In this document: piece after piece, positions 1 to 64,000 of the stretch
Position numbering within the stretch: position 1 is the stretch's first letter
How the letters are laid out: each line of letters begins with the position of its first letter
Assembly (NCBI GenBank): GCA_947494995.1
Contig: CANLWY010000008.1
Coordinates: 1 to 64,000 of the forward strand
Source of the DNA: an uncultured Campylobacterales bacterium
GTDB taxonomy: Bacteria > Campylobacterota > Campylobacteria > Campylobacterales > Arcobacteraceae
Direction of reading: 5' to 3'
Length of the DNA: 64,000 bases
Translations under genes and position numbers: made by a program
Notes under the pieces: model-generated
Told to the model about the DNA's origin: nothing
The model's database searches: none
The model's input: the letters and a program-made list of their open reading frames with translations, nothing else

Positions 1-76
1 AAACTTTTATAGCTTCATCTACAATCTCTGGACCAATCCCATCACCTTTAATAATTGAAATATTATACTTTTTCAT
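1..76 (-). CDS. Isocitrate/isopropylmalate dehydrogenase family protein, N-terminal fragment (cut by window edge)
   Basis: The first 25 codons of a leftward gene are visible. They contain IIKGDGIGPEIVDEAIKV, the N-terminal signature of the NAD-dependent beta-hydroxyacid oxidative decarboxylases (LeuB, Icd, tartrate dehydrogenase). The ATG at 76 follows the SDR stop by 15 bases with a GGAAG ribosome site, so the two genes form one transcript. Substrate cannot be told from this fragment. Linkage to an SDR under an apparent aromatic-regulon promoter suggests a catabolic enzyme more than leucine synthesis, but that is inference. Confidence 0.8.
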   Translation of the reverse strand, partial: MKKYNISIIKGDGIGPEIVDEAIKV

Positions 77-91
77 TAGCTTCCTTTTTTA

Positions 92-886
92 TTAAACTAC
101 TGATTGCACAACACCCGCATCAACTCTTAATGCAGCACCGTTAGTAGCAGATGATAATGAGCTAGCTGTATATACAATCATATTTGAAACTTCTTCTACA
201 TCCGTAAATCTTTGAAGTAAAGATGTTGGTCTTATTTCTTCAAAGAACTCTTTTTCAATTTCTTTAAAGGATTTGTTTTGAGAAATAGCAATCTCCTCTA
301 TAAATTCTGAAACTCCTTCTGAATTAGATGGTCCAACAATGATTGAATTTGAGGTAACATTTGTGCCTTTTGTAAGCTCAGCAATTCCTCTTGCAACTGA
401 AATTTGAGCGGTTTTAGTCATACCATAATGTATCATTTCTTTTGGGATTTGTAGTCCTGATTCACTAGAAATAAATATAATTCTTCCCCAATCTTGATCA
501 ACCATTTTTGATAAATAATGTTGTGAAAGCCTTACCCCACTCATAACATTTATATTAAACATATTTAACCATTCTTCTTCAGTGATATCTTTAAACTCTT
601 TTGGCTCAAATACTCCAAGGTTATTGATAAGAATATCAATATGTGGTACTTTTGATATTAATTTATTACATCCTTCTAAATTTTTTAGATCAGCAACAAC
701 TCCTTCGATTTTTGCTTCAGGGAACTCTTTTTTTATACTTAAAATAGCTTTTTCTAATTTTTCTTTATTTTTACCATTAATAATTACTTTAGTACCTTCT
801 TTACAAAGATTTTTTGCAGTTGCAAGTCCTATTCCTTGGCTAGAACCTGTAATTAATGCAATTTTATTTTTTATTTTTAAATCCAT
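92..886 (-). CDS. SDR family NAD(P)-dependent oxidoreductase
   Basis: A 264-residue classical short-chain dehydrogenase. It has the nucleotide-binding motif TGSSQGIG (about residues 13-20), NNLG in place of the usual NNAG near residue 88, and the catalytic Ser (IFISSES) and Tyr-Lys (YGMTK) set near residues 140-158. The ATG at 886 has AAAGGAG 6 bases upstream. The gene leads a transcript with the isopropylmalate-dehydrogenase-like gene at 1-76, and its promoter carries the same direct-repeat box as the phenol hydroxylase operon. Substrate unknown; a role in aromatic or side-product metabolism is inferred from co-regulation only. Confidence 0.9.
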   Translation of the reverse strand: MDLKIKNKIALITGSSQGIGLATAKNLCKEGTKVIINGKNKEKLEKAILSIKKEFPEAKIEGVVADLKNLEGCNKLISKVPHIDILINNLGVFEPKEFKDITEEEWLNMFNINVMSGVRLSQHYLSKMVDQDWGRIIFISSESGLQIPKEMIHYGMTKTAQISVARGIAELTKGTNVTSNSIIVGPSNSEGVSEFIEEIAISQNKSFKEIEKEFFEEIRPTSLLQRFTDVEEVSNMIVYTASSLSSATNGAALRVDAGVVQSVV

Positions 887-905
887 ATATTCTCCTTTAA
901 AAAAT

Positions 906-937
906 ATAATAGTAAAAAAGAATCGTGTTTAAATCGC
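906..937 (-). promoter_or_regulatory. Direct-repeat operator plus -10 of the SDR gene (box A1)
   Basis: Read on the minus strand: GCGATT (937-932), 5 bases, ACGATT (926-921), then exactly 9 bases, then TATTAT (911-906) as -10, followed by the AAAGGAG ribosome site and the ATG at 886. The half-sites are 11 bp apart, one helical turn, as for OmpR/PhoB-type regulators. The same layout occurs at 3389-3420 and 19037-19068. There is no separate good -35, which fits an activator-dependent promoter. Binding by the adjacent response regulator is inferred. Confidence 0.65.
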
Positions 938-970
938 ATTTTTTTAAACTAATAGCAAAATAATAAATAT

Positions 971-987
971 GCAAGAATTACGCGATT
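971..987 (+). promoter_or_regulatory. Degenerate copy of the direct-repeat operator (box A2)
   Basis: GCAAGA (971-976), 5 bases, GCGATT (982-987), pointing rightward to the decayed gene at 1022. The second half-site is perfect and the first has drifted. No good -10 lies at the 9-base distance seen in the other three boxes; the nearest is TATAGA at 991-996. It may be the fossil promoter of the pseudogene. Confidence 0.35.
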
Positions 988-1021
988 TTTTATAGAAAGA
1001 AATGAAAAAATCAAGATTAAA

Positions 1022-1270
1022 ATGTTGGGAGTTATAATAATGTTCATATCTCCTTTATTTATATTTTTGTCTGAATACAAAGTATCTTTAGCAAAGATGC
1101 CAGCTTATACAGAAAATAAAGGAAAAGATGTTTTTGTATAGTTTAAAAAAGTAAACGAAGGTAAAATAGATGCATTTATTTTTGCTGATTTTACTACAAA
1201 TCCATTATTGAAAAAAACTGGATTAATAAATCTAAAAAGAGAATTATATAAAGTTAAGGGTATAAGATTA
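1022..1270 (+). pseudogene. Remnant of a periplasmic substrate-binding (SBP_bac_3-like) protein
   Basis: From ATG 1022 the frame reads through a short hydrophobic stretch, then SEYKVSLAKMPAYTEN, hits an in-frame TAG at 1139-1141, and continues in the same frame with FKKVNEGKIDAFIF and TNPLLKKTGLINLKRELYKV. The pattern of MPA, then a residue run ending in EGKIDAF, resembles family 3 solute-binding proteins and the sensor domains built from them, but both the N-terminal part and the C-terminal half are missing. The frame runs on into the 3' end of the response regulator gene and ends at 1328. Assignment is by eye, so moderate. Confidence 0.45.
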
Positions 1271-1272
1271 AA

Positions 1273-2031
1273 TTATAAAAGTTCAATTTTATACCCTGTA
1301 TTATTTTGGTTCACGATTAAATCTTTATGAATTTTCCCTCTTAATCTAAATAATAATGACCTAAATGCAGCATATCCTGCAGGTTCATCTTGCCATATTG
1401 CATATTCTAATTGTTCTTGGGATATATTATGCCCAGGTGAGGTACATAATAATTTTATGATCTTAATTTCTTTTGATGTTAACTTTACAGGTTCATTTCC
1501 ATAATATAAAACCTCTTTCTCTTTATCAAATAAATATCCAAATTTTAATCTTACTGTTCTAGATTTTTCTTCAGTGTTAATTGATAGTTTGTGCTCTAAA
1601 GTTTTATTGATATTTTGGACTGCGTTTAGTTCCTGAGATTTGAGACTATCCTCTTCTGCTTTTTTTAAGGCTACTTCAATGGCTGCTTGTAATATATTTT
1701 TTTTGTAAGGTTTTAATATATATCCATAAGCAAAGGCTTCTGAAGCTTCTTTAATTGTTGCAAGTTCAGAGTTTGCAGTTAAAAATATTATAGGAGTATT
1801 AGGAATAATTGTTTTTAATTCCTTTGCTAATACTATACCTGTAGTAGAACCTTTTAAATAAATATCCATTAAAATTAAATCAGGAATAATTCCTTTTTCT
1901 AAAATTTTTAATGTCTTACACTTATTTGGTGCAATTCCACAAGGTTCATAACCTAATTCAATTAGTGTTTCTTTTAAATTTAAAGCTATAATTGATTCAT
2001 CTTCAACAATTAGAATTTTTGTTTTATTCAT
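1273..2031 (-). CDS. Response regulator with REC and OmpR-type winged-helix domains
   Basis: 252 residues. The receiver domain (about 5-120) has acidic pair E10/D11, phospho-acceptor D56 in LILMDIYL, T85 and K107 in YILKPYKK. A helical, probably coiled linker (about 120-160) joins it to a Trans_reg_C-type winged helix (about 165-252, with VKLTSKEIKIIKLL and the recognition region ending GYKIELL). The start ATG has AAAGGAG upstream and overlaps the kinase stop by 8 bases, so the pair is translationally coupled. It lies between three promoters that carry an 11-bp direct repeat, the kind of site such domains bind, and is the obvious candidate regulator of the phenol operon. That link is inferred. 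Confidence 0.92.
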   Translation of the reverse strand: MNKTKILIVEDESIIALNLKETLIELGYEPCGIAPNKCKTLKILEKGIIPDLILMDIYLKGSTTGIVLAKELKTIIPNTPIIFLTANSELATIKEASEAFAYGYILKPYKKNILQAAIEVALKKAEEDSLKSQELNAVQNINKTLEHKLSINTEEKSRTVRLKFGYLFDKEKEVLYYGNEPVKLTSKEIKIIKLLCTSPGHNISQEQLEYAIWQDEPAGYAAFRSLLFRLRGKIHKDLIVNQNNTGYKIELL

Positions 2032-3325
2032 AGTTATTCTCCTTTTGAGGAAATTTTATATTACATTCTAATCCATTATTATTACAAAATTCAATTTCAC
2101 CATCAAGTTGATCTTCTACAATTGAATGAATTAATTGCATACCAATTGATTCACTCTTATATAAAGAATTGATATTTTCCATACCCTTTCCATTGTCTCT
2201 TATTTTTAATAATACAAAATTATCGATTATTTTCATATGAATACATAAAAGATTATCACGATCTTCACTAAATGCATATTTAAAGGCATTAACACAAAGT
2301 TCGTGTAAAACCATACCTAGTTGAATACATCTATTTGTAGAAAAAATTAGTTTATCTATATGTAAATCAGTATTAAGTTTTGTATTTTGAGAAATGTATA
2401 AATCTTTTATATCTTCTACAAGCTTTTTAATATAATCAGGAAGATTGATATATGCTAAATTTTCACCTAGATATAAAAATTCATGAACTAAAGCCATTGT
2501 ATGAATTCTACTTCTGCTTTGTTTCATTGTATCTCTTAATTCATTATCTTCACTTCTTCTTGCTTGCATATTTAATAAAGAAGAGATTATTTCCATATTA
2601 TTTTTAACTCGATGATGTATCTCTTTTAATAAAATTTCTTTCTCATCAATTGATTTTTGAAGTTCTCTATTCATTGTTGTGATACTATTTCTATATTCAA
2701 GTCTTTGTGTCATGTCTCTTCCAAATGCACAAATATAATCTTTCCCTCCATATATAAATCCATGTCCAGATACTTCAACTGGAATAATAGTACCATCTTT
2801 CTTCCTTTGAGTAGTTTCTAATCTCCAGTTTTTGGTATTTTTTATTTCTAGCATACAAACTTGAGCAGAGTTTCTATCAAAATTTGGATCCATATCTTCT
2901 AAATCCATATCTAACATTTCTTCTTTTGTATATCCTAGTGTATTACAAGCTGCTTGATTTACATAAACAAATTTTGCATCAAGTGTAAACCAATATATTT
3001 GATCAACAGAATTATCTAAAGCAAATTCGTATGGCGCTAATCTATCTTTATCTTTTTGTTTTAGTTCATTATATGATTTTTCTATTTTTGAAATCACTTT
3101 TTGCATATGATTGACAATTATATATAGAATCACTCCAATAGATATTATAAATAATATAACAAAAGTGATTGGACCTTGGTTTGCAATATCATTATTTTCA
3201 AAAAATATCTTAATTAACTTGTCTAAAAGAATGACACCAATAATACCTGTAAAAATAAAAGTTAGAGAGAATCTTTTTGCAATTTTTCTACTATTAAAAA
3301 AATATGTTTTAAATATATGGTTCAA
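2024..3325 (-). CDS. Membrane sensor histidine kinase, PAS plus HisKA_2 type
   Basis: 433 residues. Two transmembrane segments (about 21-42 and 52-72) enclose a very short outside loop, so sensing is probably cytoplasmic or in the membrane. A PAS domain with PAC motif follows (about 95-210), then a HisKA_2 dimerisation helix with ILLKEIHHRVKNN (phospho-His H237 or H238) and an HATPase domain (LHELCVNAFKYAF; DNGKGM). The start is TTG with AAAAGG 7 bases upstream, and TATAAT (3360-3355) gives a plausible promoter. Divergent from the phenol hydroxylase operon. The PAS domain could sense an aromatic or redox state; the ligand is unknown. Confidence 0.92.
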   Translation of the reverse strand: MNHIFKTYFFNSRKIAKRFSLTFIFTGIIGVILLDKLIKIFFENNDIANQGPITFVILFIISIGVILYIIVNHMQKVISKIEKSYNELKQKDKDRLAPYEFALDNSVDQIYWFTLDAKFVYVNQAACNTLGYTKEEMLDMDLEDMDPNFDRNSAQVCMLEIKNTKNWRLETTQRKKDGTIIPVEVSGHGFIYGGKDYICAFGRDMTQRLEYRNSITTMNRELQKSIDEKEILLKEIHHRVKNNMEIISSLLNMQARRSEDNELRDTMKQSRSRIHTMALVHEFLYLGENLAYINLPDYIKKLVEDIKDLYISQNTKLNTDLHIDKLIFSTNRCIQLGMVLHELCVNAFKYAFSEDRDNLLCIHMKIIDNFVLLKIRDNGKGMENINSLYKSESIGMQLIHSIVEDQLDGEIEFCNNNGLECNIKFPQKENNYE

Positions 3326-3388
3326 ATAAATACCTTTTTATCACTATTTATAAAATTATATCATAAAGAAAAAAATGAAATTAATACT

Positions 3389-3420
3389 GCGATTAATTCG
3401 CGAATATTTTTTATTAAACT
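3389..3420 (+). promoter_or_regulatory. Direct-repeat operator plus -10 of the phenol hydroxylase operon (box B)
   Basis: GCGATT (3389-3394), 5 bases, GCGAAT (3400-3405), then 9 bases, then TAAACT (3415-3420) as a weak -10. A start of transcription near 3427 would leave about a 65-base leader before dmpK. The half-site spacing (11 bp), the orientation and the 9-base distance to the -10 are the same as in boxes A1 and C. There is no sigma-54 type -24/-12 element visible, unlike the DmpR-driven Po promoter of Pseudomonas. Confidence 0.65.
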
Positions 3421-3492
3421 GATTTTGAAAGTTTGAAATACTCAAAAATTGAAATATATTTTTATATTTTAAGTTTATTAGAAAGGTTTATT

Positions 3493-3759
3493 ATGGGGAA
3501 TGAGTTAGTTACAAATTTTGATAAGTTCGTTCATATTACAAATCAAACAAAAAATGGGTTAGTAGAGTTTGATTTTTCAGTTGGGGATCCAACAATGTAT
3601 CTTGAACTTGCTTTACCAGTAATACAATTTGAGGATTTTTGTAATAAAAATGGTGTTAAGTATTTAACTAAACAACAAGAAGTTGATGTAGAAAACGATA
3701 GACATAAATGGAAGTATGGTGAAGTTGGAACATTAAAGTATGAAAAGGAGCAAGAATAA
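3493..3759 (+). CDS. dmpK: Phenol hydroxylase assembly subunit DmpK-type (P0)
   Basis: 88 residues from ATG 3493, chosen because GAAAGG lies just upstream; an in-frame TTG at 3433 would start almost at the predicted transcription start. In the dmp system DmpK is not needed for turnover but helps load iron into the hydroxylase. Motifs include FVHITNQTKNGLVEFDFSVGDP and YLELALPVIQFEDFC, typical of the family. The stop overlaps the next start by one base (TAATG), giving coupling to dmpL. First gene of the operon. Confidence 0.88.
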   Translation: MGNELVTNFDKFVHITNQTKNGLVEFDFSVGDPTMYLELALPVIQFEDFCNKNGVKYLTKQQEVDVENDRHKWKYGEVGTLKYEKEQE

Positions 3760-4754
3760 TGACACTAGACATAAAAAGTATAGATATACAACCTAAAAGA
3801 GAGACCTTTGGTCATGTTGCAAGGCGTATTGGAGAAGGTAAGGCTGCAACTAGATATGAAGAAGCAACATATGACTTACAATCAACACATAACTTTCATT
3901 ATAGACCAACATATAACCCTAAGTATGAGCTATATGATACTAATAAAACAGCTATTAAAATGGAAGATTGGTATAAATTCTTAGACCCAAGGCAGTATTA
4001 TTATTCAAATTATGTAATGACTAGAGCAAAACAACAAGAAGTAGCAGAACAAAACTTTACTTTTATAGAGAAAAGAGACCTTCTTTCTGTAATGCCAGAA
4101 GATGTAAAAAATGAAATTTTAAATCATGTTTTGCCTTTAAGACATTATGAATGGGGAGCTAATATGAATAATCTTCAATTAGTTTCTGAATCATATGGTG
4201 CAGCTTTTGCAAGTGCTGCTATGTTCAATGCTGAAGATAGATTAGGTAATGCTCAATATATTACTAGAATAGGTCTTATGATTTCTGAAAATGAAACAGA
4301 TGTTTTAGATAGTTCAAAAGAAGCATGGTTAAATGATTCATCATGGCAACCATTAAGAAAAGTAATTGAAGATTCATTTATTTTAGAAGATTGGTTTGAG
4401 TTACATATGGTTCAAAATATAATTATGGATGGGTTTATTCACCCACTATTCTTTAATGTTTATGAACAAGAGTTAAATGCAAGAGGTGGAACTGCACAAG
4501 GAATGATGACTGAATTTATTACAACTTGGTATGAAGAATCATCTAAATGGACTGATAAAACTATTGAAATTGCAGCATCTGAATCAGAAGAAAATACTCA
4601 ATTATTATCTTCTTGGGCAACAAAATATATTGCAGTTATGGAAGAAACAACTTTAGCCTTAGCAAAAAATATTGTTGATAATCCTACTTCAACGGTTGCA
4701 ACAATAAAAGAAAATTTAATTAATCGTTTAAATAAAAACGGTCTAAAAGTATAG
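3759..4754 (+). CDS. dmpL: Phenol hydroxylase beta subunit DmpL-type (P1)
   Basis: 331 residues, the usual length for the beta subunit of the multicomponent phenol hydroxylase. It forms the (alpha beta gamma)2 hydroxylase with the dmpN and dmpO products. Recognised by the N-terminal TFGHVARRIG and DLQSTHNFHYRPTYNP and the ferritin-like helical body with FLDPRQYYYSNYV. Like other beta subunits it keeps the fold but not the full iron ligand set. Between dmpK (one-base overlap) and dmpM (8 bases). Confidence 0.95.
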   Translation: MTLDIKSIDIQPKRETFGHVARRIGEGKAATRYEEATYDLQSTHNFHYRPTYNPKYELYDTNKTAIKMEDWYKFLDPRQYYYSNYVMTRAKQQEVAEQNFTFIEKRDLLSVMPEDVKNEILNHVLPLRHYEWGANMNNLQLVSESYGAAFASAAMFNAEDRLGNAQYITRIGLMISENETDVLDSSKEAWLNDSSWQPLRKVIEDSFILEDWFELHMVQNIIMDGFIHPLFFNVYEQELNARGGTAQGMMTEFITTWYEESSKWTDKTIEIAASESEENTQLLSSWATKYIAVMEETTLALAKNIVDNPTSTVATIKENLINRLNKNGLKV

Positions 4755-4762
4755 GAGATATT

Positions 4763-5038
4763 ATGTCACAAAATAATGTAATGTTAGTTCTTCAAGCAAA
4801 TGAAGAGGCTAGACCTATGGTTGAAGCAATACAAAAAGATAACCAAGATGCAATCGTTGAAACTCAACCTGCAATGATAAAAATTACATCTCCTGGAAAA
4901 TTAGTTATAAAAGCTGAAACTATGGAAGAGATTATTGGACGGGAATGGGATCCTCAAGAACTTCAACTTGTTTTGATTTCACTTGCAGGTAATGTTGATG
5001 AAGATTATGATCATTTTACAATATATTGGGATAATTAG
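4763..5038 (+). CDS. dmpM: Phenol hydroxylase regulatory (effector) protein DmpM-type (P2)
   Basis: 91 residues, the size of the cofactorless MmoB/DmpM effector proteins. These dock on the hydroxylase alpha subunit and gate oxygen activation. VMLVLQANEEARPMVEAIQ at the start and REWDPQELQLVLISLAGNVDEDYDHF near the middle to end are characteristic. ATG with GGAG spaced 6 bases. Within the operon between beta and alpha subunit genes, the conserved position. Confidence 0.94.
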   Translation: MSQNNVMLVLQANEEARPMVEAIQKDNQDAIVETQPAMIKITSPGKLVIKAETMEEIIGREWDPQELQLVLISLAGNVDEDYDHFTIYWDN

Positions 5039-5047
5039 GAGCAAATA

Positions 5048-6568
5048 ATGACTATGAATACTAAAAAAAGAAAAAAACGTTTAAATATGAAAGAAAAGTA
5101 TAAGCATATGACAAGACTTGGCTGGGATACTACTTATCAAGATATGGATAAAGTTTTCCCTTATGATAGTTTTGAAGGTATTAAAATTCATGATTGGGAA
5201 GCATGGGAAGACCCTTTTAGAATGACAATGGATGCTTATTGGAAGTACCAAGGTGAAAAAGATAAAAAACTATATGCAATTATTGATGCTTTTGCTCAAA
5301 ATAATGCTCAAAAAAATATTACAGATGCAAGATATGTATCTGCCCTAAAGCTATTTTTAACAGGTGTTTCACCATTAGAGTACCAAGCTCATAGAGGTTT
5401 TGCTCATGTTGCAAGGAATTTTAGAGGTGATGGTCCAAGAGTAGCATGTCAAATGCAAGCAATTGATGAACTAAGACATGTACAAACACAAATACATACT
5501 TTAAGTCACTATAACAAACACTTTAATGGGTTTTCGGAATTTGCACATTGGCATGATAGAGTTTGGTATCTTTCTGTTCCTAAATCATTTTTTGATGATG
5601 CAAGAACTGCTGGACCATTTGAGTTTATGATTGCAATTGGATTCTCATTTGAATATGTGTTAACAAATCTTTTATTTGTACCATTTATGTCTGGTGCAGC
5701 TTATAATGGGGATATGGCAACTGTTACATTTGGATTTTCTGCACAATCTGATGAAGCTAGACATATGACTCTAGGTCTTCAAGCTATTAAATTTATGTTA
5801 GAACAAGACCCTGCGAATGTTCCTATTGTTCAAGGTTGGATTGATAAATGGACTTGGAGAGGATATAAGGTTCTTGGTCTTGTATCTATGATGATGGATT
5901 ATATGCTTCCAGAATCTCCACAGTCTTGGAAAGAAGCATGGGAATTATACTTTGAAGAAAATACAGTTGCTTTATTTAAAGACTTAGAGAGATATGGAAT
6001 TAAAGTTCCTGATTGTGCTGGTACAGTAAGTGCTGAAAAAGATCACTTATCTCACCAAATTTGGATGACATTTTATACACATGCAGCTGCAGCTCCTTTC
6101 CATACTTGGTTACCAGATGAAAAGAAAATGGATTGGTTAAGTGAAAAATATCCAGATACTTTTGATAAGTATTATAGGCCAGTATATGAACATTGGGCTA
6201 AATTAGAAAAAGAGGGTAAGAGATATTATTCAGAGATGTTACCACAGCTTTGTCAAACGTGTCAGATACCAATGTTATATACAGAGATTGAAAAAGGTGA
6301 ACCAACACAAATTGCTCATAGACAAACAACATTTAATGGAGAGAGATTCCATTTTTGTTCTGATCATTGTAAAGATATTTTTGAGAATGAACCTGAAAAA
6401 TATACACATGCGTGGATGCCTGTTCAGCAAATATTTCAAGGAAATTGTGGTGGAGCTACACTTCCAGAAGTATTAGATTGGTATAAAGTAAAATTTGGTA
6501 CAGACAATTTAGATTATGTAGGGTCTGAAGATGAGGCTACGTGGAAAAAATGGCACGGGCAAGTATAA
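5048..6568 (+). CDS. dmpN: Phenol hydroxylase alpha subunit DmpN-type (P3), di-iron monooxygenase
   Basis: 506 residues. This is the catalytic subunit that converts phenol to catechol with O2. The di-iron ligands are all present: E111 (PLEYQAH), E141 and H144 (DELRH), E202 (FSFEYVL), E236 and H239 (SDEARH). A YHS metal-binding domain follows near the C-terminus (CQTC about residue 400, then FNGERFHFCSDHCKDIF), as in Pseudomonas DmpN. The start chosen has GGAG 8 bases upstream; a second in-frame ATG is at residue 3. Substrate could include cresols or other phenols; phenol is the family default. Confidence 0.97.
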   Translation: MTMNTKKRKKRLNMKEKYKHMTRLGWDTTYQDMDKVFPYDSFEGIKIHDWEAWEDPFRMTMDAYWKYQGEKDKKLYAIIDAFAQNNAQKNITDARYVSALKLFLTGVSPLEYQAHRGFAHVARNFRGDGPRVACQMQAIDELRHVQTQIHTLSHYNKHFNGFSEFAHWHDRVWYLSVPKSFFDDARTAGPFEFMIAIGFSFEYVLTNLLFVPFMSGAAYNGDMATVTFGFSAQSDEARHMTLGLQAIKFMLEQDPANVPIVQGWIDKWTWRGYKVLGLVSMMMDYMLPESPQSWKEAWELYFEENTVALFKDLERYGIKVPDCAGTVSAEKDHLSHQIWMTFYTHAAAAPFHTWLPDEKKMDWLSEKYPDTFDKYYRPVYEHWAKLEKEGKRYYSEMLPQLCQTCQIPMLYTEIEKGEPTQIAHRQTTFNGERFHFCSDHCKDIFENEPEKYTHAWMPVQQIFQGNCGGATLPEVLDWYKVKFGTDNLDYVGSEDEATWKKWHGQV

Positions 6569-6577
6569 GGAGATATT

Positions 6578-6940
6578 ATGGCAGTTAAATCAATAGGGAA
6601 ATATGAAGCAAAAATGATGGATAGAGTTGAGAATTTCCATGGTAATCAACTAGTTTATATTGGTTGGGATAAACATAGACTTATTAATTCAGCTATGGGC
6701 TTTCCTTTACCTCCACAAATGCCATTTAGTGCATTGTTAAGTGATGTGATGCCAATGTGTTATAAAGATCATCCAGATTTTGAACAAGTTGTTTGGGATG
6801 ACTCAGTTATATGGAATTTAAATGGGGAAGCTTTTACTCCTGATGTAACTAAGTCTTTAGAGGAAAATGGGATAGATCATAAATCTATCTTAAGATTTGA
6901 AACACCAAATCTTACAGGATTAAACGGAGTAGGAATGTGA
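6578..6940 (+). CDS. dmpO: Phenol hydroxylase gamma subunit DmpO-type (P4)
   Basis: 120 residues, matching the small gamma subunit of the phenol hydroxylase. Typical stretches are FHGNQLVYIGWDKHRL, AMGFPLPPQMPF and VIWNLNGEAFTPD. It completes the hydroxylase hexamer with the dmpL and dmpN products. GGAG precedes the ATG by 6 bases. The stop codon overlaps the GTG start of dmpP by 4 bases. Confidence 0.95.
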   Translation: MAVKSIGKYEAKMMDRVENFHGNQLVYIGWDKHRLINSAMGFPLPPQMPFSALLSDVMPMCYKDHPDFEQVVWDDSVIWNLNGEAFTPDVTKSLEENGIDHKSILRFETPNLTGLNGVGM

Positions 6941-7995
6941 GTTATAAAGTTGAAATTGAACCAACTGGTGATGTAATTGAGGTTCAAGATGGTCAAACCA
7001 TTCTTGATGCCGCATTAAGACAAGGTGTCTATATCCCACATGCGTGTTCACATGGTTTATGTGGAACATGTAAGGTTGAAATTTTAGAAGGAGAAGTAGA
7101 CTATGGTGCTGCTTCACCTTTTGCTTTAATGGATATGGAGAAAGATGAAGGGAAATGTTTAGCTTGTACAGCAACACCAATGGAAGATTGTGCAATTGAA
7201 GCTGACATTGATGAAGAACCAGATGCTAGAACAATTCCTGTTAAGGACTTTATGGGGACAGTTGTTGATGTAAAAGACCTAACACCTAGAATTAAAGGTA
7301 TTTTTATTGAATTAGATGAAGAAATTGATTTTCAAGCAGGTCAATATATTCAATACTATGTTCCTGGTTTTGAAGAACCAAGAGCATTCTCTTTATGTAA
7401 TTCATCGAATAATAAAAAAATTGTTGAGTTAAATATTGCATTAATTCCAGATGGAGAAGCAACGCCTTGGATACATAAAAATGTGAAAGTTGGTGCTAGA
7501 AGGAAAATTGCTGGTCCTTATGGAAGGTTTTTTGTAAGAGAATCAGCTAATAAACCAATGATTTTCTTTGCAGGTGGTTCTGGACTTTCTAGTCCAAAAT
7601 CAATGATTCTAGAACAACTAGAAAATGGGAATACTCAAGCAATACATCTATTCCATGGAGCTAGAAACCAAGAAGAACTTTATTATTCAGATATGTTTAA
7701 AAAATTAGCTGAAGAATATGAAAACTTTACATATGTTCCTGTGTTATCTGATACTGGTTTAGAAAACTGGGATGGAAAAACTGGTTTTGTAAATGATGCT
7801 GCAAATGAGATTTTTGAAAATGATTTCTCTGGTACTAAAGCATACTTATGTGGTCCTCCTCCAATGATTGATGCGTGTATTACAACATTAATGAGAGGAA
7901 GACTTTTTGATAGAGATATTTACACAGAAAAGTTTTTTTCAAAAGCAGACTTAAATAATACTAGTGTACAAAGTCCTCTTTTTAAGTCAATATAG
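6937..7995 (+). CDS. dmpP: Phenol hydroxylase reductase DmpP-type (P5)
   Basis: 352 residues with a GTG start overlapping the dmpO stop. An N-terminal plant-type [2Fe-2S] domain has C37, C42, C45 and C77 (SHGLCGTC, CLAC). An FAD domain follows with RAFSLCNSS and GPYGRFF, then an NAD(P)H domain with GGSGLSSPKSM and CGPPPMID. It passes electrons from NADH to the di-iron hydroxylase. Domain order and length are those of DmpP. Confidence 0.96.
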   Translation: MSYKVEIEPTGDVIEVQDGQTILDAALRQGVYIPHACSHGLCGTCKVEILEGEVDYGAASPFALMDMEKDEGKCLACTATPMEDCAIEADIDEEPDARTIPVKDFMGTVVDVKDLTPRIKGIFIELDEEIDFQAGQYIQYYVPGFEEPRAFSLCNSSNNKKIVELNIALIPDGEATPWIHKNVKVGARRKIAGPYGRFFVRESANKPMIFFAGGSGLSSPKSMILEQLENGNTQAIHLFHGARNQEELYYSDMFKKLAEEYENFTYVPVLSDTGLENWDGKTGFVNDAANEIFENDFSGTKAYLCGPPPMIDACITTLMRGRLFDRDIYTEKFFSKADLNNTSVQSPLFKSI

Positions 7996-8004
7996 GTTTT
8001 TTCA

Positions 8005-8337
8005 ATGAGTGAAAAACAATTCTTATTGACAATGGAAGGTTCTAATAAAGAGATTATTGGGATAGAGGATAAACACATTTTAGATTCAATGTTGGCTATT
8101 GGGATAGATGTGGCTCCAAAAGGTTGTCATGGCGGTGGTTGTGGGGTTTGTAAAATCAAAATAACAAAAGGGGAAGTGACTACTTTATCACAAAGTAGAA
8201 AATTCTTATCCAAGGAAGAAGAAGAGAATGGTTATGTGCTTGCATGTAGAGCTTTTCCAGTTTCAGATATTGAATTTGAATTTATTGGAAAGCCAAAATG
8301 TAAAGTTAATGAAAAGAAAAAGTATGGATTTGTATAA
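8005..8337 (+). CDS. dmpQ: XylT/DmpQ-type [2Fe-2S] ferredoxin
   Basis: 110 residues with a plant-type cluster: C41, C46, C49 and C81 ([16 protein letters not shown]). In dmp and xyl operons this ferredoxin sits just before the catechol 2,3-dioxygenase gene and re-reduces its oxidised Fe(III) when the enzyme is inactivated by substituted catechols. Position here is identical. The ribosome site is weak (gene follows dmpP by 9 bases with only T-rich sequence), which fits a low-abundance rescue protein. Confidence 0.92.
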
Positions 8338-8354
8338 AAAATAAGGAGTTAAAA

Positions 8355-9299
8355 ATGGGAATTATGAGAATAGGACATATTGATATAAACGTAATTGATA
8401 TTGATGTATCAAAATTATACTATACAAAAGTTATGGATATGAGAATCACTCATGAAGATGAGGATGGAAAAGTCTATTTAAAATGTTGGGATGAATGGGA
8501 TAAGTATTCAGTTGTTTTAACTCCTAGTGATAGTGCTGGGATGAATAATATTGCATATAAAGTTGAAAAAGACTCAGATTTAGATGATTTAAAAGCAAAA
8601 TTAGAAGCATATGGTATTACTGTAAATGATAGAGCTAAAAATGAAGTGATTTTTTGTGGAAGAACATTAACTTTTAATCTTCCTTCTGGCCATGAAATGA
8701 TTCTTTACTCTCAAAAAGATTTTGTAGGTAAAAATGTTGGAACTGAAAATCCTGAGCCGTGGCCTGATGGCTTAACTGGTGTTGGTGCTCATTGGCTAGA
8801 TCATGCTCTTTTAATGTGTGAATTAGATCCTGAAAATGGGGTAAATAAAGTTGCTGAAAATACTAAACTTATGGAAGAAGTATTTGAAATGAAACTTGCA
8901 GAACAAGTGATGGTTGGACCAAATGGTGATGTTCAACTAGCAACTTGGTTGAGTGCTGGAAATACTCCTCATGATATTGCATTTGTTGGAGGTCCAGAAA
9001 TGGGATTACACCATTTTGCATTCTTCTTAGATGATTGGGCAGACATTTTAAAAGCAGCAGATGTTTTATCTAAAAATGATGTCAAAGTTGATGTTACACC
9101 ACAAAGACATGGAATTACAAGAGGAAATACTATTTATTTCTTTGATCCATCAGGAAATAGAAATGAAACTTTTGCTGGATTAGGATACGCCGTTTATCCA
9201 GATATGCCAACAATTACTTGGACAGAAGATAAGTTATGGAAAGGTATTTTTTATCATACTGCACAGCCAGTTGAATCTTTTACAACTGTTTATACGTAG
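8355..9299 (+). CDS. dmpB: Catechol 2,3-dioxygenase (extradiol, type I)
   Basis: 314 residues, two vicinal-oxygen-chelate domains, close in length to DmpB/XylE. It opens catechol to 2-hydroxymuconic semialdehyde. Iron ligands are visible: H150 (HWLDHALL), H219 or H220 (GLHHFAFF) and E271 (NRNETFAG). [14 protein letters not shown] is the family signature. AAGGAG precedes the ATG. It follows the ferredoxin and starts the lower pathway. Confidence 0.97.
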
Positions 9300-9307
9300 G
9301 ACTTATA

Positions 9308-9724
9308 ATGAATATTATAAAAAGTAACAATCTTTCATTACAAGCAGCTCTGACTGCTTGTAATGAAGCTATAAAAAAAGCAGATGAATTAAATATTAAA
9401 ATCAATGTTAGTGTTTGTGATAGTGCTGGATTAGAACTAGCTTTTTTAAGAATGAATGGTTCATATATTCACTCAATAAATATAGCTAAAGATAAGGCTT
9501 TTACTAGTGCTAGTTTTGGGTTTAGTTCTGGAACATGGACAAATATTTTTAAGGAAGCTTCGCACTTGGAGCAAGGGTTTTCTAATAGAGATAGACTTAT
9601 ACCTTTTGGTGGAGGTTTACCTATTATCTATGAAGATGGACTTGTAGGTGCTATTGGGGTTTCTGGGGGAACAGAAGAAGAAGATATTATTTGTGCGCAA
9701 GCAGGAATAGACAAAATAATATAA
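9308..9724 (+). CDS. GlcG/HbpS-family protein
   Basis: 138 residues of the GlcG/HbpS family: CDSAGLELAFLRMNGSYIHSI, DKAFTSASF and the C-terminal GAIGVSGGTEEEDIICAQAG. Members bind haem or small molecules; their role is not settled. Similar genes are common directly after catechol 2,3-dioxygenase in meta-cleavage operons. No signal peptide is seen, so it is probably cytoplasmic. Spaced 8 bases after the dioxygenase gene. Confidence 0.88.
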   Translation: MNIIKSNNLSLQAALTACNEAIKKADELNIKINVSVCDSAGLELAFLRMNGSYIHSINIAKDKAFTSASFGFSSGTWTNIFKEASHLEQGFSNRDRLIPFGGGLPIIYEDGLVGAIGVSGGTEEEDIICAQAGIDKII

Positions 9725-9743
9725 ATAAAATTTAGGAAAGCAT

Positions 9744-11201
9744 ATGAAAAAAGTACAACACTATATAAATGGAAAATTTGTAGATTCACAATGTGGTGAA
9801 TTTTTTGATAACTATAACCCCGCAACAAATGAGTTGATATCAAAAGTAGCTCTTGGACGGGAATATGAAGTAAATGCCGCAGTTGGGGCTGCAAGGAAAG
9901 CATTAACTGGTGAATGGGGGCAAATGAAGTTAAATGACAGAATTGCTTTAATGTATGAAATTGCAAATGAGATGGATAAAAGGTTTGATGATTTCTTAGA
10001 AGCAGAAACTCTTGATACAGGTAAACCATACTCTATTGCAAGACATATTGATATTCCAAGGGGAGCTGCAAACTTCAAAGTATTTGCAGACACGATGAAA
10101 TCAGTAGCTGATGAAGCATATAGAATGGATACTCCAGATGGTAAAACTGCAATGAATTATTCAATGAGACAGCCAAAAGGTGTTATTTCTGTTATCTCAC
10201 CTTGGAACTTACCTCTTCTTTTAATGACTTGGAAAGTTGGTCCAGCTTTGGCTTGTGGTAATACAGTAATTGTTAAACCATCACAAGTAACACCAACAAC
10301 AACATCCCTTTTAGGTGAAGTTATGTCTAAAGTTGGAATTCCTGATGGAGTTTATAATGTGGTACAAGGGAAAGGATCTATTACTGGTAATTTAATCACT
10401 GCTCATAAAGGTATTGATGCTATTACTTTTACAGGTGAGACTGTAACTGGTGAAAAGATTATGAAAGAGTGTTCTGTTGGTGTAAGAGATGTATCTTTAG
10501 AACTTGGTGGTAAAAATCCTGCAATTATTTTTGAAGATTGTGATATGGATAAAGCAATTACAGAGACAACAAAATCAGCCTTTGCAAATTCTGGACAAGT
10601 GTGTTTAGGTACAGAAAGAGTTTATGTACAAAGACCAATTTTCGATGAATTTGTTAGTAAATTAAAAGAGTCTGCTAAAAATTTAAAACTTGGAGTTCAA
10701 AATGATGAATCATCAGATATGGGTCCACTAGTAAGTGCATCACATAGGGATAAAGTTTTATCTTATTATGAAACAGCAGTTGCGGAAGGTGCAAATGTAG
10801 TTTTAGGAGGAGGGTCTCCTACTATGACTGGTAATTTAAAAGATGGTTATTGGGTTGAACCAACAATTTGGACAGGCTTAAGTGAAGACGCTACTGTAGT
10901 AAAAGAGGAAGTATTTGGACCTTGTTGTCATATTCAACCATTTGATACAGAAGAGGAAGTTATAAAAATGGCAAATAATTCGCCATATGGTTTAGCTTCT
11001 ACAGTATTTACTGAAAACCTAGATAAAGCTCATAGAGTTGCAGGGCAGATTGATTCAGGAATTGTATGGATAAACTCGTGGTTTTTAAGAGATTTAAGAA
11101 CACCGTTTGGTGGAATGAAAGGTTCAGGAATTGGACGTGAGGGTGGACACCATTCTCTTGAGTTCTATACAGAGCTAAAAAATGTATGTATAAAAATGTA
11201 A
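9744..11201 (+). CDS. dmpC: 2-hydroxymuconic semialdehyde dehydrogenase
   Basis: 485 residues, aldehyde dehydrogenase superfamily. It oxidises the ring-cleavage product to 4-oxalocrotonate with NAD, opening the oxalocrotonate branch. Catalytic C287 (NSGQVCLGTERV), general base E253 (SLELGGKNP) and N155 (SPWNLP) are present. The operon position after the ring-cleavage enzyme supports this substrate over generic aldehydes. ATG with AGGAAAG upstream. Confidence 0.95.
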   Translation: MKKVQHYINGKFVDSQCGEFFDNYNPATNELISKVALGREYEVNAAVGAARKALTGEWGQMKLNDRIALMYEIANEMDKRFDDFLEAETLDTGKPYSIARHIDIPRGAANFKVFADTMKSVADEAYRMDTPDGKTAMNYSMRQPKGVISVISPWNLPLLLMTWKVGPALACGNTVIVKPSQVTPTTTSLLGEVMSKVGIPDGVYNVVQGKGSITGNLITAHKGIDAITFTGETVTGEKIMKECSVGVRDVSLELGGKNPAIIFEDCDMDKAITETTKSAFANSGQVCLGTERVYVQRPIFDEFVSKLKESAKNLKLGVQNDESSDMGPLVSASHRDKVLSYYETAVAEGANVVLGGGSPTMTGNLKDGYWVEPTIWTGLSEDATVVKEEVFGPCCHIQPFDTEEEVIKMANNSPYGLASTVFTENLDKAHRVAGQIDSGIVWINSWFLRDLRTPFGGMKGSGIGREGGHHSLEFYTELKNVCIKM

Positions 11202-11208
11202 GGACAAA

Positions 11209-12000
11209 ATGATGGAAAAAGCAAAAATTGAAAAATATGGTAATGAATTATATGAAGCTTTAAAATCTAATACAGCAATTGAACCTATTACTTCAAGAGA
11301 GTTGGACATTACAATTGAGGATGCCTATGCAATTCAAGATGTGTTTATTAAAAGAAGAATAAAAGATGACGGTGTTAAAGTTATTGGTAAAAAAATTGGT
11401 GTTACATCAAAAGTTGTAATGGAAATGTTAGGTGTTCATCAGCCAGATTTTGGATACCTTTTATCTGATATGATTTATTCTGATGGTGATGAAATTGATG
11501 TAAGTAATAAGATGATTCAACCAAAAGCAGAAGGTGAAATTGCCTTTGTTCTAAAAGAAGATTTAATGGGACCTGGAATTACAACTGCTGATGTTTTAAA
11601 AGCAACAAAATTTGTTATGCCTTGTTTTGAAATTGTTGATTCAAGAATTAAAGATTGGAAAATAAAAGTACAAGATACAGTTGCAGATAATGCTTCTTGT
11701 GGATATATAGTATTTGGAGGACAAGGTGTTAATCCAAGAGATGTTGATTTGACAACTTGTGGGTTAACATTAGAGGCTAATGGAGAATTACTGCATACAG
11801 GAGCTGGTGCTGCTGCATTAGGAAGTCCTGTAAATGCAGTTGCATGGCTTGCAAATACTCTAGGCTCTTTTGGAGTTGGTTTAAAAGCTGGTGAGGTAAT
11901 ACTTTCAGGAGCTTTATGTGCAATGGTTACAATTAAACCAAATGATAATATGACTATCAATGTAGGTGGAATTGGTTCCGCTTCTTGTAGATTTGTATAG
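11209..12000 (+). CDS. dmpE: 2-oxopent-4-enoate (2-hydroxypenta-2,4-dienoate) hydratase
   Basis: 263 residues of the hydratase/decarboxylase (fumarylacetoacetase-like) family. It hydrates 2-hydroxypentadienoate to 4-hydroxy-2-oxovalerate with a divalent metal. It is the hydratase rather than its paralogue dmpH, because [18 protein letters not shown] and [17 protein letters not shown] match DmpE from memory. Metal-site region [14 protein letters not shown] is intact. Two Met codons start it (MMEK); either is possible. Followed by dmpF, as in dmp. Confidence 0.94.
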
Positions 12001-12017
12001 ATAATAAAGGAATAATT

Positions 12018-12902
12018 ATGAAAATTAACTGTGCATTAATTGGATCTGGAAATATTGGAACAGATTTAATGTATAAACTTCAAAGAAGTGAGATTTTAAA
12101 CCCATTATGGATGGTAGGAATTGATCCAGAATCAGATGGATTATTAAAAGCAAAAGAAGCCGGAATGAAAATTACTTCTGATGGTGTAGATGGATTATTA
12201 GAACATATTGAAGATGATGGAGTAATGATTGCTTTTGATGCAACATCAGCTTATGTTCATGGTGAGAATAATAAAAAATTAAAAGAAAAAGGTGTTATGG
12301 TAATTGATTTAACACCTGCCGCAATTGGGCCATTTTGTGTTCCTTCTGTAAATATGAAAGAGTTGCTTTCTAAAAAAGAACAAAATGTAAATATGGTTAC
12401 ATGTGGAGGGCAAGCTACTATTCCAATGGTAGCAGCTGTTTCTTCAGTTCAAGCTGTTGAATATGGTGAAATTGTTGCTACAGTTGCTTCTAAATCGGCA
12501 GGTCCTGGAACTAGAGCAAATATTGATGAGTTTACAGAAACTACTAAACTAGGTATAGAAAAAGTTGGTGGAGCAAAACTTGGTAAAGCAATTATTATTT
12601 TAAACCCAGCAGAACCACCTTTAATGATGAGAGATACAGTTCACTGTTTAACAGTTGATGATCCAGATGAAGAAGCTATTACAAAATCTGTAAATGAGAT
12701 GATAAGTGAAGTTCAAAAGTTTGTACCAGGATATAAGTTAAAAAATGGTCCAGTATTTGATGGGAAAAAAGTATCTATCTTTTTAGAAGTTGAAGGGTTA
12801 GGAGATTACTTACCCAAATATGCAGGTAATCTAGACATCATCACAGCTGCAGCAACAAATATTGCAGAGCAAATGGCTGAACAAATAAAAGCAGGAGCAT
12901 AA
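12018..12902 (+). CDS. dmpF: Acetaldehyde dehydrogenase (acylating)
   Basis: 294 residues. It turns acetaldehyde, channelled from the DmpG aldolase, into acetyl-CoA with NAD and CoA. Rossmann motif GSGNIGTD (residues 9-16) and catalytic Cys C129 in [11 protein letters not shown] are present. The 294-residue length is a little below the Pseudomonas enzyme. dmpG starts 2 bases after its stop, matching the tight DmpFG complex. AAAGGAA precedes the ATG. Confidence 0.96.
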
Positions 12903-12904
12903 TT

Positions 12905-13933
12905 ATGGATTTAAGAGGAAAAAAAGTAACTCTTCATGATATGTCATTAAGAGATGGAATGCATTCTATAAGACATCAATTTACTTTAGAACAAATGAAA
13001 ACGATGTCTATGGCTATGGATGAAGCAGGTGTTCCTATGATTGAAGTGACTCATGGAGATGGCTTAGGTGGAACTTCACTTAATTATGGGTTTGGTTTAC
13101 ATAGTGATGAAGAATGGTTAGATGCTGTTGTTCCTAATATAAAACAAACAAAAGTATCTGCTCTTTTACTTCCTGGTATTGGAATTGTAAAAGATTTAGA
13201 ACGTGCAGTTGAGCATGGAATATCAACTGTTAGAGTTGCTACACATTGTACTGAAGCTGATTGTTCTCAACAACATATTACTAAAGCTAAAGAGATAGGA
13301 TTAGATACAGTTGGTTTTTTAATGATGGCTCATATGGTTGATGAAAAAAGAATTGTTGAAGAAGCTAGAAAAATGGTTTCATATGGAGCAAACTGTATTT
13401 ATGCAACTGATTCTGCAGGATATATGTTACCTGATATGATTAGTGCAAGAATAGGGGCTTTGAAAAAAGAGTTTGGAGATGAAATTGAAATTGGATTTCA
13501 CGGTCATAATAATATGTCTATGGGTGTTGCTAATTCTCTGGCTGCAATTGAATCAGGTGCAACTAGAATCGATGCTTCATTAGCAGGATTTGGAGCAGGT
13601 TCTGGAAATACAGCAATGGAAGTACTAGTAGCTGTTTTAAATAGAATGGGTGTTGAAACTGGAATTGACTTAAATAAAATTGAAGATGCAGCAGAAGATA
13701 TTGCTCTTCCAATTATGGGGAAACCTACAAGAATTTCTAGAGATTCTTTAACTCTTGGATATGCAGGTGTATATTCTTCTTTTTTACTTTTTGCACGTCG
13801 TGCTGAAGCAAAATATGGAATAGATACAAGAACTATCTTAGAAGAATTAGGTCGAAGAGGAACTGTTGGTGGTCAAGAAGATATGATTGAAGATTTAGCA
13901 TTGGATATGGCAAAAAAACAAGGATTAATATAA
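12905..13933 (+). CDS. dmpG: 4-hydroxy-2-oxovalerate aldolase
   Basis: 342 residues, HMGL-type TIM barrel plus C-terminal domain that docks DmpF. It splits 4-hydroxy-2-oxovalerate to pyruvate and acetaldehyde. Active-site residues R16, D17 and H20 ([13 protein letters not shown]) and the metal-binding GFHGHNN are present. The stop shares one base with the next start (TAATG). Partner of the preceding gene. Confidence 0.97.
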
Positions 13934-14721
13934 TGGCATTAGATCAAGCAACAATAGAAAAGCTAGCCAAGTATTGTGAGGATGCTGAGGTTCAAGCTTA
14001 TGAGATTACAAAAATCACTGATGATTATCCAGAAATGACATATGAAGATGCATATGATATCCAATGGAAAGCAAGAGCAAATAAAGAAGCTAGAGGTACT
14101 AAAATTGTTGGCATGAAAATGGGACTAACTTCTCAAGCTAAAATGAAACAAATGGGAGTTGAAAACCCTTGTTATGGATATTTAGCAGATTATTTTGCTT
14201 ATGGTGATGGAGCAGAAATTAAAATTGATGAATTAATTCATCCTAAAGTAGAAGCAGAAATCGCATTTATTTTAAAAGATGACTTAACAGGTCCAGGATG
14301 TCACATTGGTGATGTTTTAGCTGCTACTGATTTTGTTATGCCTGCAGTTGAAATTATTGATTCACGATATAAAGATTTTAAATTTGATTTAAAATCAGTT
14401 ATTGCTGATAACTCTTCATCTTCTAGATATGTAACTGGTGGAAGAATGAGAGATATAAAAGAGCTAGATTTAAAAACTTTAGGTGTCGTTATGGAAATAA
14501 ATGGTGAAGTTGTACAGCTTGGAGCTGGAGCAGCTGTTCTTGGTCATCCTGCAACATCAATTGCAATGTTAGCAAATATGATGGGTGAAAGAGGTGAAGT
14601 TTTAAAAGCTGGTACTTACATTCTTTCAGGTGCAATTACTGCAGCTGTTGGAGTTAAAAAGGGTGATAATGTAACTGTTAAATTTCAAGACCTAGGTTGT
14701 TTAACAATGAAATTTGTATAA
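13933..14721 (+). CDS. dmpH: 4-oxalocrotonate (2-oxo-3-hexenedioate) decarboxylase
   Basis: 262 residues, same fold as dmpE. It removes CO2 from the tautomerised oxalocrotonate, giving 2-hydroxypentadienoate for the hydratase. KITDDYPEMTYEDAYDIQW, MKMGLTSQAKMKQMGVE, IDSRYKDFKFDLKSVIADN and the terminal LGCLTMKFV match DmpH rather than DmpE. DmpE and DmpH are known to work as a complex. One-base overlap with dmpG, 9 bases before the tautomerase. Confidence 0.95.
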   Translation: MALDQATIEKLAKYCEDAEVQAYEITKITDDYPEMTYEDAYDIQWKARANKEARGTKIVGMKMGLTSQAKMKQMGVENPCYGYLADYFAYGDGAEIKIDELIHPKVEAEIAFILKDDLTGPGCHIGDVLAATDFVMPAVEIIDSRYKDFKFDLKSVIADNSSSSRYVTGGRMRDIKELDLKTLGVVMEINGEVVQLGAGAAVLGHPATSIAMLANMMGERGEVLKAGTYILSGAITAAVGVKKGDNVTVKFQDLGCLTMKFV

Positions 14722-14730
14722 AGGATTTAT

Positions 14731-14922
14731 ATGCCAATTGCAACAATTAATATTATGGAAGGTCGATCTGATGAAAAAAAAGAAGATCTTATCAATAAAG
14801 TTACTCTAGCTATAAATGAAGCAATAGATGCTCCTGTTGAATCAATAAGAGTGATATTAAATGAAATGCCAAAACAGCATTATGGAATAGCAGGTAAAAG
14901 TATAAAAAAATTAGGCAAATAA
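14731..14922 (+). CDS. dmpI: 4-oxalocrotonate tautomerase
   Basis: 63 residues. It isomerises the enol form of 2-oxohexenedioate before decarboxylation. After Met removal the catalytic Pro1 is exposed, and R11 (EGRSDEKKE) and R39 (ESIRVILNEM) are both present, so it should be active. AAGGA precedes the ATG. The last enzyme of the oxalocrotonate branch; the flavin monooxygenase gene begins 1 base after its stop codon. Confidence 0.96.
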   Translation: MPIATINIMEGRSDEKKEDLINKVTLAINEAIDAPVESIRVILNEMPKQHYGIAGKSIKKLGK

Positions 14923-14923
14923 A

Positions 14924-15949
14924 ATGTCAAAATTAAAATTAAGTGTATTGGATCAGTCTCCAATACACGATGGAAAAGATGATAAAGAAGGACTTCTTGA
15001 TACTATAAAGTTAGCTAAAAAATGTGAATCTTTAGGATATCATAGATATTGGTTAGCGGAACATCATAATACTCCTGGTTATGCTTCTTCAAATCCTGAA
15101 GTTATGGTAAATATTGTGGCTTCAAATACAAATAAAATAAGAGTTGGTAGTGGTGGTGTTATGCTTAATCATTATAGTTCTTTTAAAGTTGCTGAAACTT
15201 TTAATACTTTAGAAGCTTTATATTCTAATAGAATTGATGTAGGAATAGGCCGTGCAACTGGAGCAAACTTTTTAACTGCAAGAGCTTTACATGAACAAAA
15301 CGGAAATGAATATTCACAAAAAGCATATGAATTAATTGGTTATTTAAATCAGAATTTATCAAAAGAACATCCTTATCATAATGTTACCTTAACTCCTCAA
15401 AATATAAAACCTCCTCCTGTATATCTTTTGGGTTCAAGTGAGTCTAGTTCAACACTAGCAGGTATTTTAGGTGCAGGTTTTGTATTAGCACTATTTATAG
15501 GAACTCACAATAGAAGTACAAAAATTATAAAAGATTATAAAAAAAGTTTTGTAGCTACAAATGTATTAAAAAAACCAAAAGCAATTTTGGCAGTAGCATG
15601 TATTGTGGGGGATACCATTGAAGAAGCACAATTTATTGCAAGTACACATACATATTGGAAATTACAAGCATTTACCCGACCAAATCGTGATGCTTTGTTA
15701 AGTCCCAATGATTTAAAAAGTGTTATAGAAAACTTATCTCCAAGTGATAAAAAATATTATGATGAGACTATGAATACTATGATTTTGGGTACTGCACATA
15801 GTTGCAAGAAACAGATTGAGATGTTAGCTTTAGAATATGATGTTGATGAAGTTATGATAGTAAATGTTACATATTCATTTCAAGATAGAATCAATACCTA
15901 TGAAGCATTATCAAGAGTATTTGATTTAAATAAAAATAATAAAATATAA
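14924..15949 (+). CDS. Luciferase-like (LLM class) flavin-dependent oxidoreductase
   Basis: 341 residues, MsnO8-like branch of the bacterial luciferase family: LSVLDQSPI at the N-terminus, ESLGYHRYWLAEHHN, GSGGVMLNHYSSFKVAE and IDVGIGRATG. Such enzymes use FMNH2 or F420. It sits inside the meta-cleavage operon between dmpI and dmpD, only one base after dmpI, so it is certainly co-transcribed. This enzyme is not part of the classical dmp or xyl pathway. Its substrate is unknown; it could act on a substituted aromatic or protect against an aldehyde. Confidence 0.9.
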   Translation: MSKLKLSVLDQSPIHDGKDDKEGLLDTIKLAKKCESLGYHRYWLAEHHNTPGYASSNPEVMVNIVASNTNKIRVGSGGVMLNHYSSFKVAETFNTLEALYSNRIDVGIGRATGANFLTARALHEQNGNEYSQKAYELIGYLNQNLSKEHPYHNVTLTPQNIKPPPVYLLGSSESSSTLAGILGAGFVLALFIGTHNRSTKIIKDYKKSFVATNVLKKPKAILAVACIVGDTIEEAQFIASTHTYWKLQAFTRPNRDALLSPNDLKSVIENLSPSDKKYYDETMNTMILGTAHSCKKQIEMLALEYDVDEVMIVNVTYSFQDRINTYEALSRVFDLNKNNKI

Positions 15950-15958
15950 AGGAATAAA

Positions 15959-16777
15959 ATGGAAAATCAAGAAATAGCAAACAGTATTAAAACAGGGAGT
16001 TTTAAAACAAATTATCATGATTTAGGTAGTGGTGAACCAGTAATATTTATTCATGGTTCTGGTCCAGGTGTTTCAGCTTTTGCAAACTGGAGATTATGTA
16101 TGCCAGAAATATCTAAAAACTTTAGAGTGATAGCTCCTGATATGGCGGGGTTTGGTTTTACAGATAGAACACCTGGGCTAGCATATAATATGGATATTTG
16201 GGTAAAGCAGATTATAGATTTAATGAATGCTTTAGATATAAAAAAGACAAATCTTGTAGGTAATTCGTTTGGTGGAGCATTAGCCTTGTCTTTAACAATC
16301 AAATATCCTGAAAGATTTGATAAAATAGTACTTATGGGAGCTATGGGTGTTGAGTTTGAATTAACAGCAGGACTTGATCAGGCTTGGGGATATACTCCTA
16401 GTTTGGAGAATATGAGGTCTTTACTTGATACTTTTGCATATAGTAGAGTTTTAGTAACAGATGAGTTGGCTAAATTAAGATATGACGCTAGTATAAGACC
16501 TGGTTTTCAAGAATCTTTTGCTTCAATGTTCCCTAGTCCTAGGCAAGAGTCAGTTAGTTTAATGGCAAGTAATGAAGAAGATATTAAAAAAATAGATAAA
16601 AATGTTTTAATTATTCATGGTAGAGATGATAAAGTTATTCCTTTTGAAAACTCAATTAGGTTACATAATTTAATTACTAAATCTCAATTGCATGGATTTG
16701 GAGAATGTGGACATTGGAGTCAAATTGAACATAAAGATAGATTTAATAAAATTGTAGAAGATTTTTTAATGGAGTAA
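15959..16777 (+). CDS. dmpD: 2-hydroxymuconic semialdehyde hydrolase
   Basis: 272-residue alpha/beta hydrolase. It cleaves the ring-fission product (or its keto form from methylcatechols) to 2-hydroxypentadienoate and formate or acetate. HGSGPGVSAFANW (oxyanion region, about 32-44), nucleophile S103 in GNSFGG, Asp in IIHGRDDKVIP and His in ECGHWSQIEH form the triad. Its operon place differs from Pseudomonas, where it follows dmpC. AAAGGAAT precedes the ATG. Confidence 0.95.
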   Translation: MENQEIANSIKTGSFKTNYHDLGSGEPVIFIHGSGPGVSAFANWRLCMPEISKNFRVIAPDMAGFGFTDRTPGLAYNMDIWVKQIIDLMNALDIKKTNLVGNSFGGALALSLTIKYPERFDKIVLMGAMGVEFELTAGLDQAWGYTPSLENMRSLLDTFAYSRVLVTDELAKLRYDASIRPGFQESFASMFPSPRQESVSLMASNEEDIKKIDKNVLIIHGRDDKVIPFENSIRLHNLITKSQLHGFGECGHWSQIEHKDRFNKIVEDFLME

Positions 16778-16780
16778 AAT

Positions 16781-17719
16781 ATGAATTATATTATTTTGGG
16801 TGCAGGTGGGATAGGTTCCTATTATGGTGCTAAATTATTAGAGGCAGGACATAATATAATATTTATTGCAAGAGGTAAACATTTAAAAGCGTTAAATGAA
16901 TGTGGTTTAAGTTTATCTCATCCCACATTTAGTTTTAAGAAACAGGTAATAGCTTGTAGTTTAGATGATTTAAAATTAGATAAGTTACCTAAAATAGATG
17001 CAGTAATATTAACTACAAAATCAACAACAACTTATAAAATAGCAAAATACTTATCAACTATTTTTAATGATAACTCAAAATATCCTTTTATAGTCTCTTT
17101 ACAAAATGGAGTAGAAAATGAAGATATTTTATCTAATTATTTTCCTAAAGATAATATAATAGGAGCTCTTACTAGAAAGATAGGAGCTCATATTATAAAG
17201 CCTGGTCAAGTGGAAGTTACAGGTAATGTTGAAACAATAATTGGGGCTTTAGAAAAAACTGATAAGAACAAAATATTTTTAGAAAATTTTTCATCTGATG
17301 TTAAAAAATCTGGTATTTTATGTGAAATCACAGAAAATATAAGACTGGAATTATGGAAAAAGTTAATTATTAATAATGGTGTAAATGCAATGTGTGCACT
17401 TCTCGAAATTGAAACGGGGGTATTAATGCATGATAAAAGCTTATCACGCATTGTTTATGGATTAATGCAAGAAACAGCTAATGCAGCAAAAGCTATTAAT
17501 ATAATAATTAAAAAAGAAGATGTTGATTCAATGTTTGAATTGATAAGAAATTTTGATTCAATTAAACCTTCAATGCTTGTAGATAAAGAGTTTAACAGAG
17601 CTCTAGAAATTGATGAAATATGTGGTGTTGTTATAAAGTATAATGAAGTTCAAGGAATGGATGCTCCATATACTAGAACAGTATCTAGTATATTGGACTT
17701 TGTATACAATTTAAAATAA
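16781..17719 (+). CDS. PanE/ApbA-family ketopantoate-reductase-like protein
   Basis: 312 residues. Rossmann motif GAGGIGSYYGAKLLEAGHN at the N-terminus, VILTTKSTTTY and VSLQNGVENED, and a C-terminal domain with LWKKLIINNGVNAMCAL, the PanE pattern. It is the last gene of the operon, 3 bases after dmpD, and is followed by a terminator. PanE proper reduces 2-dehydropantoate; in this setting a 2-oxo acid of the aromatic pathway is an alternative, which is inference. Confidence 0.87.
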   Translation: MNYIILGAGGIGSYYGAKLLEAGHNIIFIARGKHLKALNECGLSLSHPTFSFKKQVIACSLDDLKLDKLPKIDAVILTTKSTTTYKIAKYLSTIFNDNSKYPFIVSLQNGVENEDILSNYFPKDNIIGALTRKIGAHIIKPGQVEVTGNVETIIGALEKTDKNKIFLENFSSDVKKSGILCEITENIRLELWKKLIINNGVNAMCALLEIETGVLMHDKSLSRIVYGLMQETANAAKAINIIIKKEDVDSMFELIRNFDSIKPSMLVDKEFNRALEIDEICGVVIKYNEVQGMDAPYTRTVSSILDFVYNLK

Positions 17720-17725
17720 TAATAT

Positions 17726-17752
17726 AAAAAAGAGCTATTAAGGCTCTTTTTT
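17726..17752. terminator. Bidirectional Rho-independent terminator of the phenol operon and porin
   Basis: Ten-base stem AAAAAAGAGC (17726-17735) with GCTCTTTTTT (17743-17752) and a 7-base loop. It lies between the stop of the PanE-like gene and the stop of the converging porin gene. A runs on one side and T runs on the other make it work from both directions. Confidence 0.85.
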
Positions 17753-17753
17753 A

Positions 17754-18941
17754 TTAAAATTTATAACTTAAATAAACTCTAGTTGTATCTGTATCTTCAT
17801 TAAAGATTTTTTCAGTTTCTACATGTTCGTAATTGACTTTTAATAAGAAGTTTTTATTAATTGGGTAAATTACCATTGCACCTATTGCATCTACATCTCC
17901 TAAGGCATGGGTCTTAGAAGCAGAATGTCCTGCATATGCAATAGTTGTTGCACCAAAGGCTGGTATAATAATACCACCTACTAGTGTATCAGTATCTGCT
18001 CTAACTGGAACTCCTCCTCCATGAACAGGCATAGCTGTAAATGGAGTATCAGATGTTCCTGTACCTGCACCAGTATATACAGGAGCATTTTTATCTGTAC
18101 TAGATGTATATGCAGCTATATATCCTAATTTACCAATACCTAATGGACCCATAGCTCTTAAACCAAATAATGTGCCATCTTGTGCATTTGATACTTGTGT
18201 TTTATCTGTTGAACTTAAAACTTGTGCAGATATCTTATGTCCCGCAACTTTATAGTCTGCTTGTACATATAATGCATCTTTATCAGAAGCTGATGTTCGA
18301 CCATTTTCTTTTAGATATTGAACTTGTAATGTCAAGTTTTCAATAGAAGTGTTTTTGGCATAAATAGTATATGCACCATCTTGAAATTTATTAAAGTCAG
18401 AAATATCTCCTATTCCATTAGTTTTTGCTTGGTATTTATTTATATAACCCGCAACTAAAGTTGTATTAGGAATATCAGTGTTAGTCAAAACATATGCTTC
18501 AAAAGAATCTTTTAAAATTGATTCTGAAGATTTTCCATCTAGTGCTGTACTTATAAGGGGTGTATATATATATTGTCTACCAACTTTTAAACTCGTATTT
18601 GAAATAGAGTAGTCAATATATGCTTCAGAGAGAACTGCTCCTGATGCATCTAAATCATTTGCAAATACATTATTGTTGTTTTTGTCATCTATTATAGATG
18701 ATGCTTGAAATGTAATACCAGCTTTAAAGCCATAATATTCTCCAGTTACTATACCTAGATTACCACCAATGGCAGTAATGTTATCTGAACTTGTATTTCC
18801 TAGAAAGTTAGAACTTGAATATTCTGCTTTAATCTCACCTTTTACTTTTAAATTTGAAAATGCTTCTGATAAGTTTTCTGCACTTAATGAGCTAATTAGA
18901 GTTAGTGAAGTAACTAAACTTAACTTTATAATTTTTTTCAT
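17754..18941 (-). CDS. Outer-membrane porin (Campylobacterota Opr-like)
   Basis: 395 residues. A signal peptide (MKKIIKLSLVTSLTLISSLSA, cut about residue 21) is followed by alternating beta-strand patterns (for example TSLKVGRQYIYTPL, KISAQVLSS) and a C-terminal Phe (RVYLSYKF), the outer-membrane insertion signal. Its promoter bears the same direct-repeat box as the phenol hydroxylase operon, and the gene converges on that operon. An aromatic or hydrophobic substrate uptake channel is the best inference. A general OprD-like porin cannot be excluded. Confidence 0.88.
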   Translation of the reverse strand: MKKIIKLSLVTSLTLISSLSAENLSEAFSNLKVKGEIKAEYSSSNFLGNTSSDNITAIGGNLGIVTGEYYGFKAGITFQASSIIDDKNNNNVFANDLDASGAVLSEAYIDYSISNTSLKVGRQYIYTPLISTALDGKSSESILKDSFEAYVLTNTDIPNTTLVAGYINKYQAKTNGIGDISDFNKFQDGAYTIYAKNTSIENLTLQVQYLKENGRTSASDKDALYVQADYKVAGHKISAQVLSSTDKTQVSNAQDGTLFGLRAMGPLGIGKLGYIAAYTSSTDKNAPVYTGAGTGTSDTPFTAMPVHGGGVPVRADTDTLVGGIIIPAFGATTIAYAGHSASKTHALGDVDAIGAMVIYPINKNFLLKVNYEHVETEKIFNEDTDTTRVYLSYKF

Positions 18942-19036
18942 TTGATTCCCTTGTGATTAATTTCAAAATGAGATATCTTTTTTAATAAAAATTCGCAAAA
19001 TATAAAAAAGAAATCTATTTAGAGTTTTCAAATACA

Positions 19037-19068
19037 AATATAATTAAATGAAATCGCATTTTAATCGC
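19037..19068 (-). promoter_or_regulatory. Direct-repeat operator plus -10 of the porin gene (box C)
   Basis: Read on the minus strand: GCGATT (19068-19063), 5 bases, GCGATT (19057-19052), then 9 bases, then TATATT (19042-19037). It is the most perfect of the copies. The porin ATG is at 18941, giving a leader of roughly 90 bases. Same orientation and same distances as boxes A1 and B. Confidence 0.68.
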
Positions 19069-19233
19069 GAATTGATTTTGAGATAAAACTTTAAGTTGCT
19101 AATTAGTAGGATAAATATTTATGTAAAAAAAATAAATCTATTAAGAATTTTTAAAATTAAAGCAAAATAATAAGTAGATAATAAAACTTTGAAGAGGAAT
19201 ACTTACCCCGAGACTTAAATGTTCAACAACCTC

Positions 19234-19297
19234 TTACTTTTGGAACGCAAAGCGCTCATATTAGTTTTCCATGTTCCATAAAGTGCTCAAAAAGTAA
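19234..19297. other. Possible structured RNA or mobile-element relic (inverted repeats)
   Basis: TTACTTTTGGAAC (19234-19246) can pair with GTTCC (19273-19277) and, across an 11-base bulge, with AAAAGTAA (19290-19297). Inside are near-direct repeats AAAGCGCTC (19250-19258) and AAAGTGCTC (19280-19288). The folding is symmetrical enough to form on either strand. Located downstream of the patatin gene and upstream of the porin. No family is recognised; a decayed repeat is an equal possibility. Confidence 0.35.
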
Positions 19298-19367
19298 AAA
19301 CTGTAAAGTTCTATAAGCCTTAAAGAAATATGGAATAAAGAGAATAAAGTTCATATAGATATCCTCC

Positions 19368-20144
19368 TTATTTTAGTAAGCCTTTACCTAATGTATAAAT
19401 TTCTTCATATTTGTTAAACTGAAAAGTTTTATATTTTCTTGTATCTGGTTCTATTACTTTTATTTTTTTGTTTTTACATAGTTTTTTATTTTTTAGAGTT
19501 TGATTTATTATTAGTAGTTTCATAGACTTTTCAAACATTTCAATTACGTTGATAGTTTTTATTTTGTTTTTTGGAAGTTTTTTATCATAGGCTTTTGTTC
19601 CAAGTACATCTATTGCTAAGATGTTTTTATATTTTGCAAATCTTAGACCTAAATTATCTGTTAGAAAGCCATCTAGATATATTTTGCCATTTATCTCTTT
19701 TTCTTGAAATATTCCGGGAATTGCCATGGTTGCTAGTAGGGCATCTACAATTTTTACATCGTCTTTCTTTGAGAAGACTTTTACTTTTCCATTGGATAGT
19801 TTTGTAGTAACTATTTTTAAGGGAATCAAGGTATCTTTTATTTTTTTATTACCAAAGATTTCAAGGAAGATTTTTTCTAACTTTTTTGTTTTTACTATGG
19901 CATTTCCACTAAAAGAGAGTTTTATCCATTTATTTACTTTTGAGAACTCTTCAACTAATTTGTATATTTCATTTGAATTCATTCCTATAGCTAAACAAGC
20001 TCCTACTATTCCACCCATACTAGTACCAACTATTTCTGAAGGTTTATTATAGTTTTGTTTCTCTAAATCTTCTAGTACTCCAATATGAGCAATTCCTAGT
20101 GCTCCACCACCACTTAATACTAAGGTAAATTTTTTATTCTTCAT
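19368..20144 (-). CDS. Patatin-like phospholipase family protein
   Basis: 258 residues. The patatin catalytic parts are present: oxyanion-hole GGGALG (12-17), nucleophile S42 in GTSMGG, and D158 in YLDGF forming the Ser-Asp dyad. No signal peptide or membrane anchor is seen, so it resembles the short cytoplasmic RssA-like class. It would hydrolyse acyl lipids. Single gene, ATG start at 20144. Confidence 0.92.
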   Translation of the reverse strand: MKNKKFTLVLSGGGALGIAHIGVLEDLEKQNYNKPSEIVGTSMGGIVGACLAIGMNSNEIYKLVEEFSKVNKWIKLSFSGNAIVKTKKLEKIFLEIFGNKKIKDTLIPLKIVTTKLSNGKVKVFSKKDDVKIVDALLATMAIPGIFQEKEINGKIYLDGFLTDNLGLRFAKYKNILAIDVLGTKAYDKKLPKNKIKTINVIEMFEKSMKLLIINQTLKNKKLCKNKKIKVIEPDTRKYKTFQFNKYEEIYTLGKGLLK

Positions 20145-20259
20145 TTAGATATAATCCATAGTTTATTTTTACAAATTCTAGCATTAAAAAATATATTTTT
20201 GGTTTATTTGTTCTTTTTTCAATAAGTTTTTTATACAATGCGCTTGTAAAAGGATTTAC

Positions 20260-21153
20260 TTGTCACAACACTCAAAAATTCAATCAAAATTAAACTCTAT
20301 AGATAAAGGTATTTTGTTTATGCTTTTAAGTGCACTGATTTCAGCACTTAATGGAGCAGTAGCAAAATTACTTTCTGAGTCTATGGATCCTATTGAGATA
20401 GTATTTTATAGAAATCTATTAGGAATTTTAATACTTATTTATAGTCTAAAGAAATTTCAAGTCTCTTTTGATGCTTCAAAGGTTCATTTATTAATCTTGC
20501 GTGGTGTTTTTGGTGCTTTGGCTATGACATTGTTTTTTTATACTATTGCTACTATTCCATTAGGTGAGGCTGTTGTTTTAAATAAAACATCACCATTTTT
20601 TGTAACAATACTTGCATACTATTTAATGAAAGAGAAAATAAATCTTTCAACTTTTTTTGCCTTAATAGTTGGTTTTGTAGGAGTTATATTTATTATTAAA
20701 CCTTTTGGTATTGAAATATCTTTTGAACATATTTTAGGACTTTTAAGTGGTTTCTTTTCAGCCGCAGCTTATGCAACAATTAAAAAAATAAAAGATATTT
20801 ACGATGCAAGAGTAATTATGCTTTCTTTTATGAGTATGGGAATCTTAATTCCTTTTATTCTTTTATGTTTTGATTCAAGTTTTATTTTCAAGATATATAC
20901 AGAGCCTTTTGTTTGGGCTTTAATCATTTTTATGGCTTTTATATCAACTGCTTCACAATGGCTTTTAACAAGGGCATATAGTTTGAGTAAAGCTAGTATT
21001 ATAGGAGTTGTAAGTTATACAAATATTCCCTTTGCAATTGGTTTTGGTGTTATGTTAGGAGATTCATTTCCTGATATTTACACTTTTTTAGGTATTCTAT
21101 TTATTGTTTTAGGTGGTATTCTAGTTAGTAAGAAATCATCAAAAAAGGAGTAG
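20260..21153 (+). CDS. EamA/DMT-family transporter
   Basis: 297 residues with about ten hydrophobic segments in two EamA repeats (first about 15-145, second about 160-290). NLLGILILIYSLKKF and NKTSPFFVTILAYYLMKEKI are typical of the RhaT/EamA exporters. The start is TTG (20260) with AAAAGGA 6 bases upstream; the next Met, at residue 21, would remove part of the first helix region. Substrate unknown, probably a metabolite exporter. The protease gene follows after 4 bases. Confidence 0.9.
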   Translation: MSQHSKIQSKLNSIDKGILFMLLSALISALNGAVAKLLSESMDPIEIVFYRNLLGILILIYSLKKFQVSFDASKVHLLILRGVFGALAMTLFFYTIATIPLGEAVVLNKTSPFFVTILAYYLMKEKINLSTFFALIVGFVGVIFIIKPFGIEISFEHILGLLSGFFSAAAYATIKKIKDIYDARVIMLSFMSMGILIPFILLCFDSSFIFKIYTEPFVWALIIFMAFISTASQWLLTRAYSLSKASIIGVVSYTNIPFAIGFGVMLGDSFPDIYTFLGILFIVLGGILVSKKSSKKE

Positions 21154-21157
21154 ATAT

Positions 21158-22510
21158 ATGAAGCTGAAAGTTGTTTTTGTTTTTATGTTTTTTTTAACAA
21201 CATTTGCTTTTGCAAATCTTGAAAAATCAGTTGTAAGAATTAGTTCAACTCTTTCTTTATATGATTATAAAGAACCTTGGAAAGAGACAAAACAAAAGGA
21301 TATTGTAGGCTCTGGCGTAATTATAAAAAATAATTATATTTTAACTTCAGCTCATGTAGTAACAAATGCAAAAATTATTGAAATAAAAAAAAGTGGTAGT
21401 TTGAAGAAATATTTTGCAAAAATAAAATATATTTCATATCAAGCTGATTTAGCATTGCTTGAAATATATGATAAGAACTTTTTTAAAGATACTAAAGCTT
21501 TAAAAATAAATTCACAAGTTAAAAAAGAAGATAAAATCAAGATTGCAGGATACCCTTTTTCAAGAAATAAACTTTTAGTAAAAAGTGGAAATATTTCATC
21601 TCTTGAATATATGGCTTACTCTTTTAGTAATGAAAAGTTATTAGCTTTAAAACTTAATGTTGATGCAAAAGAGGGGAATAGTGGAGGTCCTATATTAGAT
21701 AACAATGGTCAAATAATAGGTATTGCAATTCAAATACCAAAAAAATCTAAAAATATTGCCTATGCAACACCTTCTGTAATAATCAAGACTTTTTTAGAGG
21801 ATATAAAAGATAAAAAAGTAGATGGTTCTCATTCTAATTCAAACTCATATCAATATTTAGAAAATCCTAATCTTCAAAGTTATTATAAAGTAGATAAAAA
21901 TGCAATTCTTGTAACAGATATTGACCTAGAAGAGAAACAATTAAAAGTAGATGATATTATTTTAAAAGTAAATGGAAAAAACCCTTTATCTCTAGATGAA
22001 TTTCTTTTTAATTTTCAAAAAAGAGTAATAACAGATCGTATTAAACTGGAACTTTTAAGAGATACAAAAGTTTTAAATATTGAGTATAAGTTATATCAAT
22101 CAAAGAAATTAATAAATCAAGAGTTTGCATCTAAGCCTAGGTATTATATATTTGGAGGCTTAGTTTTTACACCTATTACAAGAAACTATTTACAAGCTAT
22201 TGGTATGAAACAGTATGTAATGGATTTACTTTTTTATGAACAAAAATCTTCTTTAGAAAGGCAAGAAATTGTTGCTTGGATGGAAAGAAAGTTTCTTCAT
22301 AAAATAAATAAAGGGTATCATTCAAAAGTGGAGATTGTCCATAAGGTTAATGATATCAAGGTTAAGAATTTTGAGCATTTTACTAAGTTGATAGAAGAGT
22401 CCAAAGAAGAGTATATTGTTATAGATTTTATAAAAAAACAACGTGTTATATTTAATAAAGAAGAAGCTATAAAAAGCTTTTTAGAAATAGAAAAAAAGTA
22501 TAAAATTTAA
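21158..22510 (+). CDS. Periplasmic trypsin-like serine protease with PDZ region
   Basis: 450 residues. Signal peptide to about residue 19 (FAFA-N), then an HtrA-type protease domain with H66 (TSAHVV), D97 (QADLALLEI) and S175 (EGNSGGPIL). Two PDZ-like parts appear to follow (about 230-310 with DIILKVNGKNPL, and 380-440 with HKVNDIKVKNF). It differs from DegP by the divergent C-terminal part. Likely a protease of the periplasm; the substrate is not known. AGGAG start signal. Confidence 0.87.
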   Translation: MKLKVVFVFMFFLTTFAFANLEKSVVRISSTLSLYDYKEPWKETKQKDIVGSGVIIKNNYILTSAHVVTNAKIIEIKKSGSLKKYFAKIKYISYQADLALLEIYDKNFFKDTKALKINSQVKKEDKIKIAGYPFSRNKLLVKSGNISSLEYMAYSFSNEKLLALKLNVDAKEGNSGGPILDNNGQIIGIAIQIPKKSKNIAYATPSVIIKTFLEDIKDKKVDGSHSNSNSYQYLENPNLQSYYKVDKNAILVTDIDLEEKQLKVDDIILKVNGKNPLSLDEFLFNFQKRVITDRIKLELLRDTKVLNIEYKLYQSKKLINQEFASKPRYYIFGGLVFTPITRNYLQAIGMKQYVMDLLFYEQKSSLERQEIVAWMERKFLHKINKGYHSKVEIVHKVNDIKVKNFEHFTKLIEESKEEYIVIDFIKKQRVIFNKEEAIKSFLEIEKKYKI

Positions 22511-22590
22511 TGTTTTTTAACACTTTATTATTTAAACTTTTTAAAAATTATGCAAAATTCAAATCAAAAATTAAAATAAGAAAGAGAAAA

Positions 22591-23559
22591 ATGTCCAATA
22601 CCCCTTTATATGAAAATGTTACAGATGAATTAAATTTAGGTGAAATTTTAGATATAGAAATCATCCAAAGCTTATGGGGAGGATATGGAGAGTTAGTTCG
22701 TCTTAAATGTAAAAATAATACAGTTATTGTAAAACACGTAAAACTTCCAAAACCTTCAGAACATCCTAGAGGTTGGAATACTGATTTATCTCATCAAAGA
22801 AAGTTGCATTCATATGAAGTAGAAGTAAATTGGTATGAAGAGTTTAGTAAAGATATTGATAACTCCTGTAGAATACCAAGAGGTTTAAAGACTTTTCAAA
22901 ATACTAATGAATGGCTTATAGTTATGGAAGATTTAGCTCAAGCTGGATTTACAACTACAACATTTGATGCAAATGAAAACCATTTGATATCTTCTCTTAC
23001 TTGGTTAGCAAGTTTTCATGCAAAGTATATGAATGTAAAAAGTGATTTACTTTGGGAAACAGGAACTTATTGGCATTTAGAAACAAGACCTGATGAATTA
23101 AAAGCTTTAAAAGATAATGAGTTGAAATCTTTTGCTAAAAAAATAGATGAAATATTAAAAAACAGTAAATATCAAACAATAGTTCATGGTGATGCAAAAT
23201 TAGCAAATTTTTGTTTTAATGAAAATGGAACTTCTTGTGCTGCTGTAGATTTTCAATATGTGGGACATGGTTGTCCTATGAAAGATTTAGTTTATTTCAT
23301 TAGTAGTGCCGTAGAACCCCAAGATTGTGAACAGATTGAAGAGTGGATTTTAGATGTTTATTTTAGAGCTTTGAAAGAGGCTTTAAAAATATATCAACCA
23401 AAGATTGATTATATGGATGTTGAAGAAGAATTAAGGGAGCTTTTTATTATTGCTTGGGCAGATTTTCAGCGTTTTATAAAAGGGTGGAGTCCAAATCATT
23501 TTAAAATCAATTCATATTCAGAAAGAATCACAGCTAAAGCGATAGCCAGTTTAAAGTGA
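22591..23559 (+). CDS. Aminoglycoside-phosphotransferase-like kinase
   Basis: 322 residues from ATG 22591, preferred because AAGAAAGAG precedes it; an ATG at 22510 overlaps the protease stop but has no ribosome site. The kinase-like fold shows the catalytic loop IVHGDAKLANF (Brenner-type) and metal-binding VDFQYVGHG, followed by MKDLVYFI. It belongs to the ecdysteroid-kinase/choline-kinase-like branch. Substrate unknown; resistance is not implied. Confidence 0.85.
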   Translation: MSNTPLYENVTDELNLGEILDIEIIQSLWGGYGELVRLKCKNNTVIVKHVKLPKPSEHPRGWNTDLSHQRKLHSYEVEVNWYEEFSKDIDNSCRIPRGLKTFQNTNEWLIVMEDLAQAGFTTTTFDANENHLISSLTWLASFHAKYMNVKSDLLWETGTYWHLETRPDELKALKDNELKSFAKKIDEILKNSKYQTIVHGDAKLANFCFNENGTSCAAVDFQYVGHGCPMKDLVYFISSAVEPQDCEQIEEWILDVYFRALKEALKIYQPKIDYMDVEEELRELFIIAWADFQRFIKGWSPNHFKINSYSERITAKAIASLK

Positions 23560-23601
23560 AAATCCCTTACAATTGCGACTATTAAAATATTAGGATAGCA
23601 T

Positions 23602-24843
23602 ATGTCATTTTCAAAACTACAACTTTTACCAACTCTTATAAAAGCAATAGAAGAGAATGCGTATAAAAATCCAATGCCTATCCAAGAAAAAGTAATACCT
23701 TTAGTTTTTGAAAAAAAAGATATTATGGCTCAAGCACAAACAGGTAGTGGTAAAACTGCTTGTTTTGTATTACCTATTATTCAATCTATACTGGAAAATA
23801 AGCCAAAAGGAAAAGCAAAAATAAAGGCTTTGATTTTAACACCTACAAGAGAGCTTACCCTTCAAGTCTCAAAGAGTTTTGAAATATTTTCAAAGTATTG
23901 TAATAAGAAATTAAAAGTTGTAAGTCTAATTGGAGGGGAACAAATAGGAGACCAGCTTCATGAAATTCAACAAGGTTGTGATGTCATTGTTGCAACCTCA
24001 GGTAGGCTTTTAGACGTTTTAAGTAAAAAACAGATGAATCTTAGCCATTTGGACTTTTTTGTTTTAGATGAGGCTGATAAGATGTTAAATCGAGGTTTTG
24101 AAGATGAGTTAGATAATATTTTAGAACAGATACCTAATCAAAGACAAAACCTTATGTTTTCTGCAACTTTCTCACAAAGGGTACAAGAACTTGCTTCAAA
24201 AGTAACTACAAATGCAATTGAGATAAAAGTTGAATCAGAAGAGATAGTTGTTGAAAATATAAAACAAAGAGTAATAGAAGTAAATAAAGAGAATAGAAGT
24301 ACTCTTTTAAGAACTTTGATAAAAGAACAAAGTTTTAAAAGTGTAATAGTCTTTATGTCTACAAAAAGAGCTTGTGAGAATGTTGCAGCAAAATTTAGAA
24401 AGTATGGCTTTGAAGCAGAGTCATTTCATGGAGATTTAGAACAAGAAGAGAGAAACTTAACATTAAAAGAGTTCAAAGATGGTGATATTGAAATTCTTTT
24501 TTCCACTGATATAGCTGCAAGGGGTTTAGATATAAATGATATCTCTTGTGTTGTAAACTTTGATTTGCCAAGGTCTCCTTCTGATTATATTCATAGAATA
24601 GGAAGAACAGCAAGAGCAGGTAAAAGTGGAGTTGCAATATCTTTTATTGATTATGAAGATTTTGACCATTTTAAACTTATTGAAAAAAGATCTGCAATAA
24701 AGTTAGAAAGAGAACAAATTTCAGGTTTTGAATTAACAGGCTCTGCTCCAATTAAACAAAAAGGTAAGGCTCCTATAAAAGGAAAAAGAAAAAGTAAAAA
24801 AGACAAGCTCCGTGAGCAGCAAAATAAACAAAATGAACTTTAA
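23602..24843 (+). CDS. DEAD-box ATP-dependent RNA helicase (RhlE-like)
   Basis: 413 residues with all superfamily 2 motifs: AQTGSGKT (45-52), PTRELTLQ, TSGR, DEAD, SAT, then FSTDIAARGLD and HRIGRTARAG. The C-terminal tail is basic (KGKAPIKGKRKSKKDK), as in RhlE-type helicases that act in ribosome assembly or cold-stress mRNA turnover. AGGAT start signal. The next gene begins within its 3' end. Confidence 0.96.
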   Translation: MSFSKLQLLPTLIKAIEENAYKNPMPIQEKVIPLVFEKKDIMAQAQTGSGKTACFVLPIIQSILENKPKGKAKIKALILTPTRELTLQVSKSFEIFSKYCNKKLKVVSLIGGEQIGDQLHEIQQGCDVIVATSGRLLDVLSKKQMNLSHLDFFVLDEADKMLNRGFEDELDNILEQIPNQRQNLMFSATFSQRVQELASKVTTNAIEIKVESEEIVVENIKQRVIEVNKENRSTLLRTLIKEQSFKSVIVFMSTKRACENVAAKFRKYGFEAESFHGDLEQEERNLTLKEFKDGDIEILFSTDIAARGLDINDISCVVNFDLPRSPSDYIHRIGRTARAGKSGVAISFIDYEDFDHFKLIEKRSAIKLEREQISGFELTGSAPIKQKGKAPIKGKRKSKKDKLREQQNKQNEL

Positions 24844-25402
24844 AATAAATGACTATTGGGAAGAGGAGTTTTTAGAATACTCTGATAAAAACCTAGATGG
24901 TATATATTTTGATAATTGTACTTTTGTAAAGTGTGACTTTTCAAAAAGTATTATGTCTAAATGTAAATTTACAGAGTGTGTTTTTATAAACTGTGATTTG
25001 TCTTTGTCTTCTTTAAAATCTTGTACCTTTAATGATGTAAGGTTTGAAGACTCAAAACTATTAGGGATTTCATGGAGTTCTTGTGATGAGCCCTTTGATG
25101 TTGTGTTTGAGTCTTGTAATTTATCTCAAAACTCTTTTCATATGTTAGATCTAAGACAAATAAAATTTATAAACTCTTTGATAAATGATACAGGTTTTGA
25201 AGAGTGTAATTTAGAGAAAGCTATATTTCATAAGTGTGATTTACAATTAACAGTTTTTATAAACAATAATTTAAAGAAAGCAAATTTTGAAACTTCAAAA
25301 AACTATTTAATTGATCCCAAACAAAATGACATAGAAAAGGCTTTATTCTCTCTACCTGAAGCTTTGAGTTTCTTAAGTTTATTACCTATAAAAATCAAAT
25401 GA
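24833..25402 (+). CDS. Pentapeptide repeat protein (Qnr/McbG-like)
   Basis: 189 residues from ATG 24833; an upstream GTG at 24812 would add 7 residues and overlaps the helicase more. Repeats of the form (C/S)xF occur through residues 25-155, for example NCTFVKCDFSKS, CKFTECVFINCDLS and CNLEKAIFHKCDLQL, predicting a right-handed beta-helix. The tail YLIDPKQNDIEKALFSLPEA is the usual end of McbG/Qnr-type proteins. Members of this group can protect DNA gyrase; function here is not shown. Overlaps the helicase stop by 11 bases. Confidence 0.88.
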   Translation: MNFKINDYWEEEFLEYSDKNLDGIYFDNCTFVKCDFSKSIMSKCKFTECVFINCDLSLSSLKSCTFNDVRFEDSKLLGISWSSCDEPFDVVFESCNLSQNSFHMLDLRQIKFINSLINDTGFEECNLEKAIFHKCDLQLTVFINNNLKKANFETSKNYLIDPKQNDIEKALFSLPEALSFLSLLPIKIK

Positions 25403-25445
25403 AATTACTTTGCTTATTGCACTAATTCAAAAGAAGTATATGTGC

Positions 25446-25451
25446 TATAAT
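25446..25451 (+). promoter_or_regulatory. -10 element of the M20 amidohydrolase gene
   Basis: A perfect TATAAT sits 25 bases before the ATG at 25477, in an AT-rich region after the pentapeptide repeat gene. No clear -35 is seen, which is usual for Campylobacterota vegetative promoters. Confidence 0.55.
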
Positions 25452-25476
25452 AGAGCAAAAAATTTAAAGAGAAATT

Positions 25477-26688
25477 ATGAAAAATATTGATAAAGATATT
25501 TTAGAACATTTTGAACAAATTAAAATCTATAGAAGACATATTCACTCTAACCCTGAAGTTGGCCCTGAACAACCACAAACAGTAGAGTATGTAAAGTCTC
25601 AATTTAAAGGGCTTGAAGATATAGTAATAACTCATGGTTTAGAAAAAGCAGGATTAGTAGTAGATATTTTATGTGCAAAAAAGGGAGAAACTATAGCTTT
25701 TAGAGGTGATATGGATGCTTTAAATCTATGTGAATCTAGTGAAGAAATACATCTTCCTAAAAAAGAGAGTTTTCGTTCAAAAGATGAAACAAAAATGCAT
25801 GCTTGTGGTCATGATATGCATACAGCTATTTTAATAGGCTTTGGGCAAATTATTTATAAAAATAGAAATAAGTTAAAAGGTAAAGTAAGGCTTCTTTTCC
25901 AACCTGGAGAAGAAGGTTATGGTGGAGCAAAGCAGATGGTAGATGCTGGATATCTTGATGGGGTTAAAAATGTTTTTGCATTACATTGTTGGCCAAATCT
26001 TGAAGTAGGGCAAATAGGTTTACGAAAAGGAGCTTATTTTGCATCTGTAAATCACTTTATAGTTAAAGTTTCTGGTATAGGAGGACATGGAGCCAGTCCT
26101 GAAAAGGCAAGTGATCAAGTACTTGCAGTAAGTGCTATGATTACAAATCTTCAGTCTATATTATCAAGAAGATTAAGTGGACTAGACCAAAGAGTTTTAT
26201 CAATTGGCTATGTAAATGCTGGAAATCAAAACTCAACTGGAGTTTTACCCTCAATTGCCAAGTTTGGAGGAACTTTTAGAACTTTTGATGTTAAAGTTCA
26301 AGAGAAAATAAAAGAAGAGTTAAAAAATATTTGTGAATATACAGCAAAAACAGTCCATCCTTCTTGTGAAGTAGAAATAGAATATACAAATGAGTATCCT
26401 CAAACTATAAACAATGATGAGGTTGTAGAAAATCTTGGTAATGTTTTTTCAGAGTTTATTGAATCTAATAATTTATTTAAAGAGTATATTCCAACTTTAG
26501 GAGCTGAAGATTTTTCTTATATGCTTCAAAAAGTTCCTGGAGCACTTTTTTTATTAGGAGTTACTCCTAAAACAAGAGAAGAGAGCAGAAGAGTTTTTTT
26601 ACATCATCCAGCTTTTGACCCTGATGAGGAAGCTTTACTTTATGGAGTTCAAGCTTTTAAAAAGATAGCTTTTAATTTGATGTCTTAA
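25477..26688 (+). CDS. M20-family amidohydrolase (hippurate hydrolase/IAA-amino acid hydrolase type)
   Basis: 403 residues. Metal-binding features MHACGHDMHTA, FQPGEEGYGGAKQM and the later HHPAFDPDE are present, plus the dimerisation domain with GIGGHGASPEKASD. Family members remove acyl or aroyl groups from amino acids (for example hippurate to benzoate and glycine). The exact substrate cannot be read from sequence. Own promoter; no obvious operon partner. Confidence 0.93.
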   Translation: MKNIDKDILEHFEQIKIYRRHIHSNPEVGPEQPQTVEYVKSQFKGLEDIVITHGLEKAGLVVDILCAKKGETIAFRGDMDALNLCESSEEIHLPKKESFRSKDETKMHACGHDMHTAILIGFGQIIYKNRNKLKGKVRLLFQPGEEGYGGAKQMVDAGYLDGVKNVFALHCWPNLEVGQIGLRKGAYFASVNHFIVKVSGIGGHGASPEKASDQVLAVSAMITNLQSILSRRLSGLDQRVLSIGYVNAGNQNSTGVLPSIAKFGGTFRTFDVKVQEKIKEELKNICEYTAKTVHPSCEVEIEYTNEYPQTINNDEVVENLGNVFSEFIESNNLFKEYIPTLGAEDFSYMLQKVPGALFLLGVTPKTREESRRVFLHHPAFDPDEEALLYGVQAFKKIAFNLMS

Positions 26689-26765
26689 TTTTATTTGCAA
26701 TAATGTTCTATCCAAATAAAAAATAGTTTGTTAGACTGTTTCTTTTATAAAAGAAGGTAGATAGA

Positions 26766-27128
26766 ATGAAATATGAAGCAATTAAAATAAAAGATAAATA
26801 TCAGTTTGAAGAACAATGGCAAGCTTATGTAATAGCTCAAATGAATGATTATGAGTTTAAAATTGCAAGAGTTGAAGGTGAGTTTATTTGGCATGACCAC
26901 AAAGATACAGATGAAGTTTTTATTATCATAGAAGGTGAGCTTGATATAGAGTTTCGTGATGGGAAGGTTAGTTTAGAAGAGGGTGATATGTATGTTATTC
27001 CAAAAGGAGTTGAACATAAACCTCTTGCTAAAAAAGAGTGTAAAATAATGCTTGTTGAACCAAAAGGTGTAGTAAATACAGGCGATGAAGAGAGTGAATT
27101 TACTGTAAAGCCAAGATCTTATGTTTAA
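26766..27128 (+). CDS. Cupin domain protein
   Basis: 120 residues forming a single cupin barrel. The metal-binding set is visible: WHDHKDTDEVFIIIEGE and PKGVEHKPLAKK. Small cytoplasmic cupins of this type are often of unknown role. GAAGG start signal and TATAAA upstream near 26747. Separated by 66 bases from the following SDR, so co-transcription is uncertain. Confidence 0.88.
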   Translation: MKYEAIKIKDKYQFEEQWQAYVIAQMNDYEFKIARVEGEFIWHDHKDTDEVFIIIEGELDIEFRDGKVSLEEGDMYVIPKGVEHKPLAKKECKIMLVEPKGVVNTGDEESEFTVKPRSYV

Positions 27129-27194
27129 TATTTAAATTTTCTTTGAGCATAGTTTTATATAATATAAGAGATTATTATACAAAAGAGTTAAACT

Positions 27195-27875
27195 ATGAAT
27201 AGAAAAAGAGTATTGATTGTAGGTTCAAGTAGAGGAATAGGCGAAGAAATAGTTAAATATTGCTCATCTAAAGAGTATGAGGTTTATGGAGTATCAAGAA
27301 GTAAAAGTGAAAATTGCATTTGGATTAAAGCTGATATTTCAAAGCCTGAAGCAATTGAATTAATAAAAGAAAAAATTCAAGACTTAACAATTGACCTATT
27401 GATTTTTTCAAGTGGAATTTGGGAAAATTATGGTTTTACACAAGAGTTTGATTTTAGAAAAACAAGCTATGAAGAGAGTCTTAATATAATGGCTGTAAAT
27501 CTTATTGCTCCCATTGAGATTAGCAAAGCAATAAGTAAAAATCTAGCTTTAAGTCCAAATCCAAGAGCTATATATTTAGGAGCTTTGAGTGGTCTTGAGA
27601 ACTTAGGTTCTTCACAAGTGGCTTATAGTTCTAGTAAGTTTGCTCTAAGAGGAGCCATTCAAGGACTAAGAAAGGCTTTAAAAGAAGAGAATATAGGTTT
27701 TACTGTAATAAACCCAGGAAATGTAGGAACAAAAGAAGTTCTACAAGATATAAAAGAAGGAAGGTTTACACAGCAAACTCCTATTCCTATATCAGATATA
27801 ATCTCATCAATAGAGTTTATATCTAATATCTCTTCAAGTGTAGAAATAGGTGATATTAATTTAATTCAAAAATAA
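27195..27875 (+). CDS. SDR family oxidoreductase
   Basis: 226 residues. TGxxxGIG-type motif appears as GSSRGIGEEI near residues 10-19, the SSG near 72 replaces NNAG, and the catalytic YSSSK motif is at about 146-150. Short chain length and no clear C-terminal substrate loop suggest a small-molecule reductase. TATAAT at 27158-27163 may be its promoter. The AraC gene follows after 20 bases. Confidence 0.9.
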   Translation: MNRKRVLIVGSSRGIGEEIVKYCSSKEYEVYGVSRSKSENCIWIKADISKPEAIELIKEKIQDLTIDLLIFSSGIWENYGFTQEFDFRKTSYEESLNIMAVNLIAPIEISKAISKNLALSPNPRAIYLGALSGLENLGSSQVAYSSSKFALRGAIQGLRKALKEENIGFTVINPGNVGTKEVLQDIKEGRFTQQTPIPISDIISSIEFISNISSSVEIGDINLIQK

Positions 27876-27895
27876 AAAGTTTTAAAAGATATGTT

Positions 27896-28675
27896 ATGGA
27901 TAAGTTTATATATAAAAATAGATTAGATATTACAGCACTCTCTGCAAAAATGCAGAAGTTTTCATATAAAAAGCATGCACATGAAGAGTATGCTTTAGGA
28001 GTTACTTTAAATGGAATTCAAAAGTATTATCTTGATGGCTCAAATTTAAAATCCTATAAAAATGGAGTAATGCTTTTCAATCCAGAACAATTACATGATG
28101 GACAAGCAGGTTCTAAAGAAGAGTCTTTAGATTATGTAATGGTATATATTAAACCAGAGCTTTTTTTAGAAGCAATTGGAAAAAAAGAGATTGTTAAATT
28201 TACTTCATCAATTGTGTATGATGAAAAACTAAAACAAGATATTTATAACCTATCTTATGCAATTTTAAATAAAAAAGATTTAGCTTTGTGTAATGAACTT
28301 TTGTTGAATCTTACAGATAATTTCTCTTCTCAAGATTTTATTATTGATTATAAAAAAGAGAATCTACAAGTAAAAAAAGCAAAAGAGATGATATATTATG
28401 AATTAAATGATGTATTAAATATTGATGAAATCTCACAAGAGTTAAATCTTACAAAGTTTCAGTTTATTCGTATGTTTAAAGCAAATACTGGAATTACACC
28501 ATATCAGTTTTTTTTAAATTGTAAGGTAATCCATTCAAAGAAATATTTAGAGCATACAAAAGATATTTATGCGACTATTGTTGAGTATGGTTTTTCTGAT
28601 ATTTCACATTTTAATAGACATTTTAAAAGGGTGTATGGGATTACACCTTATGAGTATTTATTATCTTTGTCTTAA
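27896..28675 (+). CDS. AraC-family transcriptional regulator with cupin sensor
   Basis: 259 residues. The N-terminal cupin-like domain starts with YKKHAHEEYALGVTLNG and a later FNPEQLHDGQAG; the C-terminal AraC domain has two helix-turn-helix parts (NIDEISQELNLTKFQFIRMFKANTGITPYQ and ATIVEYGFSDISHFNRHFKRVYG). It likely controls nearby genes such as the SDR; the ligand is unknown. Ends with a strong terminator. Confidence 0.92.
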   Translation: MDKFIYKNRLDITALSAKMQKFSYKKHAHEEYALGVTLNGIQKYYLDGSNLKSYKNGVMLFNPEQLHDGQAGSKEESLDYVMVYIKPELFLEAIGKKEIVKFTSSIVYDEKLKQDIYNLSYAILNKKDLALCNELLLNLTDNFSSQDFIIDYKKENLQVKKAKEMIYYELNDVLNIDEISQELNLTKFQFIRMFKANTGITPYQFFLNCKVIHSKKYLEHTKDIYATIVEYGFSDISHFNRHFKRVYGITPYEYLLSLS

Positions 28676-28676
28676 A

Positions 28677-28704
28677 AAACTAGACACTAGAAAGTGTCTA
28701 GTTT
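28677..28704. terminator. Bidirectional terminator between AraC gene and DUF3144 gene
   Basis: Perfect 12-base stem AAACTAGACACT (28677-28688) with AGTGTCTAGTTT (28693-28704), loop AGAA. It lies right after the AraC stop and just before the stop of the converging DUF3144 gene. Confidence 0.88.
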
Positions 28705-28710
28705 CTTATA

Positions 28711-28986
28711 TTAAGCGTTGAAATCAAAAGTATCAATATGCTCTTGAATATGTTGATCTAACATTATCTTATATTCTTTAACAAAATAATCAACTACTTT
28801 TTGTTTTTCTTCTGCCATTGCTTCTGCTGATTCAAATTCACAGGCTGCTATCCAAGCGTTAAATCTAGCTGCTCCAAAAAGAAAAGAAGCACTTGCTTCT
28901 GCTGGTGTTGTTGTATCATCAATTTGATTGTTTGCTAAAATAATATGTTCGTCTGCTCTTTTTACAAATGCTTCTTTGTGTTCCAT
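28711..28986 (-). CDS. DUF3144 family protein
   Basis: 91 residues. RADEHIILANNQ, ASFLFGAARFNAWIAA and KVVDYFVKEYKIML are typical of the DUF3144 family, small helical cytoplasmic proteins of unknown function. Single gene with its own upstream region of 132 bases and a shared terminator. Confidence 0.85.
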   Translation of the reverse strand: MEHKEAFVKRADEHIILANNQIDDTTTPAEASASFLFGAARFNAWIAACEFESAEAMAEEKQKVVDYFVKEYKIMLDQHIQEHIDTFDFNA

Positions 28987-29118
28987 AAGTCAATGTCCTT
29001 ATCTATTTTATTTAGGTAAAAAATATTTTACCTAAATTTAGTTATAGATATTTTAATAAAAGCTTAAATATCCATTTTTTTTAATTAAAGCTACTATCCT
29101 TCTCAATAAATATAGAGT

Positions 29119-29958
29119 CTAATGTCCTCTTCCTAACATTTCTGTCGCTTCTGTAATAATTAAAAAACCATTTGGATCTGTTTCTTTAATCATTTTTCTT
29201 AAGAGTTGTAGTTTCCCCACTTTGACCACAATTAGAATCATTTTCTTATCTTGTCCTTCAAAAAGTCCATCACCTTTAATTATTGTTCCTTCTGGTCCTA
29301 GCTCTTCTCTAATTTTTACTTTTAGTTCTTCTGTTTTTTCAGTTACTAAGTAGACAACTTTTTTATTTAATCTTCCTGTAAGTATCATATCAATTACTCT
29401 TGCAGATATATAAATACTTACAATACTCCATAGAACTCTTGCATTGTCATCAAATATAAATAAAGATGAGAGAATAATCATTGAATCGATAACAAGTATA
29501 ACTATACCTGGTTTTATTTCACTTTTAGAAGCTATTATTCTTGCAATAATTGTAGAACCTCCTGCACTAGCATTTCCTTTTATTACAAGCGCTAAACCAA
29601 GACCTACAAAGATTCCACCAAATATTGAAGAAAGGATAATATCTTCTACAAAAGGTTTAATATTAACTATTTTATCAAAGAAATCAATGAATAAAGAGAT
29701 TAATACAATAGTAATTACAGTTCTTATTGCAAAAGTTTTTCCTAGATATTTCCATCCTACTATAAGTAATGGAAGGTTTACAGCAGCAATTAATGTACCA
29801 ATAGAAAAAGAAGTAATATAGTATAAAAGTAGTGAAAGACCAGCTGTTCCACCAGTAATAATCTTATTTGGTGCGAAAAAGCTAGTTACAGCAAGTGCTA
29901 AGACTATACTTCCAATAGTAATAAATAAATAGTTTTTTAATTCTTCATTTTTTAACAA
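29119..29958 (-). CDS. YitT family membrane protein
   Basis: 279 residues. Five or six transmembrane helices (about 10-195; GTAGLSLLLYYIT, GIFVGLGLALVIKGNASAGG) precede a cytoplasmic DUF2179 domain (about 200-275; VTEKTEELKVKIREELGPEGTIIKGDG and KMILIVVKVGKLQLLRKMI). This is the usual YitT layout. Function is unsettled, perhaps transport. Start is TTG with AGGA about 8 bases upstream. Confidence 0.92.
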   Translation of the reverse strand: MLKNEELKNYLFITIGSIVLALAVTSFFAPNKIITGGTAGLSLLLYYITSFSIGTLIAAVNLPLLIVGWKYLGKTFAIRTVITIVLISLFIDFFDKIVNIKPFVEDIILSSIFGGIFVGLGLALVIKGNASAGGSTIIARIIASKSEIKPGIVILVIDSMIILSSLFIFDDNARVLWSIVSIYISARVIDMILTGRLNKKVVYLVTEKTEELKVKIREELGPEGTIIKGDGLFEGQDKKMILIVVKVGKLQLLRKMIKETDPNGFLIITEATEMLGRGH

Positions 29959-30067
29959 ATTTAGTTCCTAATATGAAATAGAGTTTGAATTTTAGCGATT
30001 TTAATGTAATAAATAGATTACTTACAGGTGATTGAATTTAAAGGAGGGTAATTAATTAGTACTTATA

Positions 30068-30097
30068 AAAAGGTCAAACTTTGAAGTTTGACCTTTT
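30068..30097. terminator. Terminator of the dicarboxylate symporter gene
   Basis: Perfect 13-base stem AAAAGGTCAAACT (30068-30080) with AGTTTGACCTTTT (30085-30097), loop TTGA. It lies just past the symporter stop (30108, minus strand), with a T tract in that direction formed by the A run at 30067-30071. Confidence 0.87.
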
Positions 30098-30107
30098 CAA
30101 TGAAGTA

Positions 30108-31343
30108 TTAGACAGTTTTTAACTTATCTTGCTTTTCATTTAAATTATCAATGATTACTGCACAAGCAGCATCACCTGTGATATTTAAAGCAGTTCTTGC
30201 CATATCAAAGATTCTATCAAGTGCAAAAAGTAGTGGTAACCCTTCAATTGGAATACCAGCTGCTAATAATACAGCAACAACTAAGAACGATGGTCCAGGA
30301 ACACCTGCTTGACCAATAGCTCCGATAGTAGCAGTAAAGATAATAGCTGCATATCCTGCAAATCCTAAATCAATATTATACATTTGCGCAAAGAAAACTG
30401 CTACAAGTCCATAATAAATGGCATTTCCACTCATATTAATTGTTGCCCCAAGAGGTAAAACAAATGATGTAGTAGATTTAGAAACATTTAAATCTTCTTC
30501 ACAAGTTTTCATTGTAACAGGAAGAGTAGCCATAGATGAAGCAGTTGATAAGGCAACAACTTGTGGTTTTTTCATAGCAGAAATAAAGTCAGATACTTTT
30601 GTATTTGAGAACAGTTTTATTAGTAATGGATAGAATAAAAAACCATATAATAATAAAGAACCAATATATACAACAAATAGCTTACCAACAAGTCCTAACA
30701 TATCAAATCCATATGTACCAATAGAGTCAGCCATAAGACCAAATACACCAATAGGCGCAAGTAACATTACAATAGTAACCATCCAAATTAGAGCTTGAAT
30801 TAATCCTTCTAATCCATTAATAAGTGGTTCACTTTTTTCTTTTGGAATTTTAGAAATAGCAACACCAAGGAATAGACAAAATACTAAGATTTGTAGAATA
30901 TTTGCATCCATAAGTGATTGGAAGATATTAGTTGGAATCATTCCAATTAATGTATCCATTGCACTTGGAAGTGCACCTTTATCAGCATATTGGTTTGAGA
31001 ACATGTGTTCAACACTACTTAAATCAAGTCCAACACCAGGTTTGAAGATTTCTCCTGCAAATAAAGCAAGTGCAACTGCAAAAGCAGAAGTTCCTAAGAA
31101 GAAAATAATCGTTCCTATACCAACCCTACCAGCACTAGGGCTATCACTTAAGTTAGCAGCTCCTGAGATAATTGAAATTACAATTAATGGAATAACCAAC
31201 ATCTTAATTAGATGAATAAATATTGTACCTAATGGTGCAAATATTGAAGCATCTTTCCCCATCATAAATCCAACAAGGGTACCTAATATCATGGCAATAA
31301 TGATTTGAATACCAATGTTTTTAACTAATGATTTTTTTTTCAT
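30108..31343 (-). CDS. Dicarboxylate/amino acid:cation symporter (DAACS family)
   Basis: 411 residues from ATG 31343, preferred over ATG 31349 because AAAGGA is then 6 bases away. The open frame continues further upstream (to 31625) but that part has no coding character. Helices and re-entrant loops fit the GltP/DctA family: VVALSTASSMATLPVTMKTCE (serine-rich loop), LPLGATINMSGNAIYY and the tail DRIFDMARTALNITGD with the conserved NxxGD site. Substrate probably glutamate, aspartate or C4-dicarboxylates. Confidence 0.93.
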   Translation of the reverse strand: MKKKSLVKNIGIQIIIAMILGTLVGFMMGKDASIFAPLGTIFIHLIKMLVIPLIVISIISGAANLSDSPSAGRVGIGTIIFFLGTSAFAVALALFAGEIFKPGVGLDLSSVEHMFSNQYADKGALPSAMDTLIGMIPTNIFQSLMDANILQILVFCLFLGVAISKIPKEKSEPLINGLEGLIQALIWMVTIVMLLAPIGVFGLMADSIGTYGFDMLGLVGKLFVVYIGSLLLYGFLFYPLLIKLFSNTKVSDFISAMKKPQVVALSTASSMATLPVTMKTCEEDLNVSKSTTSFVLPLGATINMSGNAIYYGLVAVFFAQMYNIDLGFAGYAAIIFTATIGAIGQAGVPGPSFLVVAVLLAAGIPIEGLPLLFALDRIFDMARTALNITGDAACAVIIDNLNEKQDKLKTV

Positions 31344-31372
31344 GAACATCCTTTCATTGTTTGTAACTATTC

Positions 31373-31378
31373 TATAAT
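31373..31378 (+). promoter_or_regulatory. -10 element of the alpha/beta hydrolase gene
   Basis: TATAAT at 31373-31378 in the divergent region between the symporter and hydrolase. Transcription would begin near 31385, only 11 bases before an in-frame GTG (31396), which argues for the ATG at 31483 unless the leader is very short. Confidence 0.45.
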
Positions 31379-31482
31379 CATAAAGAGGGTAAAAAGTGTG
31401 CAATCTTAAAAATATCTTTAAAAAAAATATTAAATTTACAGTTTTAAGTTTAATATTACATGGTTTTTGTAAAACTTCACCT

Positions 31483-32187
31483 ATGAAAGAAAAAATATAT
31501 TTATTACCAGGTCTTATGACTGATGAAAGATTGTGGAGCAGATTAGTTCCTTTTTTAGAAGAGAAATATGAATTAGTACATATTTCTCTTCCTTTAACAG
31601 ATAACTTTGATGAGGCTTCAAACAAGTTAGAAAAAATATTTAAAGAAGAGCAAATAAATTTATTAGGTTTTTCTTTAGGCGCATACCTAGCTTGTTACTT
31701 TACTGTAAATAATCCTTCTAGAGTAAAAAGACTTTTTTTACTTGCAGGAACACCAGGAGCTATGAATAAAGATGAAATTGAGAAAAGAAAGCAAACTTTA
31801 TTACATATGAATAACTTTGGTTTCAAAGGGCTTTCTCATAAAAAAGTTTTAACTTTAATAGAAGAAGTAAATCATAATGATGAGGAACTAATAGATATAG
31901 TAAAAAATATGTTTTCAGATTTGGGTTCTGAGGTTTATACTGTACAAATGAAATCAACTTTTAACAGAAAAGATATTTCAGAAAAGTTAATTTCACTAGA
32001 TTTACCAATATATTTCTATTATAGTACTGAAGATAGATTATTAAGCCATAGGGTTTTAAAGAATTTTACTAAAGAGCATAATCATATAAGTATTAACTCT
32101 CGAGTTGGAACAAGTCACATGGTCTCACTAGAGTCACCTAGTGAGCTTGCAGAACAAATTGAAAATTGGATGAGGTTTAGTATTTAG
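31483..32187 (+). CDS. Alpha/beta hydrolase
   Basis: 234 residues from ATG 31483 (MKEKIYLLPGLMTDERLW). A GTG at 31396 with AGAGGG upstream would add 29 residues; that extension looks non-coding, but the choice is not certain. Nucleophile Ser is in LLGFSLGAYLA, Asp in YYSTEDRLLS and His in GTSHMVSLESP. Substrate unknown. The 3' end overlaps the converging parvulin gene by 11 bases. Confidence 0.82.
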   Translation: MKEKIYLLPGLMTDERLWSRLVPFLEEKYELVHISLPLTDNFDEASNKLEKIFKEEQINLLGFSLGAYLACYFTVNNPSRVKRLFLLAGTPGAMNKDEIEKRKQTLLHMNNFGFKGLSHKKVLTLIEEVNHNDEELIDIVKNMFSDLGSEVYTVQMKSTFNRKDISEKLISLDLPIYFYYSTEDRLLSHRVLKNFTKEHNHISINSRVGTSHMVSLESPSELAEQIENWMRFSI

Positions 32188-32464
32188 CTAAAACCTCTAT
32201 TAGATGAAAACCAAACTGAGTTTTTATAGGACCAATGATTCTATTTATTTGAGTATCTTTAGAAAAGATTACATTATCAAACTCTTTTACCATTTCTCCT
32301 TTTGAAAAAGTACCTAAAGAACCACCTCTTTTACCTGATGGGCATTTTGAATGTTTTTTAGCAGCTTTTTCAAAAGTTATATCTTCTTTTATAATCTCTT
32401 TTTTTAATTTTCTAGCTAATTTTTCATTATTTAATAGAATATGTCTCGCACTTGCTTTACTCAA
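32177..32464 (-). CDS. Parvulin-type peptidylprolyl isomerase
   Basis: 95 residues, a single stand-alone PpiC-like rotamase domain: SARHILLNN at the N-terminus, FEKAAKKHSKCPSGKRGGSLGTFSKGEMVKEFD in the middle and GPIKTQFGFHLIEVL at the end. No signal peptide, so it acts in the cytoplasm. TTG start (32464) with AAAGGA 6 bases upstream, and 10 bases after the reductase stop, so the two form an operon. Confidence 0.92.
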   Translation of the reverse strand: MSKASARHILLNNEKLARKLKKEIIKEDITFEKAAKKHSKCPSGKRGGSLGTFSKGEMVKEFDNVIFSKDTQINRIIGPIKTQFGFHLIEVLAKY

Positions 32465-32474
32465 TTTAAATCCT

Positions 32475-33851
32475 TTATTTAGCGTTATTATACCTTTCTA
32501 TTTCTTTGACACTATTAACAGCAGCAGGTAATAAAGCCTCACTAAGTGCAGGATGAATATATAACATCTCTTTTAAATGTCTTATATCATTGTCTATATG
32601 CATAATTGATAATACTTGATGCATCATTGTAGAACTTTCAGGACCAATCATATGACAACCAAGAATTTCATAACTTTTTGGATTTACGATAAATTTTGTA
32701 ACTGGGTATTCAAGTCTTGTAGACATAGCTTTTGCACTAGCTAACCAATTTGTGCTACTTATTATATATTCGATATTTTGCTCTTTTGCAATTACCTCAG
32801 TAATTCCAACACTTGCAATTTCTGGTTCAGTAAATACTGCATGGGGCATATATTTAAAGTTTAATGGTTCTTTTACATCTTCAAGTAAAATTTTTCCAAG
32901 ATGATTTACTTCATATGCTGCCGCATGTTGTAACATGTGTTCTCCTGAAGCATCACCGACTACATATACTCCTTTTGCAGTTGTTTGAAAGAATTCATCT
33001 CTTTTGATAAATCCTCTTTCATCAAGTTCAATAGAGGTGTTTTGAAGATTAAGAGTGTCTGCATTTGATTCTCTTCCAGTTGCATACAATAAAGCTTCAC
33101 TTGTATGTTTTATTAATTCTTCTGTTCCAGATTTTTTTAAAATTAAATCAAAAGTATTGTTATCATATTTTATTGTTTCAATTGTTGTATCAAAATTGAT
33201 ATCTATATTTTTTGAAAACTCTTCTTTAAAAATAGTAGATATATCATGATCTTCATTTTTTAGAATACTTTGACTTCTTACTAAGAGTTTTGTTTTTATT
33301 CCAACTGCATCAAAAAAGTTTGCAAGTTCACAAGCAATGAAACCTGAACCAACAATTGTAATTGATTTTGGAACTTTTCCTTTTAGTGGAAATATATCAT
33401 CACTTGTCCAAGCTTTTCCATGAGGAGCTTTAATTGGTTTTGTTCCTGTTGCTATTACAATTTTTGGAGCACTTAACTTTTCATCATTTACTCTTATAAT
33501 GTTATTCGAAATAAAAGAGCCTTCTCCTCTGTAGATAGTTAAATTTTCATTAAATCTATTCTCATATCTTGAATCAATTTTTGATACATAATTATTTGTT
33601 TCTTCAAAAATTTTTTCTATATTAATACTATTTATTTGAGCATCTATAAAATGTCTGTTTGAATCTTTAATAGCACGTGCAACATGAGCGTAACCAATAA
33701 GTAATTTTGATGGGACACAACCTCTATTTGGGCAAGTACCTCCAAGTGTTGACTTTTCTATTAAAGCAACCTTTTTCCCTGCCTTTCCTGCAGCAATAGC
33801 AAGATTGCTTGCTCTTCCTCCTCCAATAATAATTAAATCAAATTCTTTCAT
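32475..33851 (-). CDS. FAD-dependent pyridine nucleotide-disulfide oxidoreductase
   Basis: 458 residues. N-terminal FAD motif GGGRASNLAIAAGKAG, redox-active disulfide in GGTCPNRGCVPSKLL, NAD motif VGSGFIACELANFFDAVG and the C-terminal dimerisation domain with His-Pro (YIHPALSEAL). This is the dihydrolipoamide dehydrogenase/mercuric reductase/mycothione reductase group. The PNRGC active site differs from typical lipoamide dehydrogenases (LNVGC) and is more like the mycothione-reductase-type branch, so the disulfide substrate is open. Confidence 0.9.
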   Translation of the reverse strand: MKEFDLIIIGGGRASNLAIAAGKAGKKVALIEKSTLGGTCPNRGCVPSKLLIGYAHVARAIKDSNRHFIDAQINSINIEKIFEETNNYVSKIDSRYENRFNENLTIYRGEGSFISNNIIRVNDEKLSAPKIVIATGTKPIKAPHGKAWTSDDIFPLKGKVPKSITIVGSGFIACELANFFDAVGIKTKLLVRSQSILKNEDHDISTIFKEEFSKNIDINFDTTIETIKYDNNTFDLILKKSGTEELIKHTSEALLYATGRESNADTLNLQNTSIELDERGFIKRDEFFQTTAKGVYVVGDASGEHMLQHAAAYEVNHLGKILLEDVKEPLNFKYMPHAVFTEPEIASVGITEVIAKEQNIEYIISSTNWLASAKAMSTRLEYPVTKFIVNPKSYEILGCHMIGPESSTMMHQVLSIMHIDNDIRHLKEMLYIHPALSEALLPAAVNSVKEIERYNNAK

Positions 33852-33933
33852 AATATATAGCCTTTTTTAAATTGATTTGGTATTATATAAGATAAATATT
33901 TACTTTTTGTGTATTGAGTTTATAAGGGATTTA

Positions 33934-34503
33934 ATGTTTAGAGTTCTATTTTTAGTTTTTATTCCAATTTTTATGTTTTCAAAGACTGTAATTAATTCTA
34001 AAACAGTTCATTATGATATCTATCCTGAATCAAAAGAGGATTTGAAAAGAGCATTGTTTGCAAAAACACCTATTATATTAGGTGGTAGAAAATATTTAGG
34101 AGTAACTCGTTGGGATATGAATTTAGAGTATGAAGCAATAAAAAAAGATAATCGTTGCAAAGCAATAAATATAAAAACAGTTACAAAAATATTGATAATA
34201 TTACCAAGAATAGCAAAAGGACATAAAACAAGTTACAACACAAAGAGTAGTTTTAGAATATTTTATAATAAAGTAAAAAAACATGAGCATAAACATGAAT
34301 ATTATATAATTCAAGCAGCAAAAGAGATTGATAGAAAAATCAATAAAATTAAAATTCAAGATAATTGTATAAAGTTAAAAGAAAAGTTTGATAAAGAGTT
34401 TAATAAGATAATAAAAAAGTATAATAAAAAGAATGAAAGATTTGATGATGAAACAGTACGTAAATATAATCCAAATGCAGAATTGGATAGTTATATTCAT
34501 TAA
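33934..34503 (+). CDS. DUF922 family protein, secreted putative metallopeptidase (copy 1)
   Basis: 189 residues from ATG 33934 (AAGGGA upstream); an in-frame ATG at 33877 has no ribosome site. A signal peptide (MFRVLFLVFIPIFMFSK) precedes a DUF922 domain: HYDIYPESKEDLKRALFAKTP, GVTRWDMNLEY and KKHEHKHEYYIIQAAKEI. The HEHKH sequence fits HExxH, so zinc binding is plausible. Periplasmic. A second, related gene follows at 34563; the two look like a tandem duplication. Confidence 0.82.
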   Translation: MFRVLFLVFIPIFMFSKTVINSKTVHYDIYPESKEDLKRALFAKTPIILGGRKYLGVTRWDMNLEYEAIKKDNRCKAINIKTVTKILIILPRIAKGHKTSYNTKSSFRIFYNKVKKHEHKHEYYIIQAAKEIDRKINKIKIQDNCIKLKEKFDKEFNKIIKKYNKKNERFDDETVRKYNPNAELDSYIH

Positions 34504-34562
34504 GAGTTTGAAAAATTAAGGATTGTTTGTTATAATTATAAAAATTATAAAAAAGGACGTTT

Positions 34563-35117
34563 ATGAAAAAGCTTTGTTTAGTTTTTTTACTTATCTTTTC
34601 TCCACTTATTTTACTTGCAAAAGTAGATGTTACAAAAAAAGTTGCATATTATAATATTAACCCAAAGAGTAAAAAAGATATAAAAAGTGAGCTATTAAAA
34701 AAAACACCTGTAAAAAAAGCTGGTAAAAAAAGATACGCAAATACTACATGGAGTATATATCCAAGTTATGAATTTAAAGGTGCTTGTAGGGTTACAAAGG
34801 TATTTATTGAGCTTAATATCACAACTGTTTTACCAAGACTTAATCCTAAGAAAAATATTAAGTATAGTGTAAAGAGTCCTTTCCAAAAGTTTGAAAGAAA
34901 GCTTACTTCTTATCAAAAAAGTCATGAAAAATTTGCAATTCAAGCGGCAAAAGAGATTGAAAAAAAAGTGCTATCTTATGGGGCTCCAAAAAATTGTGAT
35001 CAGATGAAAAAAGATAGAAGAAAAGCTATTAAAAGAATAAACAATAAATATAAAAGAAAAAGTGCTGATTTAGACAAAAAGACAGATTTTGGTCGCAAAA
35101 AAGGCGTAAAAATATAA
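34563..35117 (+). CDS. DUF922 family protein, secreted paralogue lacking HExxH (copy 2)
   Basis: 184 residues with signal peptide (MKKLCLVFLLIFSPLILLA). Clearly related to the gene before it: YYNINPKSKKDIKSELLKKTP, NTTWSIYPSYE and SHEKFAIQAAKEIEKK. At the HExxH position it reads YQKSH, so the first His and the Glu are lost. TATAAT (34531-34536) and AAAAGGA suggest its own promoter. Probably catalytically dead, or a binding protein. Confidence 0.8.
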   Translation: MKKLCLVFLLIFSPLILLAKVDVTKKVAYYNINPKSKKDIKSELLKKTPVKKAGKKRYANTTWSIYPSYEFKGACRVTKVFIELNITTVLPRLNPKKNIKYSVKSPFQKFERKLTSYQKSHEKFAIQAAKEIEKKVLSYGAPKNCDQMKKDRRKAIKRINNKYKRKSADLDKKTDFGRKKGVKI

Positions 35118-35140
35118 TATCTTTTAGGAGGTATTAAAAT

Positions 35141-36253
35141 ATGTATAGAGTTTTACTTTCAATAGTTTTATTATTTCCTATAATAGGTTTTTCTGAAACT
35201 ATACTCAAGTTTAGTAGCGAAGGTATGAATATGAAGCTTGAAAAAGTAGCTTCTAATCTTGGTGTTGTTTGGGGAATGAGCTTTATTTCTAAAAATAGAC
35301 TTGTTTTTACTCTAAAAAGAGGCAAAATAGGTATCTTAAATCTTGATACTAAAAAGATAAACTATCTTAAAAATACTCCCAAAATTTTATATAATGGACA
35401 AGGTGGGTTACTCGATGTACAAGCTTCACCAAGTTTTAAAAGTGATAAACTACTATTCTTTACGTATGTTAAAAAAGTAGCAGGTGAGGGTGTAACAGTT
35501 TTAGCCCAAGCCAAACTTTTAGATAATAATCTAAAAAATTGGAAAGAATTATTAGTTACAAAATCTGCGACAGACACTTCTAGACACTTTGGAAGTAGAA
35601 TTACTTTTGATGAAAAAGGACATATCTTTTTTTCTGTAGGAGATAGAGGATATAGACCAAATGGCCAAAATTTAAAAACTCATGCAGGTTCTATTCTTAG
35701 ATTAAATAGCGATGGTACAATTCCTAATGATAACCCTTTTATTTATAAAAAAGATAGATTGTCTGAAATCTACTCTTATGGACATAGAAATCCACAAGGA
35801 GTATTTTTTGATAAGAAAACAAAACAACTTTGGATAATAGAACATGGACCAAGAGGTGGAGATGAAATAAATCTAATTAAAAAAGGTGCAAATTATGGTT
35901 GGCCTATAATCTCTTATGGAAAAGAGTATTGGAATCCTCTTCATGTAGGAGAAGGGACACATAAAAAAGGAATGGAACAACCAGTAAAATATTATGTTCC
36001 ATCTATTGCGCCAAGTTCTCTTATAGTGTATAGGGGCAAAAATTTTCCTAAATGGAATGGAAATCTTCTTTCTGGAGCACTTAAACTTAGGCATTTAAAC
36101 AGAATAGTTTTAGATGAAAATAATAAGTTTGTAAAAGAGGAAAGATTGTTAAAAGGTTTAGGGGAAAGAATAAGAAATGTAATAGAATCTCCTACTGGAT
36201 ATTTATTTATTTCTACTGATAATGGGAATATTTATAGTATAAAAAATGAATAA
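35141..36253 (+). CDS. PQQ-dependent sugar (aldose) dehydrogenase family protein
   Basis: 370 residues. Signal peptide (MYRVLLSIVLLFPIIGFS) and a six-bladed propeller of the soluble glucose dehydrogenase/YliI class: LGVVWGMSFIS, GQGGLLDVQASPSF, RHFGSRITFDEKGHIFFSVGDRG, SYGHRNPQGVFFD and EHGPRGGDEINLI. Family members oxidise aldoses in the periplasm with PQQ. Whether this bacterium makes PQQ cannot be seen here. AGGAGG start signal, 23 bases after the DUF922 gene. Confidence 0.9.
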   Translation: MYRVLLSIVLLFPIIGFSETILKFSSEGMNMKLEKVASNLGVVWGMSFISKNRLVFTLKRGKIGILNLDTKKINYLKNTPKILYNGQGGLLDVQASPSFKSDKLLFFTYVKKVAGEGVTVLAQAKLLDNNLKNWKELLVTKSATDTSRHFGSRITFDEKGHIFFSVGDRGYRPNGQNLKTHAGSILRLNSDGTIPNDNPFIYKKDRLSEIYSYGHRNPQGVFFDKKTKQLWIIEHGPRGGDEINLIKKGANYGWPIISYGKEYWNPLHVGEGTHKKGMEQPVKYYVPSIAPSSLIVYRGKNFPKWNGNLLSGALKLRHLNRIVLDENNKFVKEERLLKGLGERIRNVIESPTGYLFISTDNGNIYSIKNE

Positions 36254-36348
36254 GTATTCAATTCTTTTTAAAAACTTAAAAAATTTAATTAATATTTAAA
36301 AAACAACATACTATAATTTTTTCTAATATTTCAATATTAGGAGAGATT

Positions 36349-36852
36349 ATGAAATTTGTTAAAGGATTACTAGTAGTTGCACTAGCAACAACACTATTAC
36401 AAGGTGCTGAAAAAAAAGTAAGCCCTGTTATGAAAGCTTGGAAAGCACAAGTTAAAGAAGCAAAGGCTTCTGTTACAACAATTACTCCAAAAGAGTTAAT
36501 GTCTTGGAATAAAAGTAATAAAAAATTTGTTTTACTTGATGTTCGTGAGCCAGCAGAAGTTGAAGCAGGTAGAATTGAAGCAGAAACATTTAAAAAGATT
36601 CCAAGAGGGTTAGTTGATGTATTAGTTGCAAAAGCAGGAGCATTAAAACCTGATCAAGTAGTTGTTGTATATTGTAAAAAAGGTGCAAGAGGTGCATTAG
36701 CTGGTAAAACACTTAAAAGTTTAGGATTTAAAAATGTATATAATCTTAAAGGTGGTATTCTTGGTTGGATAAAAGCTGAAATGCCAATTGTAAATTCTTT
36801 AGGAACTTTTAAATCAGTACCTTATAAATTAACAGGCGTTTCTGAAGACTAA
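36349..36852 (+). CDS. Periplasmic rhodanese-like protein
   Basis: 167 residues. Signal peptide (MKFVKGLLVVALATTLLQGA), then one rhodanese domain: ITPKELMSWN, FVLLDVREPAEVEAGRIEAETFKKIPRG and active-site loop VVYCKKGARGALAGKTL with catalytic Cys. Likely a sulfur-transfer or sulfide-handling protein. TATAAT (36312-36317) and AGGAGAG precede it. Confidence 0.92.
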   Translation: MKFVKGLLVVALATTLLQGAEKKVSPVMKAWKAQVKEAKASVTTITPKELMSWNKSNKKFVLLDVREPAEVEAGRIEAETFKKIPRGLVDVLVAKAGALKPDQVVVVYCKKGARGALAGKTLKSLGFKNVYNLKGGILGWIKAEMPIVNSLGTFKSVPYKLTGVSED

Positions 36853-36865
36853 AATAAGAAAAAGG

Positions 36866-36887
36866 GTAAAAGCAGTTTTGCTTTTAC
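36866..36887. terminator. Terminator between rhodanese and YgaP-like genes
   Basis: Nine-base stem GTAAAAGCA (36866-36874) with TGCTTTTAC (36879-36887), loop GTTT. The 3' arm includes the stop codon of the converging gene at 36884. Confidence 0.7.
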
Positions 36888-37093
36888 GCTTTTACTTCTT
36901 CTTGAAGGTTTTTAGGCGTACATTTTTTTGTAATTATACATGTTGGACAAAAATCTACAATCCCTGCAATTAATGGTAGAATCCCTAAATAAAACCATAC
37001 AATTCCAGTGTAAATACCAATTGCAATAAGAACAACACCAATTATAATTCTAAACTTTCTACAGAAGTTTCTAAATTTGTCAAACTTATTCAT
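36884..37093 (-). CDS. YgaP/DUF2892-family small membrane protein
   Basis: 69 residues with two transmembrane segments (about 13-30 and 32-48) and the sequence GIYTGIVWFYLGILPLIAGIVDFCPTCIITKKC, the YgaP membrane-domain pattern. In YgaP this domain is fused to a rhodanese; here the neighbouring converging gene encodes a separate rhodanese, which suggests a functional link. Confidence 0.85.
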   Translation of the reverse strand: MNKFDKFRNFCRKFRIIIGVVLIAIGIYTGIVWFYLGILPLIAGIVDFCPTCIITKKCTPKNLQEEVKA

Positions 37094-37247
37094 TTATAAC
37101 ATTCCTTAATAATTTAATATAATTATAACTTATAAAACTTAGCTTTTTTTTAATAAAAAAAGTTAATAAAAACTTATATTTATTATATCATTGTTTTTTT
37201 ATTGCTACTATACTAAGTTATAATTTCAAAAAGTTTGAAGGATGTAT

Positions 37248-37538
37248 ATGAAAAGTAGTGAGCAAATTAAAAAAGAGTTTGCAAAAGTAATATTAAATGC
37301 AAAAATAGCAGCTGGAATATTTTTTGCACTTTTAACTCCAAGTATTGTAATAATAGTAAAAGAAATTGAGACAGTTTTTGGGCAAGACCAAGATTTTTGG
37401 TTTAGAGCTGGAATTGCTGGATTTGTAATATATATGGGGTTTACAATATTTTTATGGAAGTGTCCAAAGTGTGGTAAGTTTCCTGGGCGTGGTTGGTTTA
37501 GGAAAGAGTGTCAAAGTTGTGGAGTGGAACTAAGTTAG
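37248..37538 (+). CDS. Small membrane protein with C-terminal zinc ribbon
   Basis: 96 residues from ATG 37248; GAAGG directly abuts an in-frame ATG at 37242, so the second ATG has the better spacing. Two hydrophobic segments (about 20-38 and 51-67) are followed by a zinc ribbon with WKCPKCGKF and KECQSCGVEL. TATAAT at 37219-37224 gives the promoter. No family is recognised. Its stop overlaps the converging sfsA stop by 4 bases. Confidence 0.75.
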   Translation: MKSSEQIKKEFAKVILNAKIAAGIFFALLTPSIVIIVKEIETVFGQDQDFWFRAGIAGFVIYMGFTIFLWKCPKCGKFPGRGWFRKECQSCGVELS

Positions 37539-38224
37539 TTCATCTCCACTTTATTATCTATGTTAATCTCTTGATGATTTATATTTGATTGATAAACAAG
37601 AACTTCAACACCTTCTTTTGTAACTTCTTTAAAAGCTTCATAATACTTTTTATCTATTTCATTAGCAATTCTAAAATTTGCTTTATCTGTTCTTTGAATG
37701 ATATAAAGCATAACAGCTCTATGCCCTTCTTTTACCATATCTCTTAGTTCATTTAAGTGTTTTGTTCCTCTAGTTGTAACAGCATCAGGAAAGGCAAGTG
37801 AGTCTTCAAGTTTTAAGCTTACACTTTTTATTTCAACATAACACTTTTTATTTTCATTTTCAAGTAAAATATCGATTCTAGAGTTTTGACCATATTTTTG
37901 TTCTGGTTTTAAAGAAGTATATCCTTGAAGTTCCTTAATTGTTCCATTTTCAATTGCTTCAATTGCAATTTTATTTGCAACACCTGTATTTGTACAAATA
38001 AGATGTTCACCCATTTTCGTAAGTTCTAAAGTATATTTTAGTTTTCTTTTTGGATTATCATGAAAACTAACCCAAACAGGACAGTTTTCTTCAATACAAG
38101 ATGTCATAGCACCAGAGTTAGGCACATGTGCAGTTATCTCTTGGCCATCTTCTAGAATAATATCTGCTAAAAACCTTTTATATCTTTTTGTTAAATTACC
38201 TTTTATTAGATTAGGAAATTGCAT
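37535..38224 (-). CDS. sfsA: SfsA-family protein (DNA/RNA nuclease)
   Basis: 229 residues, the normal SfsA length. RYKRFLADIILEDGQEITAHVPNSGAMTSC is the N-terminal signature; the nuclease-fold part has SRIDILLEN, KCYVEIKSVSL and FPDAVTTRGTKHLNEL. SfsA was named for sugar-fermentation stimulation and has nuclease features. Starts inside the end of the aldo/keto reductase gene (14-base overlap), so both are one transcript. Confidence 0.95.
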   Translation of the reverse strand: MQFPNLIKGNLTKRYKRFLADIILEDGQEITAHVPNSGAMTSCIEENCPVWVSFHDNPKRKLKYTLELTKMGEHLICTNTGVANKIAIEAIENGTIKELQGYTSLKPEQKYGQNSRIDILLENENKKCYVEIKSVSLKLEDSLAFPDAVTTRGTKHLNELRDMVKEGHRAVMLYIIQRTDKANFRIANEIDKKYYEAFKEVTKEGVEVLVYQSNINHQEINIDNKVEMN

Positions 38225-39383
38225 ACTCTATTACCTTTTTTACATATTTTTCTTTTCTCATGCCTACTAGAATTCTTGTAATATACTCTTTTTCTTTTAG
38301 AAAATTTATTGCACTTTTATCCATAGGCTCAGGGATAAATAGCTCTTTTGCCGTTTTCTCAGAAATTTTTTGTTTAATTCTATTTTTATATTTTTCAATA
38401 AAGTTATTTACTATCTCATAATATTTTGAATCAAGATTTACATTTTTTACAATATAAGGTAAAACTTGATATTCAATAATATCATCCACATCTCCAGCCC
38501 ATCTGTACTCATCTTCTATGTTAATTATTTGATTTATTACTTCTTGAAGGGCTTCATTTGGTATATCTCTTAGCTCCTTTAGAGTTTTTTCATAATCTTG
38601 CGGCTTATCATAACTAGCAAGTCTAATCATCTGATTACCTTTAAAAGAGTTAAGTGGTCTATTTATATGAACTTCTAAGCCATTTTCATATGCCCACTTT
38701 GCACACTTTTCTCCATCTAATTCAAATATATTCATAGGAAGTTGTATTACTTTTAGATGATGTTTTTCTCCTGCAATCTCTTTTGCATAATCAATTAAAT
38801 TTTTATACTCTAAGAAATGTATATCTGTTTCTTTTTTGGAAAAAGAGTTTGAGCTAATTCCATAAGCTTTGATTTTTCCCTCTTTTACTTTTTCTTCAAG
38901 TAATACAAAGGCTTTTTTTATTCTATCTTGCATAATTGATTGAAAGTTTGAAATTGCACTTGCAATCATTCCTTGTTTTATCTCTTTCATTAAGTAATAT
39001 TCAGGATTGTGAAGTAAATATACATTAATATAGTCTGTGTTAAGTCTATCTAAGGATCTATCAATTTGATCACTTAAAAAATTTGGATGTATACTATGTA
39101 AGCAGTGTTCATCATAAAATACTAAATCTTCTACTTTAAACCCATCTTGTACTCTTTTTAGGTTTTCTCCTTGGATATATCCACCTTTTGAAACAATAGT
39201 AAATTCTTTTCTATCTCTTTTTTTTAGTACTTGTCCTATTAGTTCTTCCGCTTGTCCGTGCATATAGTTTGATGATGTATCAATATGTCTAATACCATTG
39301 TTAAGGGCATATTCTAAAGCCTCTTTATGACTTGGACTTTGAAATGTTGTTCGGTATGTTCCAAAAGCAAATTTATCTAGCAT
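38211..39383 (-). CDS. Aldo/keto reductase family protein
   Basis: 390 residues, longer than most AKRs. The TIM-barrel core has IRHIDTSSNYMHGQAEELIG (Asp and Tyr of the tetrad), TIVSKGGY and YINVYLLHNPEY. The C-terminal half is extended and less conserved. Substrate unknown. ATG at 39383; the gene runs into sfsA. Confidence 0.87.
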   Translation of the reverse strand: MLDKFAFGTYRTTFQSPSHKEALEYALNNGIRHIDTSSNYMHGQAEELIGQVLKKRDRKEFTIVSKGGYIQGENLKRVQDGFKVEDLVFYDEHCLHSIHPNFLSDQIDRSLDRLNTDYINVYLLHNPEYYLMKEIKQGMIASAISNFQSIMQDRIKKAFVLLEEKVKEGKIKAYGISSNSFSKKETDIHFLEYKNLIDYAKEIAGEKHHLKVIQLPMNIFELDGEKCAKWAYENGLEVHINRPLNSFKGNQMIRLASYDKPQDYEKTLKELRDIPNEALQEVINQIINIEDEYRWAGDVDDIIEYQVLPYIVKNVNLDSKYYEIVNNFIEKYKNRIKQKISEKTAKELFIPEPMDKSAINFLKEKEYITRILVGMRKEKYVKKVIEYAIS

Positions 39384-39491
39384 TATAACTCCTAGTTTTA
39401 AAAATGTATTTTTACTAAAGAGTTCTTAGAAAGGCATTTAAAGGTATAAATAATATAATAGCATCAAGATAAGTCAAGGGGTTTATAAATA

Positions 39492-39974
39492 GTGCAAAAA
39501 GATTTGATTAGTGAGTTTGGATATAAAAAATTTGTAAAAGAGTTTAAGAATCTAGCAGAAGTAGAAAAACCATATTGGGTAAAAGAGAAAGAAATAGCTG
39601 CACAACATGGAGATAGAAGTGAAAATGCAGAGTATATTTCAGCAAAAGAGATGATAAGAAATATAGATAAACGTCTTAGATTTTTAGAAAAGATTATTAA
39701 CAATTCAAATGTTATTGATACTACAAAAATTCCTCATGTAAAAGTAAATTTTGGCTCAGAAGTAAAGGTTTTTGATTTAAATAGTGAAGAAGAAAAAACT
39801 TTTATTATAGTAGGAACAAAAGAGACAAATCCTAGTGAAAATAAAATATCAAATAAATCTCCTTTAGGTAAAACTTTGCTTGGTAAGAGTGTAGGTGAAG
39901 ATTTTGAGTTTAAGATAAACGATGAACTCTTTGAATATGAAATTTTAAAAGTGAAAATGTATGAATTTGAATGA
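39492..39974 (+). CDS. greB: Transcription elongation factor GreB
   Basis: 160 residues. The coiled-coil tip carries the acidic motif and GDRSENAEY, followed by IDKRLRFLEKIIN, typical for GreB over GreA. The C-terminal FKBP-like domain has SPLGKTLLGKSVGEDFEF. It would rescue backtracked RNA polymerase. GTG start. The stop overlaps the following methyltransferase by 14 bases. Confidence 0.9.
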   Translation: MQKDLISEFGYKKFVKEFKNLAEVEKPYWVKEKEIAAQHGDRSENAEYISAKEMIRNIDKRLRFLEKIINNSNVIDTTKIPHVKVNFGSEVKVFDLNSEEEKTFIIVGTKETNPSENKISNKSPLGKTLLGKSVGEDFEFKINDELFEYEILKVKMYEFE

Positions 39975-40875
39975 TTTAAAAAATATAATTGAAAATAATT
40001 TAGAAAATAAAAATGAAGAGTTTAAAAGACTTTTTCATGGACGTGGTAATTTTTATGAACACTATAATTATCTAACAATTGATTCTATTGATAGAGTTTT
40101 TTTTGTCTCTTTTTTTGATGAAGCAGAAAAGGAAGAATTATTAATTAAATTTCTTGTAGATATTGGCAAAGAGAATAGTTTCGAAACATTTGTAGTTCAA
40201 AGAAGATATTTAGAAAAAGCACCAAGTGAAGTTATCTTTGGGAGTTTAAATGATAATTTAAAAGCAATTGAAAATAAATTACAATACTCTATAAGTTTTT
40301 CAAATAGAAATATTGGAATATTTCCTGATATGAAAATTGGAAGAGAGTATATTAGAGATATTTCTAGAGATAAAAATGTATTAAATCTTTTTTCTTATAC
40401 TTGTGCTTTCTCAGTAGTTGCAATTGCTGGTGGAGCAAGACAGGTTGTTAATGTAGATATGGCAAAAGGTGCTTTAACAACAGGACGAGTAAATCATCAT
40501 TTAAATGATTTAGATACAAAAAAAGTTAAGTTTTTACCTTATAATATTTTAAAATCATGGAGTAGAATTAAAAAAGATGCTCCCTATGATATTATTATTA
40601 TAGACCCACCTTCTTTTCAAAAAGGAAGTTTTGCTGCAACTAAGGATTATGAAAAGATAATTAAGAGGCTAGATCAATTAGCAGCAGATGATTGTATTGT
40701 CTTATCTTGTTTAAATGCCCCTGAGTTAGATACTACTTTTATAAAAGAGTTATTTGCAAAAAATGCGCCAGAGTTTAAATATGAAAGAAGATTATCAAAC
40801 CTAGATAGCTTTCCTACAAATAATGATGAAAAGAGTCTAAAAAACTTAATTTTTAAAAGGAATAAAAATGCTTGA
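39961..40875 (+). CDS. Class I SAM-dependent RNA methyltransferase (RlmK/RlmI-like)
   Basis: 304 residues. SAM-binding region VLNLFSYTCAFSVVAIAGGA, VNVDMAKGAL and catalytic motif IIIDPPSFQKGSF. It resembles the C-terminal (RlmK) half of E. coli RlmKL, acting on a 23S rRNA guanine, but target assignment is inference. Sits between greB and a small cysteine-rich gene with overlaps on both sides. Confidence 0.88.
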   Translation: MNLNDLKNIIENNLENKNEEFKRLFHGRGNFYEHYNYLTIDSIDRVFFVSFFDEAEKEELLIKFLVDIGKENSFETFVVQRRYLEKAPSEVIFGSLNDNLKAIENKLQYSISFSNRNIGIFPDMKIGREYIRDISRDKNVLNLFSYTCAFSVVAIAGGARQVVNVDMAKGALTTGRVNHHLNDLDTKKVKFLPYNILKSWSRIKKDAPYDIIIIDPPSFQKGSFAATKDYEKIIKRLDQLAADDCIVLSCLNAPELDTTFIKELFAKNAPEFKYERRLSNLDSFPTNNDEKSLKNLIFKRNKNA

Positions 40876-41083
40876 TGCTAAAATCTGTCCATTTTGCAAA
40901 CAAGATAATAATTGTCAAGCTCACGTACCAAACAATAATTGCTGGTGTAATGAAATAAAAGTCCCTTTAGAGTTAAGAGATTTAGTTCCTGAAGAGTTAA
41001 AAATGAAAAGTTGTATATGCAAAGACTGTATACAATTATATAAGAGTGAAAAAGTTAAATTTACGAATAAGTATCTATTATAA
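40868..41083 (+). CDS. Cysteine-rich CWC family protein
   Basis: 71 residues with ten Cys. CPFCKQDNNCQAH, NNNCWCNEIKVP and CICKDCIQLY are the cysteine-rich CWC family pattern, most likely a zinc-binding fold. AAAGGAAT precedes the ATG, which overlaps the methyltransferase stop by 8 bases. Function unknown. Confidence 0.87.
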   Translation: MLDAKICPFCKQDNNCQAHVPNNNCWCNEIKVPLELRDLVPEELKMKSCICKDCIQLYKSEKVKFTNKYLL

Positions 41084-41162
41084 TTCATAAAAATTTCATA
41101 AAACAACTAATGTGTAACTAAAATACAACTAATACATAATCTATCTTAAAAAAAATCTTTGT

Positions 41163-41168
41163 TATAAT
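41163..41168 (+). promoter_or_regulatory. -10 element of sstT
   Basis: TATAAT at 41163-41168, about 35 bases before the ATG at 41203, in a T/A-rich stretch without a clear -35. Confidence 0.5.
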
Positions 41169-41202
41169 CTTAAGTTTTAAAATTAACTAGTAGGATTTAT
41201 CT

Positions 41203-42411
41203 ATGAAAGATAACAAGGGTATTGTTGCAAAATTTGCAAATGGAAATCTAGTATTTCAAATACTAGTAGGTATTGTTTTAGGTGTAGTTGTGGCTATGAT
41301 TTCAAAGGAATTAGCCATGTCACTTTCTATTTTGGGAACGCTTTTTGTAGGAGCATTAAAGGCTATTGCACCTATTTTAGTTTTTGTTTTAGTTGCAACG
41401 GCAATTGCTACAAAAGAAGTTGGTGTTCAAACAAATATGAAGCCAATTGTTGTTTTATATTTAGTAGGAACTTTCCTTGCAGCACTTATAGCTGTTTTAG
41501 CAAGTTTTCTTTTCCCTGTAGAACTTGTTCTTATTGATGCATCACAAAAAGTGTTAACTCCACCAGATAGTGTTATAGATGTATTAAAAACTGTTTTATA
41601 TAATATGGTAGATAATCCAGTGAATGCACTACAAACTGGTAACTTTATTGGTATTTTAGTTTGGGCTATTGCTATTGGTTTTGCAATGCACTATAGTTCA
41701 ACAGAGACAAAAAAAGTATTTTTTGATGTATCAACAGGTATAACAAAAATTGTTAAATTTATTATTAGATTAGCACCTTTTGGTATTTTTGGTCTAGTTG
41801 CAAATACTTTTGCACAAACTGGTTTTGCTGCACTTTTAAGTTATTCAAAACTTTTACTTGTGTTAGTTGGAACGATGTTATTTATAGCACTTATTGTTAA
41901 TCCTATTATTGTATTTATTAAAACGAAAAAGAATCCTTTTCCACTTATTTTTACTTGTTTAAGAGAGAGTGGAATTACTGCATTTTTTACTAGAAGTTCA
42001 GCTGCAAATATTCCAGTGAACTTAAATTTATGTAAGAAGTTAAATCTTCATGAAGATACATATTCAATCTCTATTCCTTTAGGAGCTACAACAAACATGG
42101 CTGGGGCTGCTGTTACTATTACAGTTTTAACACTTGCTACTGTACATACTCTTGGAATGAGTATAGATCTTGGTACGGCTTTACTTCTATCAATTGTATC
42201 AGCACTTGCTGCTTGTGGTGCATCTGGAGTTGCTGGTGGTTCTTTATTACTTATTCCTTTAGCTTGTTCTTTATTTGGAATTTCAAATGATATTGCACTT
42301 CAAGTAGTTGCAATTGGATTTGTTATCGGTGTTGTTCAAGACTCTATGGAAACAGCACTTAATTCTTCAACTGATGTAATTTTTACAGCAGCTTGTCATA
42401 AAGAAGATTAG
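41203..42411 (+). CDS. sstT: Serine/threonine:sodium symporter SstT
   Basis: 402 residues, DAACS family. [54 protein letters not shown] and [19 protein letters not shown] are SstT hallmarks. It imports serine and threonine with Na+. It differs from the DAACS protein at 30108, which is of the GltP/DctA type. Followed by a terminator. Confidence 0.95.
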
Positions 42412-42425
42412 ACTTACTTTTAACT

Positions 42426-42463
42426 AAACTGCTTCTCAAACTTTAGTTTGAAAAGCAGTTTTT
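42426..42463 (+). terminator. Terminator of sstT
   Basis: Imperfect stem AAACTGCTT..TCAAACT pairing with AGTTTGA..AAGCAGTTT between 42426 and 42463, followed by TCTTTTTA. It lies directly after the sstT stop codon. Confidence 0.8.
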
Positions 42464-42528
42464 CTTTTTATCTATTTTATTAAAAAACTTTGCTAAAATC
42501 CAACAAATTATATTTTAGGGATGAAATT

Positions 42529-43767
42529 ATGATAGAAAAAAATCGTTGGCTTATGGCTCTTGCTGCTGTTGGAGTTCATATCTGTATTGGGTCTGTTTAT
42601 GCTTGGAGTGTATATGTAAATCCAATTCAAGAGCAGATGAATTGGTCTTTAACGGATGTAACAATCTCTTTTAGTATTGCAATCTTCTTTTTAGGACTTT
42701 CTGCTGCACTTATGGGTAAATTTGTAGAGAAAAATGGTCCTAGAGTATCTGCTCTTATTTCAGCTTCTTTATTTGGTCTTGGAACTATGGGATCAGGTCT
42801 TGCAATAATGATGGAATCAAAAATGTTACTATACTTCTTTTATGGAGTTTTAGGTGGCTGTGGACTTGGAATAGGATATATCTCTCCTGTATCAACACTT
42901 GTAAAATGGTTTCCAGATAAAAGAGGAATGGCTACTGGACTTGCAATTATGGGATTTGGTTTTGCTTCAGCTATTTGGGGGCCTACAATTAAGGTCTTGA
43001 TAGAAAAAGCAGGTATTGCTTCTACCTTTCTTATTTTAGGTGCTATCTATTTTGTTGTGATGTTTTTATCTGCATTATATTTGGAAAAACCAGAAGAGGG
43101 TTATTTACCTAAAAAGTTTAAGAAAAAACTTGAATCTGGTAAAAAGAAAATGAAAAAAGATTTATCTAATTTAACTGTTAATGAGGCAATAAAAACTCCT
43201 AGATTTTATGGTCTTTGGATTATGCTTTTTATAAATGTTACTTGTGGTATTGCTATTATTGGAGTTGCTTCACCTCTTTTACAAGAAGTTGTAGGTATTT
43301 CTGCATTAGCCGCAGCCGCCGCAGTTGGTTTAATGGGAATATTCAATGGTGCAGGAAGAATTTTCTGGGCTTCATTATCTGATTTATTAACTAGGCCTGT
43401 TGTATATATAATCTTTTTTGCTACACAAGCAGTAGCTTTTTATATGTTGCCTTCAATCACTGAAATCGTAATCTTTCAAGTTGTATTATACTTTATTATG
43501 TCTTGTTATGGTGGTGGTTTTGCCTCAATACCAGCGTATATTGGAGATATCTTTGGAACAAAAGAGTTAGGAGCTATTCATGGATATATTTTAACTGCTT
43601 GGGCAGCAGCAGGACTTGTAGGCCCACTTATTATTTCAATTGTAAAAGATATGACAGGAAGTTATGCTCAAACTTTATATGTATTTGCAGGATTTTTCTT
43701 AATTGCATTAGTTGTATCTATTATGATGTTATCTAATATAAGAAAAATTAAAAAGCAGAATTTCTAA
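42529..43767 (+). CDS. OFA-type MFS transporter (oxalate/formate antiporter family)
   Basis: 412 residues from ATG 42529, chosen for the AGGG upstream; an in-frame ATG at 42490 has no ribosome site. Twelve hydrophobic segments. The N-terminal GVHICIGSVYAWSVYVNP and GGCGLGIGYISPVSTLVKWFPDKRGMATG mark the OFA family. Substrates in the family are oxalate, formate or other monocarboxylates; here not known. Confidence 0.92.
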   Translation: MIEKNRWLMALAAVGVHICIGSVYAWSVYVNPIQEQMNWSLTDVTISFSIAIFFLGLSAALMGKFVEKNGPRVSALISASLFGLGTMGSGLAIMMESKMLLYFFYGVLGGCGLGIGYISPVSTLVKWFPDKRGMATGLAIMGFGFASAIWGPTIKVLIEKAGIASTFLILGAIYFVVMFLSALYLEKPEEGYLPKKFKKKLESGKKKMKKDLSNLTVNEAIKTPRFYGLWIMLFINVTCGIAIIGVASPLLQEVVGISALAAAAAVGLMGIFNGAGRIFWASLSDLLTRPVVYIIFFATQAVAFYMLPSITEIVIFQVVLYFIMSCYGGGFASIPAYIGDIFGTKELGAIHGYILTAWAAAGLVGPLIISIVKDMTGSYAQTLYVFAGFFLIALVVSIMMLSNIRKIKKQNF

Positions 43768-43786
43768 CCTTTTATTAGGTTAGAAA
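43761..43786. terminator. Terminator of the OFA transporter gene
   Basis: Ten-base stem TTTCTAACCT (43761-43770) with AGGTTAGAAA (43777-43786), loop TTTATT. It contains the transporter stop codon and serves the converging thioredoxin-like gene region too. Confidence 0.75.
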
Positions 43787-43816
43787 CTCTGTTTTAAAAT
43801 TAAAGCTAATTTTTTA

Positions 43817-44224
43817 TTAGTCTTTCTTTTCTTCTTTTTCTTCAATAATTTCATAAAACCTATAATTTGCATTGAATCCTACTACGGATTCTATTATTGA
43901 TTCATCTTTGTAACTTACAAAATGTATTGTTGGCACATATCTAGTATCAAATTTTTCAGGATATTTGTCTTGACTTGAGTTTAACATTAGGGAGATATAG
44001 TGTTTATCTACTATCTCTTCTGTATATTCTGTTCCTAGTACTTCTTCTTTTAGTTTGTCACACCAAGGGCAATAGTCTGAGATTAGAACTAGAACTATAT
44101 CTTTTTTTTGTTTTTTTGCTTTTTTTATTGCTTCTTTATAGTTTGTTTCATATCCAAACTCTTTTGTAAAGTCTGCATATGAAATATTAAATAGTAAAAA
44201 GAAGACTAATAAAAGTTTTTTCAT
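43817..44224 (-). CDS. Periplasmic thioredoxin-like protein
   Basis: 135 residues from ATG 44224, where the signal peptide MKKLLLVFFLLFNISYA begins; upstream in-frame ATGs would bury it. Thioredoxin fold with active site SDYCPWCDKLKEE and cis-Pro in YVPTIHFV. Likely a thiol-disulfide protein (thioredoxin_7 group) in the periplasm. Follows the SDR gene with one base between. Confidence 0.87.
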   Translation of the reverse strand: MKKLLLVFFLLFNISYADFTKEFGYETNYKEAIKKAKKQKKDIVLVLISDYCPWCDKLKEEVLGTEYTEEIVDKHYISLMLNSSQDKYPEKFDTRYVPTIHFVSYKDESIIESVVGFNANYRFYEIIEEKEEKKD

Positions 44225-44225
44225 C

Positions 44226-44915
44226 TTATATCTTTCTAACATCGATAAAAGAACCACTTTCAAACTCATCTGCTCTTTTAATTACTTCATGAAGCCTTGC
44301 CGCAGCATCTAAAGGTTGTTGAATCTCTCCCTCTTTTAATATTTTTGCAGAAGTAAAGATATTGTCATCTACTTCAAATCTTATGATATCTGTCATTGGT
44401 GTTTCAATAACGCCAGGAGCAACAGCTAGGATTTTGCAATTTATCATCTCTTTTGAATATAGATTTAAAAGCATATTTAATGATGATTTTGATAAGGAGT
44501 ATGCTCCCCATCCCTTTGAGCCTTTTACTGCTGCTCCTGATGAAATACCTATGATAGTATTGACTCTATTTTTTGCTAAGATATCTAGAATCTCTTTGTT
44601 TGCAAATACATTTAAATCTAATACTTCTTTGATCTCTTTGATTGATAAATGTGCCATCTCTTTAATTTCACCTAGCATTCCAGCATTTAAATAAACAGCT
44701 TCTATATTATTAATATCATCAATAAATGTTGTTAAAGACTCTTTAATTTTTTCAATATTACTTAAATCAAACTTTTTGAAATGAAAATTTTTATTTTCTA
44801 TATTTGGTCTTGTTCTACTTATCCCATAAACTGCAAAACCATTTTCTAAATAGAAGTTTGTAAGTGCAAGTCCAAGTCCTGAGCTACATCCTGTAATTAA
44901 TATATTTTTTATCAT
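44226..44915 (-). CDS. SDR family oxidoreductase
   Basis: 229 residues from ATG 44915, which has GGGAG 6 bases upstream; ATG 44927 lacks one. NAD(P) motif TGCSSGLGLALT, NAGMLGE in place of NNAG, and YSLSKSSLNML with the catalytic Tyr-Lys. Its start overlaps the stop of the lipoprotein gene. Substrate unknown. Confidence 0.88.
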   Translation of the reverse strand: MIKNILITGCSSGLGLALTNFYLENGFAVYGISRTRPNIENKNFHFKKFDLSNIEKIKESLTTFIDDINNIEAVYLNAGMLGEIKEMAHLSIKEIKEVLDLNVFANKEILDILAKNRVNTIIGISSGAAVKGSKGWGAYSLSKSSLNMLLNLYSKEMINCKILAVAPGVIETPMTDIIRFEVDDNIFTSAKILKEGEIQQPLDAAARLHEVIKRADEFESGSFIDVRKI

Positions 44916-45433
44916 TTTATCTCCCATTTATATCTTTTATCATCTTTTACTTTTGAAAAGTATAAGTCTCCTGTATCTCTCCATGCATCTAAAATTATAC
45001 TATCTTCAAATTTTATATTCTTTGTAGTTAATGCAATACTTGTATGTTCAAAGTATTCACCTCTATTTGCAATAACTTTTATAAATTTAAAACTTTTAAA
45101 ATCTTTTTGTTTTAAATATTTTAACAAATCATTTGCATAATGATAGCAAAGACCTCTTTTTTTTATATTCATATTTATCAAAGTATTATGAACAAGTGCT
45201 GGGGTAATAACTTTATATTCTTTAGCTAATTGTTTAGAATACTTAATGGCATCATATGCAAAACTTTGTGCTTCTTTTTTATCAATTGTATTAGATAGTG
45301 ATTCTACTTGTAAGTTAAGTTTCTCTATTTTTGTTTTAAAACTAGAAAAATTTTTAATTTGTGCATTTTGATTTTTTGTACTACACCCTATAAAAATAAA
45401 AATTGATAAAATTAGTATAAGAAGATTTTTCAT
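44912..45433 (-). CDS. Lipoprotein with a possible Cys-His-Asp catalytic triad
   Basis: 173 residues. A lipobox (IFIFIGC, C17) gives a lipid-anchored periplasmic protein. No family is recognised with certainty. The C-terminal half has KRGLCYHYANDLLKYL (C96), YFEHTSIAL (H130) and ILDAWRD (D149), the order and spacing of transglutaminase or papain-like folds. A short helical region (20-90) precedes it. Followed closely by an SDR and a thioredoxin-like gene. Confidence 0.72.
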   Translation of the reverse strand: MKNLLILILSIFIFIGCSTKNQNAQIKNFSSFKTKIEKLNLQVESLSNTIDKKEAQSFAYDAIKYSKQLAKEYKVITPALVHNTLINMNIKKRGLCYHYANDLLKYLKQKDFKSFKFIKVIANRGEYFEHTSIALTTKNIKFEDSIILDAWRDTGDLYFSKVKDDKRYKWEIK

Positions 45434-45510
45434 TTTACTCTTTGTTTCATTTTTTATACATTATATTTTTATTTATATAAATTATACTTTACAAAGTGTT
45501 CTTGTTTGGA

Positions 45511-45516
45511 TATAAT
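45511..45516 (+). promoter_or_regulatory. -10 element of the PD-(D/E)XK-like gene
   Basis: TATAAT at 45511-45516 lies about 45 bases before the TTG start at 45556. A transcription start near 45523 is expected. Confidence 0.5.
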
Positions 45517-45555
45517 CGCGTCAATTATAGGGAATGACAAGAAAGTATAGATAAA

Positions 45556-46680
45556 TTGCAACAATTAAAAATAACAGAAGATATTAAAAATTTAAACACT
45601 TCTATCATAGAAAAACATCTTTTTTATTATAAATATGACTCAAGAAATGTAAAACCTCTTTTAAAATCTGAAAATAAAGATATATCATTAGAAGAATTAG
45701 CTACATATAACAGTTTTAAGGGTGAAGTTTATGAAAATATCATTTATGAACTACTTTTAAATTATGCTAAAACTAATGATTATATAACTCAATTTATTTT
45801 AAAAGGGCCACACCAAAATAGAGTAGATAAGTTTTATAAAACAGGACTTATGATAGATAGAAGTCTACAGATTGTTTATAAATCAAACTATAAAGATATA
45901 AGTGAGTTTGATGCTCTCTTTTTTACAAAAGACTCTTTATATTTTGTAGAAATGAGTACCTCTAAAAAAACAGCAAGTTTAAATAAAAGACTTGATAAAA
46001 AGTATGCTTTATTAAAAGTACTTTTCCCAAAATTTCATATTAGAGCATTAATAATTTTAACAGAAGGAACAGTTGGGTTAAAAAGATTTCCTTCTTATTG
46101 TAATATTTGGATCACTAAAGATCTAACAGATAATACACTTATAAAAAAGCTAGTTTTTAATAGAAAAAGAAAAGGATTTCGGACTCCATATACAGATGAA
46201 AAATTTATTGAAGCATATACTATTACACACTCTAAGTTTATTTATTTTCAAACTTTAGAATGGATATTTAAAAAGTCTAGAGAAAAAGATAATTCTGTAG
46301 TAAACTTGAATTTCTTTAAAAGTAAAAGATTATCTTTATATTTTGATATCTATACAAAACTATATATAGGTTTTTTAGATGCAGATGAGTTTCTTAAAAT
46401 TGTACCTTCTTATAGTGATTATATAGAAAATGTTTTTGTAACAATTGAAAAAATAAATACAAAAGATTTTGATATAGTTTATTATGTAAAAAATGGAAAT
46501 GGTAAACTAAGACGCGTAAGAGTTACTGAAAAAGAAGTATCTATAAAAGAGAAAGAGTTAGATGGTTTTACAAATGCTGAAGTAAGATTTATGAAGTATA
46601 TTATTGAAGAAAAATATTTACTTGCAGTTAATCAAATAAAACAGTTAGAAGAAAAGTTAAAAAACTTTTCTATAAACTAA
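45556..46680 (+). CDS. Unknown protein with PD-(D/E)XK nuclease-like core
   Basis: 374 residues. The only usable start is TTG (45556), with AAGAAAG about 10 bases before; the frame is open upstream only to 45538. Residues 55-135 look like a restriction-like core: E57/E60 in KGEVYENIIYELLL, D119 in ISEFDALFF and E132 in LYFVEMSTSK. The Lys of E-x-K is replaced by Ser with Lys nearby, as in some active members. The rest is unassigned. Convergent with the L,D-transpeptidase, sharing 4 bases. Confidence 0.7.
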   Translation: MQQLKITEDIKNLNTSIIEKHLFYYKYDSRNVKPLLKSENKDISLEELATYNSFKGEVYENIIYELLLNYAKTNDYITQFILKGPHQNRVDKFYKTGLMIDRSLQIVYKSNYKDISEFDALFFTKDSLYFVEMSTSKKTASLNKRLDKKYALLKVLFPKFHIRALIILTEGTVGLKRFPSYCNIWITKDLTDNTLIKKLVFNRKRKGFRTPYTDEKFIEAYTITHSKFIYFQTLEWIFKKSREKDNSVVNLNFFKSKRLSLYFDIYTKLYIGFLDADEFLKIVPSYSDYIENVFVTIEKINTKDFDIVYYVKNGNGKLRRVRVTEKEVSIKEKELDGFTNAEVRFMKYIIEEKYLLAVNQIKQLEEKLKNFSIN

Positions 46681-48515
46681 AGGGATTTGTTGTATATAAG
46701 TTTACTATGCATTTTATCATAGCTATATACATCATCTCTAAATTGAACTTTTCCTTCATCATCAATCCACGATGTTAAGTATATGATATGAACAGGAATC
46801 TTTTTACTTAATCCAAAGTCAGTTTTCTCAATATCTGATAATATCTCTTTTGCTTTTGTATAATCAATTTTAATATCATCTTCTGCAATTGTTTTTAATA
46901 AATCATGAGGTCTTCCTAGCCTTATACATCCGTGAGAAAAAGCTCTTTTTCTTTTTTTAAATAGACTTTTTGCTGGTGTGTCATGTAAATATACAGAGTA
47001 TTTATTTGGAAATAGAAACTTCATTCTTCCAAGTGGGTTTTTCTTTCCAGGAATTTGTATAAATCTCATTGGTGCAGAAACTGTATTTCCTATTAAGTCA
47101 TTATCTAAATACATACTCCAGTCTATTTCTGTTGTGTCATACTCCATTGATTTATGACTCCAGTTAGCAAATGTTTTGATTTCATTTCTATTTAAATATG
47201 TTGGGTCTTCTACAAGTTTTGGAATTATTTCACGTCTTACAATTCTTTGAGGTATTCTCCAGTATGGATTTAAAACTATTGTTGAAACCTTATGACTAAA
47301 AATAGGAGTAGGGTGTCTTCTCTCTCCTACAACTACAGGCATTTCAAGTCTTTTTTCTCCTTCTTTATATACTTTTAGATTATAATCAGGAATATTTACT
47401 AGAAGATACTTTTCTCCAAGTTCTCTTGGCATCCATCTCATTCTTTCAAGATTGATTCTCATTTTTTTAATTTTAGTCTCAACAGGAATGTTTATTCTTT
47501 TAATTGTATTTCTTCCTACAATTCCATCTTCAACTAAACCATGACTCTTTTGAAAAGATTTTACTGCTTGGTATACATTATCATCAAAAAGTTCTTGACA
47601 GTCTTGTAATACTTCTACTGATTTTTTTTCCATATCAACAGAAGTTGTTTTATCTTGGAAAAGGTTTTTTTCTTCATTAGTTTTTTCTATATAGCATTCA
47701 TTGTCTTTTAAATCATTACTTTGAATAAGTCTTTGTCTTAATTGTTTAATTTCTGAATAATAGTTTCCTCTTTTCATAGATTTTTTTACCAAAGGAACTT
47801 TTATATAACCACCATTATTAGCAAGTTCTTCAAACTCTTTTATTAATTCTGATAATTCTTTTGCCTTTGGAAAGGTATAATTTACCTTATCAATAGCTAT
47901 TGAAATATCATCAGCTTTGACTGCTTCATATAAAAGAGATCTTTTATTTTTGTGTACATTATACTTTCTCCAGTTTGCAATAATCTCTTTTTCTTCATCT
48001 AAACTTTTCAATTGTTTTTGAAAAGCACCCCAGTTTATAATTCCTTTTGAAAGATAAGTCATATATCTATGGTATGTAGAAATTAACATAAAATCAGTTT
48101 TTATAAGTTCATTAATATTTTTATCTTCTGAAACTTTTAAAAGTTGAAGTTCAATTTTTTCTAAATTAAATAGTATATGTAGATTTGGTTTTAAAACTTG
48201 GTCATCTTTTATTTTATTTATAAGTGTTGTAGCCATTTGCTTTAAACCATCATGTGAAACAAAAAATGCCTGATAATCATGATACTTATAATATTTTCTA
48301 GTTAGTTTTCTACTTAGTTTAGATGGGTTTTTACTTTTTAGAAGTTTTTTTATTAATTTTTCACTTTCTTCTTTAAAGAGTTCTTCTTCAGATTTTACTA
48401 TTTCTTGCTCTTGAACTAATTGTTCAATAGATGTTTGTGGTTCAATTAATTCAGTAGAAGCACTTAATGTAATACCAACAAAAACAATAGATAATAGACT
48501 TAGAACTTTTCTCAT
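46677..48515 (-). CDS. L,D-transpeptidase (YcbB/LdtD-like)
   Basis: 612 residues. Signal peptide to about residue 19 (TLSAS), a long helical scaffold, a peptidoglycan-binding part (VKSFQKSHGLVEDGIVGRNTIKRIN) and a YkuD catalytic domain with SHKVSTIVLNPYWRIP and HGCIRLGRP (catalytic Cys in HGCIRL). It makes 3-3 cross-links in peptidoglycan or attaches proteins. Long size and internal capping loops match YcbB. Confidence 0.92.
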   Translation of the reverse strand: MRKVLSLLSIVFVGITLSASTELIEPQTSIEQLVQEQEIVKSEEELFKEESEKLIKKLLKSKNPSKLSRKLTRKYYKYHDYQAFFVSHDGLKQMATTLINKIKDDQVLKPNLHILFNLEKIELQLLKVSEDKNINELIKTDFMLISTYHRYMTYLSKGIINWGAFQKQLKSLDEEKEIIANWRKYNVHKNKRSLLYEAVKADDISIAIDKVNYTFPKAKELSELIKEFEELANNGGYIKVPLVKKSMKRGNYYSEIKQLRQRLIQSNDLKDNECYIEKTNEEKNLFQDKTTSVDMEKKSVEVLQDCQELFDDNVYQAVKSFQKSHGLVEDGIVGRNTIKRINIPVETKIKKMRINLERMRWMPRELGEKYLLVNIPDYNLKVYKEGEKRLEMPVVVGERRHPTPIFSHKVSTIVLNPYWRIPQRIVRREIIPKLVEDPTYLNRNEIKTFANWSHKSMEYDTTEIDWSMYLDNDLIGNTVSAPMRFIQIPGKKNPLGRMKFLFPNKYSVYLHDTPAKSLFKKRKRAFSHGCIRLGRPHDLLKTIAEDDIKIDYTKAKEILSDIEKTDFGLSKKIPVHIIYLTSWIDDEGKVQFRDDVYSYDKMHSKLIYNKSL

Positions 48516-48707
48516 ATAAATAACCTAAAAAATTTTTTGAAATTATAGTGAAAAGAAACTAAGTTTTTCCAATAACAAAAATGAATAGTTTTTAAATTAA
48601 TTTTTCTTTAAATATAAATAAAAAAATGTAATACATAATATTATATTAAGCTAGTATTAAGAAATGTATTAATATAATTAGTCATAATTTTTTTAAAGGA
48701 GCTTGTC

Positions 48708-49388
48708 ATGGAAGCTATTAATGTAAATGTTGGCAATCAATATTCAAATGCTTTTAATGCTGAAAAATCAAAAGCTTATGAACAAGTAGCCCAACATAAT
48801 AAAAACCATAATCCATTAGAAGGTCATCATATTCATGATGTTGAAAATAGCGATAGTAAAATGCATAATGCTGCTGTAAATGTTTCTATTTCAATGGAGA
48901 GTTTAAAAGTATTTTTAAATATAAAGAGTGTTGAGTTATCTCAAAATAATGCATCTGCACAAAACTCTTTAATGAACATTATTAATAATACTGAGGTTTA
49001 TGATTTTCTTTCAGGTAAAGAGATTGATGGAGGTTTTTCACTTAAATCAATTGGATATGAAGGAAAAGCAATTACTGAACTATCATCTAGTGAAGCTAAA
49101 GAGCTTGTTTCTGATGAAGGTTTTTTTGGTATTACAAAAACTTCTGAAAGAGTAAGTTCATTTGTAATTGATTTATCTGGTAATAAAGTAGAAGCATTAC
49201 AAGAGGCTAGAAAGGGTATTGTTCAAGGTTTTGAAGAAGCAGAAAAAATGTGGGGAGGAGAACTTCCTGAAATTTCTTACCAAACTCAAGAAAGAACATT
49301 AAAGATTATTGATGAGAAAATAGCCGAACTTTTAAAAACTGATACTCAAAAAGAGGCAGAAAATACTGATATAAAAGATGAAGAATAA
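48708..49388 (+). CDS. Campylobacterota-type 'hydrogenase-4 component G'-like protein, function unknown
   Basis: 226 residues. The C-terminal part, SDEGFFGITKTSERVSSFVIDL and GFEEAEKMWGGELPEISYQT, matches a family often labelled 'hydrogenase-4 component G' in this phylum, a name not supported by its sequence or setting (no hydrogenase genes nearby). The N-terminus is polar and low-complexity, with no signal peptide. AAAGGAG start signal. Confidence 0.75.
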   Translation: MEAINVNVGNQYSNAFNAEKSKAYEQVAQHNKNHNPLEGHHIHDVENSDSKMHNAAVNVSISMESLKVFLNIKSVELSQNNASAQNSLMNIINNTEVYDFLSGKEIDGGFSLKSIGYEGKAITELSSSEAKELVSDEGFFGITKTSERVSSFVIDLSGNKVEALQEARKGIVQGFEEAEKMWGGELPEISYQTQERTLKIIDEKIAELLKTDTQKEAENTDIKDEE

Positions 49389-49393
49389 TTCTT

Positions 49394-50035
49394 TTATCTT
49401 TTATATCTAGGTTTATATTCATCATAGGCACATTCTATTTGATATTCAACCATTTTATTAAACGGGTTAATAAAATCTTTAATAGTATTACTCTCTAGGT
49501 TTTCTAATTTGTGCTTATTTAAAAGTTCTAATATATATTGAGTTGATTCTATTGTTGATAAACAATAGTTATTAGGTTGTGTTTTTATTTTAAAGCTTGA
49601 TATTTTATCACTTATGAAACTTACTTTTTTCAAATTTTTCAAGTTTTTGCTTACTCTTAAAATCTTTCTTGAACAAGGCCACGTCGAGTCTATAAGAATC
49701 AAAACTATATTTCTTTCACTTTTTATAGGCTCACTATTTAACTTTATACTTTCTTCTCCAGGATAGATAATAAAAGTTTCATTTGCTGGGTTATTTATGA
49801 TTTTATTTAGTTTTTCATGATTACTAAAATCAATACCTATAAAAAGTTCAGAGTTTTTTAATGATTTATTTGTAAGGTGTCCAGTCCCATTTTTTGTTTT
49901 TTTATACTCTTTTGGATGCATAAGAATTATAAATTTTGTTTTTGTATTTATTTGTTTTATATGTTTGCACATACAAGAAGTTTTTGGTCTATAACAAGAA
50001 TAACAAGTATCTCTTTGTATCAATAGTAAGCTCAC
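49394..50035 (-). CDS. DTW-domain protein, tRNA-uridine aminocarboxypropyltransferase type
   Basis: 213 residues. N-terminal zinc-like cysteines (CYSCYRPKTSCMCKHI), HPKEYKKTKNGTGHL, and the DTW motif as LIDSTWPCSRKIL. DTW enzymes put the acp3 group on uridine in tRNA using SAM. GTG start. Divergent from pdxH. Confidence 0.9.
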   Translation of the reverse strand: MSLLLIQRDTCYSCYRPKTSCMCKHIKQINTKTKFIILMHPKEYKKTKNGTGHLTNKSLKNSELFIGIDFSNHEKLNKIINNPANETFIIYPGEESIKLNSEPIKSERNIVLILIDSTWPCSRKILRVSKNLKNLKKVSFISDKISSFKIKTQPNNYCLSTIESTQYILELLNKHKLENLESNTIKDFINPFNKMVEYQIECAYDEYKPRYKR

Positions 50036-50100
50036 TTTTTTGATGAGATTATAGTAAAAAAAATGTTAGAATACAAACAAAATTTTTATTAGGATTATAA

Positions 50101-50742
50101 GTGCTTGATATTACACAAATGAGAAAAGAGTATATGGAAAAAGGATTAAATAGAAAAGATTTAAATGAGAATCCTTTTAAACAGTTTGAATTATGGTTTA
50201 ATCAGGCTCTTGAAGTGAATTTAAGAGAACCAAATGCAATGGTTCTTGCAACTACAGGAGAAGATATGATGCCAAGTGTCAGAACTGTATTACTTAAAAT
50301 ATTTGATGAAACTGGTTTTGTATTTTTCTCAAATTATAAATCAAAAAAAGCACAAGATATAGAAGAAAATCCCAAAGCAGCTGTACTTTTCCCTTGGTTA
50401 GATTTAGATAGACAAGTGAAAATTGAGGGAACTATTGAAAAAATATCTTCAAAATCATCTTTAAAATATTTTCTTTCACGTCCAAAAGGTAGTCAAATAG
50501 GTGCCTGGGTTTCACATCAAAGCGAGGTTGTAAGCTCTAGAAGTATTTTAGAAGCCAAGTTTAATGAGATAAAAAATAAATTTGTAAAAGGTGAAATTCC
50601 TTTTCCTGACTTTTGGGGTGGATATATATTAAAACCAGAGAAAATAGAGTTTTGGCAAGCTGGAACAGATAGACTACATGATAGATTTGTATATACTTTG
50701 CAAGAGGATAAAACTTGGGAAATAGAGAGGTTAGCTCCTTGA
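50101..50742 (+). CDS. pdxH: Pyridoxamine/pyridoxine 5'-phosphate oxidase
   Basis: 213 residues, GTG start with AGGA 7 bases before. FMN and PLP binding motifs are present: PSVRTVLLKIFDETGFVFFSNYKSKKAQDI, RPKGSQIGAWVSHQS, DFWGGYILKPEKIEFWQ and RLHDRFVY. It makes pyridoxal 5'-phosphate, the cofactor used by the next gene product, BioA. Confidence 0.96.
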   Translation: MLDITQMRKEYMEKGLNRKDLNENPFKQFELWFNQALEVNLREPNAMVLATTGEDMMPSVRTVLLKIFDETGFVFFSNYKSKKAQDIEENPKAAVLFPWLDLDRQVKIEGTIEKISSKSSLKYFLSRPKGSQIGAWVSHQSEVVSSRSILEAKFNEIKNKFVKGEIPFPDFWGGYILKPEKIEFWQAGTDRLHDRFVYTLQEDKTWEIERLAP

Positions 50743-50758
50743 TTAAAAAATATATGGG

Positions 50759-50764
50759 TATAAT
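50759..50764 (+). promoter_or_regulatory. -10 element of bioA
   Basis: TATAAT at 50759-50764, about 30 bases before the bioA ATG, within the short gap after pdxH. It allows bioA its own transcript. Confidence 0.5.
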
Positions 50765-50794
50765 TCTCAAAAATTAAAAGATAAAAGAGATTTA

Positions 50795-52063
50795 ATGGAA
50801 AATATTGATAAAGAACATATCTGGCATCCATATGCAAGTGTATTAAACCCTAGAAGCACTTTCAAAGTAGAAAGTGCAGATGGTGTTTATTTAAAGCTTG
50901 AAGATGGAACATCTTTAATTGATGGAATGTCATCTTGGTGGTCTGTTATTCATGGCTACAATAATGAGACAATCAATACTGCAATAAATGAACAAACATC
51001 AAAAATGAGTCATGTTATGTTTGGTGGTTTAACCCATGAACCAGCCATAGAACTGACAAAAAAATTATTAAATATTTTAGATGATGAATTAAAATATGTT
51101 TTTTATAGTGATTCAGGTTCTGTAGCAATTGAAATTGCTATGAAAATGGCATTACAATACTTTTATAAAGAGGGTCAAAATAGAAAAAATAGATTTTTAA
51201 CAGTAAAACGTGGTTATCATGGAGATACATTTGGTGCTATGTCTGTATGTGATCCTGTCACTGGAATGCACTCAATTTTTAGTGAATTTATGGCTAAAAA
51301 CTATTTTGTAAGTGAACCTAAATCAAAGTTTGATGGTGACTTTGATAAAAGTGAATTAGATGAAGTAACAAAACTTTTAGAAGAGAAGAATGAAGAAATT
51401 GCTGCAATTATAATTGAACCAATTGTTCAAGGTGCTGGTGGTATGAGAATTTATCATAAAGATTATCTTGTTGGGCTAAGAGAGCTTTGTGATAAGTTTG
51501 ATGTTCTTTTGATTTTTGATGAAATTGCTACAGGTTTTGGAAGAACTGGAAAACTATTTGCTTATGAGCATACTGGAATTATTCCTGATATTTTAACTAT
51601 TGGAAAAGCTTTAACTGGCGGTTATATGACAATGGCTGCAACAATCACAACTCAAAAAGTGGCCGAAGGCATTGAAAAAGATGGTAATATCTTAATGCAT
51701 GGACCAACTTTTATGGGAAACCCTTTAGCTTGTAAGGTTGCATCAACTAGTATTGACTTACTTTTTAAGAATAATTGGGAAGAAAATGTTTTACGAATAG
51801 AAAAATATTTAAAAGAAAACCTAAGTATTTGTGAAGAACTTGATGATGTGAAAGAGGTTAGGGTAATTGGTGCAATAGGTGTCGTAGAATTGTATAAAAA
51901 TGTTGATATGGAAATTGCAACAAAAGAGTTTATTAAAAGAGGTGTTTGGATAAGACCTTTTATGAAGTTAATTTATATTATGCCTCCATATATTTCAACA
52001 GAAGATGAACTTCAAAAAATAATAGATGCTATTTATGGCACGATTAAAGTATTAAATAAGTAG
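50795..52063 (+). CDS. bioA: Adenosylmethionine-8-amino-7-oxononanoate aminotransferase
   Basis: 422 residues, class III aminotransferase. WHPYASVLNP, DGMSSWWSVIHGY, RGYHGDTFGAMSVCDP and IFDEIATGFGRTGK are BioA signatures; the PLP lysine is in LTIGKALTGGY. Third step of biotin synthesis. No other bio genes are seen in the window. Confidence 0.96.
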   Translation: MENIDKEHIWHPYASVLNPRSTFKVESADGVYLKLEDGTSLIDGMSSWWSVIHGYNNETINTAINEQTSKMSHVMFGGLTHEPAIELTKKLLNILDDELKYVFYSDSGSVAIEIAMKMALQYFYKEGQNRKNRFLTVKRGYHGDTFGAMSVCDPVTGMHSIFSEFMAKNYFVSEPKSKFDGDFDKSELDEVTKLLEEKNEEIAAIIIEPIVQGAGGMRIYHKDYLVGLRELCDKFDVLLIFDEIATGFGRTGKLFAYEHTGIIPDILTIGKALTGGYMTMAATITTQKVAEGIEKDGNILMHGPTFMGNPLACKVASTSIDLLFKNNWEENVLRIEKYLKENLSICEELDDVKEVRVIGAIGVVELYKNVDMEIATKEFIKRGVWIRPFMKLIYIMPPYISTEDELQKIIDAIYGTIKVLNK

Positions 52064-52081
52064 AAGTTTATACTTCTACTT
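52058..52081. terminator. Hairpin shared by converging bioA and HugZ-like genes
   Basis: Perfect ten-base stem AAGTAGAAGT (52058-52067) with ACTTCTACTT (52072-52081), loop TTAT. It covers the stop codons of both genes. It lacks a long T run, so termination may be partial. Confidence 0.6.
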
Positions 52082-52558
52082 GCTATGTCCATGTCCCTTT
52101 ATACCTTTTCTTTCAACAAGCTCTTCAAAGTTTTCTCCACCTAAATCATAAGCTTCTCCAAAACCAAATACTGCTTCTCCTTCAAATGGAGTAAATTCAA
52201 AAATTGCAAAATCTTTCATAGTCTTTAACATAGATACTGTTTTCCCATGACATTCTTCAAACTTTTTCATTAAGTCTTCAAATTCATCATTATCTCTTGG
52301 AAGTTTTTTTGAATTACATTGTATTACAACTCTTTTCCTTCCAAAAATATTTTCACAAGATATTTCATCTTCTATGAAAAAGAGAGATACTTTTTGATTT
52401 AGACTTAAGTTTTTAAAATGTCTTGCCATTGCACTTATATATACGTAATATTTTCCATTTTCTTTTATAAATGGAGCATAACTAGTAAAAGGGTTTCCTT
52501 TTTCATCAATTGTAGATAATACGGTACTTTTAAAATTGTTAATATAATCTTGTAACAT
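52076..52558 (-). CDS. HugZ-like pyridoxamine-phosphate-oxidase-fold protein
   Basis: 160 residues from ATG 52558 (GAGGAAG upstream). Split-barrel FMN/haem-binding fold: GNPFTSYAPFIKENGKYYVYISAMARHFKNL and FIEDEISCENIFGRKRVVIQC. This resembles the HugZ haem-utilisation family; FEFTPFEGEAVFGFGEAY is a usual C-terminal block. The start overlaps the HerA-like stop by one base (TAATG), so it is translationally coupled to that gene. Confidence 0.87.
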   Translation of the reverse strand: MLQDYINNFKSTVLSTIDEKGNPFTSYAPFIKENGKYYVYISAMARHFKNLSLNQKVSLFFIEDEISCENIFGRKRVVIQCNSKKLPRDNDEFEDLMKKFEECHGKTVSMLKTMKDFAIFEFTPFEGEAVFGFGEAYDLGGENFEELVERKGIKGHGHSK

Positions 52559-54927
52559 TAAACTTCCTCCCAAAGAAGTGATAGTTTTACATTATAAATA
52601 TCTTTTCTTCTTAATTTTATATATGTCTCTTCAATTTCATAGTTAGAGATATTAAACTCTTCATTTATTTTTTCAACTTCAAGTTCAAGTTTTTCTTGAA
52701 GTGAGGCAATATCATTTGAAAGATCTTCTATTTCAGCTTCTACAAATTGAATATCTTTTCTCTCTTTAAGTGCCCTAGATGCTGTTTTAACTCCACTTGC
52801 AGCTTTTCCCATATTTGTTTTTGATAGAAGGGATTTTCCAAAAAAAGCACCTAGAATTGAAGAACCTATAGAGATAAGTGCATCAGTTGTTTTAGCACTT
52901 GCTTGGTCTTTCTCTTTTTCTAGTTTTGTATATAGTTTTTCTAGTTTTGTTTCTAATCTTTTTTCTTCTTTTTCATATCTTGTTTGTAGTTTTTCTACAT
53001 TTTCATCAATTGCTTCATTTAATCTATCTTGAATTCTAATTCTAAAATCAGTTAAAGATTCATCTTGTTTTGATGTTAGTTTTAGTTTTGTATTTTTGTA
53101 AAGTGTTAGTTTATTGTTTTGATAGATTCTATTTGTAAACTCTTTTTGAAGAAGTCTTAATTCTCTAGTATTTTGCATAAATGTTGGAATATTATAGTAC
53201 GAGCAGTTTCTTCTCTCTTTATTTGAAAAATTCTTTTCCTCAAGTTCTTCACAATCTTCCCAATTAATATCTGTGTCCGTTTCATCAAGGTAAATTTTAT
53301 TTATAATTTGTTTTTTAACATCTATATTTTTTGATGCACTAAAAAAATTTAATTCACAAGTAGTTAATAAATAAGCTTGCATTTGATATTCATCACTTTG
53401 TGAAAGATAATTAAATGACTCTTCTAAATCATTTGGTAAAATAGGCTTATTAGTATTATTACTTGATGGAGAATGCACTTTTTTAGAGGAGATTGATGTT
53501 TTTTGTGTAGGATTTAAAGCTCTTTGAATTTTTTCTTTCATTAGTTTTTTTATATCATCTTTTGAAATTGGGCCTTTTAAGTATGATAGAACCCATCTTG
53601 TTTTAAATACTTTTACAGCATCTTCATGGATATTTTTCATAATAAAGTTACGCTTACTTAAGTTTGATAGTAAATCCATTAACTCTTTTTTATCTAAGTT
53701 TGCATTTGCTCCTGTAGTAAGTCCATCTATTACTTTTTCTTTATCTTGTTTAGTTTGAAGACGTCCTATAAACCAAGTTCCAATATTTGCTAAACCTTTA
53801 TAATCTAAATCAACAGGGTTTTGAGTTGATAAAATAACTCCAATACCAAAAGACCTAGCTTGTTTTAAAAGTGTAAGCATAGGTTGTTTAGATGGTGGAT
53901 TTTTAGATGGTGGAAAATATCCAAATATTTCATCCATATATAGTAGGGCTTTTAGTGAAGAAGTTCCTTCTTGTCTCCTCATCCATGCTACCATTTGATT
54001 TAGTAGAAGTGAAACAAAGAACATTCTTTGTGAATCATTTAAGTGTGAGATTGAAAAAATTGATACTCTAGCTTTCCCATCTTCATCATAAAGCATATTT
54101 GATATATCTAAAGGTTCACCTTCAATCCAAGATTTAAAAGAAGGATTTGCAATAATAGTATTTAGTTTTAGTGCTAGTTTCAGTCTATCCTCTGAAGCAA
54201 AAAAAGTATCTAAGTCAAAAATACCAACTTTTTTGAAAGGAGGTGTTACAATTGAAGAGATTAATTCTTCTAGACTTAAGTCTTTTCCTTGAGAATAAAA
54301 ATTCATAAAAATAGAAGAGATTAAAATATGCTCTTTTGAAGAGGTATTATCTTTTATATCCACAAGAGAAAGTAAAGAAGATACTGTTGAACTTACAAGT
54401 TGATTTAAAATATCTGTATCTTCTAAAACTTTTTTACTAGGCGCTTTAAATGAAGAAAGAACTGATACCGGGACTCCTGCTGTACTTCCTGGAGTATAGA
54501 TTGTATAATCAGCACTATCTTTTAGTTTTTTTATCCTCTCTTTGTTTTGAAAATCACCAGTAATTCCATTTTCCCAAAGAGAGGCAGTTTTAGCTGCTAA
54601 TTCTGCTACACTCATGCCATTGTTTTGTGCATCTTGCTCTTCAATCCATGGTTCAAAATCTTGTTGTTTTAATTCTGGGAAAGTTAATAGAAGATTTCCC
54701 ATATCGCCTTTTGGATCAATTATTATTGAAGGAATATTATCAATAGCCGCTTCTTCAAGTAAAGAAATACCAAGTCCAGTTTTACCACTTCCTGTCATAC
54801 CAATAATAGCTGCATGTGTTGTAAGGTGTTTGTTTTTATAAACTAATGGAATAGATTCTTCATCATTGATTTTTTCTTTTCCTATGTAAAAAAGTTTTAG
54901 TTTTTCATAGTCAAATGTGCTACTCAT
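52558..54927 (-). CDS. HerA/VirB4-like ATPase with C-terminal coiled coil
   Basis: 789 residues. Walker A GMTGSGKTG (43-51), IIIDPKGDMGN, Walker B LLYMDEIFGYFPP and ILSTQNPVDLDYKG place it in the HerA-like RecA-fold ATPases. The C-terminal 250 residues are charged helices (NVEKLQTRYEKEEKRLETKLEKLYTKLEKEKD), broken by a short glycine-rich hydrophobic stretch (LISIGSSILGAFFG). HerA proteins often work with nucleases; none is adjacent. No N-terminal HAS-barrel signature was noticed. Function unknown. Confidence 0.83.
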   Translation of the reverse strand: MSSTFDYEKLKLFYIGKEKINDEESIPLVYKNKHLTTHAAIIGMTGSGKTGLGISLLEEAAIDNIPSIIIDPKGDMGNLLLTFPELKQQDFEPWIEEQDAQNNGMSVAELAAKTASLWENGITGDFQNKERIKKLKDSADYTIYTPGSTAGVPVSVLSSFKAPSKKVLEDTDILNQLVSSTVSSLLSLVDIKDNTSSKEHILISSIFMNFYSQGKDLSLEELISSIVTPPFKKVGIFDLDTFFASEDRLKLALKLNTIIANPSFKSWIEGEPLDISNMLYDEDGKARVSIFSISHLNDSQRMFFVSLLLNQMVAWMRRQEGTSSLKALLYMDEIFGYFPPSKNPPSKQPMLTLLKQARSFGIGVILSTQNPVDLDYKGLANIGTWFIGRLQTKQDKEKVIDGLTTGANANLDKKELMDLLSNLSKRNFIMKNIHEDAVKVFKTRWVLSYLKGPISKDDIKKLMKEKIQRALNPTQKTSISSKKVHSPSSNNTNKPILPNDLEESFNYLSQSDEYQMQAYLLTTCELNFFSASKNIDVKKQIINKIYLDETDTDINWEDCEELEEKNFSNKERRNCSYYNIPTFMQNTRELRLLQKEFTNRIYQNNKLTLYKNTKLKLTSKQDESLTDFRIRIQDRLNEAIDENVEKLQTRYEKEEKRLETKLEKLYTKLEKEKDQASAKTTDALISIGSSILGAFFGKSLLSKTNMGKAASGVKTASRALKERKDIQFVEAEIEDLSNDIASLQEKLELEVEKINEEFNISNYEIEETYIKLRRKDIYNVKLSLLWEEV

Positions 54928-54980
54928 AATAAGCCTTTGAATTTAAGTTTGAATGTAAGTTTTAAAAAAAGAATTATAGC

Positions 54981-55015
54981 AAAAAAGGGAATAGTTTAAA
55001 ACTAATCCCTTTTTT
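54981..55015 (-). terminator. Terminator of the DUF1508 gene
   Basis: AAAAAAGGGA..AGT pairs with ACT..TCCCTTTTTT across 54981-55015, one mismatch, and ends in a T run in the leftward direction. It lies just past the stop at 55025. Confidence 0.75.
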
Positions 55016-55024
55016 GTGAAAAAA

Positions 55025-55351
55025 TTAAGCGTTGTCTTCTACAGTTGCACCTGGAGCTTCTGCTTTTAACATGTCAATTGCTGCACTTCTATCGTCTTCT
55101 GATGCAAACATTGTACTTGTTCCAACAACTTGACCATTTGAAGCTTTTAAGTTGAAATAAAATTTACCATTTGAAGACTCTTTTAATTCATATCTTCCAT
55201 CTTCTTGGCTATTTTTCTTAACAGATTCAATACCATTTTTTGCACTTGCTTTTTGTGCATAGTTCTCACTTTTTACAATAGTTTTGTCTCCATCTACGAA
55301 TACAAAGCTAAATGGTTCTTTTGCGTCACTTTTTCTTAAAATTGCTGTCAT
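55025..55351 (-). CDS. DUF1508 (YegP family) protein
   Basis: 108 residues made of two related halves of about 50: FSFVFVDGDKTIVKSENYAQKASAKNGIESVKKN and FYFNLKASNGQVVGTSTMFASEDDRSAAIDMLK. Double DUF1508 repeats are the YegP layout. Function unknown, sometimes stress-induced. GGAGACA start signal. Confidence 0.92.
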   Translation of the reverse strand: MTAILRKSDAKEPFSFVFVDGDKTIVKSENYAQKASAKNGIESVKKNSQEDGRYELKESSNGKFYFNLKASNGQVVGTSTMFASEDDRSAAIDMLKAEAPGATVEDNA

Positions 55352-55376
55352 ATTTTGTCTCCTTGAATTAGATTAA

Positions 55377-55910
55377 TTATTTAAAAAACTTACTAGCTAT
55401 ACCAACTAAATCATCAACTACTGAACCGTCATTGTCTTGGTCAATAAAGTTTAATAAATTTGATGTAATATTATTTGTATCACTAGTATCCTGTGCACTT
55501 AAATTTGATGACTTATTAAGTGCTCCCATAATTAATGGTGCAACCATAGGCAACAAAGATGAAATTGATGAAGCATCTATTCCACTTTTTGCACTAAGTT
55601 CATTTGCTACGTCAGTTTCACTTTCATTTAATGAATTAAATAGTTGTCCTAACATATTGCCATTATCTAAATTATCAATTTCTGATGGATTAGCCCCAAT
55701 TGAGTCTAAATCAGTGTTTGAAATCATATTAATTAAATCTGACGAATCATTATCACTTGCAAGATTTTGTTTTGCACCATCTAATAATTTTGGGGCAAGT
55801 TCTTCTATAAGTGATTGAACACCTCCACTATCAATCCCAGATTTCTCTGAAATTGCTCCAAGAATTTGTTCATCTAAACTACCTGTTAAAATAGAATTTA
55901 AAATGTTCAT
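55377..55910 (-). CDS. DUF937 domain protein
   Basis: 177 residues, low in charge and rich in Asn, Ser, Asp and Leu. Two similar helical units are visible: ILGAISEKSGIDSGGVQSLIEELAPKLLDGAKQN and VANELSAKSGIDASSISSLLPMVAPLIMGALNKS, with a DNDGSVVDD tail. This is the DUF937 family. Function unknown. Start ATG 55910; 25 bases separate it from the DUF1508 gene. Confidence 0.87.
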   Translation of the reverse strand: MNILNSILTGSLDEQILGAISEKSGIDSGGVQSLIEELAPKLLDGAKQNLASDNDSSDLINMISNTDLDSIGANPSEIDNLDNGNMLGQLFNSLNESETDVANELSAKSGIDASSISSLLPMVAPLIMGALNKSSNLSAQDTSDTNNITSNLLNFIDQDNDGSVVDDLVGIASKFFK

Positions 55911-56021
55911 GCTATTCCTTAATTTAATAATTTACAATTTTATCGAATTTAGGATTAATTAATAATTTAGTGTCTTATCTATGCTTTTTTTATTGTAAAA
56001 TAGTTACAAAAGAGCAGAGAA

Positions 56022-57071
56022 TTAAGCTTCTTTGCTTGCTCTCTCTTTTCTTTTTGCTTTCATTTTATTAAGGGCTAACCTTCTCATATCAGCTGTTGTG
56101 TCAGATTCATCCATGATTTCAAGACCTAAAAGAGTTTCAATACAATCTTCTAGAGTAATGATTCCTTCAGTTTGGTCATAGTTATCAAGAACTACAAACA
56201 TATGTTCTTTTTTCTGAATAAATTTATTTAAAGCTTTACTCACTGGAATATTTTCATTTAATGCAAAAACTGGTTTCATAATTGATTCCATTGTTGCACT
56301 TTTATCTCGAACTGCTTGTTTGAATAGTTTTTTAGTTAGTACAACACCTACTATATTATCTATTGTTCCTTCATATACAGGAACTCTTGAAAATTTATAA
56401 GTTCTTTTGTCTTCTAATATATCTTTGATTGCAGTATTACTTTCTACTGCATACATAACTGAACGTGGAGTTAAAATATCTTTTATTTTTGTTTCATTTA
56501 ATGTTAAAGTATTTTCAATAATGTCTGACTCTAAATCTCCAATAACACCTTCTTCTTCACTTAATAGTGTTGTATGTATAAGCTCTTCTCTTGATAAGGA
56601 ATCTGAGTTTTCTTTACCTTTAATTTTTCTTGTTACAAATTGTGTAATAAGAATAATTGGAAAAGTAAAAAATACAAAAACTCTAATTATTCTTGCACTT
56701 GTAGGAGCAAGTTGCTTCCAATATACAGCTCCAATAGTTTTTGGAATAATTTCTGCAAAGAATAGTATTGCAAAAGTTAATGCTATAGATACAAACATTA
56801 CTAAAGTTTTATTACCATCAAATACATTTTGAGCTTGAACACCAATAGCTGTTGCACCTAGTGTATTTGCAATAGTATTTAAAATAAGAATTGACGCAAT
56901 TGATTTGTCAATATCTGTTTTTAGGTTTTTTAGAAGTTTACCTGTAGTAGGATTTTTTTGTTCAATAACAGATATATAAGTATAGTTTGTTGATAGAATA
57001 ACAGACTCTAAAACGGAACATAAAAACGATGTGCCTATAACTAAGATAAATAGAAATATTAGAAATTCCAT
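56022..57071 (-). CDS. CNNM/HlyC-CorC family membrane protein with CBS domains
   Basis: 349 residues. A DUF21/CNNM membrane domain (about 1-155; SVLESVILSTNYTYIS, LTFAILFFAEIIPKTIG) precedes two CBS domains (about 195-310; TPRSVMYAVESNT, FALNENIPVSKALNKFIQKKEHMFVVLD, GIITLEDCIETLLG). No C-terminal CorC domain is visible. Members are linked to Mg2+ or other cation export. GGAGATTAA start signal. Confidence 0.92.
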   Translation of the reverse strand: MEFLIFLFILVIGTSFLCSVLESVILSTNYTYISVIEQKNPTTGKLLKNLKTDIDKSIASILILNTIANTLGATAIGVQAQNVFDGNKTLVMFVSIALTFAILFFAEIIPKTIGAVYWKQLAPTSARIIRVFVFFTFPIILITQFVTRKIKGKENSDSLSREELIHTTLLSEEEGVIGDLESDIIENTLTLNETKIKDILTPRSVMYAVESNTAIKDILEDKRTYKFSRVPVYEGTIDNIVGVVLTKKLFKQAVRDKSATMESIMKPVFALNENIPVSKALNKFIQKKEHMFVVLDNYDQTEGIITLEDCIETLLGLEIMDESDTTADMRRLALNKMKAKRKERASKEA

Positions 57072-57188
57072 TTAATCTCCTTTTTTATTAAACTGCACCT
57101 CTGGGAACTATCTTCCAATAAATACTCCTTTATTTTTATAAAATTAAATGCATATAATAGCAAAAAATCTTATAAAAATACACTTTTT

Positions 57189-57218
57189 TTGACAAAAATT
57201 TAAAATTTTTTGTATAAT
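57189..57218 (+). promoter_or_regulatory. Sigma-70 type promoter of the 57249 gene
   Basis: TTGACA (57189-57194) and TATAAT (57213-57218) with an 18-bp spacer, the best consensus promoter seen in the window. A perfect AAAAGGAGG ribosome site follows, so the small protein is probably made at high level. Confidence 0.8.
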
Positions 57219-57248
57219 ATAGTAATAAAAAGTCAAAAGGAGGCTGTT

Positions 57249-57662
57249 ATGGAGTATGGACTAATATCAAATATCAATCAATATGCTGATAATAATGAAG
57301 TTCTAATTCAACAAGTACAACCTTCAAATGAGATTGTAAAGCTTTCTAATGGTGATGAAGCTAGGAAGATTGCTAGAGACAACTTTTTAAAAGGAGTTGA
57401 GGAATCTGACAAGGTAAATAAAACTTCAGATGCTAAAGAAACAGCAGAAGCAAAAGAGGTAACACCTCAAGAAGTAGCGCAATATCAAGAAGTTGAGTTG
57501 ACAAATTTAAACTTTGGTTATAATAATTCATCAAAAGATTTTTATGTAAAAGCTGTAAGAGGTGAGGCTGAAAGTCAATTTCCTACAGATGAAATGATGA
57601 GATTAAAAGCCTATTTTTTAGCAGAAGCTAAAGCAGAAAGAGCGGCTGAACTTAACAATTAA
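57249..57662 (+). CDS. Small hydrophilic protein of unknown function
   Basis: 137 residues from ATG 57249, which follows AAAAGGAGG; an in-frame ATG at 57210 lies inside the promoter. No signal peptide or membrane segment. The mid part is Glu/Ala/Lys-rich (TSDAKETAEAKEVTPQEVAQYQEVE) and the end is helical (FLAEAKAERAAELNN). No family is recognised. The style resembles the protein at 48708. Strong promoter and ribosome site. Confidence 0.75.
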   Translation: MEYGLISNINQYADNNEVLIQQVQPSNEIVKLSNGDEARKIARDNFLKGVEESDKVNKTSDAKETAEAKEVTPQEVAQYQEVELTNLNFGYNNSSKDFYVKAVRGEAESQFPTDEMMRLKAYFLAEAKAERAAELNN

Positions 57663-59029
57663 TTTGTTGATAAAACAACTTGATTACGGCCGTTTTCTTT
57701 AGCTTTATATAAAGCTTTATCTGCATTTGCAAGTATATCTTTTAGAATTAAATCATTTTTAGCAACACTAATTCCAAATGAGGCGGTTACTTTACGCACT
57801 TTAAAATCTTTATTTTCTATTAACTCTTTTAATCTTAGTGCTAATTTTTGAGCCTCTTGCATAGAAGTGTTTCTACAAATGATGAGGAACTCTTCTCCTC
57901 CCCATCTTCCAATAATATCATTTGCATTTACGTTATATTTTAATATTTCAGCAATTTCAATTAGTATTTCATCTCCAATAAGATGTCCAAAATCATCATT
58001 TATTGATTTGAAATGATCGATATCCATTAAGATAATTGAAAACTTTTTATTTTTTTGTTCATTTAAAATTTTATCTATTTTTCTTCTGTTTTTAAGTCCT
58101 GTAAGGGCATCTGTATTTGATAAAAACTCAAGTTGTTCTTTATGTATTGCATGATTTCTTTGTCTATAAAGATAAAAAGCAAAAATTGCAAATGCAATTA
58201 TAATTAGATTAATCAATAGGTCTTTGTCAATATATCTTTTGTCAAATTTTACTGTTAGCCATTCTCTTATAATAGTATTTTTATCTTCAGGGGTAAGCAA
58301 TGCAATATGTCTATTAATGATTTGTATTAGTTCTGGATAGTCTTCTCTAGCCATAAATGAAATCTCAATATTCTCTTTACTTGTTCCTGCAATTTTAAGG
58401 TTTGAGTACCCATTTTCTGAAATTAGATGTGCAATAACAGGTAGAACATCTACAACTGCATCAACTTCTCCGGCACTTAAAAGTTTTAATGCTTCATGTG
58501 TATTTTTTACTTGTACAAAGTTTATATTTGGATAGTTTTTGCTCATTATTAAGTAAGAACTATAGTTTTCTCCTACCGCAACTTTTTGTCCTTCTAAAAA
58601 AGAGCCATCGGGAATAAATCTTTTATCAAAAAGAGTTGCAAATGCAATTGGAAAAGAGATATATGGCATTGAAAAGAGGGCATAATCTTTTTTATTTTTA
58701 TCAAATGTTGTTCCAAGTGTAATATCTGCTTTTTTTGTTTTAATCTTATCTAATACGTCATTCCAATCTCTTGCAATAGTTGTATTTGTATTTAAATTTG
58801 CTCTTTTTTTGATTAACTTCCAAAAATCAACTGCAATACCAGATAGCTTTTCTTCATCATTTGACATATTAATTGGTGCCCAGGTATTTGATGTTATTAC
58901 ATTGATTTTTGTATTTTTTATAAATTGGGACTCTTCAGTTGAGAGTTTGATATAATTATTTTGAATAAGCACATCTTTTGCAAACAGAGTATTGATTATT
59001 AATAATAGATAGACAGATTTTTTCAACAA
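57659..59029 (-). CDS. Diguanylate cyclase with periplasmic substrate-binding sensor
   Basis: 456 residues. Signal sequence to about residue 17, an SBP_bac_3-like domain (about 30-265; VDAVVDVLPVIAHL), one transmembrane helix (about 270-288), then GGDEF domain (about 300-455) with active site GRWGGEEFLII. The E in the second position (GGEEF) is a normal active form. It makes c-di-GMP in response to a periplasmic ligand. TTG start with AAGG upstream. Confidence 0.94.
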   Translation of the reverse strand: MLKKSVYLLLIINTLFAKDVLIQNNYIKLSTEESQFIKNTKINVITSNTWAPINMSNDEEKLSGIAVDFWKLIKKRANLNTNTTIARDWNDVLDKIKTKKADITLGTTFDKNKKDYALFSMPYISFPIAFATLFDKRFIPDGSFLEGQKVAVGENYSSYLIMSKNYPNINFVQVKNTHEALKLLSAGEVDAVVDVLPVIAHLISENGYSNLKIAGTSKENIEISFMAREDYPELIQIINRHIALLTPEDKNTIIREWLTVKFDKRYIDKDLLINLIIIAFAIFAFYLYRQRNHAIHKEQLEFLSNTDALTGLKNRRKIDKILNEQKNKKFSIILMDIDHFKSINDDFGHLIGDEILIEIAEILKYNVNANDIIGRWGGEEFLIICRNTSMQEAQKLALRLKELIENKDFKVRKVTASFGISVAKNDLILKDILANADKALYKAKENGRNQVVLSTN

Positions 59030-59075
59030 AGCTTTCCTTAATGATTTCCATTTATTAATATTAGCTAAAAGTAAC

Positions 59076-59423
59076 TTATTTTATTACAACTTTCTTATTG
59101 ATTTCTATTAGTAAGTCTTTTGCTTTATGAAAACTTTTAATATCTTCAAGTTCAACTTTATCTAAAAGAGGTTTATATTTCTCAAAAACTAACCAGACTT
59201 TTTTGTATCCTTCTGGTCTGTTTTTTATGTAAAAAAGGGCTAAAGCTGTTGCTCCATTTATTAATCCTTGCAGGGCTTTTGCTTTCTCTTTTTCACCTTT
59301 TTTCTTGTAGTTTTTCCAATCATCTTCTAATAGTTCATGTGCTTCAATAAATAAGTTTTGCTCTAAAGCAAATATAAATCTTTTTATAGCAGTAGATTGT
59401 GTAAAAATTGTTTTATCATACAT
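59076..59423 (-). CDS. DUF309 family protein
   Basis: 115 residues, all-helical. The family signature is FIEAHELLEDDWKNY followed by KALQGLINGATALALFYIKNR. Function unknown. Its start shares one base with the uvrA stop (TAATG), so it is translated with uvrA. Confidence 0.88.
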   Translation of the reverse strand: MYDKTIFTQSTAIKRFIFALEQNLFIEAHELLEDDWKNYKKKGEKEKAKALQGLINGATALALFYIKNRPEGYKKVWLVFEKYKPLLDKVELEDIKSFHKAKDLLIEINKKVVIK

Positions 59424-62233
59424 TAATTTATTTCTTTATCTAAATAATATCCTGTGTATGAACCTGTTTTTTTATGGTTTTGTGCTAACTCTTCAGGTGT
59501 TCCTTGTGCTACTAGCTGTCCACCTTTACTTCCACCTTCTGGTCCCATATCTATCACCCAGTCTGAGTTTTTAACAATATCAAGGTTATGCTCAATTACA
59601 AGAACAGAGTTTCCGACTTCAACTAAATGGTGTAAAACTTTTGTTAATCTATCTACATCAGCAAAGTGAAGACCAGTTGTTGGTTCATCTAATATATATA
59701 GTGTATTACCTGTGTCTTTTTTAGAAAGTTCTTTTGATAGTTTAATTCTTTGAGCTTCACCACCTGAAAGTGTAACGGCATTTTGTCCTAAAGTAATATA
59801 TCCAAGACCTACATCACAAAGTGTTTGTAATTTTGCATGAATTTTTGGAACTTTTTTGAAAAAATCTAAAGCTTCATCAACACTCATATTTAATACATCA
59901 GAAATATTTTTACCTTTATATAAAATTTCTAGGGTTTGGGCATTATATCTATGACCTTGACAATCATCACATTTAACCATGATATCTGGTAAGAAATGCA
60001 TTTCAATTTTTATTTCACCTTCTCCTTGACATTTTTCACATCTTCCACCTTTTACATTAAAAGAGAATCTTCCAATTTTATATCCTCTAATTTCAGACTC
60101 TTTTGTTTTTGCAAAAAGTGCTCTTATCTCATCCATTAGTCCTGTATAAGTTGCAGGGTTTGATCTTGGGGTTCTTCCAATTGGTGATTGATCAAGATAG
60201 ATTACTTTATCAAGTTTTTCTAAACCTTCTATCTCTACACCATCAACTTTTTTAACTTTTCTTGCGTGGTTTAAAAGCTCCTTTGCAACAGGAAGTAGAG
60301 TTTGTAGTATTAAAGAAGATTTACCACTTCCAGAAACCCCTGTGATAGAACATAGATTTTTTAGTGGAATTTTTACATCTAAGTTTTTAATATTATTGAT
60401 ATTTACATTTTTTATTTCAATAAACTCTTTTTGAGGTCTATTATGTAGATAATCAATTTTTTTAGTACCATTTAGATATTGTGCAGTTAATGTTTTTGCT
60501 TTGTTCATCTGTTTTAAAGAACCAGCAAATACAATTTCTCCTCCATATTTACCTGCATTTGGACCAATATCAACTATAAAGTCTGCTGCTTCTATAGTCT
60601 CTTTATCATGCTCTACTACAATTACAGAGTTTCCTTTTTCTTGTAGTGCTTTTAATGTTTTAATAAGTTTACTTGTATCTCTTTCATGGAGTCCAATTGA
60701 TGGTTCATCAAGTACATACATAACACCTGTAAGACCAGAACCAATTTGTGAAGCAACTCTAATTCTTTGTGCTTCTCCACCTGAAATTGTTCTAGCATCT
60801 CTACCTAAGGTTATATATCCAAGACCTACATCATTTAAAAAGAAGATTCTCTCTTTAATCTCTTTTAAAATTGGAATAGAAATCATTCTATTTTGTTCAC
60901 TTAGATACTCAAAGTTTTTTTCATCTTGAAAGAAAGCATGAGCCTCTTCAATAGGTTTATTTATAATATCTGAGATAGTTCTATTTGCTACAAATACAGA
61001 TTGTGACGAAGGCTTAAGTCTATTTCCTCCACAGTCTGAACATACTTTTTCAGTCATATAATCAGCCATATCTTTTTCATCTTTTATCATATCATAGGCT
61101 ATTTTTACAATACCATCCCATTTACGTGTTAGTTTATGTCTTTTCCAAGTAAATTTTGCTTCTTCGACACCACCATGTAAAATAGATTTTTGTTGATGTT
61201 CTGGCAACTCTTTAAAAGGAATTGAAATATCAATACCCGCTCCTTCACAATAAGCCATAAGCATTTTGAAATAATACCCTTTGTTAAATCCATAGATAAC
61301 TTTTATTGCACCTTCTTCAAGGGGTAATTCATCGTTTACAACTTTTTTCATATCAAGAGCATATCTAATTCCAAGTCCATCACAAGAAGAACAAGCTCCT
61401 TTGGGTGAGTTAAAAGAGAATGATAAAGGCTCTAGTGGTTCAAAAGAAATCTTACAATCAAAACAAGCCATATGTTCAGAGTAATGAATATGCTTTTCAG
61501 TTCCAACATCTTCATGATTCATAACTTCAACTTCAAGTTCTCCAAAAGACTCTTTCAATCCTTTTTCAACATCTTGTGCAATTCTATCTTTATTCTCTTC
61601 TTTTACTACAACTCTATCAATAACAACTTTGATAGTATGCATTTGCGTTTTAGCTAGTTCGATATCTTCATCAAGTCTAACCATAACACCATCAATCATA
61701 GCTCTTACATAACCTTTATTTCTTAGACTTTCAAGCAAGTCTGCAAAAGTTCCTTTTTTTCTGTTTACAAGAGGTGCTAATATTACAATTTTTGAATTAT
61801 CAGGAAGTTTTAGAACTTGGTCAATTACATCAGAAGCTGACATTTGTGAGATTGGTTCTCCACATTTATGACAGTGTTGTTTCCCAACTCTTGCAAATAA
61901 AAGTCTAAAGTAATCATATACCTCAGTAATAGTTCCAACTGTAGATCTAGGGTTTTTAGAAGTTGTTTTTTGATCAATTGCAATAGCAGGAGTTAGACCT
62001 TCAATTCTTTCAACATCAGGCTTTCCTACTTTATCTAAAAACTGTCTTGCATATGCAGATAGGGATTCGATATATCTTCTTTGACCTTCTGCATAAAGTG
62101 TGTCAAAAGCAAGTGTTGATTTACCTGAACCAGATAGTCCTGTAAATACAACAAGTTTGTTTTTTGGTATCTCTAAATTAATATTCTTTAAGTTGTTTTC
62201 TTTTGCATTAAATATCTTGATTTTGTCTTGCAT
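59423..62233 (-). CDS. uvrA: Excinuclease ABC subunit A
   Basis: 936 residues, full length. Two ABC modules with Walker A GLSGSGKST and GVSGSGKSS, ABC signatures TISGGEAQRI and TLSGGEAQRI, and zinc-binding cysteine pairs (CHKCGEP, CFDCKISF, CSSCDGLG, CEKCQGEGE, CDDCQGH). It recognises DNA lesions in nucleotide excision repair. ATG at 62233. Confidence 0.98.
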   Translation of the reverse strand: MQDKIKIFNAKENNLKNINLEIPKNKLVVFTGLSGSGKSTLAFDTLYAEGQRRYIESLSAYARQFLDKVGKPDVERIEGLTPAIAIDQKTTSKNPRSTVGTITEVYDYFRLLFARVGKQHCHKCGEPISQMSASDVIDQVLKLPDNSKIVILAPLVNRKKGTFADLLESLRNKGYVRAMIDGVMVRLDEDIELAKTQMHTIKVVIDRVVVKEENKDRIAQDVEKGLKESFGELEVEVMNHEDVGTEKHIHYSEHMACFDCKISFEPLEPLSFSFNSPKGACSSCDGLGIRYALDMKKVVNDELPLEEGAIKVIYGFNKGYYFKMLMAYCEGAGIDISIPFKELPEHQQKSILHGGVEEAKFTWKRHKLTRKWDGIVKIAYDMIKDEKDMADYMTEKVCSDCGGNRLKPSSQSVFVANRTISDIINKPIEEAHAFFQDEKNFEYLSEQNRMISIPILKEIKERIFFLNDVGLGYITLGRDARTISGGEAQRIRVASQIGSGLTGVMYVLDEPSIGLHERDTSKLIKTLKALQEKGNSVIVVEHDKETIEAADFIVDIGPNAGKYGGEIVFAGSLKQMNKAKTLTAQYLNGTKKIDYLHNRPQKEFIEIKNVNINNIKNLDVKIPLKNLCSITGVSGSGKSSLILQTLLPVAKELLNHARKVKKVDGVEIEGLEKLDKVIYLDQSPIGRTPRSNPATYTGLMDEIRALFAKTKESEIRGYKIGRFSFNVKGGRCEKCQGEGEIKIEMHFLPDIMVKCDDCQGHRYNAQTLEILYKGKNISDVLNMSVDEALDFFKKVPKIHAKLQTLCDVGLGYITLGQNAVTLSGGEAQRIKLSKELSKKDTGNTLYILDEPTTGLHFADVDRLTKVLHHLVEVGNSVLVIEHNLDIVKNSDWVIDMGPEGGSKGGQLVAQGTPEELAQNHKKTGSYTGYYLDKEIN

Positions 62234-62345
62234 TGTAATATAGCCTTTAAAATTTTGAAGCGGATATTATAACATAATATACTATTAAAGACAGAAGTAT
62301 TTTATATAAAACATGATTGATGTAAAAAAGAGTAATTTTTAAGTT

Positions 62346-63077
62346 TTAATTCTTTCCATATTTAATTAAAAGTTTTTCATACATTTTTTCATTATAAATT
62401 TCATTTACAATAGTTTTTAGTTTTTCTCTTAATTGCTTTGGCATATTTTTTCTAACTAATATCCATTGTTGTTTTGATTTTTCAATCATTATTACATTTC
62501 CAAAATCTTTAGGACTTAAACCTAGGTTTTTCATCCAGAAGTAATATGCTGGTTCAGAGAAGATTCCTCCATCAATTCCTTTTCTTGAATAGATGATTTT
62601 TACAATCTGTTTATAGTCATTTACTCTTTCAATAGTAGAAGGAAGTCCTTTTAGTTGAGAATATGAAGCAGAACGATGATAAATTAAACGACTATTTTTG
62701 AAATCTTGGATTGTTTGAATATTTGAATCTTTTTTTGTTCCTGCAATAACATTTATCAAAAACTGTATTGATAATTTATCTCCTGCAGTTAGTGAAGCAG
62801 AGTGTGCTTGTGATGAAATTAAATCTATCTTTCCATTTTTTAACATTTTTAACATTCTATTAAAAGGTAAGATTGTATTGGTATATTTCATTCCTGATCT
62901 TATTCCAATCTCTTCATTGAGTTCATAAATTATACCTTGATTTTTACCCTCCTTATTTTGCCAACCATAAGGTGGTAAATCCATTGTTCCAATTTTTAAA
63001 GTCTCAGAGGCAAAACTTTGTTGTAAAGTGAAAAAAATAATAAAAGAGCAAATAAAAGTTTTAGTAATTTTTTTTAT
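62346..63077 (-). CDS. Periplasmic substrate-binding protein (SBP_bac_3-like), apparent ATA start
   Basis: 243 residues if begun at ATA 63077. Signal peptide (KKITKTFICSFIIFFTLQQSFA, cut before SETLKIG), then a solute-binding fold: MDLPPYGWQNKEGKNQGI, LPFNRMLKMLKNGKIDLI and GGIFSEPAYYF. The only in-frame standard start is TTG 63101, but it lies at the expected transcription start (TATAAT at 63112-63107) and has no ribosome site. AAAGGGG sits 6 bases before the ATA, which gives an ideal signal peptide. Divergent from a membrane sensor gene, so it could be that sensor's ligand-binding partner. Confidence 0.75.
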   Translation of the reverse strand: MKKITKTFICSFIIFFTLQQSFASETLKIGTMDLPPYGWQNKEGKNQGIIYELNEEIGIRSGMKYTNTILPFNRMLKMLKNGKIDLISSQAHSASLTAGDKLSIQFLINVIAGTKKDSNIQTIQDFKNSRLIYHRSASYSQLKGLPSTIERVNDYKQIVKIIYSRKGIDGGIFSEPAYYFWMKNLGLSPKDFGNVIMIEKSKQQWILVRKNMPKQLREKLKTIVNEIYNEKMYEKLLIKYGKN

Positions 63078-63106
63078 GTAATTCCCCTTTAATAATTTCA
63101 AGTGTA

Positions 63107-63112
63107 ATTATA
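63107..63112 (-). promoter_or_regulatory. -10 element of the substrate-binding protein gene
   Basis: TATAAT read on the minus strand (63112-63107). The transcription start should be close to 63100, that is, on top of the TTG at 63101. This supports translation from the ATA at 63077. Confidence 0.6.
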
Positions 63113-63212
63113 GCATAATTCAGTAGGTTTAAAAGGATAAAAAAACTAAAAGTGTTGTACAATTTATAAAAATAATAATAAATTTCTTATTCAAAAGATC
63201 TCAGGAAAATGT

Positions 63213-64000
63213 ATGTATAAAGATTTAAATAAAGTTTTTTCAGCTAGATTAACTAAAGAACTTATCTTATATCTATTTTTATTTAGTTTATTGTTTAGTT
63301 GTATTTATACTGCTTTTGAATTAAGAAATAAGTATGAAAAGAAGAAAGTAGTTTTAGAAAGTAGTTTTATTCATATTGAGAATAGGATGGTAGAACAACT
63401 ATCTTTTTCATTATGGTATTTTGATAATAAACTTTTAGAAATTCAATTAAAAGATATGATGAAACTTCCTGGGGTAAGTTTTGTTGAAATAGTAGATAAT
63501 AATAGAATCTTACAAAGTTTTGGGAAAAGACAAATATCAAACTTTAGTGAACAAAGTATTGTTTTAACTAATAATAGTAATGGTGTTCAAGAGGATATAG
63601 GTACATTGTATGTGCAAGTTTCATATAATAAGCTTGATAAAGAGGTCTTTTCTGATTTAAAAGATGTTATTAAAAAAGAGTTTATTAGATTCTTTTTACT
63701 AACTTTTTTACTTTTATATATAGTTTATAAATTAATTATTAGACATCTTTTACATATGGCAGAGTATACAAGAAAGGTATCTATTGAAACCCTAAGTGAG
63801 CCACTTGTTCTGGATAAAAAAGTAAATAAAAATAGTTTAGATGAATTAGATCATGTAATTAAAGCTATTAATAAAATGCGTAAAAATATTCTTTTAGATA
63901 TTACTTTAAAAGAAGAAGCAAGAAAAGAGCTTCTTGTATCTAATAGTAATATGGAAAAAGAGATTAATGAAAGAATAAAGGTTCAAAAAAAGATTGATGT
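63213..64000 (+). CDS. Membrane sensor protein with HAMP-like region, N-terminal part (cut by window edge)
   Basis: 262 codons are visible from ATG 63213 (AGGAAAATGT upstream). Two transmembrane helices (about 17-35 and 168-186) flank a periplasmic domain of about 130 residues containing LSFSLWYFDNKLLEIQLKDM, a pattern seen in many bacterial sensors. A HAMP-like segment (RHLLHMAEYTRKVS) and the start of a long coiled coil (EKEINERIKVQKKI) follow. The output domain lies beyond the edge: a histidine kinase or GGDEF is likely. Divergent from the substrate-binding protein gene with about 135 bases between. Confidence 0.8.
   Translation, partial: MYKDLNKVFSARLTKELILYLFLFSLLFSCIYTAFELRNKYEKKKVVLESSFIHIENRMVEQLSFSLWYFDNKLLEIQLKDMMKLPGVSFVEIVDNNRILQSFGKRQISNFSEQSIVLTNNSNGVQEDIGTLYVQVSYNKLDKEVFSDLKDVIKKEFIRFFLLTFLLLYIVYKLIIRHLLHMAEYTRKVSIETLSEPLVLDKKVNKNSLDELDHVIKAINKMRKNILLDITLKEEARKELLVSNSNMEKEINERIKVQKKID

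Follow-up and report, generated by a model that had tools for sequence, protein, structure and literature searches.

The window analysed here is a stretch of 64,000 bases (C8:1-64000) from a genome of 3,167,823 bases, assembled in 31 contigs and 99.99% complete. It contains dmpKLMNOP, with all six subunit genes of a multicomponent phenol hydroxylase in order and each recognised by its Pfam domain (Table 1). The top PDB match of DmpN is the phenol hydroxylase component phN (2inn, E-value = 3.2e-237). In a set of the best 80 of 391 dmpN loci, the nearest named ones carry the label Arcobacter, and the genome is assigned to Arcobacteraceae on these grounds. The ATG at 3493, preceded by AGAAAGG, is a more likely start of dmpK than the TTG of the open reading frame list (judged by eye). 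Downstream co-oriented genes include, after a ferredoxin gene, C23O-like, ALDH-like and further genes, named by appearance, which we take to be of the meta-cleavage type. An HbpS-like protein, recognised by Pfam, is encoded at 9308-9724 between the C23O-like and ALDH-like genes, and such a protein is also found within the C23O operons of relatives. The porin-like protein encoded beyond these genes has no Pfam match and was named by its appearance. Between the SDR and regulator genes, positions 900-1270 resemble a gene remnant by eye.

Table 1. Features of the window, with positions, strand and basis of assignment
Feature	Position	Strand	Basis or remark
OmpR/PhoB-type response regulator	1273..2031	-	ORF and Pfam; 252 aa
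PAS/HisKA_2 sensor kinase	2024..3325	-	ORF and Pfam; 433 aa
Putative extended -10 TGATATAAT of the kinase-regulator operon	3355..3363	-	TGnTAnAAT
Proposed regulator box GCGA-N7-GCGA, direct repeat with 11-bp period	3389..3403	+	Alignment, pattern counts
Proposed -10 hexamer TAAACT of the dmpK promoter	3415..3420	+	11 nt after the second GCGA
dmpK (Phenol_hyd_sub)	3493..3759	+	Start in ORF list: TTG 3433
dmpLMNOP, multicomponent phenol hydroxylase	3759..7995	+	Pfam domains, PDB match
Downstream co-oriented genes	8005..17719	+	Ferredoxin and HbpS-like by Pfam; C23O-like, ALDH-like, others
Porin-like protein, 395 aa	17754..18941	-	Downstream of the second strict box
Second strict box with -10	19037..19068	-	Before the porin-like gene

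Divergently from dmpK lie the genes of a sensor kinase and a response regulator, whose reading frames share eight bases (2024-2031); the coordinates thus bear out both the overlap and the orientation described in the initial annotation. The kinase combines a PAS_9 domain (about residues 101-207) with a HisKA_2 domain (PF07568, E-value = 1.6e-26) that carries the H-box EIHHRVKNN from residue 235, invariant in 10/10 sequences, and is followed by a HATPase_c match of 25.3 bits, just below the cut-off of 26.4; these features place it among the HisKA_2 sensor kinases. Its two hydrophobic segments, at about residues 19-42 and 51-72, are separated by a short stretch. Since the segments lie so close together, the PAS domain, which would be cytoplasmic by the predicted topology, is by this reading the sole recognised sensor domain. 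The regulator consists of Response_reg and Trans_reg_C domains. It has EDE at residues 10-12, a putative phosphoacceptor Asp 56, FLTA at 83-86, Lys 107 and a winged-helix output domain, as expected of an OmpR/PhoB-type protein; against the PhoB model TIGR02154 it scores 67.8 bits, the cut-off being 296.2. The H-box and N-box of the kinase and the receiver Asp and Lys of the regulator are all present. The initial annotation regarded the pairing of a HisKA_2 kinase with an OmpR-type partner as unusual, which does not hold for the source genome: 6/6 of the HisKA_2 kinases found there adjoin a regulator with Response_reg and Trans_reg_C domains.

Distribution of the pair and of its promoter box

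Among 104 Arcobacteraceae genomes, the kinase was found in 24 (E-value ≤ 1e-80, with the best 16 first-look candidates scored per genome), and so was DmpO (PF04663). The two sets are identical, comprising the same 24 genomes (hereafter carriers) from 6 of 20 genera, with a patchy distribution within genera; under independence, and with the kinship of the genomes ignored, the probability of such a match is 4.3e-24. The kinase gene is divergent from dmpK in 22/24 carriers. In the other two, G041 and G042, the pair is located instead behind secretion genes of the ABC and HlyD types, which were scanned in G042 only. In G034, the kinase beside dmpK is broken into two frames, and contig ends cut the pair in G093 and G095. 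Nine genomes encode a second copy of the pair at a C23O operon, with boxes. A third copy in G061 (L172 7191-9316) lies near OprD-, MFS- and BenE-type transport genes; the box at this locus has a 10-nt spacing, faces away from the kinase and has no clear target gene.

The box was first spotted by side-by-side reading of the intergenic regions. It is a direct repeat of GCGA that occupies the -35 position of the dmpK promoter, and there is no -35 element as such. The interval marked in the initial annotation (1273-3420) happens to stop at the last base of the proposed -10 hexamer. In its strict form, GCGA-N7-GCGA-N11-TANNNT, the box occurs 59 times in 36 loci (634,574 bases) but not once in any of 10 Markov-1 simulations, the loci being homologous and the counts therefore not independent. 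When the -10 element was not demanded, GCGA-Nk-GCGA was found 67 times at k=7 and 0 or 1 times at each other k from 0 to 25 (30 loci). TANNNT follows at offset 11 in 59 of these 67 double sites (the next-best offset has 15) and AATAAT at the same offset in 6 further ones, leaving two with neither. The AATAAT sites (L157 6416 and 6472, L158 6472, L163 6128 and 13371, L165 14628) mostly adjoin the second pair and transport-type genes. On the kinase side, the putative extended -10 element is found in the window as well as in 22/22 of the relatives' regions examined, and its conservation suggests that the pair may be expressed at a basal level.

A box precedes dmpK in 25/25 operons of the 24 carriers; those of G041 and G042 are among them, and there the regulator would have to act on it in trans. 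Genome-wide, there are 96 strict boxes in the 24 carriers (2-7 each) vs 14 in 11 of 80 non-carriers, counts that retain chance-like matches such as G093:C94 within the 96 and, judged by eye, those of nine non-carriers within the 14 (G037, G038, G040, G043, G071, G072, G085, G092 and G102). The reversed pattern, used as a control, occurs 8 times in all 104 genomes, with three of these matches in a carrier. The source genome has exactly two strict boxes, one before dmpK (3389-3420) and one before the porin-like gene, and none was found in the loci of its five other HisKA_2 kinases. Homologues of the porin-like gene likewise follow a box in several relatives. Relatives' boxes also precede the Ldh-like/ferredoxin/C23O operon, an SDR gene, other porin-like genes, a chemotaxis receptor gene (L161) and a second aromatic-monooxygenase gene set (L168). 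Among the non-carriers, G011 and G017 possess box-like promoters even though no kinase was matched in them. G011 contributes 3 of the 14 non-carrier boxes, one of them about 80 bases before a regulator gene (L232 8250-8945) that covers residues 58-252 only and is 77% identical to the regulator of the window; neither a kinase nor DmpO was found in this genome, and the locus is a remnant of the two-component system. In G017, the box precedes a porin-like gene at a contig end.

More distant relatives were collected by a class-wide kinase search in 397 genomes drawn from a larger group (E-value ≤ 1e-70), in which the best 4 candidates were scored per genome, so that distant kinases may be missed. 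The kinase was found in at least 16 of the 397 genomes, and 10 of these encode distant versions (36-48% identity). Nine of the ten distant pairs adjoin a gene for a flavoprotein of the p-cresol methylhydroxylase/vanillyl-alcohol oxidase family, and the tenth (L223) adjoins a dmp operon. The flavoprotein of L224 matches PDB entry 1dii with an E-value of 2.6e-203; five of the others are 68-99% identical to it and three only 32-33%. An FAD_binding_4 domain was present in all five flavoproteins scanned, and a small CxxCH protein is encoded adjacently in 9/9 loci. Three guesses that genes beside distant pairs were transporter-like turned out to be wrong when Pfam and PDB comparisons identified an FAD-linked oxidase. 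The same promoter geometry is seen beside 10/10 distant pairs: six sites are strict, the site of L225 has one altered half-site, and those of L229-L231 have GAGA half-sites (L229 9444, L230 9120, L231 9599) that keep the 11-bp period and the 11 nt to the -10 element. A relaxed pattern with G[ACT]GA half-sites, devised after the GAGA sites had been viewed, yields 2 matches over 75,006 bases of control sequence. Where the GCGA-type regulators seen have RS in the recognition helix, the three GAGA cases show RG or RN, an observation confined to three related cases with L225 unreadable. The presence of the distant pairs beside cresol-type or dmp genes, with the same promoter geometry, suggests that the pair may respond to phenolic signals.

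Search for sigma-54-dependent control

The initial annotation proposed that the two-component system governs the operon in place of a DmpR/XylR-type activator, noting that the window has neither an NtrC-type gene nor a sigma-54 promoter. Both absences were confirmed. Among the proteins longer than 250 aa encoded in the 64 kb, none has a GA[FY]TGA-type motif. In a 430-base stretch that surrounds the start of the dmpK reading frame and extends upstream of it, the best sigma-54 promoter match is 8/10 and lies inside the kinase gene. A DmpR-like gene elsewhere in the genome, which would have spoken against the proposal, was not found either in a search for XylR_N (PF06505) that was positive in 6/6 proteobacterial control genomes with dmp operons. 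The same search gave 0/24 among the carriers and no match in G011 and G017, and a side search for PrpR_N had no match. Sigma54_activat (PF00158) has five matches in the source genome, with scores of 21.8-29.6 bits, all above the cut-off of 20.2. Four of them fall on ClpA, ClpX and (twice) ClpB; the fifth spans 43 positions and lies in a 253-aa frame that was named by no library at the thresholds used.

Neither the RpoN domain PF04552 nor the RpoN protein of G059 used as a query had a match in the source genome. We considered the possibility that RpoN had been overlooked by a single domain model, and rejected it: the second, protein-based search, which by itself would prove little, was also empty, and PF04552 is positive in 33 of the 104 Arcobacteraceae genomes. 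Arcobacter butzleri was described in 2007 as lacking RpoN and relatives of NtrC/NtrB (PMC2147049). Eight of the 24 carriers (G054, G059, G060, G061, G068, G010, G022 and G034) have rpoN, and loss of sigma-54 therefore cannot be the general cause of the regulator change. The rpoN gene of G059 (L176 8289-9536) sits among genes that by appearance resemble a nitrogen-fixation (nif) island. In Arcobacteraceae, sigma-54 may travel along with nif, which would explain the patchy presence of rpoN. In G034 (L163 14824-19348), each of the genes for the kinase, DmpN and RpoN is interrupted, through decay or assembly error. Because neither RpoN nor an XylR_N/DmpR gene was found in a genome of such completeness, control of its dmp operon by sigma-54 and DmpR is very unlikely.

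Loci outside the phylum were surveyed by means of dmpN, using the best 80 of 391 loci of named genomes, a sample that may omit the nearest records of the window. With some stretches being short, a GA[FY]TGA-type protein was found in 39/69 non-Campylobacterota loci of this sample (L015, labelled Gammaproteobacteria, being counted among them) vs 0/11 Campylobacterota loci. Upstream sites matching 9 or 10 of 10 positions of the sigma-54 consensus occur in 30 of these 39 loci, the GCGA box in none of them; some of the remaining 30 non-Campylobacterota loci have such a consensus as well. No upstream match above 8 of 10 was found for the Campylobacterota dmpK genes examined. Taken together, the comparative evidence strongly supports the idea that two-component control has replaced DmpR/XylR.

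Possible origin of the regulatory module

The kinase tree comprises 42 rows, with fragments and the split G034 copy excluded, and its long branches call for caution. Nine C23O-linked copies belong to one clade (100/99), together with the third copy of G061 and a long-branched row of G430, and nine cresol-type kinases form a separate clade (100/99). In the midpoint-rooted DmpL tree, based on 32 of the 69 non-Campylobacterota loci and 26 Campylobacterota rows, the latter constitute one clade (99/97) next to L015 and Thiothrix L050. An activator with GAFTGA is encoded at L015, whose genome also gave an XylR_N match, and a full sigma-54 consensus precedes dmpK in L050. The position of the Campylobacterota clade beside these two sigma-54-type loci fits a single change of regulator after transfer of the operon, although this direction is inferred. 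One kinase clade (G090, G054, G060, G061 and G068; 99/92) spans two different hydroxylase lineages, indicating that the structural genes and the regulator have not always travelled together.

We regard the following scenario, taken with all its parts, as reasonably probable. Campylobacterota would have their own two-component family specialised for phenolic compounds, and a single portable promoter code, G[C/A]GA-N7-G[C/A]GA-N11-TANNNT, would serve p-cresol-methylhydroxylase-like genes in several families. A phenol hydroxylase operon from DmpR/sigma-54 stock would have entered the phylum and exchanged its regulator and promoter wholesale for this module. The module would then have been duplicated for the catechol branch, and would also read boxes in trans. 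A shift of the half-site from GCGA to GAGA would have taken place in one branch, along with a change of the recognition helix from RS to RG/RN.

Proposed mechanism and known systems

The gene content, the co-occurrence, the box and its geometry were observed directly, as was the failure to find RpoN and DmpR. On this basis we consider it highly probable that the pair is a dedicated, sigma-54-independent activator of a phenol/catechol regulon. Basal expression of the kinase and regulator genes would be driven by an extended -10 promoter of their own. In the presence of a phenolic compound, the membrane-anchored kinase, most likely by means of its PAS domain, would phosphorylate the OmpR/PhoB-type regulator. 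A dimer of the latter would bind head-to-tail to the 11-bp direct repeat GCGA-N7-GCGA that replaces the -35 element, and would recruit RNA polymerase with sigma-70 to the -10 hexamer, which follows after 11 nt, presumably as a PhoB-like class II activator rather than as a repressor. The predicted targets in the source genome are dmpK onward and the porin-like gene. The ligand is the weakest step of this mechanism; phenolic compounds would fit both enzyme sets.

Several other explanations have to be considered. An activator of the DmpR/MopR type encoded elsewhere might drive the operon from a sigma-54 promoter, the pair being a neighbour with another task. Such control is common in the loci sampled outside the phylum (39/69 with the activator motif, 30/39 of these with the consensus), but the source genome lacks a detectable XylR_N or RpoN, its Sigma54_activat matches are mostly Clp proteins of at most 29.6 bits, and the Campylobacterota dmpK genes examined have no sigma-54 site above 8 of 10, which makes this explanation extremely improbable. 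It also seems improbable, if less extremely so, that the pair represses the operon and that the signal lifts the repression. A protein bound to the box, which extends over the -35 region, could obstruct the polymerase; the placement of the box in the -35 position at a fixed 11 nt from the -10 element is, however, the geometry of PhoB-type activation. The OmpR-family regulator PceP, which has direct repeats over the -35 region, is likewise argued to activate in the available text of PMC7755780. Another regulator could read the GCGA box, yet the distribution of the box follows that of the pair.

A more serious alternative, although still rather unlikely, is that the pair controls the operon in response to something other than phenolic substrates, either a cue such as the redox or respiratory state, perceived through the PAS domain, or an intermediate such as catechol. 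PAS domains often sense redox or oxygen. The ligand is unreadable from the sequence, and a paralogous pair is located at the C23O operon in nine genomes. On the other hand, the enzymes encoded near both close and distant pairs act on phenolic substrates by homology, even if three of the nine flavoproteins are distant from the one compared with PDB, and the co-occurrence of the kinase with DmpO is exact.

DmpR/sigma-54 control is classically illustrated by phenol hydroxylase operons, which also commonly supply the parts for phenol biosensors. Here, the same operon has apparently been rewired to a two-component system and a sigma-70 promoter in a genome without detected sigma-54, offering a natural test case for how a transferred catabolic operon acquires a new regulator. 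The regulon should be predictable, with two strict boxes in 3.17 Mb, and the small membrane kinase might serve as a phenol sensor in species and devices that lack sigma-54. Among the open-licence papers surveyed by title and abstract opening, we found no report of two-component control of a phenol hydroxylase operon in Campylobacterota.

The system shares with the DmpR/XylR/MopR systems of Proteobacteria the structural operon dmpKLMNOP with meta-cleavage genes and, presumably, substrate-responsive control. It differs from them in that neither RpoN, nor an XylR_N activator, nor a -24/-12 promoter was found; instead there are two proteins and a sigma-70-type promoter. In E. coli, the pho box bound by PhoB is an 11-bp direct repeat that replaces the -35 element at a fixed short distance from the -10 element. 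The repeat geometry is the same here, whereas the half-site is another one and the regulator is only distantly related. In Pseudomonas, TodS/TodT is a sensor kinase and regulator that induce an aromatic catabolic operon, and both this system and StyS/StyR consist of large soluble hybrid kinases and LuxR/FixJ-type regulators. StyS/StyR is also described, in the abstract of PMC2442086, as a sensor kinase and regulator inducing an aromatic catabolic operon. By contrast, the pair studied here consists of a small membrane HisKA_2 kinase and an OmpR-type regulator, and is associated with other operons.

A parallel from the same phylum is PceS/PceP (TCS2) of Sulfurospirillum, which is concerned with tetrachloroethene respiration. 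As far as the available text of PMC7755780 goes, its regulator is of the OmpR family, its direct repeats overlap the -35 region before a -10 element TANNAT, and the pair shows basal expression, lies beside catabolic genes and has an intergenic region in common with its divergent neighbour. The two systems are thus alike in the placement of the pair beside catabolic genes, in the regulator family and in the repeats at -35, whereas in PceS/PceP the repeat is CTATW with a 17-bp gap, against GCGA-N7-GCGA here, and the pathway is a different one. Judging from that text, PceSP is the nearest studied case that we found in the phylum.
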